Origin: Streptomyces sp. DG2A-72
GTDB taxonomy: Bacteria; Actinomycetota; Actinomycetes; Streptomycetales; Streptomycetaceae
Reading direction: 5' to 3'
Assembly: GCF_030499575.1 (NCBI RefSeq)
Contig: NZ_JASTLC010000001.1
Span: 3,186,001 to 3,250,000, forward strand
Length of the DNA: 64,000 bases
A program made the translations under genes and the position numbers. Under the pieces are notes generated by a model that saw nothing but the letters and a program-made list of their open reading frames with translations, was not told the DNA's origin and did no database searches. This document shows, piece after piece, positions 1 to 64,000 of the stretch; within the stretch, counting starts at the first letter, position 1; the number at the start of each line of letters is the position of its first letter.

Positions 1-278
1 ACGAGCTTGGTGTCGCCCTGGAGGCCGTTCACCTTGCCGAGCGGGAGGACGCGGTCGGGACGGTCGGTGCGGAAGCTGACGAGCCGCTGGTCGGCGGTGA
101 GGCCGATGGCGGTGAGCCGGTCGCTCTGCGCCGCGCCCGCCCCGATCAGGCCGCCCTTGTTCTCGATGGCGGCGGGGGAAGACTCGGCCTTCGCCGCCCC
201 GTCGCCCTTCGCTCCGCAGCCGACGGTGCCGATGGCCAGTGCCATGACGGACGCGGCGATGACTGCTTGCTTACGCAT
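1..278 (-). CDS. DUF4394-like lipoprotein, N-terminal part (runs off the window)
   Basis: The reading frame starts with ATG at 278 and is still open at base 1, so only about 92 residues are visible. Residues 1-21 form a lipoprotein signal (MRKQ, a hydrophobic run, then a TVGC lipobox), so the product should be anchored outside the membrane. After an Ala/Gly-rich linker the motif GLTADQRLVSFRTDRP appears, which resembles the repeat unit of DUF4394 proteins, a probable beta-propeller family of unknown function. It is probably transcribed on its own, because the glyS terminator lies directly upstream. The family call rests on one motif, so it is moderate. Confidence 0.7.
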   Translation of the reverse strand, partial: MRKQAVIAASVMALAIGTVGCGAKGDGAAKAESSPAAIENKGGLIGAGAAQSDRLTAIGLTADQRLVSFRTDRPDRVLPLGKVNGLQGDTKL

Positions 279-365
279 GGTGCCCCCGTGAAGGTTCTCA
301 CCGCGACCCGCCCGCTGCGGGCCGCGCATGTCCCCTCTTCGGAGCCGGATGGGCACCGGATGGGA

Positions 366-416
366 AAAACCCCGGTTTCGTTACGTCTGTTACGTCCGTA
401 ACGAAACCGGGGTTTT
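366..416 (-). terminator. Rho-independent terminator of glyS
   Basis: A perfect 20-bp inverted repeat (366-385 and 397-416) with an 11-base loop. The arms end in AAAA/TTTT, giving a U-tract on the minus strand just past the glyS stop codon. Confidence 0.8.
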
Positions 417-436
417 CGGACAGCACTCGCGGAAAA

Positions 437-1819
437 CTACGCGCCGATCAGGCGGCTCGCCAGGTACCCCTCGATCTGGTCCAGCGAGATCCGCTCCTGC
501 TTCATCGAGTCACGCTCGCGGACCGTCACCGCGTTGTCGTCCAGGGTGTCGAAGTCGACCGTCACGCAGTACGGCGTGCCGATCTCGTCCTGGCGGCGGT
601 AGCGGCGGCCGATGGCGCCGGCGTCGTCGAACTCGATGTTCCAGTTCTGGCGGAGCGCCTGGGCGAGGCCCTTGGCCTTCGGGGACAGCTCGGGGTTCCG
701 GGACAGCGGCAGCACCGCGACCTTCACCGGAGCCAGGCGGTGGTCCAGGCGCAGCACGGTCCGCTTCTCCATCTTGCCCTTGGCGTTGGGGGCCTCGTCC
801 TCGATGTAGGCGTCGAGGAGGAAGGCCAGCATCGCGCGGCCGACACCGGCGGCGGGCTCGATGACGTACGGCGTCCAGCGCTCCCCGGCCTCCTGGTCGA
901 AGTAGGAGAGGTCCTGGCCGGAGGCCTTGGAGTGGGCGCCGAGGTCGTAGTCGGTGCGGTTGGCCACACCCTCCAGCTCGCCCCACTCGTTGCCGCCGAA
1001 CTGGAAGCGGTACTCGATGTCAGCGGTGCGCTTGGAGTAGTGGGAGAGCTTCTCCTTCGGGTGCTCGTACCACCGCATGTTCTCCTCGCGCAGGCCCAGG
1101 CCGGTGTACCAGTTCCAGCGCTGCTCCATCCAGTACTCCTGCCACGTCTCGTCCTCGCCCGGCTTGACGAAGAACTCCATCTCCATCTGCTCGAACTCGC
1201 GGGTGCGGAAGATGAAGTTGCCGGGCGTGATCTCGTTGCGGAAGGACTTGCCCATCTGCGCGATGCCGAACGGCGGCTTGCGGCGCGAGGTGGTCTGCAC
1301 CTGGGCGAAGTTGGTGAAGATTCCCTGCGCGGTCTCGGGACGCAGGTAGGCGATGGAGCCGGAGTCCTGGGTGGGGCCGAGGTGGGTGGAGAGCAGGCCC
1401 GAGAACTGCTTGGGCTCGGTGAACTGGCCCTTGTTGCCGCAGTTGGGGCAGTTGACGTCGGCGAGGCCGTTCTCGGGGAGGTGGCCCTTCTTGGCCTCGT
1501 ACGCCTCCTCCAGGTGGTCCGCGCGGAACCGCTTGTGACAGGAGGTGCACTCGGTGAGCGGGTCCGTGAAGGTGGCGACATGGCCGGAGGCGACCCACAC
1601 CTCGGGGGCCAGGATCACGGACGAGTCGATACCGACGACGTCCTCGCGCGAGGTCACCATGTAGCGCCACCACTGGCGCTTGAGGTTCTCCTTGAGCTCG
1701 ACACCCAGCGGCCCGTAGTCCCAGGCGGCGCGCTGTCCGCCGTAGATCTCACTGCAGGGAAATACGAAGCCACGGCGCTTGCTCAGGCTGACGATGGTGT
1801 CGATCTTGTCGGCGGCCAC
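437..1819 (-). CDS. glyS: Glycyl-tRNA synthetase (class II, homodimeric type)
   Basis: Charges tRNA-Gly with glycine in the cytoplasm. The 460-aa product has the length of the alpha2-type bacterial/archaeal-like enzyme. Visible hallmarks are the N-terminal [15 protein letters not shown] segment, a zinc-binding insertion with two CxxC pairs (CTSCHKRF and CPNCGNKG, about residues 90-135), the class II motif with [14 protein letters not shown], motif 2 around [21 protein letters not shown], and the C-terminal anticodon-binding domain beginning near [17 protein letters not shown]. Translation starts with GTG at 1819. The gene is monocistronic, with its own terminator. It is a core gene and here forms the left edge of the zinc block. 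Confidence 0.96.
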
Positions 1820-1942
1820 GGTGCTCTCTTCATTACGACGACGGGCGACGAAGCGAGGTGCTTCCAGCGAATGCTTCAGGTTACCGGCGCAGGCTCCCCC
1901 TCAACCAAATCGGGTTGTGCTCAGGGCCACCCCGGACGTTTG

Positions 1943-1980
1943 TTGACAATCGTTTCCAGATTCATTGAAAATGACTGTCA
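1943..1980 (+). promoter_or_regulatory. Tandem Zur boxes at the znuA start
   Basis: TGAAAATGACTGTCA (1966-1980) is a 7-1-7 imperfect dyad (5 of 7 pairs) that closely resembles the actinobacterial Zur box. A weaker copy, TGACAATCGTTTCCA, lies 23 bp upstream at 1943-1957. The downstream box overlaps the start-codon region of znuA, so zinc-bound Zur would block RNA polymerase directly. This is a motif match by eye. Confidence 0.7.
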
Positions 1981-2954
1981 TGAACGCACGTCGTCGTCTG
2001 ATACCCACCGCCGTGGTGACCGCCCTCGGTCTCGCTGCCCTCTCCGCCTGCTCCAGCGACAGCGGCAGTGACACCGCAAGCGCCGCGGGCAACACGGACA
2101 AGTTCGACGTCGTCGCGTCGTTCTACCCGATGCAGTTCCTCGCCGAGCAGATCGGCGGGGACCATGTGAACGTCTCCACGCTGACCGAGCCCGGCCAGGA
2201 GCCGCACGACCTCGAGATCAGCGCCAAGCAGACCGCGGCACTCCAGGAGTCCGACGCGGTGCTGTATCTCAAGACCCTCCAGCCCGCCGTCGACGAGGCG
2301 GTGGAGCAGTCCGGCGTCAAGACGAAGATCGACGCGGCAACCCTCACCAAGCTGGAAGACCACGGCGAGACCGGCCACGCCCATGAGGGCGAGGAAGAGC
2401 ACGCCGAGGAGGAGCACGCGGAGGAGGAGTCGGCGCTCGACCCGCACGTCTGGCTGGACCCGGTGAAGTACGCCGAGGTCGCCGAGGGTGTCGGCGCCGC
2501 CTTGGAGAAGGCCGACCCGGACAACGCGGCCGACTACAAGAAGAACACCGCGGCCCTGGTCGCGAAGCTGAACACGCTGAACACCGACTTCGAGGACGGC
2601 CTGAAGAACACCGACACGAAGGTGTTCTTCACCAACCACTCCGCCTTCGGTTACCTCGCCGAGCGCTACGGCCTGACCCAGGAGTCCATCTCCGGTCTGG
2701 ACCCGGAGACCGAGCCGAGCGCGGCGCGGATCAAGGAACTCCAGACGGAGGCGAAGGCCGACGGCGTGACGACCGTCTTCTACGAGACGCTGGTCTCCGA
2801 CAAGACGGCCAAGACCCTGGCCGACGACGCCGGGCTGAAGACTGATGTGCTCGACCCGCTCGAGGGCATCACCGACAAGTCCAAGGGCGACGACTACTTC
2901 GGGGTCATGCAGGCGAACCTGACGGCCCTGGAGAAGGCGCTCGGCGCGAAGTGA
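1980..2954 (+). CDS. znuA: Zinc ABC transporter substrate-binding lipoprotein
   Basis: Captures Zn(II) outside the membrane for the ZnuBC importer. The sequence shows a lipoprotein signal ending in LSAC, a cluster A-I fold start (FDVVASFYPMQFLAEQIGG), and the His ligands expected of the family in EPHDLE, DPHVWLDP and TNHSAFGYLAERYGL. Between them is a His/Glu-rich acidic loop (HGETGHAHEGEEEHAEEEHAEEE) typical of zinc-specific rather than manganese-specific members. ATG at 1971 and TTG at 1965 are alternative in-frame starts. None has a clear ribosome binding site, and the Zur box overlaps all of them, which suggests a leaderless mRNA. It is first in the znuA-znuC-znuB-zur series. Confidence 0.93.
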   Translation: MNARRRLIPTAVVTALGLAALSACSSDSGSDTASAAGNTDKFDVVASFYPMQFLAEQIGGDHVNVSTLTEPGQEPHDLEISAKQTAALQESDAVLYLKTLQPAVDEAVEQSGVKTKIDAATLTKLEDHGETGHAHEGEEEHAEEEHAEEESALDPHVWLDPVKYAEVAEGVGAALEKADPDNAADYKKNTAALVAKLNTLNTDFEDGLKNTDTKVFFTNHSAFGYLAERYGLTQESISGLDPETEPSAARIKELQTEAKADGVTTVFYETLVSDKTAKTLADDAGLKTDVLDPLEGITDKSKGDDYFGVMQANLTALEKALGAK

Positions 2955-2988
2955 CCCAGCAGTACCCGGCAGTTCGGAGGCGCACGCC

Positions 2989-3771
2989 ATGACGGCACGT
3001 AAAGCCGGCGACCCCGTCATATCCCTGCGGAGCGTGACGGCGGAGCTCGGCTCGCGCCCCGTGCTGCGCGGCATCGACCTCACCGTGGGCCACGGTGAGG
3101 TCGTCGCGCTGCTCGGCGCCAACGGCTCCGGCAAGTCGACCGCGGTACGCACGGTCATCGGCCAGGTCCCGGTGTCCGGCGGCGAGATAGAGATCTTCGG
3201 CACCCCGCGGCGCCGGTTCCGCGACTGGGCGCGGGTCGGCTACGTCCCACAGCGCACGACAGCCGCGGGCGGTGTCCCGGCGACGGTGACCGAGGTCGTC
3301 TCCTCGGGCCGCCTGTCCCGCACCCGCTTCGGTGTCCTGCGCAAGGCCGACCGGGACGCGATAGGACGCGCCCTGGAGCTGGTCGGCATGGCGGACCGCG
3401 CCAAGGACTCCGTCAACGCGCTCTCCGGCGGCCAGCACCAGCGGGTCCTGATCGCCCGCGCGCTCGCCTCCGACCCTGATCTGCTGATCATGGACGAGCC
3501 GATGGCGGGCGTGGACCTGGCCAGCCAGGAGGTGCTGGCGCGGACGCTCACGGAGCAGGTCGCGGCGGGTACGACGGTCCTGCTCGTCCTGCATGAACTG
3601 GGCCCCCTGGAGCCGCTGATCGACCGCGCGGTCGTCCTGCGCGACGGCTGTGTCCTGCACGACGGCCCGCCCCCGAAGGCGGTCGGCCAGCACGCGCTTC
3701 CAGGCCACGACCACGTCCACCCGCACGCGGCGCCGGACGCCGAACCGATCCGCACGGGACTGCTGAGCTGA
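2989..3771 (+). CDS. znuC: Zinc ABC transporter ATP-binding protein
   Basis: Cytoplasmic ATPase that powers zinc uptake. The 260-aa product has Walker A GANGSGKST (about residues 43-51), signature LSGGQHQRVL and Walker B LLIMDEP followed by MAGVD. A His-rich C-terminal tail (PGHDHVHPHAAPD) may sense or buffer zinc. It starts with ATG after a GGAGG-like site, 34 bp behind znuA, and its stop shares a base with the znuB start, so the two are translationally coupled. Confidence 0.94.
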   Translation: MTARKAGDPVISLRSVTAELGSRPVLRGIDLTVGHGEVVALLGANGSGKSTAVRTVIGQVPVSGGEIEIFGTPRRRFRDWARVGYVPQRTTAAGGVPATVTEVVSSGRLSRTRFGVLRKADRDAIGRALELVGMADRAKDSVNALSGGQHQRVLIARALASDPDLLIMDEPMAGVDLASQEVLARTLTEQVAAGTTVLLVLHELGPLEPLIDRAVVLRDGCVLHDGPPPKAVGQHALPGHDHVHPHAAPDAEPIRTGLLS

Positions 3772-4673
3772 TGGAGATCCTCGACTACGCCTTCATGCAG
3801 CGGGCCCTGCTCGCCGCCGTCCTGGTCGGCGTCACCGCCCCCGCGATCGGCATCTACCTCGTCCAGCGCCGCCAGGCCCTGATGGGCGACGGCATCGGCC
3901 ATGTCGCGATGACCGGCGTCGGCCTCGGCTTCCTCCTCTCCACCTCGCCGGTGTGGATGGCGACGGCGGTCGCGGTGATCGGCGCGGTCCTGATGGAGCT
4001 GATCCGCTGGTACGGCCGCACTCGCGGCGACGTCGCCCTCGCGATGCTCTTCTACGGCGGTATGGCCGGCGGCGTGATGCTCATCAACCTCGCGCCGGGC
4101 GGCTCCAACGCCAACCTGAACTCGTACCTCTTCGGCTCGCTCTCCACGGTCTCCGAGGACGACGTGACGGCGATCTGTCTGCTGGCGGCGTTCGTGGTGC
4201 TGGTCACCGTGGGCCTGCGCCGCCAGTTGTTCGCGGTCAGCCAGGACGAGGAGTTCGCGCGGGTCACGGGTCTGCCGGTGCGTGCGCTGAACCTGCTGAC
4301 GGCGATCACGGCGGCGGTGACGGTGACCGTCGCGATGCGCGTGGTCGGGCTGCTGCTGGTGTCCGCGCTGATGGTGGTGCCGGTCGCCGCGGCGCAGCAG
4401 CTCAGCCGTAGCTTCGCGCTCACGTTCGCCATCGCGGTCGCGATCGGGGTGACCGTGACGATCGGCGGGACCGTGACGTCGTACTACCAGGACGTGCCGC
4501 CCGGCGCGACCATCGTGCTGCTGACCATCGCCGCGTTCATCGTGCTGACCGCGACGGCGGCTCCGCTGGCCCGGCGCCGCGCGCGGGCCCTCGCCGCCGC
4601 CCACCCCGCGGGAGACCCCGCGGAGTGTGCGATTCCGGCCAGCCGGGAACGCGACGGAAAGGTGGGAGTCTGA
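3771..4673 (+). CDS. znuB: Zinc ABC transporter permease
   Basis: Membrane channel subunit of the zinc importer. The 300-aa protein is hydrophobic throughout with about eight membrane segments, and matches the metal-type ABC-3 permease family: FMQRALLAAVLVGV near the start, ALMGDGIGHVAMTGVGLGF, the NSYLFGSLSTVS loop and the MRVVGLLLVSALMVVPVAAAQ segment. It overlaps znuC by one base. Its end precedes the zur start by 112 bp, so zur may have its own promoter as well. Confidence 0.94.
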   Translation: MEILDYAFMQRALLAAVLVGVTAPAIGIYLVQRRQALMGDGIGHVAMTGVGLGFLLSTSPVWMATAVAVIGAVLMELIRWYGRTRGDVALAMLFYGGMAGGVMLINLAPGGSNANLNSYLFGSLSTVSEDDVTAICLLAAFVVLVTVGLRRQLFAVSQDEEFARVTGLPVRALNLLTAITAAVTVTVAMRVVGLLLVSALMVVPVAAAQQLSRSFALTFAIAVAIGVTVTIGGTVTSYYQDVPPGATIVLLTIAAFIVLTATAAPLARRRARALAAAHPAGDPAECAIPASRERDGKVGV

Positions 4674-4785
4674 CCGCGCACATGTCGGGCTGGCACAATG
4701 GCCCGGCACGGCAAGCGCAGATGTGAGTCGCTCGGTCGACACCGGCGCAAGCGCCCGGAGGCGACCGAGCAAAAAGGAGGAACCG

Positions 4786-5205
4786 GTGACGACCGCTGGA
4801 CAGCCGGTGAAGGGCCGAGCCACCCGGCAGCGTGCCGCCGTGGCGGCGGCGCTCGACGAGGTCGACGAGTTCCGCAGTGCGCAGGACCTGCACGACATGC
4901 TGAAGCACAAGGGCGATTCCGTCGGCCTCACCACGGTCTACCGCACCCTGCAGTCCCTCGCCGAGGCCGGTGAGGTCGACGTCCTGCGCACCTCCGACGG
5001 CGAGTCCGTCTACCGTCGCTGCTCCACCGGCGAACACCACCACCACCTCGTCTGCCGCGTCTGCGGCAAAGCCGTCGAGGTCGAGGGCCCGGCCGTGGAG
5101 AAGTGGGCGGACGCGATCGCCGAGGAGCACGGTTACGTCAACGTGGCGCACACGGTGGAGATCTTCGGCACGTGTGCGGAGTGCGCGAGCACCTCCGGCG
5201 GTTGA
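4786..5205 (+). CDS. zur: Zinc uptake regulator, Fur family
   Basis: Zinc-responsive repressor that should bind the boxes in front of znuA. The GTG at 4786 was chosen over an upstream in-frame ATG at 4627 because it follows AAAAAGGAGGAACC and gives the usual length of 139 aa. Visible are the N-terminal winged helix (RATRQRAAVAAALDEV, TTVYRTLQSLAEAGEVD), the His-rich metal site CSTGEHHHHLVC, and the structural zinc cysteines in CRVCG and the C-terminal CAEC. The stop codon TGA is also the first three bases of the inverted repeat of the adjacent IS remnant, so an insertion landed exactly at the gene end. The protein ends in SGG, as I recall for intact homologues, so no truncation is evident. 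Confidence 0.94.
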   Translation: MTTAGQPVKGRATRQRAAVAAALDEVDEFRSAQDLHDMLKHKGDSVGLTTVYRTLQSLAEAGEVDVLRTSDGESVYRRCSTGEHHHHLVCRVCGKAVEVEGPAVEKWADAIAEEHGYVNVAHTVEIFGTCAECASTSGG

Positions 5206-5591
5206 CTGAGCGTTTGGTCAGGTGATTCGTGTTTGGTCCCGGGTCAGGTTCCGCGCCAGTTCAGGGTGGTTCGCCGGTGAGTCTGCGGGCCATGAGGTGG
5301 ATCATCGCTTCGGAGCGGTGCGGGGGGGGCGTTCGTAGTCGCGGGCGAGGCGTCGGTGGTGCATGAGCCAGCCGATGCTGCGCTCGATGGTCCACCGTCT
5401 CGGGATGATCGTGAACCCGCGGGCGCCGGGCGGGCGTTGGAGCGTGTTGGGAGCAGACAGGAGCAGTCGGAACGAAACGATTCCCAGGCGTCCCGGGCGG
5501 GTCGACTGCCCCATCAAGCACAGCGGCCCCTCCGCCGCAGGACTCTGGAAACGACACCAACTCGACCGAGACAGGACCAAACGCTCAGTCA
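5203..5591. mobile_element. Truncated IS5-family insertion sequence (about 389 bp)
   Basis: Bounded by perfect 17-bp inverted repeats, TGACTGAGCGTTTGGTC (5203-5219) and its complement (5575-5591). Only the 3' end of a transposase gene lies between them, so the element is an internally deleted, non-autonomous copy that kept both ends. The left repeat supplies the zur stop codon. No clear target duplication is visible. Confidence 0.75.
5261..5427 (-). pseudogene. IS5-family transposase, C-terminal remnant, frameshifted
   Basis: Reading on the minus strand gives FTIIPRRWTIERSIGWLMHHRRLARDYERPP, then in another frame SEAMIHLMARRL. These match the C-terminal signature of IS5-group DDE transposases (R-W-x-x-E-R-x-x-x-W then RRLARDYER). 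The frame changes within a run of seven G at about 5326-5332. The DDE catalytic core is missing, so the fragment cannot be active. Confidence 0.7.
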
Positions 5592-5946
5592 GTGAGAGTT
5601 TGATGCTGATTCAAGACGGGTATTTCGACCTGCTTTGCCGCATTCATTGCCAACATGCACAGCCTGAAGTGCCGACGCCCAAAAGGTCGCGAAGGCACAC
5701 GTAAGGTGCGGATCGATCCGAAGATTATTGGCCACCGGAGCGACTCGGCACCACAACCCATCGCCAAATACCCTCCCAGAGGGTGTGGGCTTTGTAATGG
5801 CACGGTGAACATGGGCCGCCAAAACCACCATCGCTGGGATCCCGCCGACCAGTCTCGGCGGCACCGTCATCGGTGCTCTGCGATGGCGGGGGCCAATTCT
5901 GACGCTGTCCACTGCTTGGCGGCAGGGTCTCCGGTACGATCCGGTT
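5592..5946. other. Intergenic stretch without a recognisable gene
   Basis: This 355-bp stretch is visibly less GC-rich than the flanks and shows no open frame with a ribosome binding site or a known protein motif. It sits between the IS remnant and the trypco2 gene and may hold the promoter of the latter near its right end. Confidence 0.5.
5935..5940 (+). promoter_or_regulatory. Candidate -10 element of the trypco2 operon
   Basis: TACGAT lies six bases before the ATG at 5947, and no ribosome binding site is visible. This spacing would put the transcription start at or next to the start codon, giving a leaderless mRNA. I cannot identify a convincing -35. Confidence 0.35.
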
Positions 5947-6261
5947 ATGTCTGACGGACTTCCTTTGAGCGAGGTATTGGCGAGCCTTCGCAGGGAACTC
6001 GCTGTCGCTCACGGCCAACGTGATCCACTCATACCATTGCAGGTAAAGGAGATCGAGGTTGAGCTCACGGTCGAGGTGACCAAACAAGCCGCGGCCGACG
6101 CGGGTATCAGCTGGCTCGTGGTCGCGAAAGGAAGTAAAAATTCCGCGTCAACGCACTCTCATAAATTGACGCTCACTCTGGACCCCGGTTTCGTCGATTC
6201 CCACGCGAACCGGGGCGAGCTTCTGGTCACGCCCTCCGTGCTGATCCGGGATGACGACTGA
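5947..6261 (+). CDS. Trypsin-co-occurring domain 2 (trypco2) protein
   Basis: A 104-aa protein made of one trypco2-like domain: LPLSEVLASLRRELAVAHGQ at the start, a strand pair with IEVELTVEVTKQAAADAGISWLVV, then THSHKLTLTLDP. Such domains are known from genome analyses to sit beside or inside proteins with trypsin-like protease and NTPase modules in predicted biological-conflict systems. Here it overlaps the start of exactly such a gene by 11 bp, so the two should be translated together and probably interact. It has no signal peptide or membrane segment. The molecular role of the domain is not established. Its base composition is lower in GC than the housekeeping neighbours. Confidence 0.75.
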   Translation: MSDGLPLSEVLASLRRELAVAHGQRDPLIPLQVKEIEVELTVEVTKQAAADAGISWLVVAKGSKNSASTHSHKLTLTLDPGFVDSHANRGELLVTPSVLIRDDD

Positions 6262-9200
6262 AATGGCCGAGAACCTCGCGGCCCGAGTGGCCAAGATCAG
6301 ATTCGAAACGGCCGACGGCCGAGTGTTCCTCGGCAGCGGGTTTCTGCTCGCCCGAGGCCTCGTCCTGACCGCCCGGCACATCGTGACGAAGGCGTCCGAG
6401 TACGACGCCGACGGCCGCGTTCCCGCGCGGCGGTTCACGGTCAAGCTGGAGGGATCCGCGTCGTCGGCGGCGGCGGTCACAGAGATCGTTCCGCTGGAGG
6501 CCGACGGTCTCGACGCCGCGCTGCTCATAGTCCCGGACCTGGACGAGCCCAGGGGCACCGCCACCCTCGGAGGCACCCACCACGGCGTCCAGACGTTGGA
6601 GAACTGCCGGATCATCGGATACCCGGTCGCGGGCGTCGAATCCGGCTCCACGTCGCCCAGGCCGATCGTCGTGCGGGTGAACCTCGCCCCCGTGGTCGAC
6701 GACGACACGGCGATCGAGATTCAGGTCATCGACCCGAGGCCACGGGCCGACGAGGACTGGGGCGGGATCTCGGGGGCGGGCGTGATCGGCCCGGGCGGGC
6801 ATCTGCTGGGCATCGTGACCAGCGTCCCCACTCAGTGGGACGGCCGCCTGCGCGGCGTCTCGATCGCCGCGGTCCAGTCGGCGGCCCGGCAGCGCGCGGC
6901 GAACGCACTCGAACCGCTGCAGCGTCTTCCCCTCGTCGATCTGTCGGCGCGGCCGTCGCTCTTCGGCACCGAGAGCTGGGCCGGTGACCCACCGCGGCTG
7001 CCCGACACCGACGCGAGCCTCTTCGCCTTTGTGAACTACCGGTACCGCCAGGTCGAGTTCGTCAACGACGGCCCGAGCGGCGCGGTACTCGACAGCATCG
7101 TCGACTGGGCGAACGATCTGCCGCAGAGACCGGATATCAGGATCGGGCGGCTCACCGGCCCGGCCGGGGTGGGCAAGTCCAGGATCGCCGCCGAGGCCTG
7201 CCGGAGGCTCACCCGTGACCGACGGACGATGTGGCAGGCGGGATTCGCCGACTACGACAAGCTCGCCGGCACGCACAGCTTCGTCACGCCGCATTTCATC
7301 GTCTTCGACTATGCCGAGCACCAGCACGACATGCTGGGCATGTTCATCGAGAACCTCTATGCGCAGGCGATCAATGACGGTCACCTCGGCGCCTCGATCC
7401 GGCTCCTCGTCATCACCCGCAGCGAGGAGGCCTGGCCGGGAGAGCTCCGTACCCGCACTGCCGATCTCCCCTCGCTGCTCACCGGCTCCTTCGACCTGAC
7501 CACCCAGGCGTTCGATGAGCAGGATGTCCGCGAACGGCATGCCGAGGCCGCTTATCGCTCCTTCAGCAAGGCCGTCGGCGGACCGGACGCGCCGCGGGAG
7601 CTGCCGGCCGAAGAGGTCCGGCGGATCGCCGAGTACGATCGGCCGCTGCTGGTCCACGTCGCCGCCTTGCTGGCGGCCTCCGGCCGGGCGGTGCCCATCT
7701 CCGCCGCCGACGACTCGGCGCGGCTGGTCCTTGACACGCTCATCGACGTCGAAGTCGACCGTCTGGCCAGGTCGAGCACGGCGCATACGGACGGCGCGAG
7801 CGCGCTGGCGGATCGCGGCCGGGCGAAGCAGGCGCTCTGCGTCATGACTCTCACGGCTCCGACTGTGCAGGATCTTGTGGAACTGCTCGAATCAACGCCC
7901 GCTTTCGAGGGCGAGCCGGAGCGGACCCGCAGCGACGTCGCCAACGCGCTGCACCGGCGCTACCCGGCCGCGGCCGTCGCGGACGGAGCCCCAGGCGCCC
8001 TTCTCGCGCCGATCGAACCAGATCTGATCGCCTCTCACCTGCTCGCGACCACGGAGGGCCGAGCCGCTCTCGTCGAGCGACTCGTCGTTTCGCGCGCGGT
8101 CGCGGCACACCCGGCGTATCTCGCGCGCCTGCTCAACACCCTCGCGCTCGCCACGGACGACTACCCCGAGGTCAGTGACGATCTCAGAGCCCACCTGGGG
8201 CAGTCCCTCGCTCAACTCGTCGGCAGCGCCGACGCCTCGCAATCGCTCTCGGAACTGCTCCAGGCGCACCTGCGGCGCCTGGTGGACGTCGCCGTGGAAC
8301 TCGCCGGGCGGCAGGACCTGAGGGCGGCACGGCAGCTGACCACCGCACTCGGCCTGCCCTACCTGACCGGGGCGGATGTCATCAACGAGGCCGCGTACCA
8401 CGCTCACTACACCGTGCCGCACCCGCACGAGGCGCTCGACGGGCTCGGGGCCGCGCTCGCGGCTCGGGGTGTGGATTACCGCGCCGCCTCGGGTGAACCC
8501 GAGGACGTGTATGCCGTTTACCTGAACTACGGCAACCGCCTGCGCTATCTCGGCGAGGCGACCAGGGCTCTGGACGCTGTCAGGACCGGAATCGACTACC
8601 TCGAGCGCGCGGTCAAATCCGGCCGGCGAGACCGGCGGGAAACATTGGCGGCCGCGCTGCACAATCTGGCCGGCGCTCTCTCGGCCGCCGACGAATACGA
8701 AGAAGCCCTGCGCACGGCCGGACGCGCGGTGGACTTGCTGACGGAGCTCGCCGCCGAAGACCGTGGGAAACACCTCCACTTCCTGTCACTTGCGCAGGGC
8801 CAATACAGCGCCGAGTTGCGCAGGGCGGAGCGCGCGCCCGAGGCTCTCACAGTGTCTCGCCAGGCCTTCCAGGGCTACGAGGAGCTGGCTCACTGGGGCC
8901 ACAAGGCGTACAGGGCCTATCTGCCGTACATGACCCAGATCACGGCAGGGCTCGCCGACGCCCTCGCCCGCAACGATGAGCCGAACGAGTCCCTCATGCT
9001 GCACCAGTACAGCGCTTTTCTCGCCGAGGAACTCGTGGACCAGGACAGGGCCGCCTCCCTCAGCGAACTGGCGGCCCAGACCAACGGACTCGCCGTGAGC
9101 TATTACGTCCTCGGCAGAATGGACGACGCGGTCGCCGCGAACTCCAGGACCGTCGCGGTCTACGAGGAACTCGTCGAGGACGACAAGGAGCGGTACCTCC

Positions 9201-10657
9201 GCCCTCTCCTGAGAGCGTATGAGACGGCGATCAGGTTTCGCTGTGCGGCAGGACAGGATCTCGAAACGGCCCTGCGGATCTGTAACCAAGGGCGTGCCAT
9301 CGCCGAGAGCCTGGAGAAGACCAACCAGGAGTTCGTAGGGGATCTCGGCTTCAGGCTCCGGATGGCGGACACCGATCTCGGCCTCAAGTTCACCCGGGCG
9401 ATGAAACAGACGATCGAGATCCTGATCGACCAGGCCCGGGGTCGCCTGCATAGGGACAGGGACCCTGACGACTGGCAGACAGCGCCGCCGATCATGTTCG
9501 ACGGAACCTCCGTGGATCCGGCGACGCTCGACGGACTGGAGGAACTCAAGCAGAGCATGGAGGAGGGCGACAAGATCCACGTCTATACCGACAACCGCCT
9601 GCTTCCACCGCGCCTCGAAGAACTCGTGCGGTTCATCCGATCGGAGCCGGCGATCGGGTTCGGGATGCTCGCGGCTCCGCCGAACGAGAGACTCGGAGCC
9701 TGTCTCCGGGCCCTGCCCAGCGTCGCGGAGGCCCTCCAGGCCAACGTCGTCGACAGCTCGGGCCAGGAACAGCTTGACGATTTCCTCGCGATCCACGGAT
9801 ACCTCTCGCGCCTGGATCCGGACGACCGGGCGCACTGGGGATCCTTCAAGCTGGCGGTGGGCGCCCTCGGCATGCTCGGCGGGTCGGCCGTGAGGCTCGG
9901 GGCGCAGTCCGAGATCTTCCGTGCCATCGTTCCCGGAATTCTCCGCTACACGTATCTGGCCGGTGACCATCTGGCCGGGCTCACCACCGGATGGTTCATC
10001 AAGAGCGTGTGGGACGCTTTCGATCCCGATGATCCGAACTCCATCGGTCCCGATGATCCCGACTTCATCGCGCTGAACGATCGGTTCGCCGGGAACGTGT
10101 ACGTCTCCGGTGATCACGGGCGTGCCCTGGCCCTCTGGAAGGACGTGGTCCACCGGCGCGAACGGGTGCTCGGGCCGGATCATCAGCGCACCATCGTCGC
10201 CACCGGCAACCTCGCCGGCTGCCTCGTCGCGTTCGACGAATTCGATCAGGCGGAGGATCTCTACGAGTCGGCCATCGAACGGGGCAGACGAGTCCTGGAG
10301 CTAGATCATCCCGACGTACTGCGGTTGCGGAGCAACCAGGCCGGGCTGCTTTTCAGACGCGGACGATACGACGAGGCGCTGCTGCGGCAGCAGGACCTGT
10401 TGCAGAGATACAAGAACATCCTCGGCGCCGACCACCAGGAATCACTCGGCGCCGCGGGCGATCTGGCCCTCACCTTGCTGGAGCTCAAGCGATACGCACA
10501 TGCGCAGGTTCTGGCAGAGGACACCCTGGAGCGGGCCCAGCGGATATTCGGGGTGGACGATCCGCGAACGCGGCGATACGAGGCGCGCCTCGAACAGATC
10601 AATGAAGCACTCGAAGCCTACGAGGACGACGCGGAAGACGAGGACGACGAGGACTGA
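6251..10657 (+). CDS. Trypsin-like protease / STAND P-loop NTPase / TPR protein
   Basis: A 1468-aa multidomain cytoplasmic protein. Residues 1-210 form a trypsin-fold protease with an apparently complete triad: H43 in LTARHIV, D88 in LDAAL and S174 in WGGISGAG. Residues 290-560 form a P-loop NTPase with Walker A GPAGVGKS (303-310) and Walker B HFIVFDYAE (around D353), as in STAND/NACHT-type switches. Most of the rest is helical repeat; TPR-like units are clear around 750-1050 and at 1340-1450 (GNLAGCLVAFDEFDQAEDLY and following). The tail is very acidic. The architecture matches predicted NTP-dependent conflict systems, in which a repeat sensor controls an NTPase that triggers the protease, perhaps to kill or arrest an infected cell. 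That role is inference. ATG at 6263 is an alternative start. Confidence 0.85.
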   Translation: MTTEMAENLAARVAKIRFETADGRVFLGSGFLLARGLVLTARHIVTKASEYDADGRVPARRFTVKLEGSASSAAAVTEIVPLEADGLDAALLIVPDLDEPRGTATLGGTHHGVQTLENCRIIGYPVAGVESGSTSPRPIVVRVNLAPVVDDDTAIEIQVIDPRPRADEDWGGISGAGVIGPGGHLLGIVTSVPTQWDGRLRGVSIAAVQSAARQRAANALEPLQRLPLVDLSARPSLFGTESWAGDPPRLPDTDASLFAFVNYRYRQVEFVNDGPSGAVLDSIVDWANDLPQRPDIRIGRLTGPAGVGKSRIAAEACRRLTRDRRTMWQAGFADYDKLAGTHSFVTPHFIVFDYAEHQHDMLGMFIENLYAQAINDGHLGASIRLLVITRSEEAWPGELRTRTADLPSLLTGSFDLTTQAFDEQDVRERHAEAAYRSFSKAVGGPDAPRELPAEEVRRIAEYDRPLLVHVAALLAASGRAVPISAADDSARLVLDTLIDVEVDRLARSSTAHTDGASALADRGRAKQALCVMTLTAPTVQDLVELLESTPAFEGEPERTRSDVANALHRRYPAAAVADGAPGALLAPIEPDLIASHLLATTEGRAALVERLVVSRAVAAHPAYLARLLNTLALATDDYPEVSDDLRAHLGQSLAQLVGSADASQSLSELLQAHLRRLVDVAVELAGRQDLRAARQLTTALGLPYLTGADVINEAAYHAHYTVPHPHEALDGLGAALAARGVDYRAASGEPEDVYAVYLNYGNRLRYLGEATRALDAVRTGIDYLERAVKSGRRDRRETLAAALHNLAGALSAADEYEEALRTAGRAVDLLTELAAEDRGKHLHFLSLAQGQYSAELRRAERAPEALTVSRQAFQGYEELAHWGHKAYRAYLPYMTQITAGLADALARNDEPNESLMLHQYSAFLAEELVDQDRAASLSELAAQTNGLAVSYYVLGRMDDAVAANSRTVAVYEELVEDDKERYLRPLLRAYETAIRFRCAAGQDLETALRICNQGRAIAESLEKTNQEFVGDLGFRLRMADTDLGLKFTRAMKQTIEILIDQARGRLHRDRDPDDWQTAPPIMFDGTSVDPATLDGLEELKQSMEEGDKIHVYTDNRLLPPRLEELVRFIRSEPAIGFGMLAAPPNERLGACLRALPSVAEALQANVVDSSGQEQLDDFLAIHGYLSRLDPDDRAHWGSFKLAVGALGMLGGSAVRLGAQSEIFRAIVPGILRYTYLAGDHLAGLTTGWFIKSVWDAFDPDDPNSIGPDDPDFIALNDRFAGNVYVSGDHGRALALWKDVVHRRERVLGPDHQRTIVATGNLAGCLVAFDEFDQAEDLYESAIERGRRVLELDHPDVLRLRSNQAGLLFRRGRYDEALLRQQDLLQRYKNILGADHQESLGAAGDLALTLLELKRYAHAQVLAEDTLERAQRIFGVDDPRTRRYEARLEQINEALEAYEDDAEDEDDED

Positions 10658-10674
10658 GCGGCTACATCCGGACC

Positions 10675-11006
10675 GGCGACCCGTCGGGAACTCCGTCGGC
10701 GTGCATCCGGTCGGCCCGCGGAGTTCCCGGTCGCTGTAGCCGCATGCCTCGCTGATCAGGCTGAGCCGGGAGTCGGTCGAGGTGAGCAGGTGCGTGGTGC
10801 GCCGGAAGCGCAGGACGCGGGCCATCGCCTTCGGCGAGAGGCCGATCTGCTCGTTGAACCGCTTGTTCAGGTAGCTCCGGCTGACGTCCAGTTCGCGGGC
10901 TGGGTCGTTGATCCGTAATCGGCCCTGCGTGTGCTCGATGCGTTGCCAGGCGGGCGATCGCGGCATCCGGCCGGTGCGGGTCGGGTGAGAACCAAGCCGT
11001 CAGCAT
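10675..11006 (-). pseudogene. AraC-family regulator remnant
   Basis: The minus strand encodes MLTAWFSPDPHRPDAAIA and, after a frameshift, AWQRIEHTQGRLRIND followed by a recognisable AraC helix-turn-helix region (SRSYLNKRFNEQIGLSPKAM, RVLRFRRTTHLL, SEACGYSD, GCTPTEF). Between GYSD and GCTPTEF the usual five or so residues including the conserved HF are deleted. The ligand-binding part is absent. It closes the accessory insertion on its right side. Confidence 0.6.
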
Positions 11007-11051
11007 CAGAGGACCGGGGGGTGGACTCTTGTCCGGTTCGCGGTTGGGTCT

Positions 11052-11094
11052 TGGGGGCTGCCGCCCCCAGACCCCCGTTTCGGCCCGAAGGGCC
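11052..11094 (-). terminator. Tandem hairpins downstream of uppS
   Basis: Two adjacent hairpins, TGGGGGC/GCCCCCA (11052-11058 with 11063-11069) and GGCCC/GGGCC around a GAA loop (11082-11094), follow the uppS stop on the minus strand. The sequence looks like the GC-hairpin repeat that recurs behind many Streptomyces genes. There is no U-tract. Confidence 0.55.
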
Positions 11095-11100
11095 TCGTCC

Positions 11101-11958
11101 TCAAACTCCCCCAGACGGGCTGGGTGGTTCCTGCCGTCCCTTCATCGCCAGCAGCTCTTCGTTGGGAATCGCCCCGCCGAACCGCCGGTCGCGCGAGGCG
11201 AACTCCATGCACGCGCGCCACAGGTCACGCCGGTCGAAGTCCGGCCAGAGGACGTCCTGGAAGACCATCTCGGCGTAGGCGCTCTGCCAGAGCAGGTAGT
11301 TGGAGGTGCGCTGCTCGCCGCTGGGCCGCAGGAAGAGGTCCACGTCCGGCATGTCCGGGTAGTACATGTACTTCGCGAAGGTCTTCTCGTTGACCTTGGA
11401 CGGGTCGAGCCGCCCGGCCTTCACATCCTCCGCCAGCGCCTGCGCGGCGTCGGCGATCTCGGCCCGCCCGCCGTAGTTCATGCAGAAGTACAGGGTCAGC
11501 TTGTCGTTGTCCTTGGTCTGCTCCTGGGCGATCTGGAGCTCCTTGGCGACCGACTTCCACAGCTTGGGCATCCGCCCCACCCAGCGCACCCGCACGCCCA
11601 GTTCGTCGAGCTGGTCGCGGGACTTGCGGATGAAGTCGCGGTTGAAGTTCATCAGGAAGCGCACCTCGTCGGGCGAGCGCTTCCAGTTCTCGGTGGAGAA
11701 GGCGTAGAGCGAGATCGCTCCGACGCCCATCTCGATCGAGCCCTGCAGCACGTCGAGCACACGCTCGGCACCGACCTTGTGGCCTTCCGTGCGCGGCAGC
11801 CCGCGCTCCTTGGCCCAGCGTCCGTTCCCGTCCATGACGATCGCCACATGGCGGGGGATCAGCTCGCCCGGGAGCTTCGGCGCGCGGGCACCGGACGGGT
11901 GCGGCTCCGGCGTCTTGTACTCGCGGCGTTGGCGCCCCAGGAACCCGCGTACGGCCAT
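11101..11958 (-). CDS. uppS: Isoprenyl transferase (undecaprenyl diphosphate synthase type)
   Basis: Cis-prenyltransferase that elongates farnesyl diphosphate to the polyprenyl carrier lipid of peptidoglycan synthesis. The 285-aa product has the catalytic [14 protein letters not shown] motif with Asp43, the FSTENWKR segment, the substrate-binding stretch [15 protein letters not shown] and the C-terminal [19 protein letters not shown] and WPDF signatures. An N-terminal extension of about 35 residues is usual for actinomycete members. It follows recO by 34 bp and is probably co-transcribed with it. It is a core gene, normally next to zur in related genomes. Confidence 0.95.
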
Positions 11959-11992
11959 GTGTTTCTCGTCTCCTCGCTCCGTGCGTGTTTCG

Positions 11993-12739
11993 CTACTTCT
12001 CTACGTACCTGAGTGAGCGCAGTCCGCGCTCCAGGTGCCAGTGCAGGTAGGCGGAGACCAGCCCGCTGCCCTCCCGCACATACCGCGGCTCGCACGCGTC
12101 CGCGGTCTCCCAGTCTCCCGTAAGCAGCGCGCCGAGGAGTTCCAGGGTCTGCGGCGAGGGTACGACGCTCCCGCCCACCCGGCAGTCGCCGCAGACGGAG
12201 CCTCCGGAGGCCACGGAGAAGAACCGGTTCGGCCCGGGCAGCCCGCACTTCGCGCAGTCGCCGAAGCTGGGCGCGTACCCGTTGACGGCGAGCGAGCGGA
12301 GCAGGAAGGCGTCCAGGACGAGATGGGGGGCGTGCTCGCCCCGGGCGAGCGTGCGCAGGGCGCCGACGAGCAGCAGATACTGCTGGACCGCCGGCTCACC
12401 CTCGTGGTCGGTGAAGCGCTCGGCGGTCTCCAGCATGGCCGTCCCGGCGGTGTAGCGGGCGTAGTCGCTCACGATCCCGCCACCGTACGGAGCGATGGTC
12501 TCACTCTGCGTGCAAAGCGGCAGCCCGCGCCCGACCAGCTCGCTCCCCCGCGCGAAGAACTGCACATCCACATGGGAGAAGGGTTCGAGCCGCGCCCCGA
12601 ACTTCGACTTCGTCCGCCGCACCCCCCGGGCCACGGCGCGTACCCGCCCGTGACCGCGGGTGAGCAGGGTGATGATGCGGTCGGCTTCCCCGAGCTTTTG
12701 CGTCCGCAAGACGATGCCGTCGTCCCGGAAGAGACTCAT
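11993..12739 (-). CDS. recO: DNA repair protein RecO
   Basis: Mediator of RecA loading in the RecFOR recombinational repair pathway. The 248-aa protein shows the N-terminal OB fold ([40 protein letters not shown]), the helical domain with [14 protein letters not shown] and a four-cysteine zinc site (CAKCGLPGP and CGDCR). ATG at 12739 is preferred because the homologous N-terminus begins there. A second, diverged copy of the first 22 codons lies just upstream, and its short reading frame ends in TGA overlapping the recO ATG (ATGA). Translation of recO may therefore be coupled to that fragment. Confidence 0.95.
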
Positions 12740-12867
12740 CGCGCACCCCCGCGGGTTTCCGGCCGGGGATCCGGGGAGTGCCCCCCGGGCGAGCACAGCA
12801 TGATCCGGTCCGCCTCGCCCAGCTTCTGGGTGCGCAGGACGATGCCGTCGTCGCGGAACAGACTCAT
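12736..12867 (-). pseudogene. Duplicated recO 5' fragment (43 codons)
   Basis: Codons 1-22 encode exactly the first 22 residues of RecO, but differ from the intact gene at 11 codons, all synonymously. After residue 22 the sequence diverges and reads an unrelated 21-residue tail before a TGA that overlaps the recO start. The pattern fits a remnant of a diverged recO allele left by recombination, not a fresh tandem duplication. Whether the 43-aa peptide is made is unknown. Confidence 0.7.
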
Positions 12868-12895
12868 GAGGCCATTCTCGCAGTCACACCCGCTT

Positions 12896-13111
12896 TCAAG
12901 GGACCTCACCCCGACTGCGGGCATTGGCGTACGCCGTCGCCGCGCTGAGCCGCTCGGCCGGGGTGGCCCGGCGCACCGCGCCCGGCTCCGCGTCCCACTC
13001 CCTGCCGCCGCCGTACGGTCTCAGCTGGACATAGGGCCCCTCATGCCCCATGACGATGCCGAGCCTCCCGTTGCGGGTGTCCACGACATACGACCCGACC
13101 GGCGGCCTCAC
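12896..13111 (-). CDS. Small protein of unknown function (71 aa)
   Basis: Begins with GTG at 13111, overlapping the stop of the upstream small gene by four bases (GTGA), and reads VRPPVGSYVVDTRNGRLGIVMGHEGPYVQLRPYGG and onward. The N-terminal half looks like a short beta-rich barrel of the KOW/SH3 kind (a G-x-V-x-D---G-x-L-G-x-V-M pattern). Pairs like this are common next to XRE-DUF5753 genes in Streptomyces, but I know of no assigned function. Confidence 0.6.
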   Translation of the reverse strand: MRPPVGSYVVDTRNGRLGIVMGHEGPYVQLRPYGGGREWDAEPGAVRRATPAERLSAATAYANARSRGEVP

Positions 13112-13314
13112 CGCAGAACCGCCGTGAGTCGCTGCGCGGCCTCGACGGAACAGCGGCCCAATTCGACGAGCGGACAGGGCGCCTCCCGCGCAAGACTTGC
13201 CGGGTCGATCCGCAGGGACGGCAGAATGATTCCTGCGTTTTTCAATGCTGCCCGCAATTCCTTCACTGCTTCCTCCGCCTCTTCGACGCAGAGCGCCGAG
13301 TGCTGTGCCTTCAC
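13108..13314 (-). CDS. Small helical protein of unknown function (68 aa)
   Basis: Starts with GTG at 13314 behind a good GGGAGGGG site. The sequence is mostly helical (CVEEAEEAVKELRAALKNAGI, then CPLVELGRCSVEAAQRLTAVL). It is divergent from the XRE regulator, with about 115 bp between them, and translationally coupled to the next small gene. It may be a partner of the regulator cassette. I do not recognise a function. Confidence 0.6.
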   Translation of the reverse strand: MKAQHSALCVEEAEEAVKELRAALKNAGIILPSLRIDPASLAREAPCPLVELGRCSVEAAQRLTAVLR

Positions 13315-13430
13315 GTGGTTCCCCTCCCTTTTCGGGTTTTACGCTTCGCATCTCAAGGGTGGCGCACCACATCTACACTCGGCAGGAGTCTCTGCTCTAC
13401 AAGTTCGGGGCAGCACAAGGGGGTTGAACT

Positions 13431-14264
13431 GTGGCCAACGGTTCACGTCAGGCGGCATGGGAGTTCTTCGGCACGGAACTGAAGAGGCACCGGGAGGACA
13501 GGGGGCTCACTCAGGTCGAGTTGGGGGCGCGCGTCTTCGTCTCGGGCGCCTATATCGGCCAGTTCGAGCAGGCGATTCGAAAGCCGCAGTTGGATATCGC
13601 CCAGCGGATTGATGAGGTGCTGCAAACCGACGGTATTTTCGAGCGGTTGTGCCGGAAGCTGATTGACGACAAGCGGTACGCGGATTACTTCGCGAGGGCG
13701 GCGGAGCTGGAGCGTCTGGCGACGAAGATCTGCACGTTCGCGCCGACGCTCGTGCCGGGCCTCCTGCAGACCGCCGCGTACACGCGGGCAGTGACGCTGG
13801 CGAGCAACCCCTTCGCCACCGACTCTCACATTGAGGAGAAGATCGCGGCGCGCATCGAGCGGGCGCAGATCCTGGCCGCCGCTACAGGGCCCGTGTATTG
13901 GGCGATCCTGCACGAACACGTGCTGCGCATTCCGGTCGGCAGCGCAGGCGAGATGGCCCAGCAGTTGGACCACATCGCAGCGCTGGTACGGCAGCGGAAG
14001 GTCCTGGTCCAGGTGCTCCCGACCTCTGTTGGTGCGTACCCCCTCATGGGCCGGATGGTGCAGCTCATGGAGTTCGAGGACGCACCGCCAACCGCCTATA
14101 CAGAGGCCGTGTATTCGGGGAACCTGCTGGACGATCCGGCCCTAGTGAAGCGCGTACAGGGGGCATACGATCTGCTCAGGGCCGCCGCGCTGCCGCCGGA
14201 GGCGTCCCTGGCCCTGATCGAATCGGTGGCGGAGGATCACAGACGATGCGCGAGTATGACCTGA
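13431..14264 (+). CDS. XRE-family regulator with DUF5753 domain
   Basis: A 277-aa DNA-binding protein starting with GTG at 13431. Residues about 15-70 form the helix-turn-helix (FGTELKRHREDRGLTQVELG, FVSGAYIGQFEQAIRKPQ). The rest matches DUF5753 (LVPGLLQTAAYTRAV, ARIERAQIL, PVYWAILHEHVLR, VQVLPTSVGAYPLMG), the putative ligand domain of the Scr1-type regulators abundant in Streptomyces. It overlaps the DUF397 gene behind it by 19 bp, the usual pairing, in which the DUF397 protein is thought to be a small partner. The target genes are not known. Confidence 0.9.
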   Translation: MANGSRQAAWEFFGTELKRHREDRGLTQVELGARVFVSGAYIGQFEQAIRKPQLDIAQRIDEVLQTDGIFERLCRKLIDDKRYADYFARAAELERLATKICTFAPTLVPGLLQTAAYTRAVTLASNPFATDSHIEEKIAARIERAQILAAATGPVYWAILHEHVLRIPVGSAGEMAQQLDHIAALVRQRKVLVQVLPTSVGAYPLMGRMVQLMEFEDAPPTAYTEAVYSGNLLDDPALVKRVQGAYDLLRAAALPPEASLALIESVAEDHRRCASMT

Positions 14265-14521
14265 GCAACGCACGCTGGCGCAAAAGCACATACAGCGACG
14301 ACAACGGCGGCGAGTGCGTCGAGGTCGCGCACGATTTCCCCGGCGCCGCCCGCTGGCGCAAAAGCACGTACAGCGACGGCAACGGCGGCAGCTGCGTCGA
14401 GGTAGCCGACGGAGTCCCCGGTGTCGTCCCCGTCCGTGACAGCAAAGTCCCCGAGGGCGGCCCCGTCCTCCTGATCGGCTCGGCTGCCTGGACGGAGTTC
14501 ATCCGCGCCGTGGCGAGGTGA
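14246..14521 (+). CDS. DUF397 protein with a duplicated motif
   Basis: A 91-aa protein starting with ATG at 14246. It carries two copies of the DUF397 core, ARWRKSTYSD-(D/G)-NGG-x-CVEVA, one after the other (about residues 9-28 and 36-55), followed by a single C-terminal half (VPVRDSKVPEGGPVLLI and AAWTEFIRAV). Most family members have one copy. It lies inside the 3' end of the XRE gene and is surely co-expressed with it. The duplicated nucleotide stretch is nearly identical, pointing to a recent tandem duplication. Confidence 0.85.
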   Translation: MREYDLSNARWRKSTYSDDNGGECVEVAHDFPGAARWRKSTYSDGNGGSCVEVADGVPGVVPVRDSKVPEGGPVLLIGSAAWTEFIRAVAR

Positions 14522-14536
14522 CCCCGGCGCCCCGCG

Positions 14537-14755
14537 TCAGCCGACCTTGCGCTCGGCCACCATGCGCTGAGCACCGTCGAGAAAGGCTTCGCGACCACCC
14601 GACAGCTCTTCTGCCCGCTCACGGTGCCGGAATCGCCTCGTCGGACCAGGCGCTCCAGTTCCCGGCGTTGTCTCCTGCGACCAAGAGAATCGCCGAACGC
14701 CACGGGTCGAACATGAACAGGACACGCACCTCGCTCCGGGGGCGCAGGGCGCCGA
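14537..14755 (-). pseudogene. RelE/HigB-like toxin remnant (Gp49 type), truncated and frameshifted
   Basis: The minus strand reads LGALRPRSEVRVLFMFDPWRSAILLVAGDNAGNWSAW, which matches the core of Gp49-like RelE/HigB toxins (RSEVR-LFVFDP-W-AILLVAGDK-G-W). A frameshift follows SDEAIP, after which a helical tail (RERAEELSGG and onward) continues in another frame. The N-terminal third is missing and the fragment abuts the cobalamin riboswitch. No cognate antitoxin is recognisable beside it. Confidence 0.55.
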
Positions 14756-14774
14756 GGTCGAGCGATGACCGGTT

Positions 14775-14900
14775 TGCTACGCTCCCCCCGCGTCCCGTGG
14801 GGGAAGTCCGGTGAGAGTCCGGCGCTGACCCGCAACGGTAAGCGTGGCCGGCCCCGGTGGACGGTTCGCGCGAGCCCGATCACCCGCGGTTCGTGACCCT
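14775..14900 (+). promoter_or_regulatory. Cobalamin (B12) riboswitch
   Basis: The conserved core is readable: GGGAAGTCCGGTGAGAGTCC, then GGCGCTGACCCGCAACGGTAAGC (about 14800-14842), followed by the downstream box around GAGCCCGATCACC (about 14871-14883). It lies about 110 bp before the permease start, so adenosylcobalamin binding should repress the transporter operon. The exact ends are approximate. Confidence 0.85.
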
Positions 14901-15005
14901 GTGACTGCTCGCCGTGGACTGCGGGAAGGGGATCGCGCGGTTCGGCCGTGCGGGCCGTCTCCTTGCTCTCGTTCATCAGGCGGCCCGAGGCGAAGGACGC
15001 CGATC

Positions 15006-16046
15006 GTGCGCCGAATACCCGTCGTGCCGCTGGCTCTTGGGCTGGGGCTGCTGCTCGCCCTGTCCTTGCTGTGCGGGGTGGGCCTCGGCGCCGCCGGGCT
15101 CGGCTGGGCCGACGTCTTCCGGTTCCTGTGGGCGGGGACCGGTGGCGGGACCGTCAACGCCGATGACGTCGCCGCGTACACCATCGTCTGGGAGATCCGG
15201 CTGCCCCGCGTCGTCCTCGCCGCCGTCGTCGGGGCCGGGCTCGCCGCCGTCGGGGTCGCCGTGCAGGCCATGGTGCGTAACGCCCTTGCGGATCCGTTCG
15301 TGCTGGGGATTTCGTCCGGTGCCGCTGTGGGGGCCAATGCCGTCATCCTGCTGGGTGCCTTCGCGGGGCTCGGGATGTGGGCTCTGTCCATATCCGCATT
15401 CGGGTCCGCGCTCGCCGCCATGGCGATCGTGTACGCCGTTGCCCGGTCCGGAACGCACGGGCTCACCCCGCTGCGGCTGATCCTGACCGGGACGGCTCTG
15501 GCGTACGGCTTCGAGGCCGTGACCACGGTGATGGTCTTCGGCGCCGCCCGCGGCGAGGCCGCCAGGTCCGCGATGATGTGGCTGCTCGGGAGTCTGGGCG
15601 GGGCGACCTGGGAGAAGGTGCCGATCGCCGCCGTGACCGTAGCGGCCGGGTGGGCATGGCTTGCCCGCCGCGCGGAGTCGCTGAACGCCCTGGCCATGGG
15701 CGACGAGACCGCCACGGCGCTCGGTGTACAACCGGCCCGGCTGCGGCGGGAGTTGTTCCTCGTCACCGCCGCCGTGACCGGGACCGTCGTCGCCGTCAGC
15801 GGGGCCATCGGGTTCGTCGGTCTGATGGTGCCGCACGTCGTACGGATGCTCGTCGGTGCCGATCACCGGCGCGTGCTGGTCGTGGCTCCCCTCGCCGGGG
15901 CCGTCCTGCTCGTTTGGGCGGATGTGCTGTCGCGGTTGTTGCTCGCCCCGGCCGAACTGCCGGTCGGGGTCATCACCGCCGTCGTCGGGGTGCCCGCCTT
16001 CCTGCTGCTGATGCGGCGTGGCGGCTACGCATTCGGAGGTCGTTGA
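15006..16046 (+). CDS. BtuC/FecCD-type ABC transporter permease, probably cobalamin
   Basis: A 346-aa inner-membrane subunit with about ten membrane helices. FecCD-family signatures are IRLPRVVLAAVVGAGLAAVGVAVQ, ADPFVLGISSGAAVGA, the GTALAYGFEAVTTVMVF region, WLLGSLGGATWE and the C-terminal GFVGLMVPHVVRMLVGADHRR and LPVGVITAVVGVPAF. The family also imports iron-siderophores; the riboswitch upstream argues for a corrinoid. The start is GTG at 15006 after GAAGGACGCCGATC. The stop is one base before the ATPase start. Confidence 0.9.
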   Translation: MRRIPVVPLALGLGLLLALSLLCGVGLGAAGLGWADVFRFLWAGTGGGTVNADDVAAYTIVWEIRLPRVVLAAVVGAGLAAVGVAVQAMVRNALADPFVLGISSGAAVGANAVILLGAFAGLGMWALSISAFGSALAAMAIVYAVARSGTHGLTPLRLILTGTALAYGFEAVTTVMVFGAARGEAARSAMMWLLGSLGGATWEKVPIAAVTVAAGWAWLARRAESLNALAMGDETATALGVQPARLRRELFLVTAAVTGTVVAVSGAIGFVGLMVPHVVRMLVGADHRRVLVVAPLAGAVLLVWADVLSRLLLAPAELPVGVITAVVGVPAFLLLMRRGGYAFGGR

Positions 16047-16047
16047 G

Positions 16048-16815
16048 ATGCGGCTCGACGTCGAGGACGTGTCCGTCGCCGCCGGTGCGGTCCGGCTGGT
16101 CGACGATCTGCGGCTCAGCGTGGACAGCGGGGCGTTCGTGGGGCTCGTCGGGCCCAACGGGAGTGGAAAGTCGACCCTGTTGCGGTGCGTGTACCGGGCC
16201 CTGCGGCCGAGCGGCGGTGCCGTGCGGCTCGACGGTGACGACGTGCACGCGATGAATCCGCGGGCCGTCGCGCGGGTGCTGGCCGCGCTGCCGCAGGAGT
16301 CGTCGTCCGAGTTCGACTTCACCGTCGCCGAGGTCGTCGGGATGGGACGGCTGCCGCATCACGGACGGACGGCCGCCGACGACCGGACCATCTGCGCCGA
16401 GGCCATGGATCTGACCGGGGTCACCCAGCTCGCCGGCCGCGGGTTCCTGTCCCTCTCCGGCGGTGAGAAGCAGCGCGTCCTCATCGCCCGGGCCCTCGCC
16501 CAGCAGCCCCGTGTCCTCGTCCTCGACGAACCCACCAACCACCTCGACATCGCACACCAGTTGGAGGTGCTGTCCCTGGTCCGGGCGAGCGGCCTGACCG
16601 CGCTCGCCGCGCTGCACGACCTCAACCTCGCCGCCGCACACTGCGATCTGCTGTACGTGATTCAGGACGGTCGGATCGTCGCGTCCGGCGTGCCACATGA
16701 CGTACTCCGACCCGCCCTGCTCGCCGAGGTGTTCGGCGTACGCGCCCATCCCGTACGGCATCCGGAGACGGGCGCCGTGCAGTTGCTCTTCGACCTTCTC
16801 CCGCCGCCGGATTAA
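16048..16815 (+). CDS. BtuD/FecE-type ABC transporter ATP-binding protein, probably cobalamin
   Basis: A 255-aa ATPase with Walker A GPNGSGKST (35-43), Q-loop PQESSS, signature LSGGEKQRVL and Walker B VLVLDEPTNHLD, all typical of the iron-chelate/B12 importer group. ATG at 16048 lies one base after the permease stop and gives the right N-terminus; an upstream in-frame start at 16018 would overlap the permease needlessly. It forms one operon with permease and binding protein under the riboswitch. Confidence 0.92.
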   Translation: MRLDVEDVSVAAGAVRLVDDLRLSVDSGAFVGLVGPNGSGKSTLLRCVYRALRPSGGAVRLDGDDVHAMNPRAVARVLAALPQESSSEFDFTVAEVVGMGRLPHHGRTAADDRTICAEAMDLTGVTQLAGRGFLSLSGGEKQRVLIARALAQQPRVLVLDEPTNHLDIAHQLEVLSLVRASGLTALAALHDLNLAAAHCDLLYVIQDGRIVASGVPHDVLRPALLAEVFGVRAHPVRHPETGAVQLLFDLLPPPD

Positions 16816-16827
16816 GGAACTCCCTGC

Positions 16828-17820
16828 ATGCGTATGCCAGTTGTCGCCGTCGCCGTCTGCCTGGCCGTGCTCAGCGCGGGCTGCGGTGCCGAGGTCGCGC
16901 CCTCGCCGGACTCGAAGGCCGCGTCGTCCGTCACCCTCACCAACTGCGGGCACAAGGTGACGTACGACAAGGTCCCGGAGCGGGTCGTCACCAACGATGT
17001 CGGGATCACCGAGCTGATGTTCGCGCTCGGGCTCGAGGATCGGATGGCCGGGTTCGCGATGCCCGACGACAAGGGGGACCTGGACGGGGTTCCGTGGAAG
17101 GACGGCTACGACAAGGTGAAGTGGCTGTCGAAGGACCAGCTCACCAAGGAGAACGTCCTCGACGCCCGCGCCGACTGGGTCTTCGCCGGCTGGAACTACG
17201 GCTTCCGCGAGGACAGCGACTTCACCCCGGACGCACTGACCAAGCTCGGCATCCCCTCGTACATCCTCACCGAGTCCTGCCGCAACGGCCGTACGGAGAC
17301 CTCGCGGGGCATCATGCCGCCGCTGGACGCGCTGTACGAGGACCTCACCAACCTGGGCAAGCTGTTCGGCGTGGAGAAGCGGGCGGTGGCGCTGATCGCC
17401 GACTTCAAGCGCGAGGTGGCGGAGGTGAAGGCGAAGGCACCGTCCGACTCCCCCAAGGTCTTCCTCTACGACAGCGGCGAGGACCAGCCCTTCACCTCCG
17501 GCCGCTACGCCGCGCCCGACCAGATCATCAGCGAGGCCGGCGGGAACAACGTGATGCACGACCTGAAGGACTCCTGGACGACCGTCGGCTGGGAGACCGT
17601 CGTGGAACGCAACCCCGACGTGATCGTCATCTGCGACTACGGGGACGTCAGCGCGGAGCAGAAGAAGAAGTTCCTGCTGTCTTATGCCCCGCTGCGGAAC
17701 GTGTCGGCCATCAAGCACAAGCGGATCTTCACCCTGGACTATGTCGACCTGGTGGAGAGCCCGCGGAACCCGTCTGCGATCGCCCGCCTCGGGAAGTACC
17801 TGCGGACGACGACGCCCTGA
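16828..17820 (+). CDS. BtuF/FepB-type substrate-binding lipoprotein, probably cobalamin
   Basis: A 330-aa lipoprotein (signal ending in LSAGC) that presents substrate to the importer. The fold is that of helical-backbone class III binding proteins: PERVVTNDVGITELMFALGLEDRMAGF in the first lobe, LTKENVLDARADWVFAGWNYGF, then the second lobe with PSDSPKVFLYDSGEDQPFTSG, ISEAGGNNV and VVERNPDVIVICDYGDV. Substrate is inferred from the riboswitch. It follows the ATPase by 12 bp. The downstream side of the gene abuts a repeated 109-bp segment. Confidence 0.88.
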   Translation: MRMPVVAVAVCLAVLSAGCGAEVAPSPDSKAASSVTLTNCGHKVTYDKVPERVVTNDVGITELMFALGLEDRMAGFAMPDDKGDLDGVPWKDGYDKVKWLSKDQLTKENVLDARADWVFAGWNYGFREDSDFTPDALTKLGIPSYILTESCRNGRTETSRGIMPPLDALYEDLTNLGKLFGVEKRAVALIADFKREVAEVKAKAPSDSPKVFLYDSGEDQPFTSGRYAAPDQIISEAGGNNVMHDLKDSWTTVGWETVVERNPDVIVICDYGDVSAEQKKKFLLSYAPLRNVSAIKHKRIFTLDYVDLVESPRNPSAIARLGKYLRTTTP

Positions 17821-17850
17821 CTCGGAGGCCGGTACCGGTCCCGGCTCGAC

Positions 17851-17959
17851 CGTGGTCGAATCTGCCGCCATCAGGAGTGCGGGTCACGGAACGCGGAGAG
17901 TCGGATGAGAAGTCCGGTACGTGAAGGTGTCATCGCTCTGGCCGCAGTGGCTCTGTTGG
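17851..17959 (+). repeat. 109-bp direct repeat, left copy (lipoprotein leader remnant)
   Basis: This segment is 94 percent identical (6 mismatches) to 21872-21980. The right copy is the upstream region and first 18 codons of the PQQ-like lipoprotein gene. The left copy starts the same peptide (MRSPVREGVIALAAVALL from 17906) but loses homology just before the lipobox, so it is a decapitated gene start. The two copies bracket the large polysaccharide lyase gene. Confidence 0.85.
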
Positions 17960-17978
17960 CGCGCCCCTTCGGGGCACG

Positions 17979-18007
17979 ACCGGTGGCGGGGTTGACCCGC
18001 CACCGGT
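17979..18007 (-). terminator. Hairpin downstream of the polysaccharide lyase gene
   Basis: ACCGGTGGCGGG (17979-17990) pairs perfectly with CCCGCCACCGGT (17996-18007) around a five-base loop, 18 bp past the lyase stop codon on the minus strand. A few T follow on the plus-strand side only, so strength is uncertain. Confidence 0.6.
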
Positions 18008-18025
18008 CCTTTCGCGTGAGGTGTC

Positions 18026-20086
18026 CTACACGGCGCCGGGGCCGACGTCCGTCGTGCTGAGCGGGGCCCGTGTGACCGTGGACGACGAGCGCTCGTCGGC
18101 GCCGGCGTCGATGCCGCCGACTCGAGCCTGGCCGTCCATGTCGTCGGTCACGAAGGCGTGGCCGCCGGTGCCGGTGTCGATCGCCGGGCTGCCCGCACCG
18201 ATCCGGTACAGCGATCCGTCGGAGGCGAGCAGTGGGTCGACCGCCCTGACGGAGCCGGAGGGCAGGGACACGCCGACGGTCGCCGATCCGGTCGGCCACG
18301 CGATGTTCCCGGCGTAGGTCATGCCCACGGGTTTCTTGACCTCGTTGAGCAGCTTGCCCCGGCTGCCCGTGATGACGTTGTCGGCGATGACCGAGTCGAC
18401 CGGGGCGAGGTTGTAGTTGGCGCCGATCTCGATGTTCGACACGTTGTTCACGAAGGTGTTGTTCACGACGGTCGCCCGGTAGACGCGCCAGTGTGCGTTC
18501 AGCGCGCCCGAGGTGTCCACGTCGCCGCCGTCGATCTGCAGTGCGGCGTCGTAGCCGGTGCCGGTCAAGCCCTCGAAGTAGTTGTTGTAGATCTTGTGGT
18601 CCTGGCCGTAGATGCGGATCCCGCCGGTTCCCGCCTTGCCCTCCCCGAAGAAGAAGTTGCCGTAGAACTCGCCGCGGTTCCCGTGCCGTTGGGACAGAAC
18701 GCCCTGTGAGGCGCGGAAGGTGTTGTGGCGGACGATGTTGTCGTTGCTCTTCACGGAGACGATCTCCGGGTCACCGTCGCACCTCTCGAAGAGGTTCGAC
18801 TCGACGACGGTGAATCCGCTCGACTGGGACATTCCGCTCCAGCCGACCCGGACGGCCTCCATCTCGTTCGCCGCGCGGGGGCCGATGTCACGGAAGTGGT
18901 TGTGGTCGATGCGGTCGTGCTGTGACTGCTGCTTCTCGAATCCGTCGATGGTGATGAAGTTCCCGGTCTGGTGCTTCTCCTCGAACAGGTTGTGATCGAT
19001 CCGGTTGTGGTGGCTGTTCTCACCCTGGATGATCACCCACTTCAGCGAGGACTCCTCGGTCAGCCGGAAGTGGTTGCGGGTCAGCCGTACGTTGTTCGAG
19101 CCGGTGATCTTCAGTGTGTTGCTGTTCGTGAACTTCAGCCCTTGGAAGGTGACGTAGGAGGAGCCCGCCACCTCCAGTTGCCCGTCGCCGATCACCGCCT
19201 TGCCGCGGTTCTCCGCGACGACGGTGATGGGCTGGGCGGCCGTTCCGTTCTTGCCGGTCATCTTGCCGATCGAGTACGTGCCGTCCGCGAGGACGATGCG
19301 GTCCCCGGGCCGCGCGTCGCCGAACGCGCTCTTCAACGCGGTCGAGTCCGCGACACGGACCGTGCGGACGGGGGCCGGATCCGTTGGATCCGTTGGATCC
19401 GTTGGATCTGTCGGATCTGTCGGATCCCCGCCTCCGTCGGCTTTGTAGATGTCGGTCTCGGTGATGCTGGTCCAGGCGTTGACCGTGTTGCCGTGGCCGA
19501 CGATCCGCACGTAGCGGGCGGAGGTATCGGCGAAGTCGTACCTCTGCGGCTGAAGTGTCGTACCGCTGCTGGTCTTTCGTTCGAGGACCGTCTTCCACGA
19601 CGCCCCGTCGTCGGACACCTGCACGTCGAAGGTGTTCTTCCTGCTGTCCCCTTGGTGCCAGGCGACCGCGACCGACCCGACGTTCTGCGTCGAGCCGAGG
19701 TCGTAGCGAATCCACGCCCCGTCGCCCTCGGAGGACCAGCGGGTGCTCAGGTTGTTGTCCAGGGTGTTGGCGGGGACGTTGCCGTCATCGGGACTTGCCG
19801 TGACGCCCGTGACCTGGACCGGAGAGTCCCCGCCGGGATCGGGATCCTCGCCCGCCGGCTCGACGTCGTAGGTGCGGACCCAGTCGACCTCGAACACGGC
19901 CGGGCGCAGGCCGCTGTCGCCGGTGAAGTTGTCCAGCTGGATGACGAGGTTCCCCAGGGGCATGTCCTGGATGTTCCCCCGGTCGGCGTTCGCGCCGTCC
20001 GCCAGCCGGAACCATTCGACACCGTCGACGTAGCCGACCAGCGCCTTGGGCGTCCACTCGAACGCGAAGTTGTGCCACTTCGTCAT
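18026..20086 (-). CDS. Polysaccharide lyase, 3' half: GH16 end, F5/8C domain, PL6 lyase (frameshifted from the upstream half)
   Basis: The open frame (686 aa from an internal ATG at 20086) lacks a signal peptide and continues the protein begun at 21776. Domains in order: the end of a GH16-like catalytic domain (MTKWHNFAFEWTPKALVGYV), an F5/8C (discoidin) carbohydrate-binding domain near 85-215, a five-fold DPT linker, and a PL6 right-handed beta-helix lyase (about 240-686). The PL6 part has the probable catalytic Lys in EIVSVKS and Arg in LSQRHGNR, as in chondroitinase B and PL6 alginate lyases. A single extra base near 20122 separates it from the 5' half. Without it the whole gene (18026-21776) would encode 1249 aa. 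The frame upstream of 20086 is open back to the frameshift. Confidence 0.8.
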   Translation of the reverse strand: MTKWHNFAFEWTPKALVGYVDGVEWFRLADGANADRGNIQDMPLGNLVIQLDNFTGDSGLRPAVFEVDWVRTYDVEPAGEDPDPGGDSPVQVTGVTASPDDGNVPANTLDNNLSTRWSSEGDGAWIRYDLGSTQNVGSVAVAWHQGDSRKNTFDVQVSDDGASWKTVLERKTSSGTTLQPQRYDFADTSARYVRIVGHGNTVNAWTSITETDIYKADGGGDPTDPTDPTDPTDPTDPAPVRTVRVADSTALKSAFGDARPGDRIVLADGTYSIGKMTGKNGTAAQPITVVAENRGKAVIGDGQLEVAGSSYVTFQGLKFTNSNTLKITGSNNVRLTRNHFRLTEESSLKWVIIQGENSHHNRIDHNLFEEKHQTGNFITIDGFEKQQSQHDRIDHNHFRDIGPRAANEMEAVRVGWSGMSQSSGFTVVESNLFERCDGDPEIVSVKSNDNIVRHNTFRASQGVLSQRHGNRGEFYGNFFFGEGKAGTGGIRIYGQDHKIYNNYFEGLTGTGYDAALQIDGGDVDTSGALNAHWRVYRATVVNNTFVNNVSNIEIGANYNLAPVDSVIADNVITGSRGKLLNEVKKPVGMTYAGNIAWPTGSATVGVSLPSGSVRAVDPLLASDGSLYRIGAGSPAIDTGTGGHAFVTDDMDGQARVGGIDAGADERSSSTVTRAPLSTTDVGPGAV
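19378..19428 (-). repeat. 9-bp tandem repeat encoding a DPT linker
   Basis: Five units of GGATCCGTT or close variants encode (DPT)5 between the F5/8C and PL6 domains. Such repeats are slippage-prone and typical of linkers in secreted actinomycete carbohydrate-active enzymes. Confidence 0.8.
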
Positions 20087-21776
20087 GTCCAGGGGGCAGA
20101 GGTCGCGGCGTTCCTTCTTGTCCGAACGGGCTCTTCGGGTAGTGCAGGAACGCCGTGAGGCACTGCGCGTCGGGGTCCGAGTACTCGACCCAGTCGTACT
20201 CGCCGTTCTCGAGCCGGCTGCCGTCGGTGGGCCAGATCAGGTGCAGTGGGTGGTAAAGCCCGCCCTCCGAGCCGATGTTCCGTGAGCGGGACCGGATTTC
20301 CCACCGGCCGTACTGGGTGGCCTCGTGCTGCCTGATCCACCCCGTGTCGCCGTTCGCCTCACCGCGCATGGTCATCATGCCGTCCGCGACGGTGCTGTTC
20401 TTCCCGCACCGGCGGCCGTTTTCGCTGTGGCCTTCCCAGCATTGGGCCGTGCCGCCGACGCTGCCCGACGGTACGTCCCACTTCGCGGGGTCGACCGGGC
20501 CGGTGTAGTCGAACTCGTCGGATATCGGCAGCGGGGTGCCCCAGCCGTACCGCTTGGCGGCCTCGGTCGAGTCGCCGTCGCCGCCGCTGCCCCCGTCGCC
20601 CCCGCCGTTGCCGTGCGTGACGTTCAACCCGTAGATCTTCACCTGGCCGTAGTTGTCGTCGCTGCACGGCTGGGAGTTGTCGCAGTTGGCCTGCGTGTAC
20701 GCGCCGGCCTTGAAGTAGGCGCCGGAGAAGTTCTTCGACAGCGTGGTCTGCAGCTGACCGTTGTAGTACGCCTTGATCTTGCCGTCGCTGACCACGAACT
20801 TCGCCTGGAACCTCGTCCCCAGCTCGTAGTCGTCCGTCACCAGCTTGTGATGCTTTTCGTCGCCGTCGGTGACGTAGAGCTTCTTGCCTTCCAGACGGAA
20901 GACGCTGAGGTCGTCGGAGCCGCCGTGGATCTGCCCTGCGACGACGTTCGGGGTCTTCTCGGGGAGGTCCGTGATGGCCTGGTCGATCACCATCGTGTGG
21001 GTGCCGGACGTGGACGACCAACTCGCCTTGGTCTCCCCCGAGTCCGTCATCTCCCGCAGCTCCGAGCGGGGGTACTTGGAGCCGCTGGTGGTGACGCCGT
21101 TGACCGGGGCCCGGAACCGGACGGCCGCGCAGTCGTCGGCCGTGATGAACCAGGGGTCGTTCGCGTACGTGTCGAGTTCCGGCTGGTAGACGTTGGTGGG
21201 GGACTCCTCCTTGCCCACCGGCAGCCCGATGTACCAGTTCGTCAGGTCCAGCACGTCGGCCGGGTACGCGCAGGAGCCGCCACCACCGCCGGTGCCGTCG
21301 GCTCCGTAGATGTCGGTCTCGGCGATGCTGGTCCAGGCGTTGACCGTGTTGCCGTGACCGACGATCCGCACGTAGCGGGCCGAGGCGTCGGCGAAGTCGT
21401 AGCTCTGCTGCTCAAGTGTGCTGCCGTTGCTGGTCTTTCGGGCCAGGGCCGTCTTCCACGACGATCCGTCGTCGGACAGCTGGACGTCGAAGGTGTTCGT
21501 CCTGCTGTTCCCCTGATGCCAGGCGAGCGACACCGACCCGACGGTCTTCGCCGAGCCGAGGTCGTAACGGATCCACGCACCGTCGCCCTGCGACGACCAG
21601 CGGGTGCTCAGGTTGTTGTCCAGGGTGTTGGCGGGAACGTTGCCGTCATCGGGACTCGCCGTGACGCTCTTGACCTCCAGCGGAGAGGTGTCGGCGGCCG
21701 ACGCGACCGGGTGGAACACACCCGAGACTCCGACGGCGACCGCACCCACTAACAGCGCATGACACATACGTCTCAT
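19785..21776 (-). CDS. Secreted alginate lyase, 5' half: signal peptide, F5/8C, PL7 lyase, GH16-like domain (frameshifted)
   Basis: Starts with ATG at 21776 behind GCGAGGG. An ATG at 21908 would add 44 residues before the signal peptide and is rejected. Residues 1-29 are a Sec signal. An F5/8C domain spans about 32-160. The PL7 alginate lyase domain (about 170-388) shows all three family blocks: RSELRE (237-242), QIH (282-284) and YFKAGAYTQ (354-362), so lytic activity on alginate or related uronans is likely. A GH16-like domain begins near 410 and has the catalytic E-x-D-x-x-E pattern at E526, D528 and E531. Near residue 551 (about 20122) a one-base insertion shifts the frame, and the remaining codons to 19785 are out of frame and meaningless. 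The PL7 domain could still be secreted. Confidence 0.8.
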   Translation of the reverse strand: MRRMCHALLVGAVAVGVSGVFHPVASAADTSPLEVKSVTASPDDGNVPANTLDNNLSTRWSSQGDGAWIRYDLGSAKTVGSVSLAWHQGNSRTNTFDVQLSDDGSSWKTALARKTSNGSTLEQQSYDFADASARYVRIVGHGNTVNAWTSIAETDIYGADGTGGGGGSCAYPADVLDLTNWYIGLPVGKEESPTNVYQPELDTYANDPWFITADDCAAVRFRAPVNGVTTSGSKYPRSELREMTDSGETKASWSSTSGTHTMVIDQAITDLPEKTPNVVAGQIHGGSDDLSVFRLEGKKLYVTDGDEKHHKLVTDDYELGTRFQAKFVVSDGKIKAYYNGQLQTTLSKNFSGAYFKAGAYTQANCDNSQPCSDDNYGQVKIYGLNVTHGNGGGDGGSGGDGDSTEAAKRYGWGTPLPISDEFDYTGPVDPAKWDVPSGSVGGTAQCWEGHSENGRRCGKNSTVADGMMTMRGEANGDTGWIRQHEATQYGRWEIRSRSRNIGSEGGLYHPLHLIWPTDGSRLENGEYDWVEYSDPDAQCLTAFLHYPKSPFGQEGTPRPLPPGHDEVAQLRVRVDAQGAGRLRRRCRMVPAGGRRERRPGEHPGHAPGEPRHPAGQLHRRQRPAPGRVRGRLGPHLRRRAGGRGSRSRRGLSGPGHGRHGKSR

Positions 21777-21871
21777 AGGGCCCTCGCTTCCGTGAGGCGG
21801 CGCACCCGAGGTGGTGCACCGAATGCGGAGATACTGTGTCTGTCCTGTGACGGGAGGGGTCCCGTTCCGCC

Positions 21872-21980
21872 CGTGGTCGAATCTGCCGATGTCAGCAGTG
21901 CAGGTCACGGAACGCGGAGAGTCGGATGAGAAGTCCGGTACGTGAAGGTGTCATCGCCCTGGCCGCAGTGGCTCTGTTGG
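21872..21980 (+). repeat. 109-bp direct repeat, right copy
   Basis: Matches 17851-17959 with six mismatches. This copy is intact in context: it runs from the upstream region into codon 18 of the lipoprotein gene at 21926. The pair implies that the DNA between them was inserted with duplication of the gene start, or arose by unequal recombination. Confidence 0.85.
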
Positions 21981-23209
21981 TCTCGTGCACCAAAGGCCCG
22001 ACGGAAGGCGGCGACAGTCCGGCAGCCACCGGCTCGCCCACCCGCAAGGCCCTCGACCTCAGCGGCGATCCACGGGCCACGGCGGCCGTGACGTTCGACA
22101 GCAAGGCGGCCCATGTCCTGCCGACCGGCCCGGCGAAAGACCCCACCGTCGTTCTGTACGGGCGTGCGGCCTGGCATGCGCACGCGTCCGGCGTGACGAT
22201 GTACAACCTGGCCACGGGCAAGGCCGTCACCACCATCAAGACCCAGAACACGCCCGCGTACGACCTGCCGGCCCCACGCGATCTCAGCAAGAAGCAGGCC
22301 GACATGATCAGCGAGCGCGTGTCGCGCCCTGAGCCGGTGCGGATCGGCGGTGTACCGGCCATGCTCACCGTCGTGCCGGTCAAGCTCGCCAAGAAGGGCA
22401 AGGGTTCGGCCCAGGCCGGGTTCGAGGTGATCGCCGCCCGGGCGGACAACGGCAAGCTGATCTGGCGGCTTCCCGTGGACATCTACGGTGCCCCGGCGGC
22501 CGGCAAGCTCGGCGTGTTCGGTGTGTCGATCGCGGACGGCGTTGTGGCCGTCACCTGGACGCAGGACGACTACGCGCAAGGCACCGTCGCGGTCTCCCTG
22601 GACGACGAGCCCCGCATGCTGTGGCAGCGTGCGGGCTTCTGGAAGCTCGGCGGATCCAGCGAGGCCCTGGTGGGCTTCCGCGACGACCCGGAGCAGGACT
22701 ACCCGTTGACCGGCGTCGCCCCGGCCGACGGCCGTGACCTGTGGGACAAGAAGATGCCGCAAGGCACCACCAGGGTGCTCGACAACTCACCCTTCGCCAA
22801 GTTCGACGAGGACGGCAGCAAGCAGGCGCAGCTGCTCGACCTCACGACCGGCGACTTCGTCCTGCCCAAGCGGGCCGGCCTGACCAGCCGCATGGACTGC
22901 AGTCAAGGCGAGGGCGGCACCGTCCTGCTGTGCGCCTCGAAGCAGGACGGGGCGCTCGCCGTGGATGAAGACGGCAAGATCTTGTGGCGCCGGGCGGCGG
23001 GTGACGGCGCCAAGGACTGGAGCGGCACCCTGACGGCCGACTTCAAGGATCTGTTCTACGCCAAGGGCAAAGACGGAACATTCGTCGTCGACGGGCGCAC
23101 CGGACGAACGGTCGGCACCGACGCGGGGGTTGTCCCCGATCGCGTCAACGCCTACGCCGCGCTGGTCTTCACCGGCACCGGCGCAGAGGTCCACCTCGCC
23201 AAGCGGTGA
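21926..23209 (+). CDS. PQQ-like beta-propeller lipoprotein
   Basis: A 427-aa extracytoplasmic lipoprotein with signal MRSPVREGVIALAAVALLVSC. The mature part has the repeated W-type propeller motifs of PQQ-like proteins (DNGKLIWRLPVD, VAVSLDDEPRMLWQ, APADGRDLWDKK, VDEDGKILWRR, FVVDGRTGRTVG), but no quinone-binding or metal-site residues I can point to. Proteins of this kind are common in Streptomyces and have no fixed role; some serve as scaffolds. The 5' end is duplicated 4 kb upstream. It converges with the response regulator at 23382. Confidence 0.8.
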   Translation: MRSPVREGVIALAAVALLVSCTKGPTEGGDSPAATGSPTRKALDLSGDPRATAAVTFDSKAAHVLPTGPAKDPTVVLYGRAAWHAHASGVTMYNLATGKAVTTIKTQNTPAYDLPAPRDLSKKQADMISERVSRPEPVRIGGVPAMLTVVPVKLAKKGKGSAQAGFEVIAARADNGKLIWRLPVDIYGAPAAGKLGVFGVSIADGVVAVTWTQDDYAQGTVAVSLDDEPRMLWQRAGFWKLGGSSEALVGFRDDPEQDYPLTGVAPADGRDLWDKKMPQGTTRVLDNSPFAKFDEDGSKQAQLLDLTTGDFVLPKRAGLTSRMDCSQGEGGTVLLCASKQDGALAVDEDGKILWRRAAGDGAKDWSGTLTADFKDLFYAKGKDGTFVVDGRTGRTVGTDAGVVPDRVNAYAALVFTGTGAEVHLAKR

Positions 23210-23250
23210 CCGACCACTGAGCGGGGCGGATGAAGTCGGCTGCGGTTCGG

Positions 23251-23345
23251 CCGCGCCCCAAAGGGGCGCGGGACTGTGTCAATATGCGGCTCCGCCGCGC
23301 GGGCGCGACCAGCCCCCACCGGCCCGCGCACGCGGCGGAGCCGCA
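23251..23345. repeat. Interspersed palindromic repeat and bidirectional terminator
   Basis: Two hairpins: CCGCGCCCC/GGGGCGCGG around AAA (23251-23271) and a 15-bp stem TGCGGCTCCGCCGCG (23285-23299) with its complement (23331-23345). It lies between convergent genes. Related sequence, partly in reverse orientation, recurs at 28685-28708 and 37768-37834, so it belongs to a dispersed Streptomyces repeat family. Confidence 0.7.
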
Positions 23346-23381
23346 CATCGATACAGCATCACCGTGCTTCCAGCGGAGCGC

Positions 23382-24032
23382 TCAGCCCACCGACACCAGG
23401 CCCGCCTCATACGCGATGATCACCAGCTGGACCCGGTCCCGGGCGTCCAGTTTGGTCAGCAGGCGGGTCAGATACGTCTTCGCGGTCGCCACGCTGATGC
23501 ACAGCTCGGCGGCTATCTCCGTGTTGGACAGGCCCGAGCCGACGAGGGTGAGGACCTCGCGTTCGCGGTCCGTGATGGCCGTCAAGTCGCGGCGCGAGCC
23601 GGACGGTTGGGGGCGGGACGCGAAGTCGCGGATGAGGCGGCGGGTGACGCTGGGGGCGATGAGGGCGTCGCCGGCCGCGACGATCCGTACGGCCGCGATG
23701 ATGTCGTCCAGGGCCATGTCCTTGACGAGGAAGCCGGACGCGCCGGCGCGCAGGGCGCCGTAGACGTAATCGTCGTCGAAGGTGGTGAGGACGACCACCC
23801 GGGTGTCGGGCTCGTCCCGGGTGATGTGGTCCGTGGCCTCGATGCCGTCCATCCCGGGCATGCGGATGTCCATCACCACGACGTCCGGGGCGAGTTCGGC
23901 CGCGAGCCGTACCGCCTCCTCCCCCGTCGCCGCCTCCCCGACCACCTCCACGTCGTCGAGTTCGGCCAGCACCATGCTCAGTGCCGTACGGATCAGCTGC
24001 TGGTCGTCGGCCAGGACCACCCGGACGCTCAT
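23382..24032 (-). CDS. LuxR-type response regulator (NarL family)
   Basis: A 216-aa two-component regulator. The receiver domain has the acidic pair in LADDQQL and phospho-acceptor D55 in VVVMDIRMPG. The C-terminal helix-turn-helix reads LTDREREVLTLVGSGLSNTEIA then VATAKTYLTRLLTKL. The start ATG at 24032 overlaps the stop of the histidine kinase gene (ATGA), so the pair is co-translated. The kinase gene is divergent from an ABC exporter, the usual arrangement in which such a pair controls the transporter; this is inferred from position. Confidence 0.94.
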   Translation of the reverse strand: MSVRVVLADDQQLIRTALSMVLAELDDVEVVGEAATGEEAVRLAAELAPDVVVMDIRMPGMDGIEATDHITRDEPDTRVVVLTTFDDDYVYGALRAGASGFLVKDMALDDIIAAVRIVAAGDALIAPSVTRRLIRDFASRPQPSGSRRDLTAITDREREVLTLVGSGLSNTEIAAELCISVATAKTYLTRLLTKLDARDRVQLVIIAYEAGLVSVG

Positions 24033-25222
24033 CGGACCGCCACCGGCACCGGCAGCCGGGCCGCCACCCGGAAGCCGCCCTCGGGGCGCGGTGCCGCCGT
24101 GAACTCGCCGTGGAGCAGGGCGACGCGCTCTCTCATGCCCGCAAGTCCGAAGCCCGTGTTGGTCGAACTGCCGCTGCCCCGGCCCTCGTCGGTGATTTCC
24201 AGTGCCAGTTCGTCGTCGGCGCGGTAGTCGAGAGTGACCCGGCACGCGCGCGTGCCCGCATGGCGTACGACATTGGTGACCGACTCCTGGACGATGCGGA
24301 AGGCCGACAGGTCGATGTCCGGGGGCAGCGCGCGGGGGTCGCCGACGCGACGCACCTCGACCTGGACGCCCGCCGCCGTCGTCGTGGCCGCGAGCCGGTC
24401 CACGTCCGCGAGACCGGCCGGGGTCACACTCTGCCCCTCGTCCGCCGCCCGCAGCGCGACCAGCATCCTCCGCAGGCCCGCCAGCGTCTCCCGCCCCTCG
24501 TTCTCCACCGCCCGCATCGCCTCCAGGGCCGCCTCCGGGCGGGCCGCCGCCACGCGGGCCGCCGCTCCGGCCTGGAGGGCGATGATGCCGATGCTGTGGG
24601 CGACCGTGTCGTGCATCTCGCGGGCGATGCGCAGACGTTCGGCGGTGACGACCTGCGCGGCATGCTCGGCCACGAGCCGTTCGGCGTGGACGCGGGCCTG
24701 GTGGGAGGAGTTGCCGAGCAGCCAGGCGATCACGGCGACCATGGCCACGGTGAGTTCGGCCGAGGTGCCGACGTTCCAGCCGCTCAGCAGCCGCACGGCC
24801 AGCCAGGCGGCCAGCGTGCCGAGTGCCATCGCCAGGGCGGTCAGGGCTGTCCGGCGGGCGTGCGTCGCCGCGATGAAGTACAGGGCGACGGTGGGCGCGA
24901 GGAACTGGGCCATCGGTATCTCGCCCGCTGCCAGCGCGGTCGTCGCGCAACCCGCGGCCACCAGCAGCCAGGCGAGGGCGGCGAGCGGTTTCCGGGACAG
25001 CAGGCGACTGCCGTACAGGACGAGGGCGGCGGACAGCACCAGAGCCAGCACCCCCTCCAAGCGGTACAGCTGGGACGCGGGGAACTCCTCGGGCTCCAAC
25101 TCGCCTGGCAGGCGCACACGCGCGAGGCGGGTGAACAGCTCCCCCGCACACCACGCGAGCGCCACCCAGGCACCCGGCGGTACGCGTTTGTGCAGGGGCG
25201 GCGGCGGTTCGGTGGCGGGCAT
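24029..25222 (-). CDS. Two-component sensor histidine kinase (HisKA_3 type)
   Basis: A 397-aa membrane kinase. An N-terminal sensor region carries about five hydrophobic segments (roughly residues 15-160). The phospho-acceptor histidine is in AREMHDTVAHSIG, followed by an HATPase domain with VTNVVRHAG (N box) and GFGLAGMRERV (G box). The start at 25222 (MPATEPPPP) is taken as the most likely. ATG at 25258 adds 12 residues, and neither has a clear ribosome binding site. It shares ATGA with the regulator gene. The input signal is unknown. Confidence 0.9.
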   Translation of the reverse strand: MPATEPPPPLHKRVPPGAWVALAWCAGELFTRLARVRLPGELEPEEFPASQLYRLEGVLALVLSAALVLYGSRLLSRKPLAALAWLLVAAGCATTALAAGEIPMAQFLAPTVALYFIAATHARRTALTALAMALGTLAAWLAVRLLSGWNVGTSAELTVAMVAVIAWLLGNSSHQARVHAERLVAEHAAQVVTAERLRIAREMHDTVAHSIGIIALQAGAAARVAAARPEAALEAMRAVENEGRETLAGLRRMLVALRAADEGQSVTPAGLADVDRLAATTTAAGVQVEVRRVGDPRALPPDIDLSAFRIVQESVTNVVRHAGTRACRVTLDYRADDELALEITDEGRGSGSSTNTGFGLAGMRERVALLHGEFTAAPRPEGGFRVAARLPVPVAVR

Positions 25223-25355
25223 GACGGGATCGTAGAGCGGGCTCCATGAGCTGGTCATCGGCCCGGGGATGTACAACCACGGTCGACATCGGGCGTGTAC
25301 GAGTGTCAGCGGGCGGCCGATGTGCCGCACCGGCCGACCGCGCGACCGTGGTCCC

Positions 25356-26270
25356 GTGATCGAAGTCAACGAACTGACCAAGAGATACGGCGACACGACC
25401 GCCGTCCGCGATCTGTCCTTCACCGTCCGTCCCGGCCACGTCACCGGCTTCCTCGGTCCGAACGGCGCGGGCAAGACCACGACCCTGCGGATGCTGCTGG
25501 GTCTCGTCGAGCCGAGCGGCGGCACCGCCACCGTCGACGGCCACGCCTTCCGCCGCCACCGCCATGGACTGCGGCACGTCGGCGCGCTCCTGGACGCCGG
25601 TGATGTGCACGGCGGGCGGAGTGCGCGGGCGCATCTGGGGGCGCTGGCCCGGAGCAATCGCATCCCCGCGCGCCGGGTGGACGAGGTGCTGGCGGAGGTG
25701 GGGATCGGTGATGCCGCCGCCCGGCGCCGGGTCGGCGGGTTCTCGCTCGGCATGAAGCAGCGGCTCGGCATCGCGACCGCGCTGCTGGGCGAGCCGCCGG
25801 TGCTGGTCTTCGACGAACCGCTCAACGGACTTGACCCGGAAGGGGTGTTGTGGGTGCGGGGACTGTTCCGGAAGCTGGCGGCCGAGGGGCGTACGGTCTT
25901 CGTCTCCAGCCACCTCATGTCCGAGATGGAGCACACCGCCGACGAGCTGATCGTCATCGGGCGGGGCGAGCTGATCGCCGCCGAGAGCCTCGCCGAGTTC
26001 GCCGCGCGGGGTACGGCGCCGACGGTGACCGTACGGTCCCCGGACGCGCGGGCGCTGGCCGACGTACTGGCGTCTCAGGGCGCGGCGGTGGCCGCGTACG
26101 ACGAGGAGACGCTCCAGGTGGCGGGGCTCAGCACCGAGCGGATCGGCGAGCTCGCCTTCGAACACCGTTTCCTGATCCGCGAGTTGACCACACGCACCGC
26201 CTCCCTGGAGGCGGCCTTCATGGAACTGACCGCCGACAGCGTCGAGTACACCGCCGGAGACCAACGATGA
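25356..26270 (+). CDS. ABC transporter ATP-binding protein (export type)
   Basis: A 304-aa ATPase of the DrrA/NatA-like group. Walker A is GPNGAGKTTT, signature FSLGMKQRLG, Walker B VLVFDEPLNGLDPEG, and the C-terminal extension (TVTVRSPDARALADVL and onward) is typical of drug or lantibiotic-immunity exporters. GTG at 25356 was chosen because MIEVNELTKRYGD is the usual N-terminus. The stop overlaps the permease start (ATGA). Export substrate unknown. The divergent two-component system may regulate it. Confidence 0.92.
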   Translation: MIEVNELTKRYGDTTAVRDLSFTVRPGHVTGFLGPNGAGKTTTLRMLLGLVEPSGGTATVDGHAFRRHRHGLRHVGALLDAGDVHGGRSARAHLGALARSNRIPARRVDEVLAEVGIGDAAARRRVGGFSLGMKQRLGIATALLGEPPVLVFDEPLNGLDPEGVLWVRGLFRKLAAEGRTVFVSSHLMSEMEHTADELIVIGRGELIAAESLAEFAARGTAPTVTVRSPDARALADVLASQGAAVAAYDEETLQVAGLSTERIGELAFEHRFLIRELTTRTASLEAAFMELTADSVEYTAGDQR

Positions 26271-27085
26271 CGGACGCCCGCTTCACCGACCTCCTGGCCG
26301 CCGAATGGCTCAAGCTCCGCTCCCTGCGCTCCACTTACTGGGCACTCGGCATCGGCGCACTGTCCGTCGTCGGCTTCAACGCGAACGCTGCCCGGAACCA
26401 CTACGCCAACTACCCCTACATGCCCGCGGACATGAAGGCGGGCTACGTGGAGTGGGCGCTGCGGGACGCGTTCACCGCCGCTGCCGCGCTGATCCTGATC
26501 CTGGTGTGCGCGAGCGTCGGCGCGCTCACGATCGTCGGCGAGTACGCGACCGGACTGATCCGTACGACGTTCGCGGCCGTTCCGGACCGGCGGGCGCTGA
26601 TGGCGGCGAAGGTGACGGTGGTGGCGGGGGTCATGACCGGCTACGGGGCCGTGGTCGTCGGCACGTCGTACGCCACCACGCAGGGCATCCTCTCCGGCCG
26701 CGGCGCGGACGTCCCGGTCACCCACGAGGGCGTGCTGTCACTGCTGCTGGCCTCCGCCCTGCTCGCCGCCGTCTCCGCACTGGTCGGCATGGGGCTGGGC
26801 GCGGTGATCCGGCACGGGGCCACGACGACGGGCGCCATCACCGTCGTACTGCTGCTCCTGCCGACCTTCATCACCGACCGCTACGCCTGGACGGCGGCCG
26901 TCCGCAACGCGCTGCCCGTCAACGCCTGGTCCCGGCTGGTCGATGTGACGTACGGCGAGTCGGCGGTCCGGATCTATCCGCCGCACTATCCGACGACGGT
27001 GACGGGCAGCTGGGTGGTGTTCGCGGCGTGGGCGGCGGTGGCGGCCGTGATGGCGGTGGTGGTCGTGGACCGGCGGGATGTGTGA
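26267..27085 (+). CDS. ABC transporter permease (ABC-2 type)
   Basis: A 272-aa membrane protein with about six helices. The N-terminus DLLAAEWLKLRSLRSTYWALG and the YATGLIRTTFAAVPDRRALMAAK segment are characteristic of ABC-2 permeases paired with NatA/DrrA-type ATPases. It is translationally coupled to the ATPase and completes a two-gene exporter. No terminator is obvious behind it. Confidence 0.9.
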   Translation: MTDARFTDLLAAEWLKLRSLRSTYWALGIGALSVVGFNANAARNHYANYPYMPADMKAGYVEWALRDAFTAAAALILILVCASVGALTIVGEYATGLIRTTFAAVPDRRALMAAKVTVVAGVMTGYGAVVVGTSYATTQGILSGRGADVPVTHEGVLSLLLASALLAAVSALVGMGLGAVIRHGATTTGAITVVLLLLPTFITDRYAWTAAVRNALPVNAWSRLVDVTYGESAVRIYPPHYPTTVTGSWVVFAAWAAVAAVMAVVVVDRRDV

Positions 27086-27185
27086 GTCGGGGGTGACCCT
27101 GACGGCGGCACTGGGGTAAACCCCCGTGGGAAGTGGGTTGTTGCCCGGATGTGAGGGATGGGCCGGCTCCGCGAGGCTCATACCC

Positions 27186-28673
27186 ATGAAGCCGATGACC
27201 AAGAGCCTCGCCCTGATCGCCGCCGCCTCCGGAATCGTGTTCGGTGTCGTGACGCCTCTCACCGCGTCCGCCACGAGCGGTCCCACGTCAACGCCGCTGA
27301 AGTGGACGAAGTGCGAGGGCAAAGGCCTCGATCCACGACAGCGGTGCGCGACGGTCGAGGTGCCGATGGACTACGCCGACCCGGACGGGCCGACGGTCGA
27401 CGTCGCCGTCTCCCGTATCCCGAGCGAGAACCCGTCCGCCCGTCGGGGCGCCTTACTGCTGATCCCCGGCGGACCCGGCGGCACCAGCCTGAACGACCCG
27501 TCGGGCAAGGGCCAGAGGCTGCCGAAGAAGGTGCGCGACGCCTACGACCTGATCGGGTTCGCCCCGCGCGGGCTGGCCCCGTCCACCTCCGTCGACTGCG
27601 GCCTCGAACGCCGCGACCTCGCTCTCACGGCGACCCGGCCCTGGCCCGCTCCCGACGGCTCCATCACGGAGAACCTGGTCACCGCGAAGCGCATGGCGGA
27701 CGCCTGCGCCCGCAACGGCGGCGAGCTGATCCAGCACCTCAGCTCCGTCAACGAGGCCCGCGACCTCGACCGCATCCGGGCCGCGCTCGGCGAGCGGAAG
27801 GTCTCCGCGTGGGGTGTCTCGTACGGCACGTATGTCGGCTCGATCTACAACGAGCTGTTCCCGCACCGCACCGACCGCATCGTGCTGGACAGCAACGACA
27901 ACCCCGACCCCGTCAAGGTCCAGCGCGCCTGGCTGGCCGGGCACGAGCAGGGCGTCGAGGACGCGTTCCCGGTGTTCGCCAAGTGGGCGTCCGCACCCGG
28001 CAATCCGGACCGCGTCGCCGAGACCCCGGCCGAGGTTCGCGCCGGCTTCCTGAGCCTGGCCGCCCGCCTCGACCGCGAACCGATCCCCTGGACCGGCTCC
28101 AACCCGCCGGTGCTCAACGGCAACGTGCTGCGCCAGGCCATGCTGAACGACCTGGACGACCCGGACGACTTCCAGGGCCTGGCCCAGCTGATCCTTGCCG
28201 CCCGGAAGGGGACGGTGCCGCCCGCGCCGCCGTCCCCGCCCGATGAGGTGCTGCAGAACGTCACCGCGGTCGGCGCCGGGACCATATGCAACGACGCCGA
28301 CTGGCCCGAGTCCGCCGCCGCGTACGAGAAGGACGTCGCGAAGAGCAGGGCCGAGTTCCCGCTGACCGCGGGCATGCCCCGCAACGCGATGCTCTGCGCC
28401 GCCTGGCCGAACGAGCCGCGCGAGGCGCCGGTACGCATCACCGACCGCGGCCCGTCCAACGTCCTCCTCGTCCAGAACGAACGCGACCCGGTCACCCCGC
28501 TCACCGGCGCCCTCAAGCTGCGTGCCGCCCTCGGCAAGCGCGCGGTCATGGTCGTCAACGACGCGACGGGACATGACGCGTACCTGGACAACGGCACGGC
28601 GTGCGGCGACGACATGGTCTCCCGGTTCCTGGCGACCGGGGAGCGACCGAGGCAGGACACGTACTGCGACTAA
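27186..28673 (+). CDS. Secreted alpha/beta hydrolase, tripeptidyl aminopeptidase-like
   Basis: A 495-aa exported serine hydrolase of the Streptomyces SlpD/SlpE (TAP) family, which releases short peptides from protein N-termini. A Sec signal peptide ends near TASATSG. The oxyanion segment LLLIPGGPGGTS, nucleophile elbow GVSYGTYVG, catalytic Asp in NERDPVTPL and His in ATGHDAYL are all visible, with the family's C-terminal TAP-like domain around them. ATG at 27186 begins the signal peptide; an in-frame start at 27126 adds 20 residues without reason. It converges on the gene at 28745. Confidence 0.88.
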   Translation: MKPMTKSLALIAAASGIVFGVVTPLTASATSGPTSTPLKWTKCEGKGLDPRQRCATVEVPMDYADPDGPTVDVAVSRIPSENPSARRGALLLIPGGPGGTSLNDPSGKGQRLPKKVRDAYDLIGFAPRGLAPSTSVDCGLERRDLALTATRPWPAPDGSITENLVTAKRMADACARNGGELIQHLSSVNEARDLDRIRAALGERKVSAWGVSYGTYVGSIYNELFPHRTDRIVLDSNDNPDPVKVQRAWLAGHEQGVEDAFPVFAKWASAPGNPDRVAETPAEVRAGFLSLAARLDREPIPWTGSNPPVLNGNVLRQAMLNDLDDPDDFQGLAQLILAARKGTVPPAPPSPPDEVLQNVTAVGAGTICNDADWPESAAAYEKDVAKSRAEFPLTAGMPRNAMLCAAWPNEPREAPVRITDRGPSNVLLVQNERDPVTPLTGALKLRAALGKRAVMVVNDATGHDAYLDNGTACGDDMVSRFLATGERPRQDTYCD

Positions 28674-28684
28674 GCGACGGTCCA

Positions 28685-28708
28685 CCCGCGCCCCCGAAGG
28701 GGCGCGGG
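28685..28708. terminator. Bidirectional hairpin between convergent genes
   Basis: CCCGCGCCCC (28685-28694) pairs with GGGGCGCGGG (28699-28708) around a four-base loop. It is the core of the same dispersed repeat family as at 23251. Confidence 0.65.
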
Positions 28709-28744
28709 GAACTGCGCGACCAGCCACGACGGCGCCGCACACGC

Positions 28745-29878
28745 TCACGACCTGTCCCGGCACCCCCAGCGGCGCGCCACCGCGTGGAACGCCTCCTTCG
28801 GCTCCCAGTGCCAGTCCGAGTCCGGGTCGCCCGGGCGGTCCTTGATCGGCTTCGTGATGGCGTAGCTCGCCAGGTCGAGGTCGTAGCGAGGATCGTCCGG
28901 GCGGTGCTCGGCGTCCGCGGTGACGAACTCGAAGGCCATGGCGGCGTACAGCCCCATCGACTCGAAGACGTCCAGCAGCTCGACCAGGTAGTCGGCCTGG
29001 GTGCGCTCGCTGCGGACCGGGTTGCCCTTGATCTCCGGCGGGGTCTTGTCGTAGTCGACGATGTTCCAGCCCATACCGCCCGCTTCGGGGGCGCCGACGA
29101 ACGTGCACGTCCCGAACTCGGTGATGGCGAGGGGCTTGCCCCAGCGGAGGTAGCGCTTCAACTCCCGTACGTAGTCGGCGCGGTCGGGGTGGGACGAGTA
29201 GTAGTCGATGCCGACGACGTCGAACAGGTTCCAGTCGACCTTGTCGTTCTGCGCGGCGGCATAGGACAGGCGGCCTCGGAAGACGGAGCGGCCGACCGCG
29301 GCGGCCTTGGCGGTGAAGGCATCGAGGCGGCGCTGCATCTTCGCCCAGTCGACGGTGCCGTTCAGGAGGTTCTCGATGCGCTCCAGGACTGTCTCTCCGG
29401 GCACGATCCCCGGCACGAACAGCCAGAACTCGCACCCCACGCTGAAGTCGACACTCGCGCCCTGCCGGCGCAGCCGCTCCGCGTGCCGCCCGGTCTCCGC
29501 GATGTGGTCGAGGATGTCCCGCTCGGGGGCGTCGCCGAGGGTGGGCTGCAGCCAGAGGTGCAGTCCGGCTTCGGCGGCCTCGGTGGCGGTGGTGTTGAGG
29601 CGTTCGACGCCGTCGCCGGTGACATCGACGGTGTCGGCGTGCAGGTCGTCGCGGATGACGCGGATGTCCCTGCGCATGCGGGCGGCGCTGAAGGCCGTAC
29701 CGGGCGTCTCCCCCGCGCCGACGGTGTAGACGACACCCCGGTGCCGCAGCCCGCGGCGTCCCGTCGTCGCCTCCGTCGCCCGTGCACCGGTGGCCGGCAG
29801 CACCGCCCCCGCGACGCCGGCGGCCACGGCCCCGGCCAGGAACCGCGCCCTGCTGATCCCGTTCTTGGTGTTCTCCAT
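28745..29878 (-). CDS. Secreted TIM-barrel glycosidase-like protein
   Basis: A 377-aa exported protein, with a signal peptide starting at ATG 29878. The n-region SRARFLAG resembles a Tat motif with one Arg of the pair replaced (R-A-R-F-L), so the export route is uncertain. The rest reads as a (beta/alpha)8 barrel: GVVYTVGAGETPGTAF, a candidate acid/base Glu in VGCEFWLFVPG, VVGIDYYSSHPDR, and a candidate nucleophile Glu in KPLAITEFGTCTF. Homologues are sometimes labelled abortive infection protein, but nothing in the sequence supports phage defence. Substrate unknown. Confidence 0.7.
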   Translation of the reverse strand: MENTKNGISRARFLAGAVAAGVAGAVLPATGARATEATTGRRGLRHRGVVYTVGAGETPGTAFSAARMRRDIRVIRDDLHADTVDVTGDGVERLNTTATEAAEAGLHLWLQPTLGDAPERDILDHIAETGRHAERLRRQGASVDFSVGCEFWLFVPGIVPGETVLERIENLLNGTVDWAKMQRRLDAFTAKAAAVGRSVFRGRLSYAAAQNDKVDWNLFDVVGIDYYSSHPDRADYVRELKRYLRWGKPLAITEFGTCTFVGAPEAGGMGWNIVDYDKTPPEIKGNPVRSERTQADYLVELLDVFESMGLYAAMAFEFVTADAEHRPDDPRYDLDLASYAITKPIKDRPGDPDSDWHWEPKEAFHAVARRWGCRDRS

Positions 29879-30040
29879 GCCCTCACTGTGGCGAGCGGGG
29901 GCCCGCCGGGCTGTCGACCGAAGGTCTATGACTCGGCAACCAAGGTATGAGGTCCTGCGTCGATCACATCCAGACGCTTCCGTGGCACGAACACTGTCCA
30001 CGGGGGCGCCGCACAGGGGACGGCGCCCCCGCCGCCCGGC

Positions 30041-30751
30041 TCACCTCGCCCGGGTGGGCCCGATCGGGGCCGCCGTTCGCGCCTCGATCCCGCGGAAGTG
30101 GACGGCCATCGCGCGCTGCGCGCCCTCGACGTCGTGGGCGCGCAGGGCAGTGACGATGTCGCGGTGGCGGCTGACAGTGAGTTCCGGCGCGGGCTCGTTG
30201 GGGCGGCCGAGCGCGCCGGCCACCCGGCGGAAGACGGTCCAGAAGGCGCCGAGCAGCTGCGGCACGAGCGCGTTGCCGAGCGAGGCGTAGAGCAACTCGT
30301 GGAACTCCCGGTCGAGTTCCGCGAAGGGCGTACCGGCCCGGCCCGCGGCCTCCATACGGTCCACCACTGACTCCAGGCGGTCCAGGTCGGCCTCGGTGAG
30401 CAGCGGCGCCACCCGCCGGATCAGCCCCTCCTCCAGCACTTCGCGGACCTGGAGGATATCGGCGAGCGCGTCGGCGTCGCCCTCGTGCCGGGCCAGCGTG
30501 CGGAAGGTCAGCCCGTCGATCAGCGGGGTCAGCGAGGCCTGCCCGACGTAGGTGCCGAAGCCGTGCCGGATCTCCACGATGTCGAGCGCCTGGAGCGCCT
30601 TGAGGGCTTCGCGGACGGAGTTGCGGCTGACGCCGAGGTCGGCCATCAGCTCGGTCTCGGTGGGCAGCGGCGCACCGACCCGGAGCTTGCGGTCGAGGAT
30701 CAGCTGTACGACCTCGCGCTGTATCCGGCTGTTCCTGGGCTCCGAGGACAT
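30041..30751 (-). CDS. GntR-family regulator, FadR subfamily
   Basis: A 236-aa repressor-type regulator with an N-terminal winged helix (QREVVQLILDRKLRVGAPLPTE, LGVSRNSVREALKALQALDIVEI, GFGTYVG) and an FCD effector domain (LQVREVLEEGLIRRVAP, FHELLYASLGN, SRHRDIVTALRAHD, including His residues that can bind metal). ATG at 30751 precedes MSSEPRNSR. It is divergent from the peptide-type ABC transporter operon with a 244-bp gap, and most likely controls it in response to a small acid or sugar acid handled by the DapA-like lyase of that operon. Confidence 0.9.
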   Translation of the reverse strand: MSSEPRNSRIQREVVQLILDRKLRVGAPLPTETELMADLGVSRNSVREALKALQALDIVEIRHGFGTYVGQASLTPLIDGLTFRTLARHEGDADALADILQVREVLEEGLIRRVAPLLTEADLDRLESVVDRMEAAGRAGTPFAELDREFHELLYASLGNALVPQLLGAFWTVFRRVAGALGRPNEPAPELTVSRHRDIVTALRAHDVEGAQRAMAVHFRGIEARTAAPIGPTRAR

Positions 30752-30836
30752 GCGCCGCATCGTACGCGCCCGGGACGTCCCACGTCCCACGTCTGACCGA
30801 TGACGGTTCGTCAACATCGGTATACCGCAGCGCCAT

Positions 30837-30847
30837 TGGTCCGACCT
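30837..30847. promoter_or_regulatory. Candidate GntR (FadR-type) operator
   Basis: TGGTCCGACCT fits the FadR-type half-site pattern TGGT-N3-ACCA with one mismatch. It lies between the divergent regulator and transporter genes. This is a pattern match by eye. Confidence 0.35.
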
Positions 30848-30995
30848 CTGGCAGATACGCCATTCGTGTGCGTTCCCTTGACCGCCCTCACAGCCCCTCC
30901 TATGGTCGCGCTGACTGCAGGACGTAGGACGTCGTATCTCTTCATATCTTCCGCCCGTCCTCTCGTATCCCCACCCTCATCTCGCTGGAGGAACC

Positions 30996-32621
30996 GTGCG
31001 CGACGTGACCGACGACGTGCCGGCGCTGCATCGCCGGACGTTCCTGAAGTACACCGGCGCGCTGGGAGCGTCCGCCGCCGTCACCGCGTCGCTGTCGGCC
31101 TGTTCGTCGGGCCCGGAGTCGACCAATGACACCGGCGGCAGCGGCAGGAACCGCACTCTGACCGCGGTCATCGGCTACGGCAACGACGGCAGCTGGGATC
31201 CCACGCAGACGGCGTCGGCGTTCTGCATGGCCGCCAACAACCATATCTACGAGGGGCTGCTCGACACCGACCCGATCTCCCGCGAGCCGTACGCGGCGCT
31301 CGCCACGCAGGTGCCGGGCGACCCGAACAGCACGTCCTGGAAGTTCACGCTGCGGGCGGGCGCCACCTTCCACGACGGCAAGCCGGTCACCGCCGACGAC
31401 GTGGTGTTCGTCTTCGACCGGATCCTCGACCCGAAGACGCAGACCCTGGCCAAGGGGTTCTTCGCGAGCTGGCTGAAGGAAGTCCGCAAGATCGACGCGC
31501 AGAACGTCGAGCTGGTGCTCAAGTTCCCCTTCCCGGAAGGGGTTTCGCGGCTCACCCTCGCCAAGATCATGCCGAAGCACGTGTTCTCGCAGCCGGGTGC
31601 CTTCGACGACGCGATCAAGGGCAAGGCGATCGGCTCGGGGCCGTACCGGCAGACCGCGCACCACCCGAAGTCCAACACCACCTTCGAGGCGTACGCCGAC
31701 TACAACGGCCCGCGCAAGGCCGCCTTCCAGAAGATGAACTGGCTGACGATCGTGGACGCCGCCCCGCGCGTCGCCCGGATCTCCGGCGCCAGCGCGGGCG
31801 CGCAGATCGCCGACAACATCCCGTACGCCAATATCGGCCGGCTCAAGAGCGGCGGGCTCACGGTCGCGGGCGGGGCCGGGATGAACAACCTGTTCCTGAT
31901 GTTCAACACCAAGCACAAGCCCTTCGACGACGTGCGCGTGAGGCAGGCGCTGCACTACGCCATCGACACCGAGAAGATGGTCGAGGTCGCGCTGAAGGGA
32001 CACGGCAAGCCGTCGTCGTCCTTCCTCAACGAGGGCAACCCCGGCTACCGGCGCGCGAAGACGGTCTACGACTACGACCCCGAGAAGGCGAAGGCGCTGC
32101 TGAAGCAGGCCGGGGTCCGCGGGCTGACGATCGACATCCTTGCGGTGAACGTGAGTTGGATCGTCGACTGTCTGCCGACCATCAAGGCGTCCTGGGACGC
32201 GATCGGCGTGAAGACGACGCTGTCGCCGCAGGAGACCACGGCCGTCTTCACCAAGATGGACCAGAAGCAGGACTACCAGGTCGTCGCCGCCGCCTCGAAC
32301 CCCAACCAGTTCGGCCTCGACGCCGACCTGATCATGCACTACAACTACGGGCCCACCAACCTGTGGATGGGGTACACGCGCTGGGCGGACAACGCCGTCG
32401 CCAAGAAGCTCTTCAAGGACATGGACGCGGCGACCCGGGAGCCGGACGCGGACAAGAAGAAGACGATGATCCAGGACTACATCGACGTCGTCGCCGAACA
32501 GGCCGTGCTCTACCCGGTCGTCCACAACGAGCTGATGACCGCCTGGGACCCCACCGAACTCGCCGGGATAAGGGCACAGCCGTACCCCGGAATCAACCTG
32601 CTCCAAGCCAAGTGGGTCTAG
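30996..32621 (+). CDS. ABC transporter substrate-binding lipoprotein, family 5
   Basis: A 541-aa extracytoplasmic binding protein of the dipeptide/oligopeptide/nickel class. The leader has a twin-arginine motif (HRRTFLKYTG) and a lipobox LSAC, so it is probably a Tat-exported lipoprotein. Family 5 landmarks include WKFTLRAGATFHDGKPVTADDVVFVFDRI, IGSGPYR, VRQALHYAIDTEKMV and the C-terminal AYDP-like end. Start is GTG at 30996 after GGAGGAACC. It leads a five-gene operon. The family also carries non-peptide ligands, including sialic acid, so the substrate is open. Confidence 0.9.
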   Translation: MRDVTDDVPALHRRTFLKYTGALGASAAVTASLSACSSGPESTNDTGGSGRNRTLTAVIGYGNDGSWDPTQTASAFCMAANNHIYEGLLDTDPISREPYAALATQVPGDPNSTSWKFTLRAGATFHDGKPVTADDVVFVFDRILDPKTQTLAKGFFASWLKEVRKIDAQNVELVLKFPFPEGVSRLTLAKIMPKHVFSQPGAFDDAIKGKAIGSGPYRQTAHHPKSNTTFEAYADYNGPRKAAFQKMNWLTIVDAAPRVARISGASAGAQIADNIPYANIGRLKSGGLTVAGGAGMNNLFLMFNTKHKPFDDVRVRQALHYAIDTEKMVEVALKGHGKPSSSFLNEGNPGYRRAKTVYDYDPEKAKALLKQAGVRGLTIDILAVNVSWIVDCLPTIKASWDAIGVKTTLSPQETTAVFTKMDQKQDYQVVAAASNPNQFGLDADLIMHYNYGPTNLWMGYTRWADNAVAKKLFKDMDAATREPDADKKKTMIQDYIDVVAEQAVLYPVVHNELMTAWDPTELAGIRAQPYPGINLLQAKWV

Positions 32622-32648
32622 CCACCGAAGTCGTACGGGAGTTGGTCC

Positions 32649-33608
32649 GTGGTCGCCATCGCCAGGATCCTGGCCCGCCGTGTCGCCCTGCTCGTGCCGC
32701 TGATGCTCGGCATCGTGCTGTTCGTGTTCCTGGTGATGCGGTTCTCGGACGTCGACCCGGCGTCCGCGTTCTTCCAGGGCGCCAATCCGACGCCCGAGCA
32801 ACTGCGCGAGTTCCGTGAGGAGAACGGTCTGCTCGATCCGCTCCCGGTGCGCTACGTCGACTTCGTGGGCGCCCTGCTCCACGGTGACATGGGCATCAGC
32901 GCACTGACCCGGGCGCCGGTGATCGACCAGGTCACGACCGCGCTGCCGCTGACGCTCCAGCTCACCTTCCTGGGCCTGGGCATCGCGGTGGTGCTGTCGC
33001 TGATCGGCGGGGTGACCGCGGCGATCTACCGGGACCGGCTGCCGGACCAGATCATCCGGGTCGTGTCGCTGACCGGCGTCGCGGCGCCCGGCTTCTGGCT
33101 GGCGCTGCTGATGATCCAGTACCTGGCGGTCGACCTGGGCTGGTTCCCGACCGGCGGCTACATCAACCCGGCGGACTCCTTCACGGGCTGGCTGAAGACG
33201 ATGACGCTCCCGGCGCTCGCGCTGTCCCTGCCGGTGGCGGCCCAACTCACCCGTATCGTCAGGACATCCGTCGTCGAGGAGCTGGACAAGGACTACGTCC
33301 GCACAGCGATCGGCAGCGGACTGCCGCCGCGGGTGGTGGTCGGCCGGAACGTCCTCCGCAACGCGCTGATCAATCCGCTCACCGTGCTCGGCCTGCGCGT
33401 CGGCTATCTGCTCGGCGGCGCCGTGGTCATCGAGACGATCTTCTCGCTGCCCGGCATGGGCAAGCTGATGATCGACGCGGTGAAGAACGGCGACCCGGCC
33501 GTCGTCCAGGGCGTCGTCCTGACGACCGCGACCGGCTTCGTCGTCATCAACCTCGTGATCGACATCCTCTACCTGCTGGTCAACCCGCGACTGAGGGAAG
33601 CCTCCTGA
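32649..33608 (+). CDS. ABC transporter permease, DppB type
   Basis: A 319-aa inner-membrane permease with about six helices. The N-terminal ILARRVALLVPLMLGIVLFVFLVMR and the conserved RTAIGSGLPPRVVVGRNVLRNALINPLTVLGL loop identify the DppB/OppB family. It starts with GTG at 32649. The stop shares one base with the next gene's start. Confidence 0.93.
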   Translation: MVAIARILARRVALLVPLMLGIVLFVFLVMRFSDVDPASAFFQGANPTPEQLREFREENGLLDPLPVRYVDFVGALLHGDMGISALTRAPVIDQVTTALPLTLQLTFLGLGIAVVLSLIGGVTAAIYRDRLPDQIIRVVSLTGVAAPGFWLALLMIQYLAVDLGWFPTGGYINPADSFTGWLKTMTLPALALSLPVAAQLTRIVRTSVVEELDKDYVRTAIGSGLPPRVVVGRNVLRNALINPLTVLGLRVGYLLGGAVVIETIFSLPGMGKLMIDAVKNGDPAVVQGVVLTTATGFVVINLVIDILYLLVNPRLREAS

Positions 33609-35761
33609 TGTTCACGCGCAAGGGGCTCACCGAGGCCCTAGGGCGTGTGGCGAAAGTCCCGCCTGCCTGGCGACGCCTGGCACGCACTCTCGCCGCACCG
33701 GGCGAAAGCCCAAGTACGTCCGGTCCATCGACGGAGCCTTCCGCCCGGCACGCCGAGAGCACGCACCAGACGCCGCCCGGCCCGCCCTCCGGGCGGACGA
33801 CGGGACTTTCGCCACACGCCCTAGCCCGGCCCGGCATCCGGCTGCGCGGCTGGCGCCGGCTGCCGCTGCTGTCGAAGATCTCCGTCTGCTTCCTGGCCGT
33901 GGTGGTGCTGGTGGCGCTGTTCGCCCCGCTGCTCGCGCCGGACGACCCGCTCGACCAGCAGCCGCCCGTCGACGGCACCGGCCATCCGTCCGCCGAGCAC
34001 TGGATGGGCCAGGACAGCCTCGGCCGGGACATCATGAGCCGGCTGATGTACGGCGCCCGCTGGTCCCTCGCGATCGGGCTCGGCGCGACCGGGCTCGCGC
34101 TCGTCGTGGGCGCGCTCATCGGAGCGGTCGCGGCGACCTCGCGCAAGGCCGTCGACGAGACGCTGATGCGCTGCCTGGACGTGGTGATGGCGTTCCCGGG
34201 GATCGCGCTGGCCGCCGTACTGGTCGCGGTGTTCGGCGGCGGTATCACGGTCCTCATCTGCGCGATCGCGTTCCTGTTCACACCGCCGGTGGCACGGGTC
34301 GTACGGGCCAATGTGCTCGATCAGTACGGGGAGGACTATGTGACGGCAGAGCGGGTGATCGGCGCCCGCACCCCGCACATCGTCTGGCGGCACGTGGCCA
34401 TCAACTGTGCCGCGCCCGTGCTGGTGTTCTGCACCGTGCAGGTCGCCGAGGCGATCGTCTTCGAGGCGTCGCTGTCCTTCATCGGCGCGGGCGTACGGCC
34501 GCCGGACCCGTCCTGGGGCAGTGTCATCGCGGACGGCAAGAACATGGTGCTGACCGGCGGCTGGTGGGCGACCGTCTTCCCCGGGCTGCTGATGCTGGTG
34601 ACCGTGCTGTCGCTGAACGTCCTGTCCGAGGGCGTCTCGGACGCGTGGGCGGCCCCGTCGGCGCGGGAGGTCGAGGTCCGTGACGAGGACGACCGGCTGG
34701 AGGCGCCGGAGCCGGGCAGCGGGGAGATCGTGCAGCTGCCGGGGCTGACGCAGGCGGCGGCGCGGCTGCGGGCGCGGGCCCGGCCGCTGCCCGGCGGCGC
34801 TCAGCCGGTGCTGGCCGTGGAGAACCTGGCCATCGGATTCGAGGCCCGGCACCAGGGCGTGGACATCGTCGACGGGATCAGCTTCGAGGTGCAGCCCGGT
34901 GAAGTCCTCGGCCTGGTGGGCGAGTCGGGCTGCGGCAAGTCGCTGACCGCGCTGACGGTGATGGGCCTGGAGCCGAAGGGGGCCCGCGTGCGGGGGCAAG
35001 TCCGCTTCCACCAGCGGGACTTGCTCGCCGAACCCATGCGGGTCCGCCGCAAACTGCTCGGCCACGAGATGGCGATGATCTACCAGGACGCGCTGTCGTC
35101 CCTGAACCCGGCGATGACGATCCGCGCGCAGTTGAAACAGGTCGTACGACGCGGGGGCCGCCGTAGCCCCCAGGAACTGCTGACGATGGTCGGCCTCGAC
35201 CCCGACCGCACCCTGCGCAGCTATCCGCACGAACTCTCCGGCGGCCAGCGTCAGCGCGTCCTGATCGCCATGGCGCTGTCCCGCGACCCGAAGCTGATCG
35301 TCGCCGACGAGCCGACGACCGCGCTCGATGTGACCGTGCAGGCGCAGATCATGGAGCTGCTGCTCCGGCTGCGCGAGGAGCTGGGCTTCGCGCTGATCCT
35401 CGTCTCGCACGACCTCGCGCTGATCGCCGACATCACCGACCGGGTGGTGGTGATGTACGGCGGGCAGATCGTGGAGACGGGTGTGACCGCCGATCTGGTG
35501 GAGGCACCGGCCCACCACTACACGCGCGGGCTGCTCGGCAGCGTGCTGTCCCTGGAAAGCGCGGCCGAGCGGATGACGCAGGTCAAGGGGGTCGTGCCGT
35601 CCCCGGCGGACTTCCCGGCGGGCTGCCGGTTCGCCGACCGGTGTCCGCGGGCGAGCGAGGTCTGCCGTACGACGGCTCCCGTGCTGGCGGGTACCCGCAC
35701 GCATACGGCGGCCTGCCACCATCCGGCCGTCGACCTGATGGACGTGGAGGTCGCCCAGTGA
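33608..35761 (+). CDS. Fused ABC permease (DppC type) and ATPase (DppD type)
   Basis: A 717-aa fusion. Residues 1-11 (MFTRKGLTEAL) are followed by 61 residues encoded by an inserted miniature element, then the DppC-like permease (about 75-365; PLLSKISVCFLAVVVL, WMGQDSLGRDIMSRLMYGARWSL, EASLSFIGAGVRPPDPSWG). After a linker, a complete ATPase follows: Walker A GESGCGKS, signature LSGGQRQRVL, Walker B LIVADEPTTALD, and the C-terminal cysteine-rich oligopeptide-transporter domain (CRFADRCPRASEVC). Separate genes are the norm. The fusion fixes one permease to one ATPase. The insert is in frame and before the first helix, so function is plausibly retained. Confidence 0.9.
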   Translation: MFTRKGLTEALGRVAKVPPAWRRLARTLAAPGESPSTSGPSTEPSARHAESTHQTPPGPPSGRTTGLSPHALARPGIRLRGWRRLPLLSKISVCFLAVVVLVALFAPLLAPDDPLDQQPPVDGTGHPSAEHWMGQDSLGRDIMSRLMYGARWSLAIGLGATGLALVVGALIGAVAATSRKAVDETLMRCLDVVMAFPGIALAAVLVAVFGGGITVLICAIAFLFTPPVARVVRANVLDQYGEDYVTAERVIGARTPHIVWRHVAINCAAPVLVFCTVQVAEAIVFEASLSFIGAGVRPPDPSWGSVIADGKNMVLTGGWWATVFPGLLMLVTVLSLNVLSEGVSDAWAAPSAREVEVRDEDDRLEAPEPGSGEIVQLPGLTQAAARLRARARPLPGGAQPVLAVENLAIGFEARHQGVDIVDGISFEVQPGEVLGLVGESGCGKSLTALTVMGLEPKGARVRGQVRFHQRDLLAEPMRVRRKLLGHEMAMIYQDALSSLNPAMTIRAQLKQVVRRGGRRSPQELLTMVGLDPDRTLRSYPHELSGGQRQRVLIAMALSRDPKLIVADEPTTALDVTVQAQIMELLLRLREELGFALILVSHDLALIADITDRVVVMYGGQIVETGVTADLVEAPAHHYTRGLLGSVLSLESAAERMTQVKGVVPSPADFPAGCRFADRCPRASEVCRTTAPVLAGTRTHTAACHHPAVDLMDVEVAQ
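33638..33824. mobile_element. Miniature inverted-repeat element inserted in frame in the permease gene
   Basis: CTAGGGCGTGTGGCGAAAGTCCCG at 33638-33661 is repeated as a perfect 24-bp inverted repeat at 33801-33824. The outer CTAG (or the TA in it) is probably the target duplication. The net insertion is 183 bp, exactly 61 codons, with no stop codon in the used frame. No transposase is encoded. Removing it restores the plausible junction EAL-ARPG. Confidence 0.8.
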
Positions 35762-36789
35762 GCGCGCTCGTCGAGCTGTCCGACACGCATGTCGTCCACA
35801 AGGCCCGCAGCGGCGGCCTGTTCACCCGGGACCGGGTGTACGCCCTGACCGGCGCCGATCTCGCCATCGCGCCCGGCGAGACGGTCGGTGTCGTCGGCGA
35901 GTCCGGGTGCGGCAAGTCGACGCTGGCGAAGGTGCTGGTCGGCGTGCAGCGGCCGACGTCCGGCACGGTGTCCTTCCGGGGCCGTGACCTGTGGAGCATG
36001 GCGCCCGCCGAACGCCGGGTGGCGGTCGGCCGCCACACCGGCATGATCTTCCAGGACCCGTCCACCGCACTGAACCGGCGCCTGACGGTACGGCAGATCC
36101 TGCGCGACCCGCTGGATGTGCACCGGCAGGGCACCGCGAGGGAACGGGACGCCCGGGTACGGGAGTTGATGTCCCTGGTCGGCCTGCCGAAGGCGCTGAC
36201 CGACGCGCTCCCCGGCCAGCTCTCCGGCGGCCAGCGGCAACGCGTCGCCATCGCCCGGGCCCTCGCCCTCGACCCCGATCTCGTGATCGCGGACGAGCCG
36301 ACCAGCGCCCTGGACGTGTCGGTGCGCGCCCAGATCCTGAATCTGCTGCTCGACCTGAAGGAGCGCCTGGGGCTCGCGCTGGTCTTCGTCTCGCACGACA
36401 TCCAGACGGTACGGCGGATGAGCGACCGGGTGATCACGATGTACCTGGGCCGGATCGTGGAGGAGGCACCGGCCGAGCGGGTGACGGAGGGGTCCCGGCA
36501 CCCGTACACCCGTGCCCTGTTCTCGGCGACCCCCGGACTGCTGCACCCGATCGACCCGATCCCGCTGGTCGGTCCGGTGCCGTCGGCGACCCGCCCGCCG
36601 AGCGGGTGCCCCTTCCGCACCCGCTGCTGGAAGGCGGACGGGGAGTGTGCCGACACGATGCCCGAATTTTCCGTTGCATCCACTCCTGCGCACCGGTTCC
36701 GGTGTCACCATCCAGTAGAGGAGGGCCGACCGACCCGCGACCTAGTGAGCCAGGCGGCCGTACCGGAAGAGCACCAGGAGCCGACATGA
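35758..36789 (+). CDS. ABC transporter ATP-binding protein, DppF type
   Basis: A 343-aa ATPase, the second nucleotide-binding subunit of the family 5 importer. It has Walker A GESGCGKST, the MIFQDPSTALNRRLTV Q-loop region, signature LSGGQRQRVA, Walker B LVIADEPTSALD and the C-terminal cysteine-rich extension (CPFRTRCWKADGEC). GTG at 35758 overlaps the preceding stop (GTGA) and its own stop overlaps the lyase gene start (ATGA), so the operon is tightly coupled. Confidence 0.93.
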   Translation: MSALVELSDTHVVHKARSGGLFTRDRVYALTGADLAIAPGETVGVVGESGCGKSTLAKVLVGVQRPTSGTVSFRGRDLWSMAPAERRVAVGRHTGMIFQDPSTALNRRLTVRQILRDPLDVHRQGTARERDARVRELMSLVGLPKALTDALPGQLSGGQRQRVAIARALALDPDLVIADEPTSALDVSVRAQILNLLLDLKERLGLALVFVSHDIQTVRRMSDRVITMYLGRIVEEAPAERVTEGSRHPYTRALFSATPGLLHPIDPIPLVGPVPSATRPPSGCPFRTRCWKADGECADTMPEFSVASTPAHRFRCHHPVEEGRPTRDLVSQAAVPEEHQEPT

Positions 36790-37721
36790 ACCTCCCCACC
36801 CCGCTGACCGGAGTGGTCCCGCCCGTCTGCACGCCCCTGACGCCGGACCGCGAAGTGGACGTGGACTCGCTGCTCAGGCTGGTCGACCATCTGATCGACG
36901 GCGGGGTGGACGGGCTGTTCGTGCTCGGGTCGTCCTCGGAGGCCGCGTTTCTGACGGACGGGCAGCGCAGGCTGGTCGTGAAGTCGGTGGCGGCGCATCT
37001 GGGCGGGCGGCTGCCGCTGCTGGCCGGCGCGATCGACATGACGACACCGCGGGTGCTGGACCATGTGGCGGAGGTGACGGAGGAGGGCGCGGACGCGGTC
37101 GTCGTGACGGCGCCCTTCTACACGCGCACCCACCCCGCCGAGATCGCCCGCCACTACCGGCGGATCGCCGCCGAATCCCCCGTGCCCGTCGTGGCGTACG
37201 ACCTCCCGATGGCCGTCCACACGAAACTCCCCGCCGACCTGGTCCTGGAACTCGCCGCCGACGGCGTGCTGGCCGGACTGAAGGACTCCAGCGGCGACCT
37301 GGGCGGCTTCCGCACCGTCGTGACCGGCGCCCGCACCCACCCCGGCATCACCGGCTTCAGCGTGCTGACCGGCTCCGAGGCGATCGTCGACGCGGCGCTC
37401 GCGCTGGGCGCGGACGGGGCGGTGCCCGGCCTCGCCAACGTCGACCCGCACGGCTACGTCCGCCTCCACCGTCTCTGCCGCGCGGGCGACTGGGACCGGG
37501 CCCGTGCCGAACAGGAACGGCTGTGCGCCCTGTTCGGCATGGTGGGCGTCGGCGACCCGGCCCGGATGGGCGGCAGTTCCTCGGCGCTCGGGGCGTTCAA
37601 GGCCGCGCTGCATCTGCGCGGCGTCATCGCGTGCGCGGCGACGGCGGAGCCACAGGTACCGCTGTCGGAGGACGAGGTGGAGCGGGTGGGGAAGCATCTC
37701 GCCGCGGCGGGGTTGCTCTGA
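36786..37721 (+). CDS. Dihydrodipicolinate synthase / N-acetylneuraminate lyase superfamily protein
   Basis: A 311-aa class I aldolase of the DapA/NanA superfamily. Schiff-base lysine K166 (GLKDSSGD) and catalytic Tyr138 (VVAYDLP) are present. The pyruvate-binding motif is GSSSE (48-52), where family members usually have G-T/S-T-G-E, so the second Gly is replaced. Placed last in a transporter operon under a GntR regulator, it is probably catabolic, not lysine biosynthetic: it may cleave an imported keto-acid sugar or related compound. A sialidase encoded 22 kb away makes sialic acid one possible substrate, but this is speculation. Confidence 0.88.
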   Translation: MNLPTPLTGVVPPVCTPLTPDREVDVDSLLRLVDHLIDGGVDGLFVLGSSSEAAFLTDGQRRLVVKSVAAHLGGRLPLLAGAIDMTTPRVLDHVAEVTEEGADAVVVTAPFYTRTHPAEIARHYRRIAAESPVPVVAYDLPMAVHTKLPADLVLELAADGVLAGLKDSSGDLGGFRTVVTGARTHPGITGFSVLTGSEAIVDAALALGADGAVPGLANVDPHGYVRLHRLCRAGDWDRARAEQERLCALFGMVGVGDPARMGGSSSALGAFKAALHLRGVIACAATAEPQVPLSEDEVERVGKHLAAAGLL

Positions 37722-37767
37722 GCTCCGCTGGTGGTGCCGCGATGGGTCGTCTGTCTTCTGCGGCGGC

Positions 37768-37834
37768 GTGAGGGCTGGTCGCGCCCACGCGGCGGAGCCG
37801 CATATCGATACAGCCCCGCGCCCCTATCGGGGCG
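37768..37834. repeat. Interspersed palindromic repeat / terminator
   Basis: Holds GGGCTGGTCGCGCC, CACGCGGCGGAGCCGCAT and a GCGCCCC/GGGGCGC hairpin (37817-37834). It is the reverse-oriented relative of the element at 23251 and again lies between convergent genes. Confidence 0.65.
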
Positions 37835-37851
37835 CTTCGCTCAAGGTCAGC

Positions 37852-38799
37852 TCACACAGTGAACTTGACTGCTTCCAGCCACAGGTCGTTGTTGAGGGTT
37901 CCGCCGAAGATCAGGTTCTCGCCACCGGGTTCGTCGCAGCCCATGCCGTGCCAGCCCTCGTTGTGGACGTGCGAGGTCTGGCAGATGACACTCGTGCTCT
38001 CACCGACGTTGATGGCGAAACCCAGCATGTCCGGGGCGCTGTTCTTGCCGCTGCCGATGTAGTTGTCGATGCCGTCGACCGCGCCCTTCCACGGCCCGTT
38101 GTAGTGCCCCTTGCCGTCGGTCGAACCGGGGTTGTGGACGAAGGCGGTGGCGGCTGTGCCGTTGGTGCCGGACACGGCGATGTTCAGCGCCTTGATCGGC
38201 CTGCCCTGGCCCACCGTGCCGGCGGTGGCGCCATCGCACACCGCGGCCTGCCAGCCGAGGTTCTCCACATAGGCCCGGTAGCAGATGTGCCGGCCCGGAT
38301 CCCGCGTGGCCAGCGCCTGCACGGCGACCGCGGCGGTCCTCACCCGCGGCTTGGTCACCTCTTTCGTCACATCGCCCCCGGACCTCGTACCGGCGGCCGG
38401 CGCCGACGCGACCGGTGCCGCGGACGAGGGCTCCGGTGTCACGACGGGCGGAGGGGCCTGGACCACGGCCTCGGCGGTGGGGGTGGACTTGGTTCTGGTG
38501 GGCGTGGGTGTGGGCGTGGGCGAAGGGGTGAGTGAGGGAGCGGGCGAGGTGGGGATGGTCTCCGCGGTGACCACGCCGCTGCTGTCGTCCGGGGTGAAGA
38601 CGTCACTGCCGACGAGCGTGAGGCCGACGGCGACGACGACCGTCAGGGCACCGCCCCAGCCCAGGCTGAGCCAGACCCGACGCCCGGGCACGAGACCACG
38701 GGGTGAACGGGCGGGTTTGCGGGCGAAGGTGTCCGAGAAGCCGTTCGGCGACTTCGAGGACTTCGAGGACTTCGAAGTCTTCGGTGACTGTGTGGGCAT
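37852..38799 (-). CDS. Membrane-anchored protein with ChW-type lectin-like repeats
   Basis: A 315-aa protein with a cytoplasmic N-terminus (a Ser/Lys-rich SKSSKSSKSP stretch, then FARKPARSPRGLVPGRRVW), one membrane helix (about 45-65), a long Pro/Thr/Ser stalk and an extracytoplasmic C-terminal domain. The latter begins YRAYVENLGWQAAVCDGATAGTVGQ and repeats the tryptophan pattern (HNEGWHGMGCDE), matching ChW (hydrophobic with W) repeats. ATG at 38799 has a GGAG site; 38856 is an alternative. Its N-terminal half is a close paralogue of the neighbour at 38887. Last gene on the left arm of the T7SS-like locus. Confidence 0.75.
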   Translation of the reverse strand: MPTQSPKTSKSSKSSKSPNGFSDTFARKPARSPRGLVPGRRVWLSLGWGGALTVVVAVGLTLVGSDVFTPDDSSGVVTAETIPTSPAPSLTPSPTPTPTPTRTKSTPTAEAVVQAPPPVVTPEPSSAAPVASAPAAGTRSGGDVTKEVTKPRVRTAAVAVQALATRDPGRHICYRAYVENLGWQAAVCDGATAGTVGQGRPIKALNIAVSGTNGTAATAFVHNPGSTDGKGHYNGPWKGAVDGIDNYIGSGKNSAPDMLGFAINVGESTSVICQTSHVHNEGWHGMGCDEPGGENLIFGGTLNNDLWLEAVKFTV

Positions 38800-38886
38800 C
38801 GGGGTTGCTCCGGGAATCGTGGACAGTGAGTCGGGCATCGTCTTCGGGTACGTCACAAACGGCTTCCGCGGCTCCGCCGGACCCGC

Positions 38887-39729
38887 TCAGGGGACCGTCC
38901 ATTTCTGGGCCGCGTTGCCCGAGCACCAGGCGATCTGGAGCGGAGCGCCGTCGGCGGTATCGGCGTTGGCGACATCAAGGCACTTGTCGGCGGCGACGTT
39001 GACGATGTCGTAGGCGGCGCTGTAGCGCCACTGGGTGACCGTGGTCGAGTCGCAGGAGGCCATGACGACCCGGGTGCCGTCGCTGGTGGAGCGGCCGGCC
39101 AGGGACAGACAGCGGCCGTCCTTCCGGAGGGTGCCGTTGGCGGCGAACTGCCACTGCTGGTCGGAACCGCCGTCGCAGCCGTACAACTGGAGGGCACTGC
39201 CTACGAGTTGGACGCACTTGCCGATGAACCCGTCGTAGTGGCCGGAGATCTGGCCGACAGGGCGGGAGAAGTCCTGGGCGGGGGTGGTGGATTCGGCGGT
39301 GGTCCCGGCCTTGGCTGTGGGCGTCTGCTTGGCGGCGGGTGGCCTGGGGCTCGGGGTGGCGGTGACGGTGGCTACGGTGCCCGGGTGGTTCGGGGCCTGG
39401 GCCGTGTCCGGGTTCCTGGTCTCCTTCGTGGTCTTCCCCGGGGTCCTGGAGGGGGACGCGGACTCAAGGGAGGGCGTGGGCGTGAGCGACGGAGCGGGCG
39501 ACGCGGCCGGGATGCCGCTCGCTGCGGCCACCTCGGCGCCCTCGTCCGAGGCAGGGGCCCCGCTGCCGGCCAGCTGGATGCCGAGGGCGCAGACGGCAGC
39601 CACGGCACCGCCCCAGCCCAGGCTGAGCCAGACCCGTCGCCCGGGCACGAGACCGCGGGGCGAGCGGGCGGGTCTGCCGGCGAAGGTCTCCGAGAAGCGC
39701 TGCGGGGATTTCGAGGGCTTCGGGGGCAT
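38887..39729 (-). CDS. Membrane-anchored ricin-type beta-trefoil lectin
   Basis: A 280-aa protein with the same N-terminal block as its neighbour (SETFAGRPARSPRGLVPGRRVW, then one membrane helix) and a Pro/Thr stalk. The C-terminal ricin B-type trefoil has the QxW repeats GSDQQWQFA, VTQWRYS and AAQKWTVP and the cysteine pattern KCVQL, RCLSL, KCLDV. It should bind glycans at the cell surface. ATG at 39729 follows CCGGAGCGCCCTCC. It probably belongs to the transcript of the giant T7SS protein. The shared anchor of the two lectins suggests duplication with exchange of the outer domain. Confidence 0.85.
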   Translation of the reverse strand: MPPKPSKSPQRFSETFAGRPARSPRGLVPGRRVWLSLGWGGAVAAVCALGIQLAGSGAPASDEGAEVAAASGIPAASPAPSLTPTPSLESASPSRTPGKTTKETRNPDTAQAPNHPGTVATVTATPSPRPPAAKQTPTAKAGTTAESTTPAQDFSRPVGQISGHYDGFIGKCVQLVGSALQLYGCDGGSDQQWQFAANGTLRKDGRCLSLAGRSTSDGTRVVMASCDSTTVTQWRYSAAYDIVNVAADKCLDVANADTADGAPLQIAWCSGNAAQKWTVP

Positions 39730-39782
39730 GGAGGGCGCTCCGGGGAGTCGGGAGTGACGGCCGTAGGACGGACAGGGGTCGG

Positions 39783-42392
39783 TCAGACGGGTGTGGCGGG
39801 CTGGGGCAGGTCCTGCTCGTCCAGCAGCACGAGTTGTGCCGCCTCGGGCGCGGTCAGCTCGGCGACCCGCATGGCCTGACGTTCCGTCATGCTCTGGAAG
39901 AGCTGGCGAGCCGTGCGGCCGTTGCCGAACCGGTCGTTGCGCGGGATCAGTTCGACGTGCTCGGCCAGCGCCTTGCGGGCGGCCGTGCTGAGTTCGTACT
40001 GGTGGCGCTGGGCGTGGTGCTCGACGATGCTGACCAGTTCGGCCGTGGAGTAGTCGGCGAAGACCAGACTGCGGGTGAAGCGGGAGGACAGGCCGGGGTT
40101 GGAGCCGATGAAGCGGTCCATGTCGTCCGGGTATCCGGCGGCGATGACGACGACCTCGTCCCGGTGGTCCTCCATCAGCTTGACCAGGGTGGCGATCGCC
40201 TCGCCGCCGAAGTCGTTCGCGGTGCCGGCCGGGACCAGGGCGTACGCCTCGTCGATGAAGAGGACGCCACCCCGGGCGCGGTGGAAGGCCTCGGTGGTCT
40301 TCGGGCCGGTGTGGCCGACGTACTCGCCGACGAGGGCACTGCGGTCGACCTCGACCAGGTGGCCGCGGGCGAGCAGGCCGAGGGCCTTGAGGAGGCGCCC
40401 GTAGAGGCGGGCGACGGTCGTCTTGCCGGTGCCGGGGTTGCCGGCGAAGACCAGGTGGCGGCTGAGCGGCGGGGCGGGCAGGCCCGCCTGCTCGCGCAGC
40501 CGCACGGTCTGCATCAGCTTGACCATGCCACCGACGTCGCGTTTGACGCCGTCCAGGCCGACGAGTTCGTTCAGCTCGGCGAGCAGGTCCTCCAGGGTCT
40601 CCGGCTCGGGTTCGGGCTCGCCGTGCTGGGCCAGGCCGGGGGTGCCGGTCGCCGACTCGGCGGGGCCGGCCGGGGTTCCCGTGGGTGTGCGGGGTGCGGC
40701 GGGGGCCGTCGGCAGGTCCGAGAGCGTCGGGAGCAGGGCCGTGCCGACCCGGATCGCGGCGCAGTCCTCGAACTCCGGCTCGGCGCCCTCGGCAAGTTGC
40801 GCGTCGTGGCCGCAGTCGAAGACCCGGCAGCCCCGGAATCGCGGGGTGGCGCCGCGGGCCAGGTGCAGCGCGGGGAACGCGGTGTCGGACACATCGCAGT
40901 GGTCGAATGTGCCGCCGGACTCCTCGCCGACGAGGATGCCGTTCTTGCCGGTGCCTTCGATCCGTACGCCCCGCACCTCGGCCTGTGCCTTCCGCCCCAG
41001 AACCAGGCCGCCGGCCCCCGCCCCGGACACCCCGCCGCCCTCCATGACCAGCCGGGCCCCGGTGTCGACGGTCACGCCCGCGCCGCCCACCTCGGCGATA
41101 CGGGTACCGCGCAGCACGGCGACCGCGTCGGCCGCCAGCTCGACACCGCCCCGCCGCTGACCGGTCACCGAGCAGTCCAGGAGCTGCGACTCCCGGCCGG
41201 AGCGCACTCGTACGCCTGTCTCGCCGTCCTCCACGCGTACGGCGGCCAGCACCACCTGTGCCTTGTCGTCCACCTGCACTCCGCACGCCCGCGCCCCGGC
41301 CAGCGTGGTCCGGGTGACCTCGGCCTGCGTGCTCCCGGCGGCCACCAGGGCGTGCTCCCCGCTGCCGGTCACCCGGCAGCCGGTCACCAGCGCGACCGCC
41401 CGCTCGTCCAGGTGCAGGGCCGAGCCGCCCGTGCGGGCGAACAGCGAGTCGGTCAGCGTCACCGTCGTACCGCCGGCCGCCAGCAGCCCGCGGCCCGCCG
41501 GGTCCAGCACATGGCAGCCGCGTGCCGTCAGCCGGGACGCGTCGCCGGCCTCCAGGCCGTGGCCGCCCGCCCCGCTGATCCGGCAGTCCGTCAGTTCTGC
41601 CCGGGCCTCGTGCGAGACCTGGACACCGGAGCGGGCCACGCCCTCGATCCGGCACTCGGCCAGCAGCGCCTCGGCGGTGTCCTGGACGAGGATGCCGTTG
41701 CGTCCCGCGCCCACCAGGCGCGCGTCGCGCACCAGCAGCCGTGAACCGCCGCGAACCCGCAGCGCGGATCCGGAGTTCTCCTGGATCCGCAGCCGCTCGG
41801 CGAGCAGCACGGCCGTGCCGGACAGTACGGCGCCGATGCCGTCGACCGACTCGATCACCGTGTCCTCGACGCGGGCGCGGGCGTCCCCGGCGAGGTGCAG
41901 CGCGGTGTGCTGGGCACCGCTGAGCCGGGTCCCCCGCAGCACCAGCACTCCGCCGCCCAGCGGGTCCGCCAGCTCGGCGGTCAGGTCGCTGTCCAGGTCC
42001 AGGGCGGCGTTGGCGGCGGCTCCGGAGCCGTCCGGGGAGCCGAGCACCTCGATGCGGCCGTGGCCGAGCCGGCAGTCCTCCAGGCTGAGCCCGGCGGCGT
42101 CCTCGACCCGGATCAGCGCCTCCACGGGGTCGGCGCCGCGCAGCACCAGTCCGGTCAGCAGGCACTCCGGGGCGGTGACGGTGAGGGCGATGCCCGCCGG
42201 GGCCCGCAGGACGACCGAGCCGGGGCCGTACTCCGGCTCCAGCGTGACACGCCGGTCGAGCCGCAGGGTCTCCTCGTACTCGCCGGGCGCGACGGTGACG
42301 ACCGCGCCCGCGGGCGCGGCGGCGAGCGCCGAGGCGATGCTGCGGTGGGTGCCCCGGCCCTTGGGCGCGACCCTGATGGTCCGGTCCGTCAT
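39783..42392 (-). CDS. Right-handed beta-helix / AAA ATPase fusion (CbbX/EccA-like)
   Basis: An 869-aa cytoplasmic protein. Residues 1-560 are a pectate-lyase-like beta-helix: many 22-24-residue turns (for example LTDCRISGAGGHGLEAGDAS, VTRTTLAGARACGVQVDDKA). A Pro-rich linker leads to a CbbX/SpoVK-type AAA domain with LNELVGLDGVKRDVGGMVKL, Walker A GNPGTGKT (651-658), the pore-proximal YVGHTGPKT and Walker B GVLFIDEAYAL, then SRFTRSL and the sensor helix GNGRTARQLFQ. This AAA type is that of EccA in mycobacterial T7SS, which handles effectors before export. EccA has a TPR domain where this protein has the beta-helix. It overlaps the giant gene by ATGA, so the two are translated in step and probably bind each other. 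Confidence 0.85.
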   Translation of the reverse strand: MTDRTIRVAPKGRGTHRSIASALAAAPAGAVVTVAPGEYEETLRLDRRVTLEPEYGPGSVVLRAPAGIALTVTAPECLLTGLVLRGADPVEALIRVEDAAGLSLEDCRLGHGRIEVLGSPDGSGAAANAALDLDSDLTAELADPLGGGVLVLRGTRLSGAQHTALHLAGDARARVEDTVIESVDGIGAVLSGTAVLLAERLRIQENSGSALRVRGGSRLLVRDARLVGAGRNGILVQDTAEALLAECRIEGVARSGVQVSHEARAELTDCRISGAGGHGLEAGDASRLTARGCHVLDPAGRGLLAAGGTTVTLTDSLFARTGGSALHLDERAVALVTGCRVTGSGEHALVAAGSTQAEVTRTTLAGARACGVQVDDKAQVVLAAVRVEDGETGVRVRSGRESQLLDCSVTGQRRGGVELAADAVAVLRGTRIAEVGGAGVTVDTGARLVMEGGGVSGAGAGGLVLGRKAQAEVRGVRIEGTGKNGILVGEESGGTFDHCDVSDTAFPALHLARGATPRFRGCRVFDCGHDAQLAEGAEPEFEDCAAIRVGTALLPTLSDLPTAPAAPRTPTGTPAGPAESATGTPGLAQHGEPEPEPETLEDLLAELNELVGLDGVKRDVGGMVKLMQTVRLREQAGLPAPPLSRHLVFAGNPGTGKTTVARLYGRLLKALGLLARGHLVEVDRSALVGEYVGHTGPKTTEAFHRARGGVLFIDEAYALVPAGTANDFGGEAIATLVKLMEDHRDEVVVIAAGYPDDMDRFIGSNPGLSSRFTRSLVFADYSTAELVSIVEHHAQRHQYELSTAARKALAEHVELIPRNDRFGNGRTARQLFQSMTERQAMRVAELTAPEAAQLVLLDEQDLPQPATPV

Positions 42393-45300
42393 GCGCCGCC
42401 CCCGCTGTTTCCGACGTCCCCGACGACCGAGTCGCGGATCGCGCCCGTCAAGTACATGTTGGCGAAGATCTTGTTGGCCAGCTTGCCCATGCCCGCCACC
42501 ACGAAGATGTCGAAGAAGCCCTGGCGGTGGTACCAGCGGCCGGCGATGTTCTGGGTGATGATCGTCCGGGCGAGGCCGGTGGTGACGCCGCCGATCACGC
42601 CGGCCGCCGCACCGGCCGCGCCCACCAGCAGCGCGTCGGTGCCGTAGAGGTGGACGGTGTTGCCGTCCTTGTCCTTCACCCCGAAGATCGCCGCGCTCGC
42701 GCTGCCGCCGATGAAGCCGGACAGGGCGCCGCCGACGATGCTGAGGCCGAAGTCGTACGAGCCCGAGCGCCAGCGGGTGACCTTCTCGTTGCCCGCGAAC
42801 TCGCTCTGCCAGCTGTCGTCGTTGGGGCGGCGGGAGTAGGGCTGGCCCATGTCCATCTGGCCGAGACCCGTCTTCCAGGGCCCGCCCCGGAACGTGGCGA
42901 GGTGCCCGGCCGAGAGGGTGCCCTTGACGCCCGCGCTGACGGTCGCGCCGAAGGCCGCCTTGGCTACGTCGTTCCAGCCGAACTCGCTGCCGGTGGCGGC
43001 CGCGACGATGCCGTAGACGACCAGGTTCATGCTGAAGTCGAGCAGCCACTCCTGGCCCATCTCGACGGCGAGCATCTGGGCGGCCTTCCCGGCGAACGGG
43101 GTGTACACGGCCTCGCCGCCGACGCTGCGGCCGAAGTCCCAGCGGTTGGGTTCGCGCCACATCCGGCTGAAGCCGCGGTACTCGCCGAGCGCGCCGATGA
43201 AGTTGGTCTCACGGCCGATGAGCGTGGTCCGGCCGAAGGTGTCGGTGTTCCAGATGTATCCGGAGATGGCGCGCTGTTCGAGGAGTGTCGTGCCGTTCGG
43301 CCCGCCGTAGCGCCGCCACTGCTTGTGCCACTCCTCGCTCTCCAGGAAGGTGCCGTCGCCGAGATCGGTCTTGCGGCGGATGTCGATCCCGTTGTCGAAC
43401 TCCTTCCACACGTTGGAGTTGAAGGTCCCGCCCACGTCCGGCACGTACTCGCGCACCCGGAACGGCGCGTCGGTGGCCCAGCTGTGGATCGGTCCGGTGG
43501 CCGGGCGGGCCGGGATCTCCTGCACGGTCATGGTGTTGATGGTGGCCGGGTTGTTCGGGTCCGGAGTGGCCACCTGGTCCTGCCAGCGGGCGTCAGGCCG
43601 CCAGCCGGGGAGCACGTTGCCGTTGGAGTCGATCCAGTTCCGCACCCGGTGCGGGGCGCCGCCGCCGAAGTCCATGACGTTGCCGTGCCGGTCGATCTTG
43701 TTCCACTGCCAGGTCTCGGCGCCGGTGTTCGGGTCCCGGCTGACCCGCCAGGCGTCGACGGTGGTGCCGTCCCCCAGCAGCCGGTGCTCGCGGATCAGCC
43801 TTCCCCCGTCGAAGTCCTGGAACGACTCCTTGTCCCAGGCCCAGGTCTCCATGCCCCGCTGGTGCTGTGTCTGCCGGATGCCGTGGGTGCCGTTCGGGCC
43901 GTGCCATTCCAGGGTCTTGGCGCCCGCCGGGCCCGTGGCGGTGATCGTGATGGTGTTGTTGCCGCCGCCGGCCGGGTCGGGCCAGGTGTCCTTGCGGCCG
44001 ACGACCATGCCGTGGGGGTCGTACTTCGTCCAGTCGCCGGTGCCCGCGTGGACGTTCTGCTGGAAGGCGATGTCCCCGTTGCCCGCCTGGCCGTCCGGGC
44101 GGACGGCGGGGGCGGGCCGGTACTCGATCACCGTGCCGTCCTTGAAGCCGGTGCGGGCGACCTCCCACTGCTTGTTCGGGTCGGGCGAGTACCAGTCGCC
44201 GTCGGCACGGTTGGGGGTGAAGCGGTCCTGGAAGAGGATGTCGCCCCGCTGGTAGCCCTGCGGCACGTGGAAGTCGGCGGCCACGTACGTGCGGTGGCCG
44301 TCGAGCTTGCCCGCGCCCTCGGACCAGGGCAGGTAGTTGGCCTGCCGATTGACACCGTTCGGCAGCGGGACGTCGCCGACGGTGAGGTCGTTGCCGCTCG
44401 GCGTCTTGCCGGTCACCCGGACGACCTGTCCGTTCCTCGCGATGTCCGTCGTGACACCGCTCATGCTGACGAACCGCACACCCCGCTCGGGCAGTCCGCC
44501 GGCGGCGGGCGTGAGCTTCCACTCGTGGATCTGGTATCTGCCGTCGAAGCGCAGCCAGCTCGCGTCGGCCAGGCTGGTGGCCCGGTAGTCCCCGCTCATC
44601 GCCCAGCGGGCGAAGAACGGCGGGCGCTGCTCGGCGATCCGGTGGGTCTCCAGGAAGTTGCCGTTGCTCAGCGTCTCACCGCGGTCGATCTCCTTGCCGT
44701 GCGGCGAGTGGGACATCCAGTCCCGCTTGGGGATGCCGTCCGCGCCCATCTCCACCTGGAAGTAGCGGCGTACGTCGTGCGGGCTCGGAGCGAAGCGGCC
44801 GAACTTCTCGTGGACCACGGTGCTCGCGCCGGTCCTCGGGTGGGCCATGGTGTCCGTCCAGCCACGGCCCGGACCCCACTTCCTGGCCCCCTCGGCCAGG
44901 TGGTTGTAGTCCGCGTCGAAGCGGTGCCAGGTGCCGCGGCCCGCGCTCTGTGTCCAGACCGAACGGTCCAGGTTGGCCAGCACATGGCCGCCGTCCGGGT
45001 TCTGCTGGAAATGGCGGACGCGGGTGTCGACGCCCCGGATCGTGGTGACGTCGAAGTAGCTGCGGCCGCTCTCGCCCCAGTGCCGGGTGCCGTGGCGGAC
45101 CGCCGCGCCGGCCCCGTCGAACTCGGTCCACACACCGCGCTGGTTGAAGCGGCCGAAGGTGCCGACCCCGGCGGCGGAGTGGAAGGCGTCGATGGAGCCG
45201 CCGTTGCCGAACGGCAGCGGGCGGCGCTCGAACACCTCGGTGCCGGAGTGGCCGAGCAGCCGGACCCGGCCGTGGTCGATGCCCTTGAGGTCGACCGTCC

Positions 45301-48300
45301 CGCCGTCGTACCAGGGCCGGTTCCCGTTCGGTGGCACCGGGTTGCCGGCCGCGTCCAGGTGGATCCGCTGCCAGGTCGGCTTGGCGCCGCCCGCGGCCGG
45401 GTTCGGGTAGGTCACCTCGATGTGCTGGTTGGGCTTGATCTGGCCCTCGTGGATGACGTTGATCCGCTGGAAGTCGAGTCGGCCGTCGGCGTCGTACCGC
45501 TTGAACTCGCCCTGGTGCGGGGCGCCGACGCCGTCGACCCGGTACTGGCCGTTCGGCTCGCGGGTGACGTTGCCGGGTGTCGGGGTCAGGTCGGCGTCCA
45601 GGACGCGGAGCTGGTTCAGGTCCGTACGCAGGAAGCGGGTGCCGATGCCGTCGCCGAGCCGGACGGTGTCGTACAGGCGGGTTCCGTTCCCGTCGTCGAC
45701 GCGGAAGACGCCGCCCTGGCCGGTGTCGATCACGGAGCGGTCCAGCCTGCCGTCGTTGCCGTAGAGCTGGAAACCGCCGTCCGCCTGCTCCACACGGTGT
45801 CCGCCGCCGGGCCGCGCGGTGACCTTGATGTTCGGTATCTCGGCCAGGTTGTTGTCCACCAGCTCCAGGGCCCCGCCCGGGTGGGCGCGGACGTTCTGGC
45901 CGATCGGCGCACCGGCCGCGTTCTGGAGCCGGACGGTGTCGATGTCGACGCGGCCGTCCGCCGCCCGGTGGACACGGAGGGCGGTCGGGTGTTCGACGAG
46001 GAAACTGCCGTCGGCGCGGACGGTGAGGTGGGAGTTCGGGATGGCGGAGCCGTCGGCGTGCTTGAGTACGGCCGGTCCGTTGACCGGCGTGTGGACGAAC
46101 TCGCCGTTCGCATGGGGGGCGGTGCCGCCGGTCAGCTCCCGGACAGCGGCGGTGTGGTTGCCCCTGATGTCCACGGCGACATGGTCGTTGCCGCGGAGGA
46201 CGCGGAACCCGTTGCCGTCGCCCGACTGGGGGACGACGGTCGCGGTCGGGTGACCGTGCAGACGGGCCGTGCCGACGGGGTCGATCCGTAGCACTCCGCC
46301 GTTCAACGCGCCTCTGGTCAGCGGGAGTTCGTCGTACACGTGCCGGTAATCGGCGCCGTAGACGACCGTGCGATTGCCCGGCCCCGGAACGCGGTACTCG
46401 CCGCCGACATGCGTGATGCCGCCCGGCCGAGGTGCCCCCGCCACGTCGGTACGGACGATCCCCCCGGGCCGGCCCTCGACGGGCCTGTGGACGAACTCGC
46501 CGTCCGCCGCACCACCGTCCAGGCGGCGGGCGGTATGCGTCTGAACACCCGCCTCATTGACCACGATGTGCGGCTGACCGCCACCGTTCTCGATCCGGAA
46601 ACCGACCGGCTGCGTCTCCACACGAGCACCCGGCACCGGATTGCCACCCGCATCGAGCAGATCGTGAGTCGCACGAGTCCCCTCCGGGAAACGGACCAAG
46701 TTGCCGCCCGGCACCGGCAGAACCCGGTGCACATAACCCCCGTCGACCCCGTACACCCGCAGCCAGCTGCCGTTCGCCTCACCCACATGGAAACCACCGT
46801 TGCCCGGCAGAACCCTGACATTGACGCCGGGCCGACCCGTCACACCCACCGTGCCGTCGGCATCGATCCGCAGCACCCCATCGCCCAACGCGCCCCTGGT
46901 CAACGGGAGTTCGTCGTACACGTGCCGGTAATCGGCGCCGTAGACGACCGTGCGATTGCCCGGCCCCGGAACGCGGTACTCGCCGCCGACATGCGTGATG
47001 CCGCCCGGCCGGGGTGCCCCCGCCACGTCGGTACGGACGATCCCCCCGGGCCGGCCCTCGACGGGCCTGTGGACGAACTCGCCGTCCGCCGCACCACCGT
47101 CCAGGCGGCGGGCGGTATGCGTCTGAACACCCGCCTCATTGACCACGATGTGCGGCTGACCGCCACCGTTCTCGATCCGGAAACCGACCGGCTGCGTCTC
47201 CACCCGGGCACCCGGCACCGGATTGCCACCCGCATCGAGCAGATCGTGAGTCGTACGAGTCCCCTCCGGGAAACGGACCAAGTTGCCGCCCGGCACCGGC
47301 AGAACCCGGTGCACATAACCCCCGTCAGCCCCGTACACCCGCAGCCAGCTGCCGTTCGCCTCACCCACATGGAAACCACCGTTGCCCGGCAGAACCCTGA
47401 CATTGACGCCGGGCCGACCAGTCACACCCACCGTGCCGTCGGCATCGATCCGCAACACCCCATCGCCCAACGCGCCCCTGGTCAACGGGAGTTCGTCGTA
47501 CACGTGCCGGTAATCGGCGCCGTAGACGACCGTGCGATTGCCCGGCCCCGGAACGCGGTACTCGCCGCCGACATGCGTGATGCCGCCCGGCCGGGGTGCC
47601 CCCGCCACGTCGAGGTGCCGTATTCCGTTCGTGCCGCCCGGCAGTACGTCGATGCCGACCGTCGTACCGCCGAAGTGGCCGCCCTGCAGGGTGATCTGCC
47701 GCTCGGCGCCGACCAGACGGGTGCCGTGGGCGTCCACGTCGAAGTCCCAGTGGCGGGTCTCGCCGCCGTTGACGTACTCGACGCGGACGATGTTGTCCTG
47801 GCCGATCCGTTCCGCGCGCAGCCCCTGGACTCCGTTCGGGTTGACGATGTTCGGCCGGGAGCCGGGCGTGATGTCGACGCGGACGCCGTCCAGCCCGGGC
47901 ACGTTGACGGCGTGGGCGGGTGTGCTGTTGGTTCCGGAGGGTCCGGCCACGGTGGTGTGCGGCGGCGGGGCCTGAGGCGTGAGGGTCTGGAGCTCGATGC
48001 CCCGGACGACCTGGGTGCCGATCTGCTCGTGGTTCAGGGCGGCGTTCAGGTGGTAGTCGGTCCGGCGGACCGAGCCGTCGCCGAGGTCCTGCTCCACCCG
48101 CAGGAACTGGCCGCCTCCGCCCTGCGGTGTCTCGTAGGTCGCCCGGACTCCCGCAGTGGCGGGGACGACCCGCGGCCCGGTGGCCGTCGGGGTGACTTCG
48201 ACCCGCACGTCGGGCAGGCCGGGGATGTTGGTGAAGGTGTGCTGGAAGTCCAGCGCCTGGTCGTCCTGCATGAAGACCCGGATGGTGCGGTGCTGGTCAC

Positions 48301-51178
48301 GGAACGCGGTCAGGTCGACGCGGCCGAGCTTGGGCAGGTCGACGACGAGGCTGTCGTTGCCGGGCAGGCCCACGCCGCCGTTCTTGGCCGGTCCCCCGGT
48401 GCCGGGCGGCGGTACGTGTGAGGCCGGGCTGCTGTCGAGCCCGCCCGTGGGGGTGTGCTGGACTGTGCCCGGTGTCGGGGGCGCGGTCAGCGCGTTCACC
48501 GGCGCCGGGTTCACCGCGGGCGTACCGCTGACGGGCACGTCCACCCGCCCGAGAGCGGACACGGGCGGTGCGTCCACATGGGCGGCCCCGGCCGGGACGT
48601 CCGACACGACCCCCTTGGGTCCGCCCGCGTTCCCGGTGACGGGGAGGTCCACGCGGCCCACGGACGGCACGTTGACGCTCCCTGCGGCCGGAACCTCGAC
48701 GCGACCCACGGACGGCACATTCACACTTCCCGTGGCCGGGACATCCACCCGGCCCACCGGCGACACACTCACACCCCCCGCCACCGGGACATCCACCCGC
48801 CCCACCGGCGACACACTCACACCCCCCGCCACCGAGACATCCACCCGCCCCACCGGCGACACACTCACACCCCCCGCCACCGAGACATCCACCCGCCCCA
48901 CCGGCGACACACTCACACCCCCCGCCACCGAGACATCCACCCGCCCCACCGGCGACACACTCACACCCCCCGCCACCGGGACATCCACCCGCCCCACCGG
49001 CGACAGGTTCACGTTCACGCTCGCGACCGACGGGACGTCCACGCGGCCGACGGACGGCACGTTCACGCTGCCGACCGACGGGACGTCGACCCGGCCCAGG
49101 GTCGAGCCGACGCCGTTCACCGAGGGGATGTCGGTCATCCGGGCGGCCATCGCCGGGGCGTCCACCCGCGCCGTCGTCGGGCCGTTCGACACCGCCCCTA
49201 GGCTCGGCACGTTGACCTGGTGCACGCCCACCGCGGGGACGTCCGGCGCGGCCCCCATGTTCACCGTGGGCGCGTTGACCTGCCCGAGGCCCATCGTGGG
49301 CACGTTGACCTGGGCGACGGCCGGGACGTCGACCTGGCCGACGGACGGTGTCGACACGGAACCGACGCCGTGCGCCGAGGGGATGTCGGTCACCCGCGCG
49401 TCCACCGAGGGCATGTCCACCCGCACCGCGGTCGGACCGGACGCCACCGAACTCAGACTCGGTACGTCGATCCGGGCGGCGCCGACCGCCGCGATGTCCC
49501 CCACGGCGATGTCGGCGCCCCGGAAGGCGCCCGTGCCGACCGCCCCGACCTGGCTGATCTGGCCCAGCTGCGGCAAGTTCATGTTGCCGAGCCCGACCGA
49601 CTGGGGCACGTTGACGCCGCCGAGCCCGCCCAGTGGGGGCATGTGGACACCGCTGGGTCCGGAAACGGCCGGCAGGTCGGTGATGCGGGCGCCGATGGCG
49701 GGGACGGGCGCGTTGAAGGACCCGCCGAGCCCGCTCAGACCGCCGGTGAGGTTGGTGCTGCCGATCGAGGGCGACAGGTTCACCGGCGGCAGGTTCGTCA
49801 GCCCCGAGCCGAGTCCGCCGGCTGGGGTGGGAGTGAAGCCGGTCAGGTTGATGTGCGACAGGCCGCCCAGGTCGGCGCCGGGCCGCAGCAGCGTGAGCCC
49901 CGACGCGGCGGCCCCGCTGATCTTGCTCGACACGCCGAGGAACTGGCCCCCGGCGAAGGCCCCGTACCGGTACATGCCGAAGACACCGCGGTCGATGACG
50001 CCGATCCTGAGCGCGAAGAGCAGGCCGTTGCCCATCTCGTCCGCGGCGACCGGCAGGAAGAACCGCAGCCCGTTGAGCCCGCGCACGCCGTTCAGCATCG
50101 AGCTGCCCAGCGAACTGCCCAGCCGCCCGATGCCGTTGAGGCCGCTGACCACGCTGCGCACCGCGAAGAAGCTCTTCACGCCCAGCAGGTTGATGACGGT
50201 CAGCTCGGTGGCCACCGGGAGGACTCCGAAACCCTTACCGAGGCCGGCCCCGCCCATGGTGAAGCCCTTGAGCCCAGGCATGAAGACCAGACCGGGCGTG
50301 AACCTCATCCCGCTGATGCCGCGCAGACCGTTCAGCCAGACTCCGGTTGCCCGGAAGGTGTCGTCGATGCCGAGGGTCAGCCGGCCGAGCAGCCCGAACG
50401 CGTTGGGCCCGCCCAGGAACAGGTTCCTGCCGCCCTGGAAGGCGGAGACACCGGCCCCCTTCAGCCCCTTGAACACCGCGCCGACGTTGATGCCCTTGGT
50501 GGTGGGCGCGATGACGCCAAGGATGGAGAGCACCAGTTCGGTGACGCTCGCCTTGCCCTGGGAGAAGTCCACCGCCGTCTTGATCAGCAGCGCCACGTTG
50601 AGCCCGATGGCGAACAGGGCCAGCGGACCGCCGACGATGATCGCGGGGATGATGAGGATCAGCGCCAGCCAGCCCAGCGCCTTCCAGAACTCCTCGCACT
50701 CGTCGATCGGCGAGGCGATGCTCTCCGCCGCCGTGGTCAGCGCGGTCGCCGCCGTCTCGGCGGCCTCCGACAGGATGCTCCCCGCGTCCTCGGCGGTGGA
50801 CTTGTGCGTCTCGCGTCCCTCGTCGTCGTCCTCGGCCAGCGCGGCCGCCGCGGTCAGGGCGGCGTCGGCCCGCTGCTGCTGGGTGCGCATCACACCGACA
50901 TAGGTCCGCAGCGCGGCCTGGGCGTCCTGGTGGGCCTGCCGGAACGTGGATACGTAGTTGCGCAGATCACCGTCGATCACCTTGCGCAGCGCGTCCGCCG
51001 TCTCGCCGATGAAGGCCCCGTCCGTGGTGTTCTTGATCTCCGTAAGCCCGGAGTCGATGGTGTCCGCCAGAGTGACCAGTTCGCCCTGCGAGGTGATGAT
51101 CTCCTCGATCCGGGCGGCGTCGCCCGGGGTGGGGTCACTGCCGAGGCCGAGCGCGCTCCAGTCGGCGGGACGAGCCAT
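42389..51178 (-). CDS. Giant (2929 aa) T7SS-type secreted or surface protein
   Basis: ATG at 51178 follows a perfect GGAGG. Residues 1-150 match the actinobacterial T7SS N-terminal signal domain (PADWSALGLGSDPTPGD, then ESX-like helices). A hydrophobic stretch (168-200) and a Gly/Leu-rich region follow to about 470, then a long low-complexity zone of V-x-V-P repeats, ending in 16-residue tandem repeats near 724-813. From about 1190 come two and a quarter almost identical 194-residue units (THVGGEYRVPGPGNRTVVYG and onward) and further beta-rich repeats of the same general kind to about 2600. The last 250 residues alternate Gly/Ala-rich hydrophobic segments (GLSIVGGALSGFIGGSASAA, GAAAGVIGGVTTGLA), possibly membrane-inserting. 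I see no nuclease, deaminase or protease motif, and no immunity gene. Role as toxin, adhesin or conduit is open. Confidence 0.85.
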   Translation of the reverse strand: MARPADWSALGLGSDPTPGDAARIEEIITSQGELVTLADTIDSGLTEIKNTTDGAFIGETADALRKVIDGDLRNYVSTFRQAHQDAQAALRTYVGVMRTQQQRADAALTAAAALAEDDDEGRETHKSTAEDAGSILSEAAETAATALTTAAESIASPIDECEEFWKALGWLALILIIPAIIVGGPLALFAIGLNVALLIKTAVDFSQGKASVTELVLSILGVIAPTTKGINVGAVFKGLKGAGVSAFQGGRNLFLGGPNAFGLLGRLTLGIDDTFRATGVWLNGLRGISGMRFTPGLVFMPGLKGFTMGGAGLGKGFGVLPVATELTVINLLGVKSFFAVRSVVSGLNGIGRLGSSLGSSMLNGVRGLNGLRFFLPVAADEMGNGLLFALRIGVIDRGVFGMYRYGAFAGGQFLGVSSKISGAAASGLTLLRPGADLGGLSHINLTGFTPTPAGGLGSGLTNLPPVNLSPSIGSTNLTGGLSGLGGSFNAPVPAIGARITDLPAVSGPSGVHMPPLGGLGGVNVPQSVGLGNMNLPQLGQISQVGAVGTGAFRGADIAVGDIAAVGAARIDVPSLSSVASGPTAVRVDMPSVDARVTDIPSAHGVGSVSTPSVGQVDVPAVAQVNVPTMGLGQVNAPTVNMGAAPDVPAVGVHQVNVPSLGAVSNGPTTARVDAPAMAARMTDIPSVNGVGSTLGRVDVPSVGSVNVPSVGRVDVPSVASVNVNLSPVGRVDVPVAGGVSVSPVGRVDVSVAGGVSVSPVGRVDVSVAGGVSVSPVGRVDVSVAGGVSVSPVGRVDVPVAGGVSVSPVGRVDVPATGSVNVPSVGRVEVPAAGSVNVPSVGRVDLPVTGNAGGPKGVVSDVPAGAAHVDAPPVSALGRVDVPVSGTPAVNPAPVNALTAPPTPGTVQHTPTGGLDSSPASHVPPPGTGGPAKNGGVGLPGNDSLVVDLPKLGRVDLTAFRDQHRTIRVFMQDDQALDFQHTFTNIPGLPDVRVEVTPTATGPRVVPATAGVRATYETPQGGGGQFLRVEQDLGDGSVRRTDYHLNAALNHEQIGTQVVRGIELQTLTPQAPPPHTTVAGPSGTNSTPAHAVNVPGLDGVRVDITPGSRPNIVNPNGVQGLRAERIGQDNIVRVEYVNGGETRHWDFDVDAHGTRLVGAERQITLQGGHFGGTTVGIDVLPGGTNGIRHLDVAGAPRPGGITHVGGEYRVPGPGNRTVVYGADYRHVYDELPLTRGALGDGVLRIDADGTVGVTGRPGVNVRVLPGNGGFHVGEANGSWLRVYGADGGYVHRVLPVPGGNLVRFPEGTRTTHDLLDAGGNPVPGARVETQPVGFRIENGGGQPHIVVNEAGVQTHTARRLDGGAADGEFVHRPVEGRPGGIVRTDVAGAPRPGGITHVGGEYRVPGPGNRTVVYGADYRHVYDELPLTRGALGDGVLRIDADGTVGVTGRPGVNVRVLPGNGGFHVGEANGSWLRVYGVDGGYVHRVLPVPGGNLVRFPEGTRATHDLLDAGGNPVPGARVETQPVGFRIENGGGQPHIVVNEAGVQTHTARRLDGGAADGEFVHRPVEGRPGGIVRTDVAGAPRPGGITHVGGEYRVPGPGNRTVVYGADYRHVYDELPLTRGALNGGVLRIDPVGTARLHGHPTATVVPQSGDGNGFRVLRGNDHVAVDIRGNHTAAVRELTGGTAPHANGEFVHTPVNGPAVLKHADGSAIPNSHLTVRADGSFLVEHPTALRVHRAADGRVDIDTVRLQNAAGAPIGQNVRAHPGGALELVDNNLAEIPNIKVTARPGGGHRVEQADGGFQLYGNDGRLDRSVIDTGQGGVFRVDDGNGTRLYDTVRLGDGIGTRFLRTDLNQLRVLDADLTPTPGNVTREPNGQYRVDGVGAPHQGEFKRYDADGRLDFQRINVIHEGQIKPNQHIEVTYPNPAAGGAKPTWQRIHLDAAGNPVPPNGNRPWYDGGTVDLKGIDHGRVRLLGHSGTEVFERRPLPFGNGGSIDAFHSAAGVGTFGRFNQRGVWTEFDGAGAAVRHGTRHWGESGRSYFDVTTIRGVDTRVRHFQQNPDGGHVLANLDRSVWTQSAGRGTWHRFDADYNHLAEGARKWGPGRGWTDTMAHPRTGASTVVHEKFGRFAPSPHDVRRYFQVEMGADGIPKRDWMSHSPHGKEIDRGETLSNGNFLETHRIAEQRPPFFARWAMSGDYRATSLADASWLRFDGRYQIHEWKLTPAAGGLPERGVRFVSMSGVTTDIARNGQVVRVTGKTPSGNDLTVGDVPLPNGVNRQANYLPWSEGAGKLDGHRTYVAADFHVPQGYQRGDILFQDRFTPNRADGDWYSPDPNKQWEVARTGFKDGTVIEYRPAPAVRPDGQAGNGDIAFQQNVHAGTGDWTKYDPHGMVVGRKDTWPDPAGGGNNTITITATGPAGAKTLEWHGPNGTHGIRQTQHQRGMETWAWDKESFQDFDGGRLIREHRLLGDGTTVDAWRVSRDPNTGAETWQWNKIDRHGNVMDFGGGAPHRVRNWIDSNGNVLPGWRPDARWQDQVATPDPNNPATINTMTVQEIPARPATGPIHSWATDAPFRVREYVPDVGGTFNSNVWKEFDNGIDIRRKTDLGDGTFLESEEWHKQWRRYGGPNGTTLLEQRAISGYIWNTDTFGRTTLIGRETNFIGALGEYRGFSRMWREPNRWDFGRSVGGEAVYTPFAGKAAQMLAVEMGQEWLLDFSMNLVVYGIVAAATGSEFGWNDVAKAAFGATVSAGVKGTLSAGHLATFRGGPWKTGLGQMDMGQPYSRRPNDDSWQSEFAGNEKVTRWRSGSYDFGLSIVGGALSGFIGGSASAAIFGVKDKDGNTVHLYGTDALLVGAAGAAAGVIGGVTTGLARTIITQNIAGRWYHRQGFFDIFVVAGMGKLANKIFANMYLTGAIRDSVVGDVGNSGGGA
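46307..47608 (-). repeat. 582-bp tandem repeat (2.24 copies) inside the giant gene
   Basis: Units 47608-47027 and 47026-46445 plus a partial third copy 46444-46307. They agree at nearly every base, including silent positions, so they were duplicated or converted recently. Each unit encodes 194 residues, so copy-number changes keep the frame. Confidence 0.9.
48741..49028 (-). repeat. 48-bp tandem repeat (six copies) inside the giant gene
   Basis: ACATCCACCC recurs at 48741, 48789, 48837, 48885, 48933 and 48981, exactly every 48 bp. The encoded 16-residue unit is VGRVDVSVAGGVSVSP. More degenerate copies continue on both sides within the V-x-V-P zone. There are no spacers between units, so this is not a CRISPR array. 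Confidence 0.9.
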
Positions 51179-51262
51179 CGGGGCGCCTCCTTCTGCTGCC
51201 GGGACGTGCGCCGGGACGCACGCGGACGTGACGTGGGACGTACGTACGGGCCGTCGTCCGTA

Positions 51263-51349
51263 CCGTCCACGCACCGGGACCCCGAGATGGTTCAACGCAT
51301 GGGAAAACAGTGCCTGTTGAACCATTCCGGGGTCCTGGTGCGTGGATGG
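51263..51349. promoter_or_regulatory. Mirror-image divergent ECF-type promoters
   Basis: An almost perfect 34-bp inverted repeat (51263-51296 and 51316-51349). Each arm carries TGAACC, a 17-bp spacer and CGTGGA: plus strand 51318-51323 and 51341-51346; minus strand 51294-51289 and 51271-51266. These are canonical -35 and -10 elements of ECF sigma promoters. They point at the ESX-like operon (start 51388) and the giant gene (start 51178). The ECF sigma encoded at 58958 is the obvious candidate to read them. Confidence 0.75.
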
Positions 51350-51387
51350 GGCGGAAGAGACGGACGGCACACCAGGAGGTACGACGC

Positions 51388-52329
51388 GTGGCGGACTTCT
51401 CCATCGACTACTCGGCCCTGCACACGGTCCAGAAGAAGATGCACGACCTGGCCGACCAGGCCGACTCGGGCGGTGCGACCGGGGCGTTCAAGGAGGTGGG
51501 CGAGGACACCTCCAGCGAGCGCAGGGCGGTCTTCGGTGACTCCGGTCTCTCCTCCGCGTTCAACCTCTTCTACCGCCGCTCCAGCTCCCGTACGAAGCAG
51601 GCCAAGGACGGGCTCGGCCAACTGGCGGACGTCTTCAGCTCCGTTGCCAACACCTTCTTCGACGCCGACGCCCAGCTCTCCAGCGCGGCGGGGCTGATGG
51701 GCTCCAGCATCGGCCTCGACGAATGGAAGAACGACACGGCGGCGTACGAGGCCTGGCAGGAGGACAAGACCGCTTGGGACGCCTACCTCGACAAGATCGG
51801 CGCCGGCGAGTACTTCGACCAGAACCCGGACGCCGACATCAGTGAGGTCTGCCGGGCCGACGGCGCCCCTTCCTGGTGCGAGACCTGGCAGAACGACGAG
51901 GACGCCCCCGATCCGCCGGGCCCCGCACCGGAGAAGCCCTCCGACGACCCGCCGACCACGTACACCTACGAGGACGAGCACGGGACGGTCGAGGTCAAGG
52001 TCGAGCTGAACGACCAGCACGACGTCATGAAGGAGACGTCGACGATCACCACCCCCGACGGCCAGTCCTACACGTCGGTCACCACGTACGACTCCGCCCC
52101 GAAGATCATCGATCCGGAGGGCGACGGCACCAAGGACGCCTTCGACGCCCGCGACTACACCATGGTCACCACCTACGCGGACGGTTCGAAGACCACCAGC
52201 GTCTTCACGATCAGCGACGACGGCTCGGGAACCATGACGAGCACCGACCAGGACGGCAAGGTCACCGTCTCCACCCGCTCCGGCCCGGACGCGGAATGGG
52301 TGACCCCCGAAGACGACGAAGAAGAGTAG
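51388..52329 (+). CDS. ESX-like T7SS substrate with acidic C-terminal domain
   Basis: A 313-aa protein without signal peptide. GTG at 51388 is preceded by AGGAGG at good distance. Residues 1-100 form a WXG100-like helical hairpin (FSIDYSALHTVQKKMHDLADQ, then FNLFYRRSSSRTKQAKDGLGQLADVF). A middle region follows with a short Trp-rich stretch (DEWKNDTAAYEAWQEDKTAW) and a Cys pair (EVCRADGAPSWCETW). The C-terminal half is a repetitive, acidic beta-rich domain (TYEDEHGTVEVKVELNDQ, TTYADGSKTTSVFTISDDG). First gene of the right arm, expressed from the mirrored promoter. Probable export substrate; function not known. Confidence 0.75.
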   Translation: MADFSIDYSALHTVQKKMHDLADQADSGGATGAFKEVGEDTSSERRAVFGDSGLSSAFNLFYRRSSSRTKQAKDGLGQLADVFSSVANTFFDADAQLSSAAGLMGSSIGLDEWKNDTAAYEAWQEDKTAWDAYLDKIGAGEYFDQNPDADISEVCRADGAPSWCETWQNDEDAPDPPGPAPEKPSDDPPTTYTYEDEHGTVEVKVELNDQHDVMKETSTITTPDGQSYTSVTTYDSAPKIIDPEGDGTKDAFDARDYTMVTTYADGSKTTSVFTISDDGSGTMTSTDQDGKVTVSTRSGPDAEWVTPEDDEEE

Positions 52330-52352
52330 AGACCGGGAAAGGACCCCTCCCC

Positions 52353-52664
52353 ATGGCAGCCAACATCAGCCTCTCCTACGCCGAGATCGAACGTGTCGCC
52401 GGCCTGCTGGACACGAGCGTCGACCAGACCCTGGTCCCGCGCATGGACGAGGCCAAGCAGGAAGTGGACACCCTCCTGGACACGGCTCTGATCCTCACCG
52501 AGTCCAGCCCCGCCCTCCAGGTCCAGTACGAGAAGTTCACCACCTCGCTGAAGGAGGCCACCGACAGCATCAAGGGTTACGCCGAGCAGTTCCGCAAGAT
52601 CATGGAGTCGGTGAAGGGGATGGACCACGACATCGCCGAGAAGGTCAACAGCAGCGGCCAGTAG
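52353..52664 (+). CDS. WXG100-like ESX protein (first of pair)
   Basis: A 103-aa helical protein of the size and pattern of EsxA/EsxB-type T7SS substrates: ISLSYAEIERVAGLLDTSVDQ, then LLDTALILTESSPALQVQYEKFTTSLKEATDSIKGYAEQF. The usual W-x-G turn is absent; the equivalent position reads ALILTESSP. ATG at 52353 follows AAAGGACCCC. It lies 23 bp behind the preceding gene and 63 bp before its partner, with which it probably forms a heterodimer for recognition by the ATPase at 53136. Confidence 0.8.
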   Translation: MAANISLSYAEIERVAGLLDTSVDQTLVPRMDEAKQEVDTLLDTALILTESSPALQVQYEKFTTSLKEATDSIKGYAEQFRKIMESVKGMDHDIAEKVNSSGQ

Positions 52665-52727
52665 CCCTCCGGGCCCGGTCACCCGTCCAGTAGCCCGAGC
52701 AGTCGGACACCCCTCAGGAGGATCACG

Positions 52728-53057
52728 ATGGCAGCAGGAAGTCCCGATGTCCTTTTCGATTACGACGAGATCGCCCGGGCCGCCACGGCCATGGGCAACA
52801 AGCTCACCGACATCTCCAACGAACTGACCGACCTGGAGACCACGGTGAGCGGCCTGCTCCAGGACGGCCTGGTCTTCGAGAAGGCCAGCCCCGCGCTCAG
52901 GGACGCGTACGAAGCCTTCAGCAAGCAGATGAAGTCCTCGGCCAGCAACATCGGGGAGTACGGCAAGAGCTTCCAGGACATCGGCGAGTCGATCGCCCAG
53001 TCCGACCAGGACATCGCCAACGAGGTCATCAAGGCCCAGAGCGAGGCGAACGCCTGA
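52728..53057 (+). CDS. WXG100-like ESX protein (second of pair)
   Basis: A 109-aa helical protein: VLFDYDEIARAATAMGNKLTD, then LLQDGLVFEKASPALRDAYEAFSKQMKSSASNIGEYGKSF. It is a clear paralogue of the preceding gene (the turn reads GLVFEKASPAL against ALILTESSPAL) and likewise has no W-x-G. A good AGGAGG precedes the ATG. The C-terminal VIKAQSEANA may hold the export signal, although the Y-x-x-x-D/E motif is not obvious. A strong hairpin ends the operon behind it. Confidence 0.82.
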   Translation: MAAGSPDVLFDYDEIARAATAMGNKLTDISNELTDLETTVSGLLQDGLVFEKASPALRDAYEAFSKQMKSSASNIGEYGKSFQDIGESIAQSDQDIANEVIKAQSEANA

Positions 53058-53073
53058 CCCAGTAGTAGAGCCA

Positions 53074-53131
53074 GCAGTGAAGAAGGGGGGTGGGGCCGCT
53101 GTCCAGCGGCCCCACCCCCCTTCTTCACTGC
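53074..53131. terminator. Bidirectional terminator between the ESX operon and the eccC-like gene
   Basis: A perfect 28-bp stem (53074-53101 and 53104-53131) with a minimal loop. It serves the plus-strand ESX operon and the minus-strand gene that ends at 53136; the right arm even reaches to within five bases of that stop. Confidence 0.9.
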
Positions 53132-53135
53132 CTGC

Positions 53136-56100
53136 TCAGCCGTCCAGCACCGTGAGCGGCACCTGGACCGCGATCGGGGCGCCCGCCTCGCTCGCCGTCC
53201 AGCCGCGGCCGGGGGCCAGCGGGGTACGGACCTGCTCGGAGGAGATCCGCACCCCGATGAGGTCGCCCTCCCCGATCGACTTCGGCCCGAGCAGGATGCC
53301 GCGCCGCGAACGGCGGGCCATACCGACCCAGCCGAGGGAACTCATCGACTCGGGCAGCCCGGCGAGCAGCAGGCCCTGCTGTCGGTCGCGCCCCGAAGTG
53401 GCAACCTGCCGGAGCACCTTGTCGGCCCCGCACGACAGGAGCAGGTCCGCGTCGTCCACGACGATGACCACCGGTTTCCCCGAGACCGCGCGCAGGGCCT
53501 GGGTGACCGCGTCCGCCGAGGGGTCGTGGTCGGTGATGACGTGGGCGAGATCGTGTGCGGCGAGCTGCCGCAGCTGCGAGTCGCGCGGCGCGAGGACGAC
53601 GAGTGCCGTGCCGCCCATCAGGAGGGACACGCACATGGAGGCGAGCGTCGTGCTGCGCCCCGAGCGCGGGGGCCCGGCGACCAGGAAGGAGCCGCCGCCG
53701 GCCGCGAAGTCGAAGCCCAGGGGCTCGGCAGTGTCGCCGCCGATGCCCACCAGGGCCCACAGCGGGCGGCGCTGGGCCTTGGGGACGCGGTCCACCGCCT
53801 CCTGGAAGCCGATCAGGGAAGGGAGTTCCTCGATGCGGAAGGGACGGCGGACGACCGGGAGCGCGGAGTCGCGCGCGGTGGTGCGGCGGCCGATCTCGGC
53901 CAGCGCCTCGCCCTGGTCGGCGCCGTCCTCGGTGGGCAGCAGCGCGATCTGGGCCTCGACACCGCTTGGGGCGTGCCAGCCGCGGCCGGGCGGGATGTGC
54001 GCCGGAACCTTGCCACGGCCCATTCCGGCGACGTTGTAGTCGCTGAGGTCGGCCTGCTTGAGCAGGAACCGGCTGTCGTTGTGGGCGGCGAGGCGGCCGC
54101 CCAGCAGGATGCGTTCGGAGGTGGCGATGACATGGATTCCGGCCGCCGCGCCCTCCCTCAGCAGCCGTACGACCTCGGAGTACAGCCGGCCCCCGTCGTA
54201 GTCGTCGAGCATCGCGCTGAGCGCGTCCCAGCCGTCGATGAGCAGCAGCAGACGGGCCGGGCGACGGTCCTTGGGGAGCTTGGCGCGCAGTTCGCCGATG
54301 CCGGCGGCGCTGTGCTGCGAGATCAAGCGCTGACGGGCCGTCAACTCTGCCGTCAGGCGGGAGATCAGCCGCTCCAGGCGTTCCGTGTCGTGCCGCGAGA
54401 CGACCGCTCCGCAGTGCGGCAGGGACTCCAGGGCGGCGAGACCGCCGCCGGCCGCGTCGATGCCGTAGATGTGCAGGTCGGAGCTGGGGATGACGAGGGC
54501 GGCGGAGCCCGCGACGGTCCGCAGGACCTGGGTGCGCCCGGAGCGGGGCGAGCCGATGACGTAGAGGTGGCCGAAACTCGCGAAGTCGATCGTGCCGAGC
54601 CGTTGTTGCTGCAACTGCGGGACGTCCATGAGGGCGTACGGCACCAGCGGCAGCCCACCGGGTTCGGGCGGCGGGCAGGGCGGCAGGGATTCCATGCGGA
54701 CGGTCTCGGCCAGCGGGGGCAGCCAGGGGCTGCGCTGCGGCTTGTAGTCGTCGAGGAGCTCGGCGGCCCGGCCGAGAGCCTCGACCAGGGCGCTCAGGTC
54801 GGTGACGGGTTCCTCGCCGCCGGTGCGGTACTCGAAGGGTTCGTGCTCGTCCTCCGCGGCCAGGTCGGCGGGGCGGCCCAGCCGGTTCCAGGTCAGCTCG
54901 ACCCCTCGTACGGGACGGGAAGGCGTCACCGATTCGGGCGTGGCGGCTGAGGCGCGCTCGGCGCCCACCCAGGCCGTCTGGAACGGGGTGGGGGCGCCGG
55001 ATCCGCGCCGGATGAGGGCGCGGCCCGGGGTGGAGGGCGAAATGCTGGCCGCTTCCGGCGCGTTGATGATGTCCTGGCTCTCGGAGCGGTCGGTCACCCG
55101 CAGGGCGATCCGGAGGTTGGTGTTGGCCTTGATCTCGTTGCTGACCGAGCCACCGGGCCGCTGGGTGGCCAGGACGAGGTGCAGGCCCAGCGAGCGGCCG
55201 CGCTGGGCGAGGCTGATCAGGCCCGGCACGAACTCGGGCAACTCCCTTACGAGGGTGGCGAATTCGTCGATGACCAGGAGCAGTCGGGGCAGCGCGGGCA
55301 GCTTCGGGTCGCGGGCCCGCTTGGCCCGGTACTCGGGATGGTCCTTGGCCTCGACGTCGGCCAGCACGCGTTCACGGCGGCGCAGTTCGGCGTCCAGCGA
55401 GGCCAGGGCCCGCTGCACCAGATGACCGTCCAGGTCGGTGATCATGCCGAGGGTGTGCGGGAGTTCGGCGCACTCGCTAAAGGCGCTGCCGCCCTTGTAG
55501 TCGACCAGCACGAAGGCCAGTTCGTCGGGCCGGTTGACGGCGGCCAGTGAGGCGATCATGGTCTGCAGCAGCTCGGACTTGCCGGATCCCGTGGTGCCGC
55601 CGATCAGCCCGTGCGGCCCGTCCCTGACCAGGTCGAGGCGGAGCTCGCCCTCGTACCCGGCGCCGAGCGTGAACATGGTGGAGGCCGGCCGGCGGGCCCA
55701 ACCCGCCGCTATCGCGGCCGGGTCGGGCGGTTCCTGGCCGAGCAGCGGCAGCAGCCGTACGTCGGAGGGCAGCCCGGAGTCGCTGTCGACCGTGACGTCC
55801 CGCACGGGCGCGAGAGCGCGGGCGACCTCCTCGCACCAGTCGGCGCCGACCAGGTCGGCCCGGATGTCCTCCACGGAGGGCACTCCGGACGCCCGTACGG
55901 TCAGCCGGTTGCCCTCCGCCGTGATGACGGCGGTGCACTCCTCGGGCAGCAGCCGTTCGCGTTCGTCCACGCACAGACTGAAGATCCGCACACCGGGTCC
56001 GCCGGTCAGGACCTGGACGACGCCGGGCACGTCCCGCAGCCGACGGGCACCGTCGAGGACGACCAGCACATCCGGTTCGCGCAGCAGGGTGTGGCCCAGC

Positions 56101-57707
56101 GCGGAGGTGGCGGCGGACGTCCTGGCCTGGATGTCGGCGATCAGTTCGTTGACGCGGTGGGCCGTGCTCTCCGGGTCGTTGCCGAGCGCGATGACCGAGC
56201 CGCGGCGGTCGGGCCGCAGGTGCGGCAGCCAGCGCACCCAGTTCCAGGCGTCCGCGTGCGCGTCGTCGGTGAGGACGACGATCCGCAGGTCCCGGGGACT
56301 GTGCAGGACGGCGGCCTGCGCGACGGCCCAGCAGGCCACCGTACGAGGGGTGCCGCCGGGCCCGGACAGGCCCACGACGCCGAAGTCGGCCAGTTCGACG
56401 CCGAACGGCACGTCGGCCAGGCGCCAGTGCACCTGGCGGTGGTTGGACTCGCGGGCCTGGTCGTCGATGCGCTTGAGGGACGGGCGGGTGACCGTGCCGA
56501 GCCTGAGGGTGAGGTGGTCGGGGTCGCGGCGGCGGCGCTGCCACAGCAGGCTGCCGGGGCCGGTGGCGGTGAGCAGGACGGTGGCCGGGTCGGGGAACGT
56601 GATGTTGCGCAACTGCCGTTCCGCCACGGTCGCGTCGCGCATCTCCAGCTCCAGGGAGGCGCGGCGCAGCCGGTAGATGCGCAGTGCCTCCTCCTGTTGC
56701 TTGCGCCCGGTGCGGCGGCCCATGATCCAGTTGCTGACCGCCATGATCGGCGTGAAGAAGATGAAGATGATGAAGTAGAAGGAGCGGAACAGGCTCATCA
56801 GGACGAGGCCCATGACCAGCGGCATCAGCATCATCAGCACAGGGAACGGCCGTGAGCCGCGTTCGCCGGGCGGACCCTGCATACGGATCTGCTCGCTGTC
56901 CAGGTGCGGGGCGATGCGCGGCGGCCGGTTGTACTCGATGGCCAGGCCGTCGGCCGAGGGGTTGACGGCCGCGTCCGGGTCGAACAGCGGGCTCAGCCGC
57001 AGCAGATGGTCACCGAGCGACAGGTCGGCGTACGCGGGCCAGTCCTCCGAGCCGTCGTCCGGCGGCGGAAGCCAGCCGACCGGGGGCAGCGGGGGCTGTT
57101 GCGGCAGACCGTCCGGTCCCGGCCGGGCGGGCTGCGGGGTGTGCCCGCCGGGGCCGCCGTCCTGCGGGCCCGCCGGTTCCTCGGCGGTCAGCGGGGTCCC
57201 GGTCTCCGGGTCGACGGGCGGCGGCGGGGTCAGGCTGCGCAGCCCGCAGCGGGCCTGGTCGGCGTTGCCGGGCAGCCGGTAGGTCACCGTGCCGTCCGTG
57301 CCCACGGTGATCCACACGCCCTGCTCGGGCGCGCCCCCGCCGTCCAGCCGCAGGGCGCAGCCCCGGTCGGTGCCGGCTTCGTGACTGCCGGGCCCCAGCC
57401 GCCAGGACCGCCCGGCGCCGGGCCCGCCCACATGCCGGATCTCCACCAACTCCGGGTCGGAGGAGGGAGGTTCCCAGGCGCGGGCGGCCGTGCGGGCCGG
57501 CACGGGGGCGCCCAGGCCGACCACGACGCCCGCACGGATGCCGCTGGCGCCGATGGGCAGATCGGGGCCGAGCAGCCGGTCGCCCAGATACAGCGGCCCT
57601 GCCTCCAGAGCGGCGCCGAGGTCGCCGACCGTGGCCCCCTCGGGCAGGTCCAGCAGATGGTCCGCCCGGCGCCCGGCCGGGTCGGCGGTGGTGAGGATGA
57701 GGTTCAC
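53136..57707 (-). CDS. T7SS FtsK/SpoIIIE-type ATPase (EccC/EssC-like)
   Basis: A 1523-aa motor of the secretion system. GTG at 57707. Residues 1-160 resemble the N-terminal forkhead/ubiquitin-like module of EssC (MNLILTTADPAGRR, RHVGGPGAGRSWRLG). Two membrane helices lie at about 286-322 (PVLMMLMPLVMGLVLMSLF, YFIIFIFFTPIMAV). Three FtsK-like ATPase domains follow: D1 with a canonical Walker A GGTTGSGKS (to S711) and LLLVIDEFATLV; D2 with GSPRSGRT (1052-1059) and LLLLIDGW; D3 with GPPRSGRS (1345-1352) and VVIVVDDAD. In D2 and D3 the invariant Walker A Lys is Arg, so only D1 looks fully active. It converges on the ESX operon and lies behind the sigma-factor gene. Confidence 0.92.
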   Translation of the reverse strand: MNLILTTADPAGRRADHLLDLPEGATVGDLGAALEAGPLYLGDRLLGPDLPIGASGIRAGVVVGLGAPVPARTAARAWEPPSSDPELVEIRHVGGPGAGRSWRLGPGSHEAGTDRGCALRLDGGGAPEQGVWITVGTDGTVTYRLPGNADQARCGLRSLTPPPPVDPETGTPLTAEEPAGPQDGGPGGHTPQPARPGPDGLPQQPPLPPVGWLPPPDDGSEDWPAYADLSLGDHLLRLSPLFDPDAAVNPSADGLAIEYNRPPRIAPHLDSEQIRMQGPPGERGSRPFPVLMMLMPLVMGLVLMSLFRSFYFIIFIFFTPIMAVSNWIMGRRTGRKQQEEALRIYRLRRASLELEMRDATVAERQLRNITFPDPATVLLTATGPGSLLWQRRRRDPDHLTLRLGTVTRPSLKRIDDQARESNHRQVHWRLADVPFGVELADFGVVGLSGPGGTPRTVACWAVAQAAVLHSPRDLRIVVLTDDAHADAWNWVRWLPHLRPDRRGSVIALGNDPESTAHRVNELIADIQARTSAATSALGHTLLREPDVLVVLDGARRLRDVPGVVQVLTGGPGVRIFSLCVDERERLLPEECTAVITAEGNRLTVRASGVPSVEDIRADLVGADWCEEVARALAPVRDVTVDSDSGLPSDVRLLPLLGQEPPDPAAIAAGWARRPASTMFTLGAGYEGELRLDLVRDGPHGLIGGTTGSGKSELLQTMIASLAAVNRPDELAFVLVDYKGGSAFSECAELPHTLGMITDLDGHLVQRALASLDAELRRRERVLADVEAKDHPEYRAKRARDPKLPALPRLLLVIDEFATLVRELPEFVPGLISLAQRGRSLGLHLVLATQRPGGSVSNEIKANTNLRIALRVTDRSESQDIINAPEAASISPSTPGRALIRRGSGAPTPFQTAWVGAERASAATPESVTPSRPVRGVELTWNRLGRPADLAAEDEHEPFEYRTGGEEPVTDLSALVEALGRAAELLDDYKPQRSPWLPPLAETVRMESLPPCPPPEPGGLPLVPYALMDVPQLQQQRLGTIDFASFGHLYVIGSPRSGRTQVLRTVAGSAALVIPSSDLHIYGIDAAGGGLAALESLPHCGAVVSRHDTERLERLISRLTAELTARQRLISQHSAAGIGELRAKLPKDRRPARLLLLIDGWDALSAMLDDYDGGRLYSEVVRLLREGAAAGIHVIATSERILLGGRLAAHNDSRFLLKQADLSDYNVAGMGRGKVPAHIPPGRGWHAPSGVEAQIALLPTEDGADQGEALAEIGRRTTARDSALPVVRRPFRIEELPSLIGFQEAVDRVPKAQRRPLWALVGIGGDTAEPLGFDFAAGGGSFLVAGPPRSGRSTTLASMCVSLLMGGTALVVLAPRDSQLRQLAAHDLAHVITDHDPSADAVTQALRAVSGKPVVIVVDDADLLLSCGADKVLRQVATSGRDRQQGLLLAGLPESMSSLGWVGMARRSRRGILLGPKSIGEGDLIGVRISSEQVRTPLAPGRGWTASEAGAPIAVQVPLTVLDG

Positions 57708-57731
57708 GTGGGTCCAACCGGTGGGCGAGGG

Positions 57732-58961
57732 TCAGCTGTGCGTGGACGTGGTGCCGGGGGCCGGGGCGGCGGGCTCCGGGCGGGGGCCGGCCGTGCGGGA
57801 GGCGCCGGGGAGCGGGGCCTCGCCGCTCGTGTGCAGGGATGTGCCGGACGCGTCAGGCGTACCGCGGGACACCCTCGGCGCTTCCCCCACGTCTTGGTCT
57901 TCCTCTTCTTCTTCGAACAGGTCGCGCGCATGGCGGCCGGACAGTCCGGTCGAGGCCTCGGCGGCCGAGGCGGGCGGCAGGACGGGCGGGATCGAGGGCA
58001 GCGCCCTGGCCACGGCGCGGCCCAGCGGGCCGCAGCGGGCCAGCAGCGGGGTCCCGGTGACGGCCACCCTGCCGTGCCGGTCGGTCAGCAGGGAGCGGAC
58101 GTATGCCCGGCCGGGGCCCAGGACCACTGCCCGGACCGTGGGGTCGTCCCCGGGCGGGGCGGCGAACTCCGGGGGCAGCGGGTCCGGCAGTTCGGCCGCG
58201 ATCAGCACAGGTGCGACACCGAGCCGGGGCGGGGTCTCCCGGGCGGTCCGGTAGGCCGACCGCACCGGGGGGCCCGGGTAGTCCCGGTGCACGCCCTCGG
58301 CGACGACGACCAGCGGGCTCGGCAGCCGTACGTCGAGCTGCGCGGCGACCGCCTGGACCAGGGCCGTGGCCGCCCGGTCGTTCCCGGTGACGGAGAGCAC
58401 GGGCGGGCCGACGGCCAGGTCGAGGAAGGCCACCGACCGGTCCGCCTCACCGACGGCGACGATGATCGGGCGGACGTCGGCCGCCTCCGGTGTCACCGAG
58501 GGCAGGTCCGCGCGGGCCACGAGCCATCGCTCCGGTTGGTCCGGCTCCGTCCACCACGCCCCGTCGGGGTCGGGCTGCGCGAGTTCGGTCCCGGCGAGGA
58601 GCACGGCGACCGAGTCGGAGGCCACCAGCGCGGCGTACGGCCGGGCCGGCGCGGCGGCCAACCGGGCCGCGGCCAGGGCCCGTTCTGCGTCCCGCCAGTT
58701 CGCGGGGGTGCCCAACTGCCGTACGAGCAGCCGCAGACTCCTCCGGTGGCGGTACCAGGCCCGCACGGGCGCGGTGAACGCGTAACGCGTGACGGCCACT
58801 TCACGGCGCAGCCGCGCCCAGGCCGCGCGCCAGCCGCCCCAGCGCATCGCCCACACGCGCAGCAGCAGGAAGACCAGCAGCAGCGCTCCGGCGATGCCGA
58901 GCACCCGGTAGATGGTGTCACTGTGCTGCCGGAAGAAGACGAAGGGATCGGTGTTCCTCAT
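57732..58961 (-). CDS. T7SS-locus membrane protein of unknown function
   Basis: A 409-aa protein with one strong membrane helix near the N-terminus (YRVLGIAGALLLVFLLLRVWAM), a basic stretch, and a large soluble part that ends in an acidic run (EEEEEDQD) and a Pro/Ser/Thr-rich tail. I recognise no family. ATG at 58961 overlaps the sigma-factor stop, and its stop is 25 bp before the EccC-like start region, so the three genes form one operon. It could be an EccE/EssB-like structural partner of the ATPase or, from its place directly behind the sigma gene, an anti-sigma factor. It has no zinc-binding anti-sigma motif. Confidence 0.65.
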   Translation of the reverse strand: MRNTDPFVFFRQHSDTIYRVLGIAGALLLVFLLLRVWAMRWGGWRAAWARLRREVAVTRYAFTAPVRAWYRHRRSLRLLVRQLGTPANWRDAERALAAARLAAAPARPYAALVASDSVAVLLAGTELAQPDPDGAWWTEPDQPERWLVARADLPSVTPEAADVRPIIVAVGEADRSVAFLDLAVGPPVLSVTGNDRAATALVQAVAAQLDVRLPSPLVVVAEGVHRDYPGPPVRSAYRTARETPPRLGVAPVLIAAELPDPLPPEFAAPPGDDPTVRAVVLGPGRAYVRSLLTDRHGRVAVTGTPLLARCGPLGRAVARALPSIPPVLPPASAAEASTGLSGRHARDLFEEEEEDQDVGEAPRVSRGTPDASGTSLHTSGEAPLPGASRTAGPRPEPAAPAPGTTSTHS

Positions 58962-59467
58962 GCCGCCTGGATCTGGTCTCGTAGCGCCAACAGGGCATAG
59001 TGGTTACGCGACTTGACGGTGCCCTGCGGGACCCCGATGGTCCGCGCGGCCTGCGCCCGGGTGTGGTCGCGCAAGTGGATGTGGAACAGCACCTCGCGAT
59101 GCTCGGGCGACAGTCCCGCCAGGGCCAGCCGGACGACCTGACGGTCGGCGACGCCGTCGGCCAGGTCGCCGGCACTGTCCGGCCGGTGCACCATGTCGTC
59201 CGGGATCACGCCGACTGGAACGGCGCGGTCGCGTCGGCGGGCATCGACCGCGAGATTGCGGGCGACGCGGTAGAGCCAGGCGATCCGGCGGTCCTCGTCG
59301 TACCGGTCGAGGTCGGCGGCGGCCAGCCAGGCCCTCAACATCGTCTCCTGCACGATGTCCTCGGCGCGGTGCCGGTCTCCGGAGGTGAGCCGGTACGCGT
59401 AGCGGAGCAGGCGAGCCCGGTAGCGCTCAGCGGTTGGGGGAGAGCCGGGTAATTGAGCGTGAGACAT
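58958..59467 (-). CDS. ECF (SigE-type) RNA polymerase sigma factor
   Basis: A 169-aa sigma factor with region 2 (RYRARLLRYAYRLTSGDRHRAEDIVQETMLRAW, WLYRVARNLAVDARRR) and region 4 (LSPEHREVLFHIHLRDHTRAQAARTIGVPQGTVKSRNHYALLALRD). Regions 1.1 and 3 are absent, as in all ECF factors. ATG at 59467 follows TTGGAGCC; an in-frame ATG at 59503 adds 12 residues. It heads the operon with the membrane protein and the EccC-like ATPase. The twin promoters at 51263-51349 have the ECF form and are its likely targets. Confidence 0.9.
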   Translation of the reverse strand: MSHAQLPGSPPTAERYRARLLRYAYRLTSGDRHRAEDIVQETMLRAWLAAADLDRYDEDRRIAWLYRVARNLAVDARRRDRAVPVGVIPDDMVHRPDSAGDLADGVADRQVVRLALAGLSPEHREVLFHIHLRDHTRAQAARTIGVPQGTVKSRNHYALLALRDQIQAA

Positions 59468-59728
59468 GGTGTGGCTCCAACGACGCTCTCTGTGGGGCGA
59501 CATGGGGGCACCGGGCCCACTGGGCCGTGGTGGAACTCCGAGGCTATTGACATCCTGCCGATTTTTCCTGTGTCACCTTTTGCCCAATAACGACAAAAGA
59601 GAGCAGAGTCACCTCAGATATAGCTCAGAGTTCAGCTCCCAATGGGCAACAGCAACAGGCGAGTTGCCCAATCAGGAAGGAATGCCGGGACCTTCAGTGC
59701 ACCTCCTCGCATGTGTGGTCGGACTCGT

Positions 59729-60907
59729 CTAGAGCCCGCTGACCGGAAGCCGGCGGAACTCGATCGTCTCGTACGTCCCGCTCGTCCCCGTCTCGTACAG
59801 GATCCCGACCGTGCTCCGGTTCACCTGCACCAGGTCGGAGTAGGCGGCCCGGCGCCCGTCCAGGGTGCGGACCTTCTTGAACGTCTTTCCGGCGTCCTTG
59901 CTGCGCCAGATCGCCATGGACCGCCGGGCGGTGGGCACGGACGGGCCGGAGAACAGCAGCGGGCCCGACTGGACCTGGAGGACGCTGGCCTCCACCACGG
60001 GCACGTCGTTGAGGCTGGGCTGCACCCGGTAGGGGCGGTCCAGCTTCCGCGCGCCGCTGCTCGAATGGCTGTCGAGCCGGTTGCCGGTGCTCGTGCCGTT
60101 GTGGTCGCGGGAGTTGAAGTAGAGGCGGCCGTCGGTGAGCTGGGTGGCGGTGGATTCGTTGGCGTTGTTGTAGCCGTCGTAGGTGGTGTCGACGAAGCCC
60201 AGGTTCCAGGTCTGGCCGCCGTTGTCGCTGTAGAGGGCGTGGCCGCCGTAGTACTTGGACTCCTGGCCGGTGTCGGTGGAGCCGGCGGGCGGGGCCGTGG
60301 AGTGGTTGGCGGGGACCACCAGGCGTCCGGTGTGCGGGCCGCGGGTCAGGGCGACGGCGTGGCCCGGTCCGGTCGCGTACCAGCGCCAGTTCCGCGGCTT
60401 GACGCGGGTGGTGATGTCGCGCGGCGGTGTGAAGCTGAGGCCGTCGTCCCAGCTGCGCTGCACGAACACCCGGCGGCTCTGCTGGGGCGTGACCTCGCCG
60501 CGCATGATCTGACTCTCCGTCACGTCCCCGCTGTTGTAGGAGGTGAGCAGGATGACCGCGTCGGCGCGCGGGTCGTACACGGGCGCCGGGTTGCCCCGGG
60601 TGTTCCCGCCGCCGGCCGCGACGACCTGGAGCGGGCCCCAGGTGCAGCCTCCGTCGCCGGAGCGGCGCAGGACGACATCGATGTTGCCGGTGTCGCCGGC
60701 GCCGTCGCGCCGGCCCTCGGCGAAGGCGAGGATCGTGCCCTCGCCGGTACTCACGGTGGCGGGGATGCGGTAGGTGTCGTAGCCGCCCTTTCCGGAGACG
60801 TACGGCAGTGAGGTGGTACAGGCGGCTGCCGAGGCGGTGGCCGTGGGAGCGGCCAGGGGACTGAGGAGTACTGCGGTGACGAGGAGGGTGCGGATCAGGA
60901 GTCTCAT
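59729..60907 (-). CDS. Secreted exo-alpha-sialidase (GH33)
   Basis: A 392-aa exported enzyme that removes terminal sialic acids from glycans. A Sec signal peptide covers about 1-27. The (F/Y)RIP motif is YDTYRIPATV and supplies the arginine of the active-site triad. Four Asp boxes (S-x-D-x-G-x-T-W or variants) are visible: RRSGDGGCTWGP, RSWDDGLSFTP, YSDNGGQTWNL, RSKDAGKTFKK. The tyrosine/glutamate pair typical of the fold is plausible in YGGHALYSD and NANEST. It stands alone between the T7SS sigma gene and a two-component system. No lectin or anchor domain follows, so it should be released. Confidence 0.92.
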   Translation of the reverse strand: MRLLIRTLLVTAVLLSPLAAPTATASAAACTTSLPYVSGKGGYDTYRIPATVSTGEGTILAFAEGRRDGAGDTGNIDVVLRRSGDGGCTWGPLQVVAAGGGNTRGNPAPVYDPRADAVILLTSYNSGDVTESQIMRGEVTPQQSRRVFVQRSWDDGLSFTPPRDITTRVKPRNWRWYATGPGHAVALTRGPHTGRLVVPANHSTAPPAGSTDTGQESKYYGGHALYSDNGGQTWNLGFVDTTYDGYNNANESTATQLTDGRLYFNSRDHNGTSTGNRLDSHSSSGARKLDRPYRVQPSLNDVPVVEASVLQVQSGPLLFSGPSVPTARRSMAIWRSKDAGKTFKKVRTLDGRRAAYSDLVQVNRSTVGILYETGTSGTYETIEFRRLPVSGL

Positions 60908-60940
60908 CCCTCTCCCTGACGGATCGTCGGATGCTGTCCG

Positions 60941-61606
60941 TCACATGGTCCCCGGTGTGACCATCCCCGACTCGTACGCCACGATGACCAATTGCGCCCG
61001 GTCCCTCGCCCCCAGCTTCCCCATGATCCGACTGACGTGCGTCTTCGCCGTCAGCGGGCTCAGCCCCAACGCCTCGGCGATCTCGGTGTTGTTGAGCCCG
61101 CGCGCCACCAGAGTGAGCACCTCGCGCTCCCGTTCGGACAGGCATTCGGGCCCGCCCGCCGCCGGCGGAGCCGAAGGGCTGCGCAGAAGTCGCTCGATCA
61201 GCCGTGCCGTCGGCCCCGGCGACAGCAGCGCCTCCCCGGCCGCCACCGTCCGGATCGCGTCCAGCAGTTCGGCCGGACGGGTGTCCTTCACCAGGAAGCC
61301 GGAGGCGCCGGCCCGCAGCGCCTCGACGATGTGCTCGTCGGTGTCGTAGGTGGTGAGGACGAGGACCTTGACGCCGGCCAGGTCCTCGTCGGCGGCGATC
61401 TGCCGGGTCGCCTCGATGCCGTCCAGGTCGGGCATGCGGATGTCCATCACCACCAGGTCGGCGCGTTCGCTGCGGGCCAGCCGCACGGCCTCGCGGCCGG
61501 TGCCCGCCTGGCCGACGACCTCCATGTCCGGGGCCGACTCGATGAGCATGGCGAACGCGGCGCGCACGAGGTTCTGGTCGTCCGCGAGCAGTACTCGGAT
61601 GGTCAT
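60941..61606 (-). CDS. LuxR-type response regulator (NarL family)
   Basis: A 221-aa regulator with receiver residues LADDQN and D55 in VVMDIRMPD, and a helix-turn-helix LSEREREVLTLVARGLNNTEIA with SPLTAKTHVSRIMGKL. ATG at 61606 overlaps the kinase stop (ATGA). It resembles the regulator at 23382 in layout but is clearly a different paralogue. With the kinase and the MMPL transporter it forms a same-strand group, a common arrangement for drug-efflux control. Confidence 0.94.
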   Translation of the reverse strand: MTIRVLLADDQNLVRAAFAMLIESAPDMEVVGQAGTGREAVRLARSERADLVVMDIRMPDLDGIEATRQIAADEDLAGVKVLVLTTYDTDEHIVEALRAGASGFLVKDTRPAELLDAIRTVAAGEALLSPGPTARLIERLLRSPSAPPAAGGPECLSEREREVLTLVARGLNNTEIAEALGLSPLTAKTHVSRIMGKLGARDRAQLVIVAYESGMVTPGTM

Positions 61607-62826
61607 CCGGTCCCTTCCAGCACGTTCATGGGCAGTACGGCGGCCACCTCGAAGCCGCCCTGGGCGCGCGGTCCGGCGACGAGGGTGCCGCCCACACTGC
61701 GGGCCCGCTCGCGCATGCCGACCAGCCCGAAACCGGGCTGCGCGGCATTCCCGGCCCCGGTGCCGTCGTCGGTGACCGTGAGGTGCAGGGCACCGTCCCG
61801 CTCGTGCAGGTCGACGCGGACGGACGGTTCGGGTCCCGCGTGCCGTACGGCGTTGGTCAGCGCCTCCTGGACGATGCGGTAGGCGGCGGCGCCGACGGCG
61901 GGCGGGGCGTGCCGAATCCGTACCGTCTGCTCCACGCGCGCGCCCGCGAGCCGGGCGGCCTCCACGAGGTCGGACAGTCCGTCCAGGCCGGGCAGCGCAC
62001 CGCGCGCGTCCGGCGAGCCGTGCTCCCGCAGCACCTCCAGCGTCGTACGCAGCTCGCCGCGCGCCGTCCGGCAGGTCTCGGCGATGTCGTCGAGGGCCTT
62101 GGCGACCGTCTCCCGGTCCAGGCGCTCGGGGTCGGCGGCGAGCACATGCGCGGCGACGGAGGTCTGCACTCCGATGAGGGTGATGCTGTGCGCGAGCAGG
62201 TCGTGCAGGTCCCGGGCGATCCGGAGGCGCTCCTCGGCGACGCGGCGGCGGGCCTCCTCCTCGCGGGTGCGTTCGGCGCGTACGGCGCGTTCGACGATGG
62301 CGGCGACGTACTGGCGGTAGTAGCGGATGTCGATGCCGAGGAAGAGGACGGCGATGACCCAGCCGGAGATCCGCAGGAGCTCCACCACCCCGTTGGGGTT
62401 GGTGAGGGCGTTGATGATCAGCGTCACGCCGAGGATCGTGGTGCCGGTGAGCAGCGTACGGCGCACCGTGCCGGTCGCCGCGATCGTGTACAGCACCACC
62501 ATGGTCGCCGGGATGGGCGCGCTGTGGTTGTTGTCGAGGGCGTGGTACGGAGCGACGCAGGCCAGCACCACGAGCAGGACCGGCACCGGGCGGCGGCGCC
62601 GCCACACGAGCGGCACATGCGCGGCGAGCAGCAGGGTCCAGCCGAGCGCGTCGGGCCGCAGCCCGTGGTCGCCGAGCAGGGCGAGGGCCGTGGCGACGAC
62701 GGCGAGCGCCCCGGCCAGCAGCGCGTCGTTGCGCATGCCGTGCGGGGCGGTGCGGGGGTCGCGGTTGATCGCCGCCATGACCCGCTCGCCCAGGCGGGGA
62801 GGTGCCGTTGTGGTGGTTGCCTGCAC
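61603..62826 (-). CDS. Two-component sensor histidine kinase (HisKA_3 type)
   Basis: A 407-aa membrane kinase with about five or six N-terminal hydrophobic segments (LLAGALAVVATALALLG through VIAVLFLGIDI), a helical linker, the phospho-acceptor in ARDLHDLLAHSIT, and an ATPase domain with VQEALTNAVRHAG and GFGLVGMRERARS. GTG at 62826 is supported by GGAAG eight bases upstream; ATG at 62778 is possible. It is coupled by ATGA to the regulator gene and follows the MMPL gene by 54 bp. Confidence 0.92.
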   Translation of the reverse strand: MQATTTTAPPRLGERVMAAINRDPRTAPHGMRNDALLAGALAVVATALALLGDHGLRPDALGWTLLLAAHVPLVWRRRRPVPVLLVVLACVAPYHALDNNHSAPIPATMVVLYTIAATGTVRRTLLTGTTILGVTLIINALTNPNGVVELLRISGWVIAVLFLGIDIRYYRQYVAAIVERAVRAERTREEEARRRVAEERLRIARDLHDLLAHSITLIGVQTSVAAHVLAADPERLDRETVAKALDDIAETCRTARGELRTTLEVLREHGSPDARGALPGLDGLSDLVEAARLAGARVEQTVRIRHAPPAVGAAAYRIVQEALTNAVRHAGPEPSVRVDLHERDGALHLTVTDDGTGAGNAAQPGFGLVGMRERARSVGGTLVAGPRAQGGFEVAAVLPMNVLEGTG

Positions 62827-62880
62827 AGGGTCATCTTCCGTGCGGAGGGCGCCCCTCCGGGAGAGGGGCGCCTGTTCGGG

Positions 62881-64000
62881 TCAGTGGGCGGACGCGGTCA
62901 CCGGCTCGGGTTCCTTCGGCGGTACCGGCGGTTCGGGCTCGCGGGAGAGGCGGCCCGGCCACCACACCTTGCGGCGCAGCGCGACGCTCGCGCTGGTGAC
63001 CAGGTAGGTGCGGACGAGGAAGGTGTCGAGCAGGACGCCCACCGCGATGACGAAGCCCAGCTCGACGAGTTGGACGAGCGGCATGTTGGTGAGCACCGCG
63101 AAGGTGGCCGCGAGGACCAGTCCCGCGGAGGCGATGACCCCGCCCGTCGTCCGCAGCGCGGTCAGGGCGGCTGCCACGGGCTCGGCGCCCTTCAGCGCCT
63201 CCTCCCGCATCCGGTGCATCAGGAAGATGCCGTAGTCGACGCCGAGGGCGACGAGGAACACGAAGGACAGCAGCCCGAGTCCGGGGTCGGTGCCCTCGAA
63301 GCCGAACACCGGCCCGAAGACCAGCCCGCCGATGCCGAGCGCCGCACCCCACACCGCGACCACGGCGGCCACCAGCAGCAGCGGAGCGACGATGCTACGC
63401 AGCAGCGCGACGAGGATCAGCAGGACCGAGAGCAGCACGATCGGTACGACGATCAGCCGGTCCCGTGCGTTGGTGTCCTTCAGGTCGATCTGCTCGGCGC
63501 TCGCTCCGCCGACGTAGGAGCCGTCGAGCCGGTCACGCAGATCCTCGATGGTGCGGGTCTCGCCCGGGGACTGCGGCGGGGCGGCGGCGAGTACGGAGAT
63601 CTCGGTCCAGCCGTCGCCGCTGCGACCGCGTTCGGCGCTCTCCACGCCGCCCGTGTCGCGGATGTCGGCCAGGGCGGCGTCGGCACGGTCGGTGGGTGCG
63701 ATGACGCTGATGGGCTGCGTGCCCTGTTCGGGGTAGGCCGTGGCCAGGGTCTCCATGGCGGCGACCGCTTCGGGCTTGCTGGTGAAGGAGTCCTCCTGCT
63801 TGATGGTGCCGGGCAGGTTCAGCGTGCCCAGCGCGAGCGCCCCGAGCAGGACCGCGCCACCGGCGAGCACGGTCAGCGGACGCCGCCCGGCGGAGCTGCC
63901 CATCGCGGAGAACAGCGACCGGCGGACCTTGGGCTGAGTGCCGTAGCGCGGCACCAGCGGCCAGAACACCCGTCGGCCCAGCAGCACCAGCAGCGCGGGC
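62881..64000 (-). CDS. MMPL-family (RND-like) transporter, C-terminal part
   Basis: The frame is open to the end of the window, so the N-terminus is missing. About 373 residues are seen. They start in the loop before the second half (PALLVLLGRRVFWPLVP), include a periplasmic domain (TIKQEDSFTSKPEAVAAME and onward) and five or six membrane helices with the MMPL signature LGVDYGIFLMHRMREE. The C-terminus is Pro/Glu-rich. MMPL proteins export lipids or drugs by proton motive force. The downstream two-component system may regulate it. Confidence 0.9.
   Translation of the reverse strand, partial: PALLVLLGRRVFWPLVPRYGTQPKVRRSLFSAMGSSAGRRPLTVLAGGAVLLGALALGTLNLPGTIKQEDSFTSKPEAVAAMETLATAYPEQGTQPISVIAPTDRADAALADIRDTGGVESAERGRSGDGWTEISVLAAAPPQSPGETRTIEDLRDRLDGSYVGGASAEQIDLKDTNARDRLIVVPIVLLSVLLILVALLRSIVAPLLLVAAVVAVWGAALGIGGLVFGPVFGFEGTDPGLGLLSFVFLVALGVDYGIFLMHRMREEALKGAEPVAAALTALRTTGGVIASAGLVLAATFAVLTNMPLVQLVELGFVIAVGVLLDTFLVRTYLVTSASVALRRKVWWPGRLSREPEPPVPPKEPEPVTASAH

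Follow-up and report, generated by a model that had tools for sequence, protein, structure and literature searches.

The window analysed here, the whole 64,000-nucleotide stretch from Streptomyces sp. DG2A-72, contains a type VII secretion (T7SS)-like locus in which a giant gene and a group of WXG-like genes diverge from two outward-facing, promoter-like sites, with an ECF sigma factor gene in the same locus. Its features, from left to right, are:

39783..42392, minus strand: right-handed beta-helix and EccA-like AAA ATPase gene; its ATG overlaps the giant-gene stop
42389..51178, minus strand: giant gene, 2929 aa, predicted leftward target, with a weak N-terminal T7SS_signal match
51266..51271, minus strand: -10 region CGTGGA of the predicted leftward promoter (start expected near 51257 by sigma-L numbering)
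51289..51294, minus strand: -35 element TGAACC of the predicted leftward promoter
51295..51317, no strand: 23-bp centre between the -35 elements, 48% A+T against 30% A+T for the window, containing GGGAAAACAG
51318..51323, plus strand: -35 element TGAACC of the predicted rightward promoter
51341..51346, plus strand: -10 region CGTGGA of the predicted rightward promoter (start expected near 51355 by sigma-L numbering)
51388..52329, plus strand: 313-aa protein, first predicted rightward target, no match in Pfam or NCBIfam
52353..52664, plus strand: 103-aa WXG-like protein (ESAT6_2 at E 8.7e-4, below cut-off; no Pfam match)
52728..53057, plus strand: 109-aa WXG100-like protein (PF06013 at E 2.3e-5, 25.0 bits, cut-off 27.3)
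53136..57707, minus strand: EccC/EssC-type FtsK ATPase, by domain and family profile matches
57732..58961, minus strand: 409-aa membrane-type protein (EccE-like), whose start overlaps the ECF stop
58958..59467, minus strand: ECF sigma factor, SigL-like

The match of the giant protein to PF21725 (T7SS_signal) scored 20.9 bits (E 3.6e-4), below the cut-off of 27. A conserved front and an exchangeable remainder are hinted at by G156, G037 and G105, where the top tblastn alignment to this protein (42389–51178) is limited to the first ~250 residues. For the neighboring beta-helix/AAA gene, the domain scan covered 39783–42389 and the start was taken from the sequence. Further left, two adjacent minus-strand genes (37852–39783) share an identical stretch near their N termini, PARSPRGLVPGRRVWLSLGWGGA, and end in different C-terminal domains (a ricin-type lectin match in one, ChW in the other), as if the pair were partly duplicated. 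The EccC protein was matched by TIGR03924/25/28 at E 2.2e-95 or better, below their curated cut-offs and with the best curated-family score for the Firmicutes EssC, and by FtsK_SpoIIIE above cut-off; EccB, EccD and mycosin found no match among the locus proteins scanned. The 409-aa protein had no match in Pfam or NCBIfam, and among the 89 homologues listed three carry a type VII secretion name, with EccE in two of them. A role of this protein as an anti-sigma factor was rejected, since some homologues are named EccE and its relatives are kept in loci that lack the ECF gene (G605, G241 and G528); no neighboring anti-sigma gene was recognized, the gene next to the ECF gene being that of the 409-aa protein. 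The ECF, EccE-like and EccC genes form a convergent minus-strand operon of their own. The longest ECF reading frame begins at 59503, 12 codons before the proposed start at 59467 (MSHAQ, after TTGGAGC), and the latter is more likely because the 12 extra codons are absent in L018, L019 and L021 and TTGGAGC precedes the inner ATG.

Positions 51266–51346 hold two TGAACC-N17-CGTGGA sites facing outward, 23 bp apart, with their -35 elements inward; the minus-strand site runs from 51294 down to 51266 and the plus-strand site from 51318 to 51346. The 34-nt arms (51263–51296 and 51316–51349) are identical at 30/34 positions, in agreement with the near-perfect inverted repeat described in the initial annotation, and a repeat search returned one inverted repeat with 43-nt arms, 84% complementary. 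The A+T-richer centre might possibly act as a shared UP-like element. A genome search for TGAACC-N17-CGTGGA, suggested there as a check, gave two exact matches in the 10.58-Mb genome, both at this locus, and the pattern TGAACC-N16/17-GCGTGGA also gave two matches and none outside the locus, against one for the reversed control. A lone 12-base match is not unusual; the opposed pair is rare. Structured RNA was rejected as an explanation of the repeat, as Rfam at gathering thresholds gave no match in 50000–62000 and the repeat lies, save for its last few bases, upstream of the predicted starts. The two sites had been described as aimed at both arms of the locus, and this view can be kept for the giant gene on the left and for the 313-aa and two WXG-like genes on the right, not for the EccC, EccE-like and ECF genes: within the window the motif is absent before the translocase (EccC) operon, and the sites thus do not drive the locus in its entirety.

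A divergent pair of this kind was found in 33 T7SS-like loci, with the giant gene on one side and the 313-aa/WXG genes on the other. The TGAACC core is present in 28 of them, including G367 (found via the pair pattern), L014 (a named relative) and the weaker 313-aa matches G526, G084, G399 C177 and G403 C42. In five further loci (G394, G396, G397, G405 and G407), all from one genus of another family, both arms read AGAACC or CGAACC-N17-CGTACC; these loci are covered by a -35 core that was relaxed from TGAACC to GAACC after the G397 sequence had been seen. The 313-aa protein itself occurs in 13/246 Streptomyces genomes, the window's genome included, and in 25/391 genomes of the order by an alignment-based search; the pair accompanies it in 12/12 relatives from the 246-genome search and in 11/11 strong order-wide matches (E<=3.3e-107, the window's genome and G133 among them). 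In the opposite direction, the pattern GGTTCA-N10-40-TGAACC-N16/17-GCGTRGA matched 8/392 Streptomyces genomes, always at this locus type, with none for the reversed control; patterns with a G before CGT detect only 17- and 18-bp spacings and miss the 16-bp loci. When 16 intergenic regions were shuffled by mononucleotide, an opposed GAACC-N16/17-CGT pair arose in 0/32,000 shuffles. In the divergent regions of G526 and G084 (L117 and L118), CCAACTGAC lies beside both -10 elements on the same strand.

A wider regulon was rejected, since strict single sites with 17- or 18-bp spacing outside the locus are not in excess over other genomes: hand counts gave 12 beyond the locus in the 13 locus-bearing genomes and 82 in 81 comparison genomes (reversed control 61), seven locus matches in four genomes having been set aside from the latter. 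As far as the 17-/18-bp pattern sees, the regulon thus apparently consists of these two promoters.

The pair is closely associated with the ECF gene of the locus, which neighbors the EccE-like gene or that of EccC in 31/33 pair-bearing loci; in the remaining two, G396 and G397, the contig ends before the ECF position, and some other loci are on split contigs. Among the 246 Streptomyces genomes, the 13 best ECF matches (E<=7.4e-42, a cut-off placed at a gap in the match list) are the same 13 that carry the 313-aa gene. The next match, G084 (E 7.4e-36), comes from a distant form of the locus that has the pair, and those at E 1.2e-32 and weaker we take to be ordinary SigL-like paralogues. Conversely, four loci lack the local ECF gene (G605, G241, G395 and G528), with EccC present and at least 2.5 kb upstream of the EccE-like gene (in G395, of EccC), and none of the four has the pair by either pattern. 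For the 24 + 4 loci known at the time, the pair was in 24/24 ECF loci against 0/4 ECF-less loci (Fisher p 4.9e-5), a value to be read in the light of loci that are not independent, shared ancestry weakening every count. In EccC trees of 34 and 33 rows, drawn without G367 and the five relaxed-core loci, the pair-bearing loci fell in two separated, well-supported clades, which takes a minimum of two joint gains or losses. A strict rule linking the ECF gene to a TGAACC pair failed in G394, G405 and G407 and was rescued only via the GAACC relaxation. G605, G528 and G241 retain TGAAC half-elements, alone or facing each other, that have no CGT 16–17 bp away and are perhaps remnants.

Four loci of another layout (G399 C361, G399 C110, G403 C333 and G406) are not part of this presence/absence table. 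G399 C361 has opposed TGAACC-N17-CGTCTC and TGAACG-N17-CGTATC sites about 1 bp apart. In the second family, the clusters L131, L132 (G403 C333) and L133 encode another SigL-like ECF factor at a different place, which in L132 is immediately before the 313-aa gene, and they have a single TGAACG-N16-CGTA site.

The two arms vary together. Promoter variants include CGTGG(A/T), CGTAG(A/T), CGTGGTC, CGTTT(C/G) and GAACC/CGTACC, and the variant within a genome is mostly common to both arms; the -10 elements differ between arms in G549/G461 (CGTGAG vs CGTGTT or CGTGTA) and in G156/G037 (CGTGGA vs CGTAG). With 16 of the 28 loci as representatives, and permutations that retain shared ancestry, identity between arms at CGT+1..5 was 3.44 within against 2.07 between genomes (0/20,000 permutations), and covariation extended to CGT+6..13 (p 1e-4) and, weakly, into the spacers (p 0.012–0.04 by segment). 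All 28 loci were used in a second run and 19 in a sample with three relaxed-core loci; with the most divergent lineages left out (10 loci), covariation was weaker but persisted (p 0.018, 0.006 and 0.007). Such a pattern would be expected from a reader common to both arms, and copying between the arms may add to it.

The initial annotation had raised such copying, and recent copying or gene conversion could in principle have made the arms alike independently of a shared reader. Spacer identity, at 8.69 of 16 within against 7.27 between genomes (p 0.001) and 14/17 in this strain, is in line with a limited contribution of this kind, the effect being weak. Covariation, however, peaks at the -10/discriminator and was absent, among the same 16 representatives, just upstream of the -35 element (p 0.76) and at CGT+14..27 (p 0.36), and the two spacers are unlike in several relatives. 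We therefore consider copying as a replacement for the common reader to be very improbable, while it can coexist with the common reader and explain part of the arm likeness.

Conservation through the spacers, from which a second bound factor had been proposed, was not borne out by the wider comparison. The GGGGTCC stretch is confined to near relatives and the middle of the spacer is unconserved; its conserved part adjoins the -10 element, with C in 31/32 arms followed by G (29/32), T (27/32) and G (28/32) in 16 genomes, the arms having been picked by TGAACC and CGT(G/A)G(A/T), which fixes those columns by selection. Moreover, the gap between the arms ranges from 2 to 158 bp in the 28 loci. Given this range and spacers that are mostly unconserved between genomes, no second factor across the dyad is indicated, and a factor on spacers or dyad was rejected. 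The same range, with no phasing by eye, speaks against reading the inverted repeat as an operator at which a dimeric regulator would bind both arms and control divergent ordinary promoters. Such an operator would suit the near-perfect dyad of this strain, but the conservation at the hexamer ends and the -10-proximal spacer, together with the promoter-like spacing of 16–17, makes it highly unlikely. In L115 (G399 C177), the -35 hexamers are merely 2 bp apart, and simultaneous binding by two polymerases is hardly possible there.

By its domains, the local ECF protein is a two-region sigma factor, with PF04542 and PF04545 (and an overlapping PF08281) above cut-off and nothing else. Its best PDB match is M. 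tuberculosis SigL (6dv9, E 8.4e-25), and it scored 138.8 bits (E 1.7e-40) against NF007227 (PRK09645), which we take to be SigL, the library label naming only a sigma-70 family; the match to the SigM family was weaker (E 2.4e-16). As the curated cut-off of 202 bits was not reached, we refer to it as SigL-like rather than SigL. The -35 element of sigma-L may likewise be TGAACC. For the -10 element, the consensus in the available text of PMC6372665 is C-14 G-13 T-12 G-11 N-10 C/A-9 A-8 G-7, with the preferred CG included, and both arms, reading CGTGGA(T/C)G, agree with it at 6/7 specified positions, all but -8; other lineages have A or T at -11. The start numbering of both predicted promoters follows the same text. 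It also reports that His54 and Asp60 of sigma-L read T-12 and G-11; the local factor also has acidic residues, but the loop lengths differ and the alignment is too ambiguous to assign counterparts of the two.

Several residues of the ECF proteins follow the promoter variants. At the position following the region-2 Trp, 5/5 ECFs from loci whose two arms both have CGTAG carry Arg, which none of the other readable pair-locus ECFs shares (G461 being unreadable). G156 and G037, where a single arm has CGTAG, carry Leu; Gln accompanies CGTGGTC, Phe accompanies CGTACC, and the rest have Leu or Ile. Two ECFs from loci of the other layout also have Arg and lie near single TGAACG-N16-CGTACC sites, and the CGTAG/Arg group may have a single origin. 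In the region-4 helix, an Asn (KSRNH) is present in 15/17 loci with a 17-bp arm and a known ECF (12 Streptomyces loci, G010 and G618 among them with 16 bp on their other arm, and three of the second family; absent in G399 and G403) against 0/14 loci with 16 bp on both arms. These patterns were seen post hoc, except for predictions written down for four genomes whose ECF gene lies on another contig; the predictions held, with Ile for Leu in G403, where the ECF was chosen from two candidates by its EccC neighbor.

The promoters might be real and yet depend chiefly on a different SigL-family ECF factor encoded in this genome, for instance at C1:3893885 or C1:9521429, whether or not the local factor also takes part. 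Against NF007227, three ECF paralogues of the strain outscore the local factor (267, 239 and 187 bits vs 139), two of them passing the cut-off. The genes of two of the three are themselves preceded by a similar site, TGAACA-N16-CGTACC and TGAACC-N15-CGTCGA; related sites (TGAAC-N16-19-CGT) occur at 5/27 SigL-like paralogue loci, where shuffles expect 0.24 and the reversed control gave 0/27. However, the four ECF-less genomes keep SigL-like factors elsewhere (best identities to the window ECF of 45, 45, 46 and 41%, one of them ~20 kb away in both G605 and G528) and have no pair, so the presence of a paralogue alone does not track it; in addition, the pair pattern matched only this locus type among 392 genomes and the pair variants accompany those of the local ECF. 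A distant reader is thus improbable, albeit less so than an operator or copying.

We therefore favor, with a probability of about 0.8, reading the region as a back-to-back promoter pair for the SigL-like ECF sigma factor of the same locus. The two mirror-image ECF-type promoters proposed at the outset, one per arm, are supported by the sequence of the sites, the co-occurrence with the ECF gene and the arm covariation, and the proposal of the gene at 58958 as their natural reader gains further weight from the predictions that held. According to this reading, RNA polymerase with the local ECF factor would recognize TGAACC through region 4 and CGTGGA through region 2, and would initiate leftward near 51257, toward the giant T7SS-signal protein and the beta-helix/AAA protein, and rightward near 51355, toward the 313-aa and the two WXG-like proteins.

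With no anti-sigma gene recognized, the factor would be controlled at the level of its own transcription. No TGAAC-CGT pattern that could serve as an autoregulation site precedes the ECF operon in the window, and such a pattern was found before the ECF gene in 1/23 loci (G565, as TGAACG). Upstream of the gene, 59601–59629 on the minus strand contains the direct repeats TCTGAGC-N4-TCTGAGG-N4-TCTGCTC with an 11-bp period, and TCTGAG direct repeats were found in 9/23 loci by the pattern used. Direct repeats with an 11-bp period are a layout known from SARP/OmpR-type sites. An inverted repeat, TGGGCAAC...GTTGCCCA, lies at 59643–59670 on the minus strand, also occurs in L014 and is degenerate in G079. 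In the most likely mechanism, a signal would switch on the ECF/EccE-like/EccC operon, perhaps through the TCTGAG repeats, and the ECF factor would then turn on the presumed substrates on both sides as a one-way switch. Since the ECF gene shares its separate operon with the EccE-like and EccC genes, activation of that operon would yield the translocase and, via the sigma factor, its presumed substrates.

A broader reading, which we put forward tentatively and regard as unlikely in full, is that the sigma factor and its promoters form a self-contained, co-inherited module, the code of which drifts in one piece. Every lineage would then have its own -35/-10 variant, mostly in both arms, matched by the region-2 residue (L, R, Q, F or I) and the region-4 helix, with the region-4 Asn accompanying the 17-bp spacer in two families, and closely packed arms would lead to competition between polymerases and alternate firing of the effector-side and WXG-side genes.

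The nearest known case we found is mycobacterial SigM/ESX-4, where, in the accessible text of PMC10117145, the ECF factor SigM activates esx-4 genes in two divergent operons. Both systems join an ECF factor to T7SS genes in two divergent operons, here as predicted from sequence. In contrast, the local factor fits NF007227 far better than the SigM family, and its gene sits with the EccC and EccE-like genes rather than under the paired sites. M. tuberculosis sigma-L is the nearest solved relative and shares most of its -10 consensus (PMC6372665, available text); unlike the sigma-L system, the present one has no motif before its own operon and no recognized anti-sigma gene, and the specificity loop of the local factor differs, its NF007227 score lying under the cut-off. 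The locus resembles ESX/T7SSa and T7SSb systems, as covered in the portion of PMC11217815 at hand, in its EccC/EssC ATPase, WXG100-like proteins, EccA-like AAA protein and EccE-named relatives. It differs in that the scan of the locus proteins gave no match to EccB, EccD or mycosin, which belong to the mycobacterial T7SSa type, and in an EccC that stays below curated cut-offs and scores best to the Firmicutes EssC. The word Streptomyces is absent from the main text of PMC11217815, and searches of open-licence PMC papers gave no title on such an ECF/type VII divergent-promoter arrangement in Streptomyces. Relative to SigM/ESX-4, what differs is a sigma factor of another group that travels with its locus and apparently has only two opposed promoters.

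These findings point to how a Streptomyces secretion locus that has received little study may be switched on. With promoters and factor side by side in 31 loci and at least five variants, the system allows a direct test of the sigma residues behind spacer length and the -10 specificity of ECF factors, and since the switches and the sigma factor change together across relatives, it offers a good natural experiment in the evolution of a switch.
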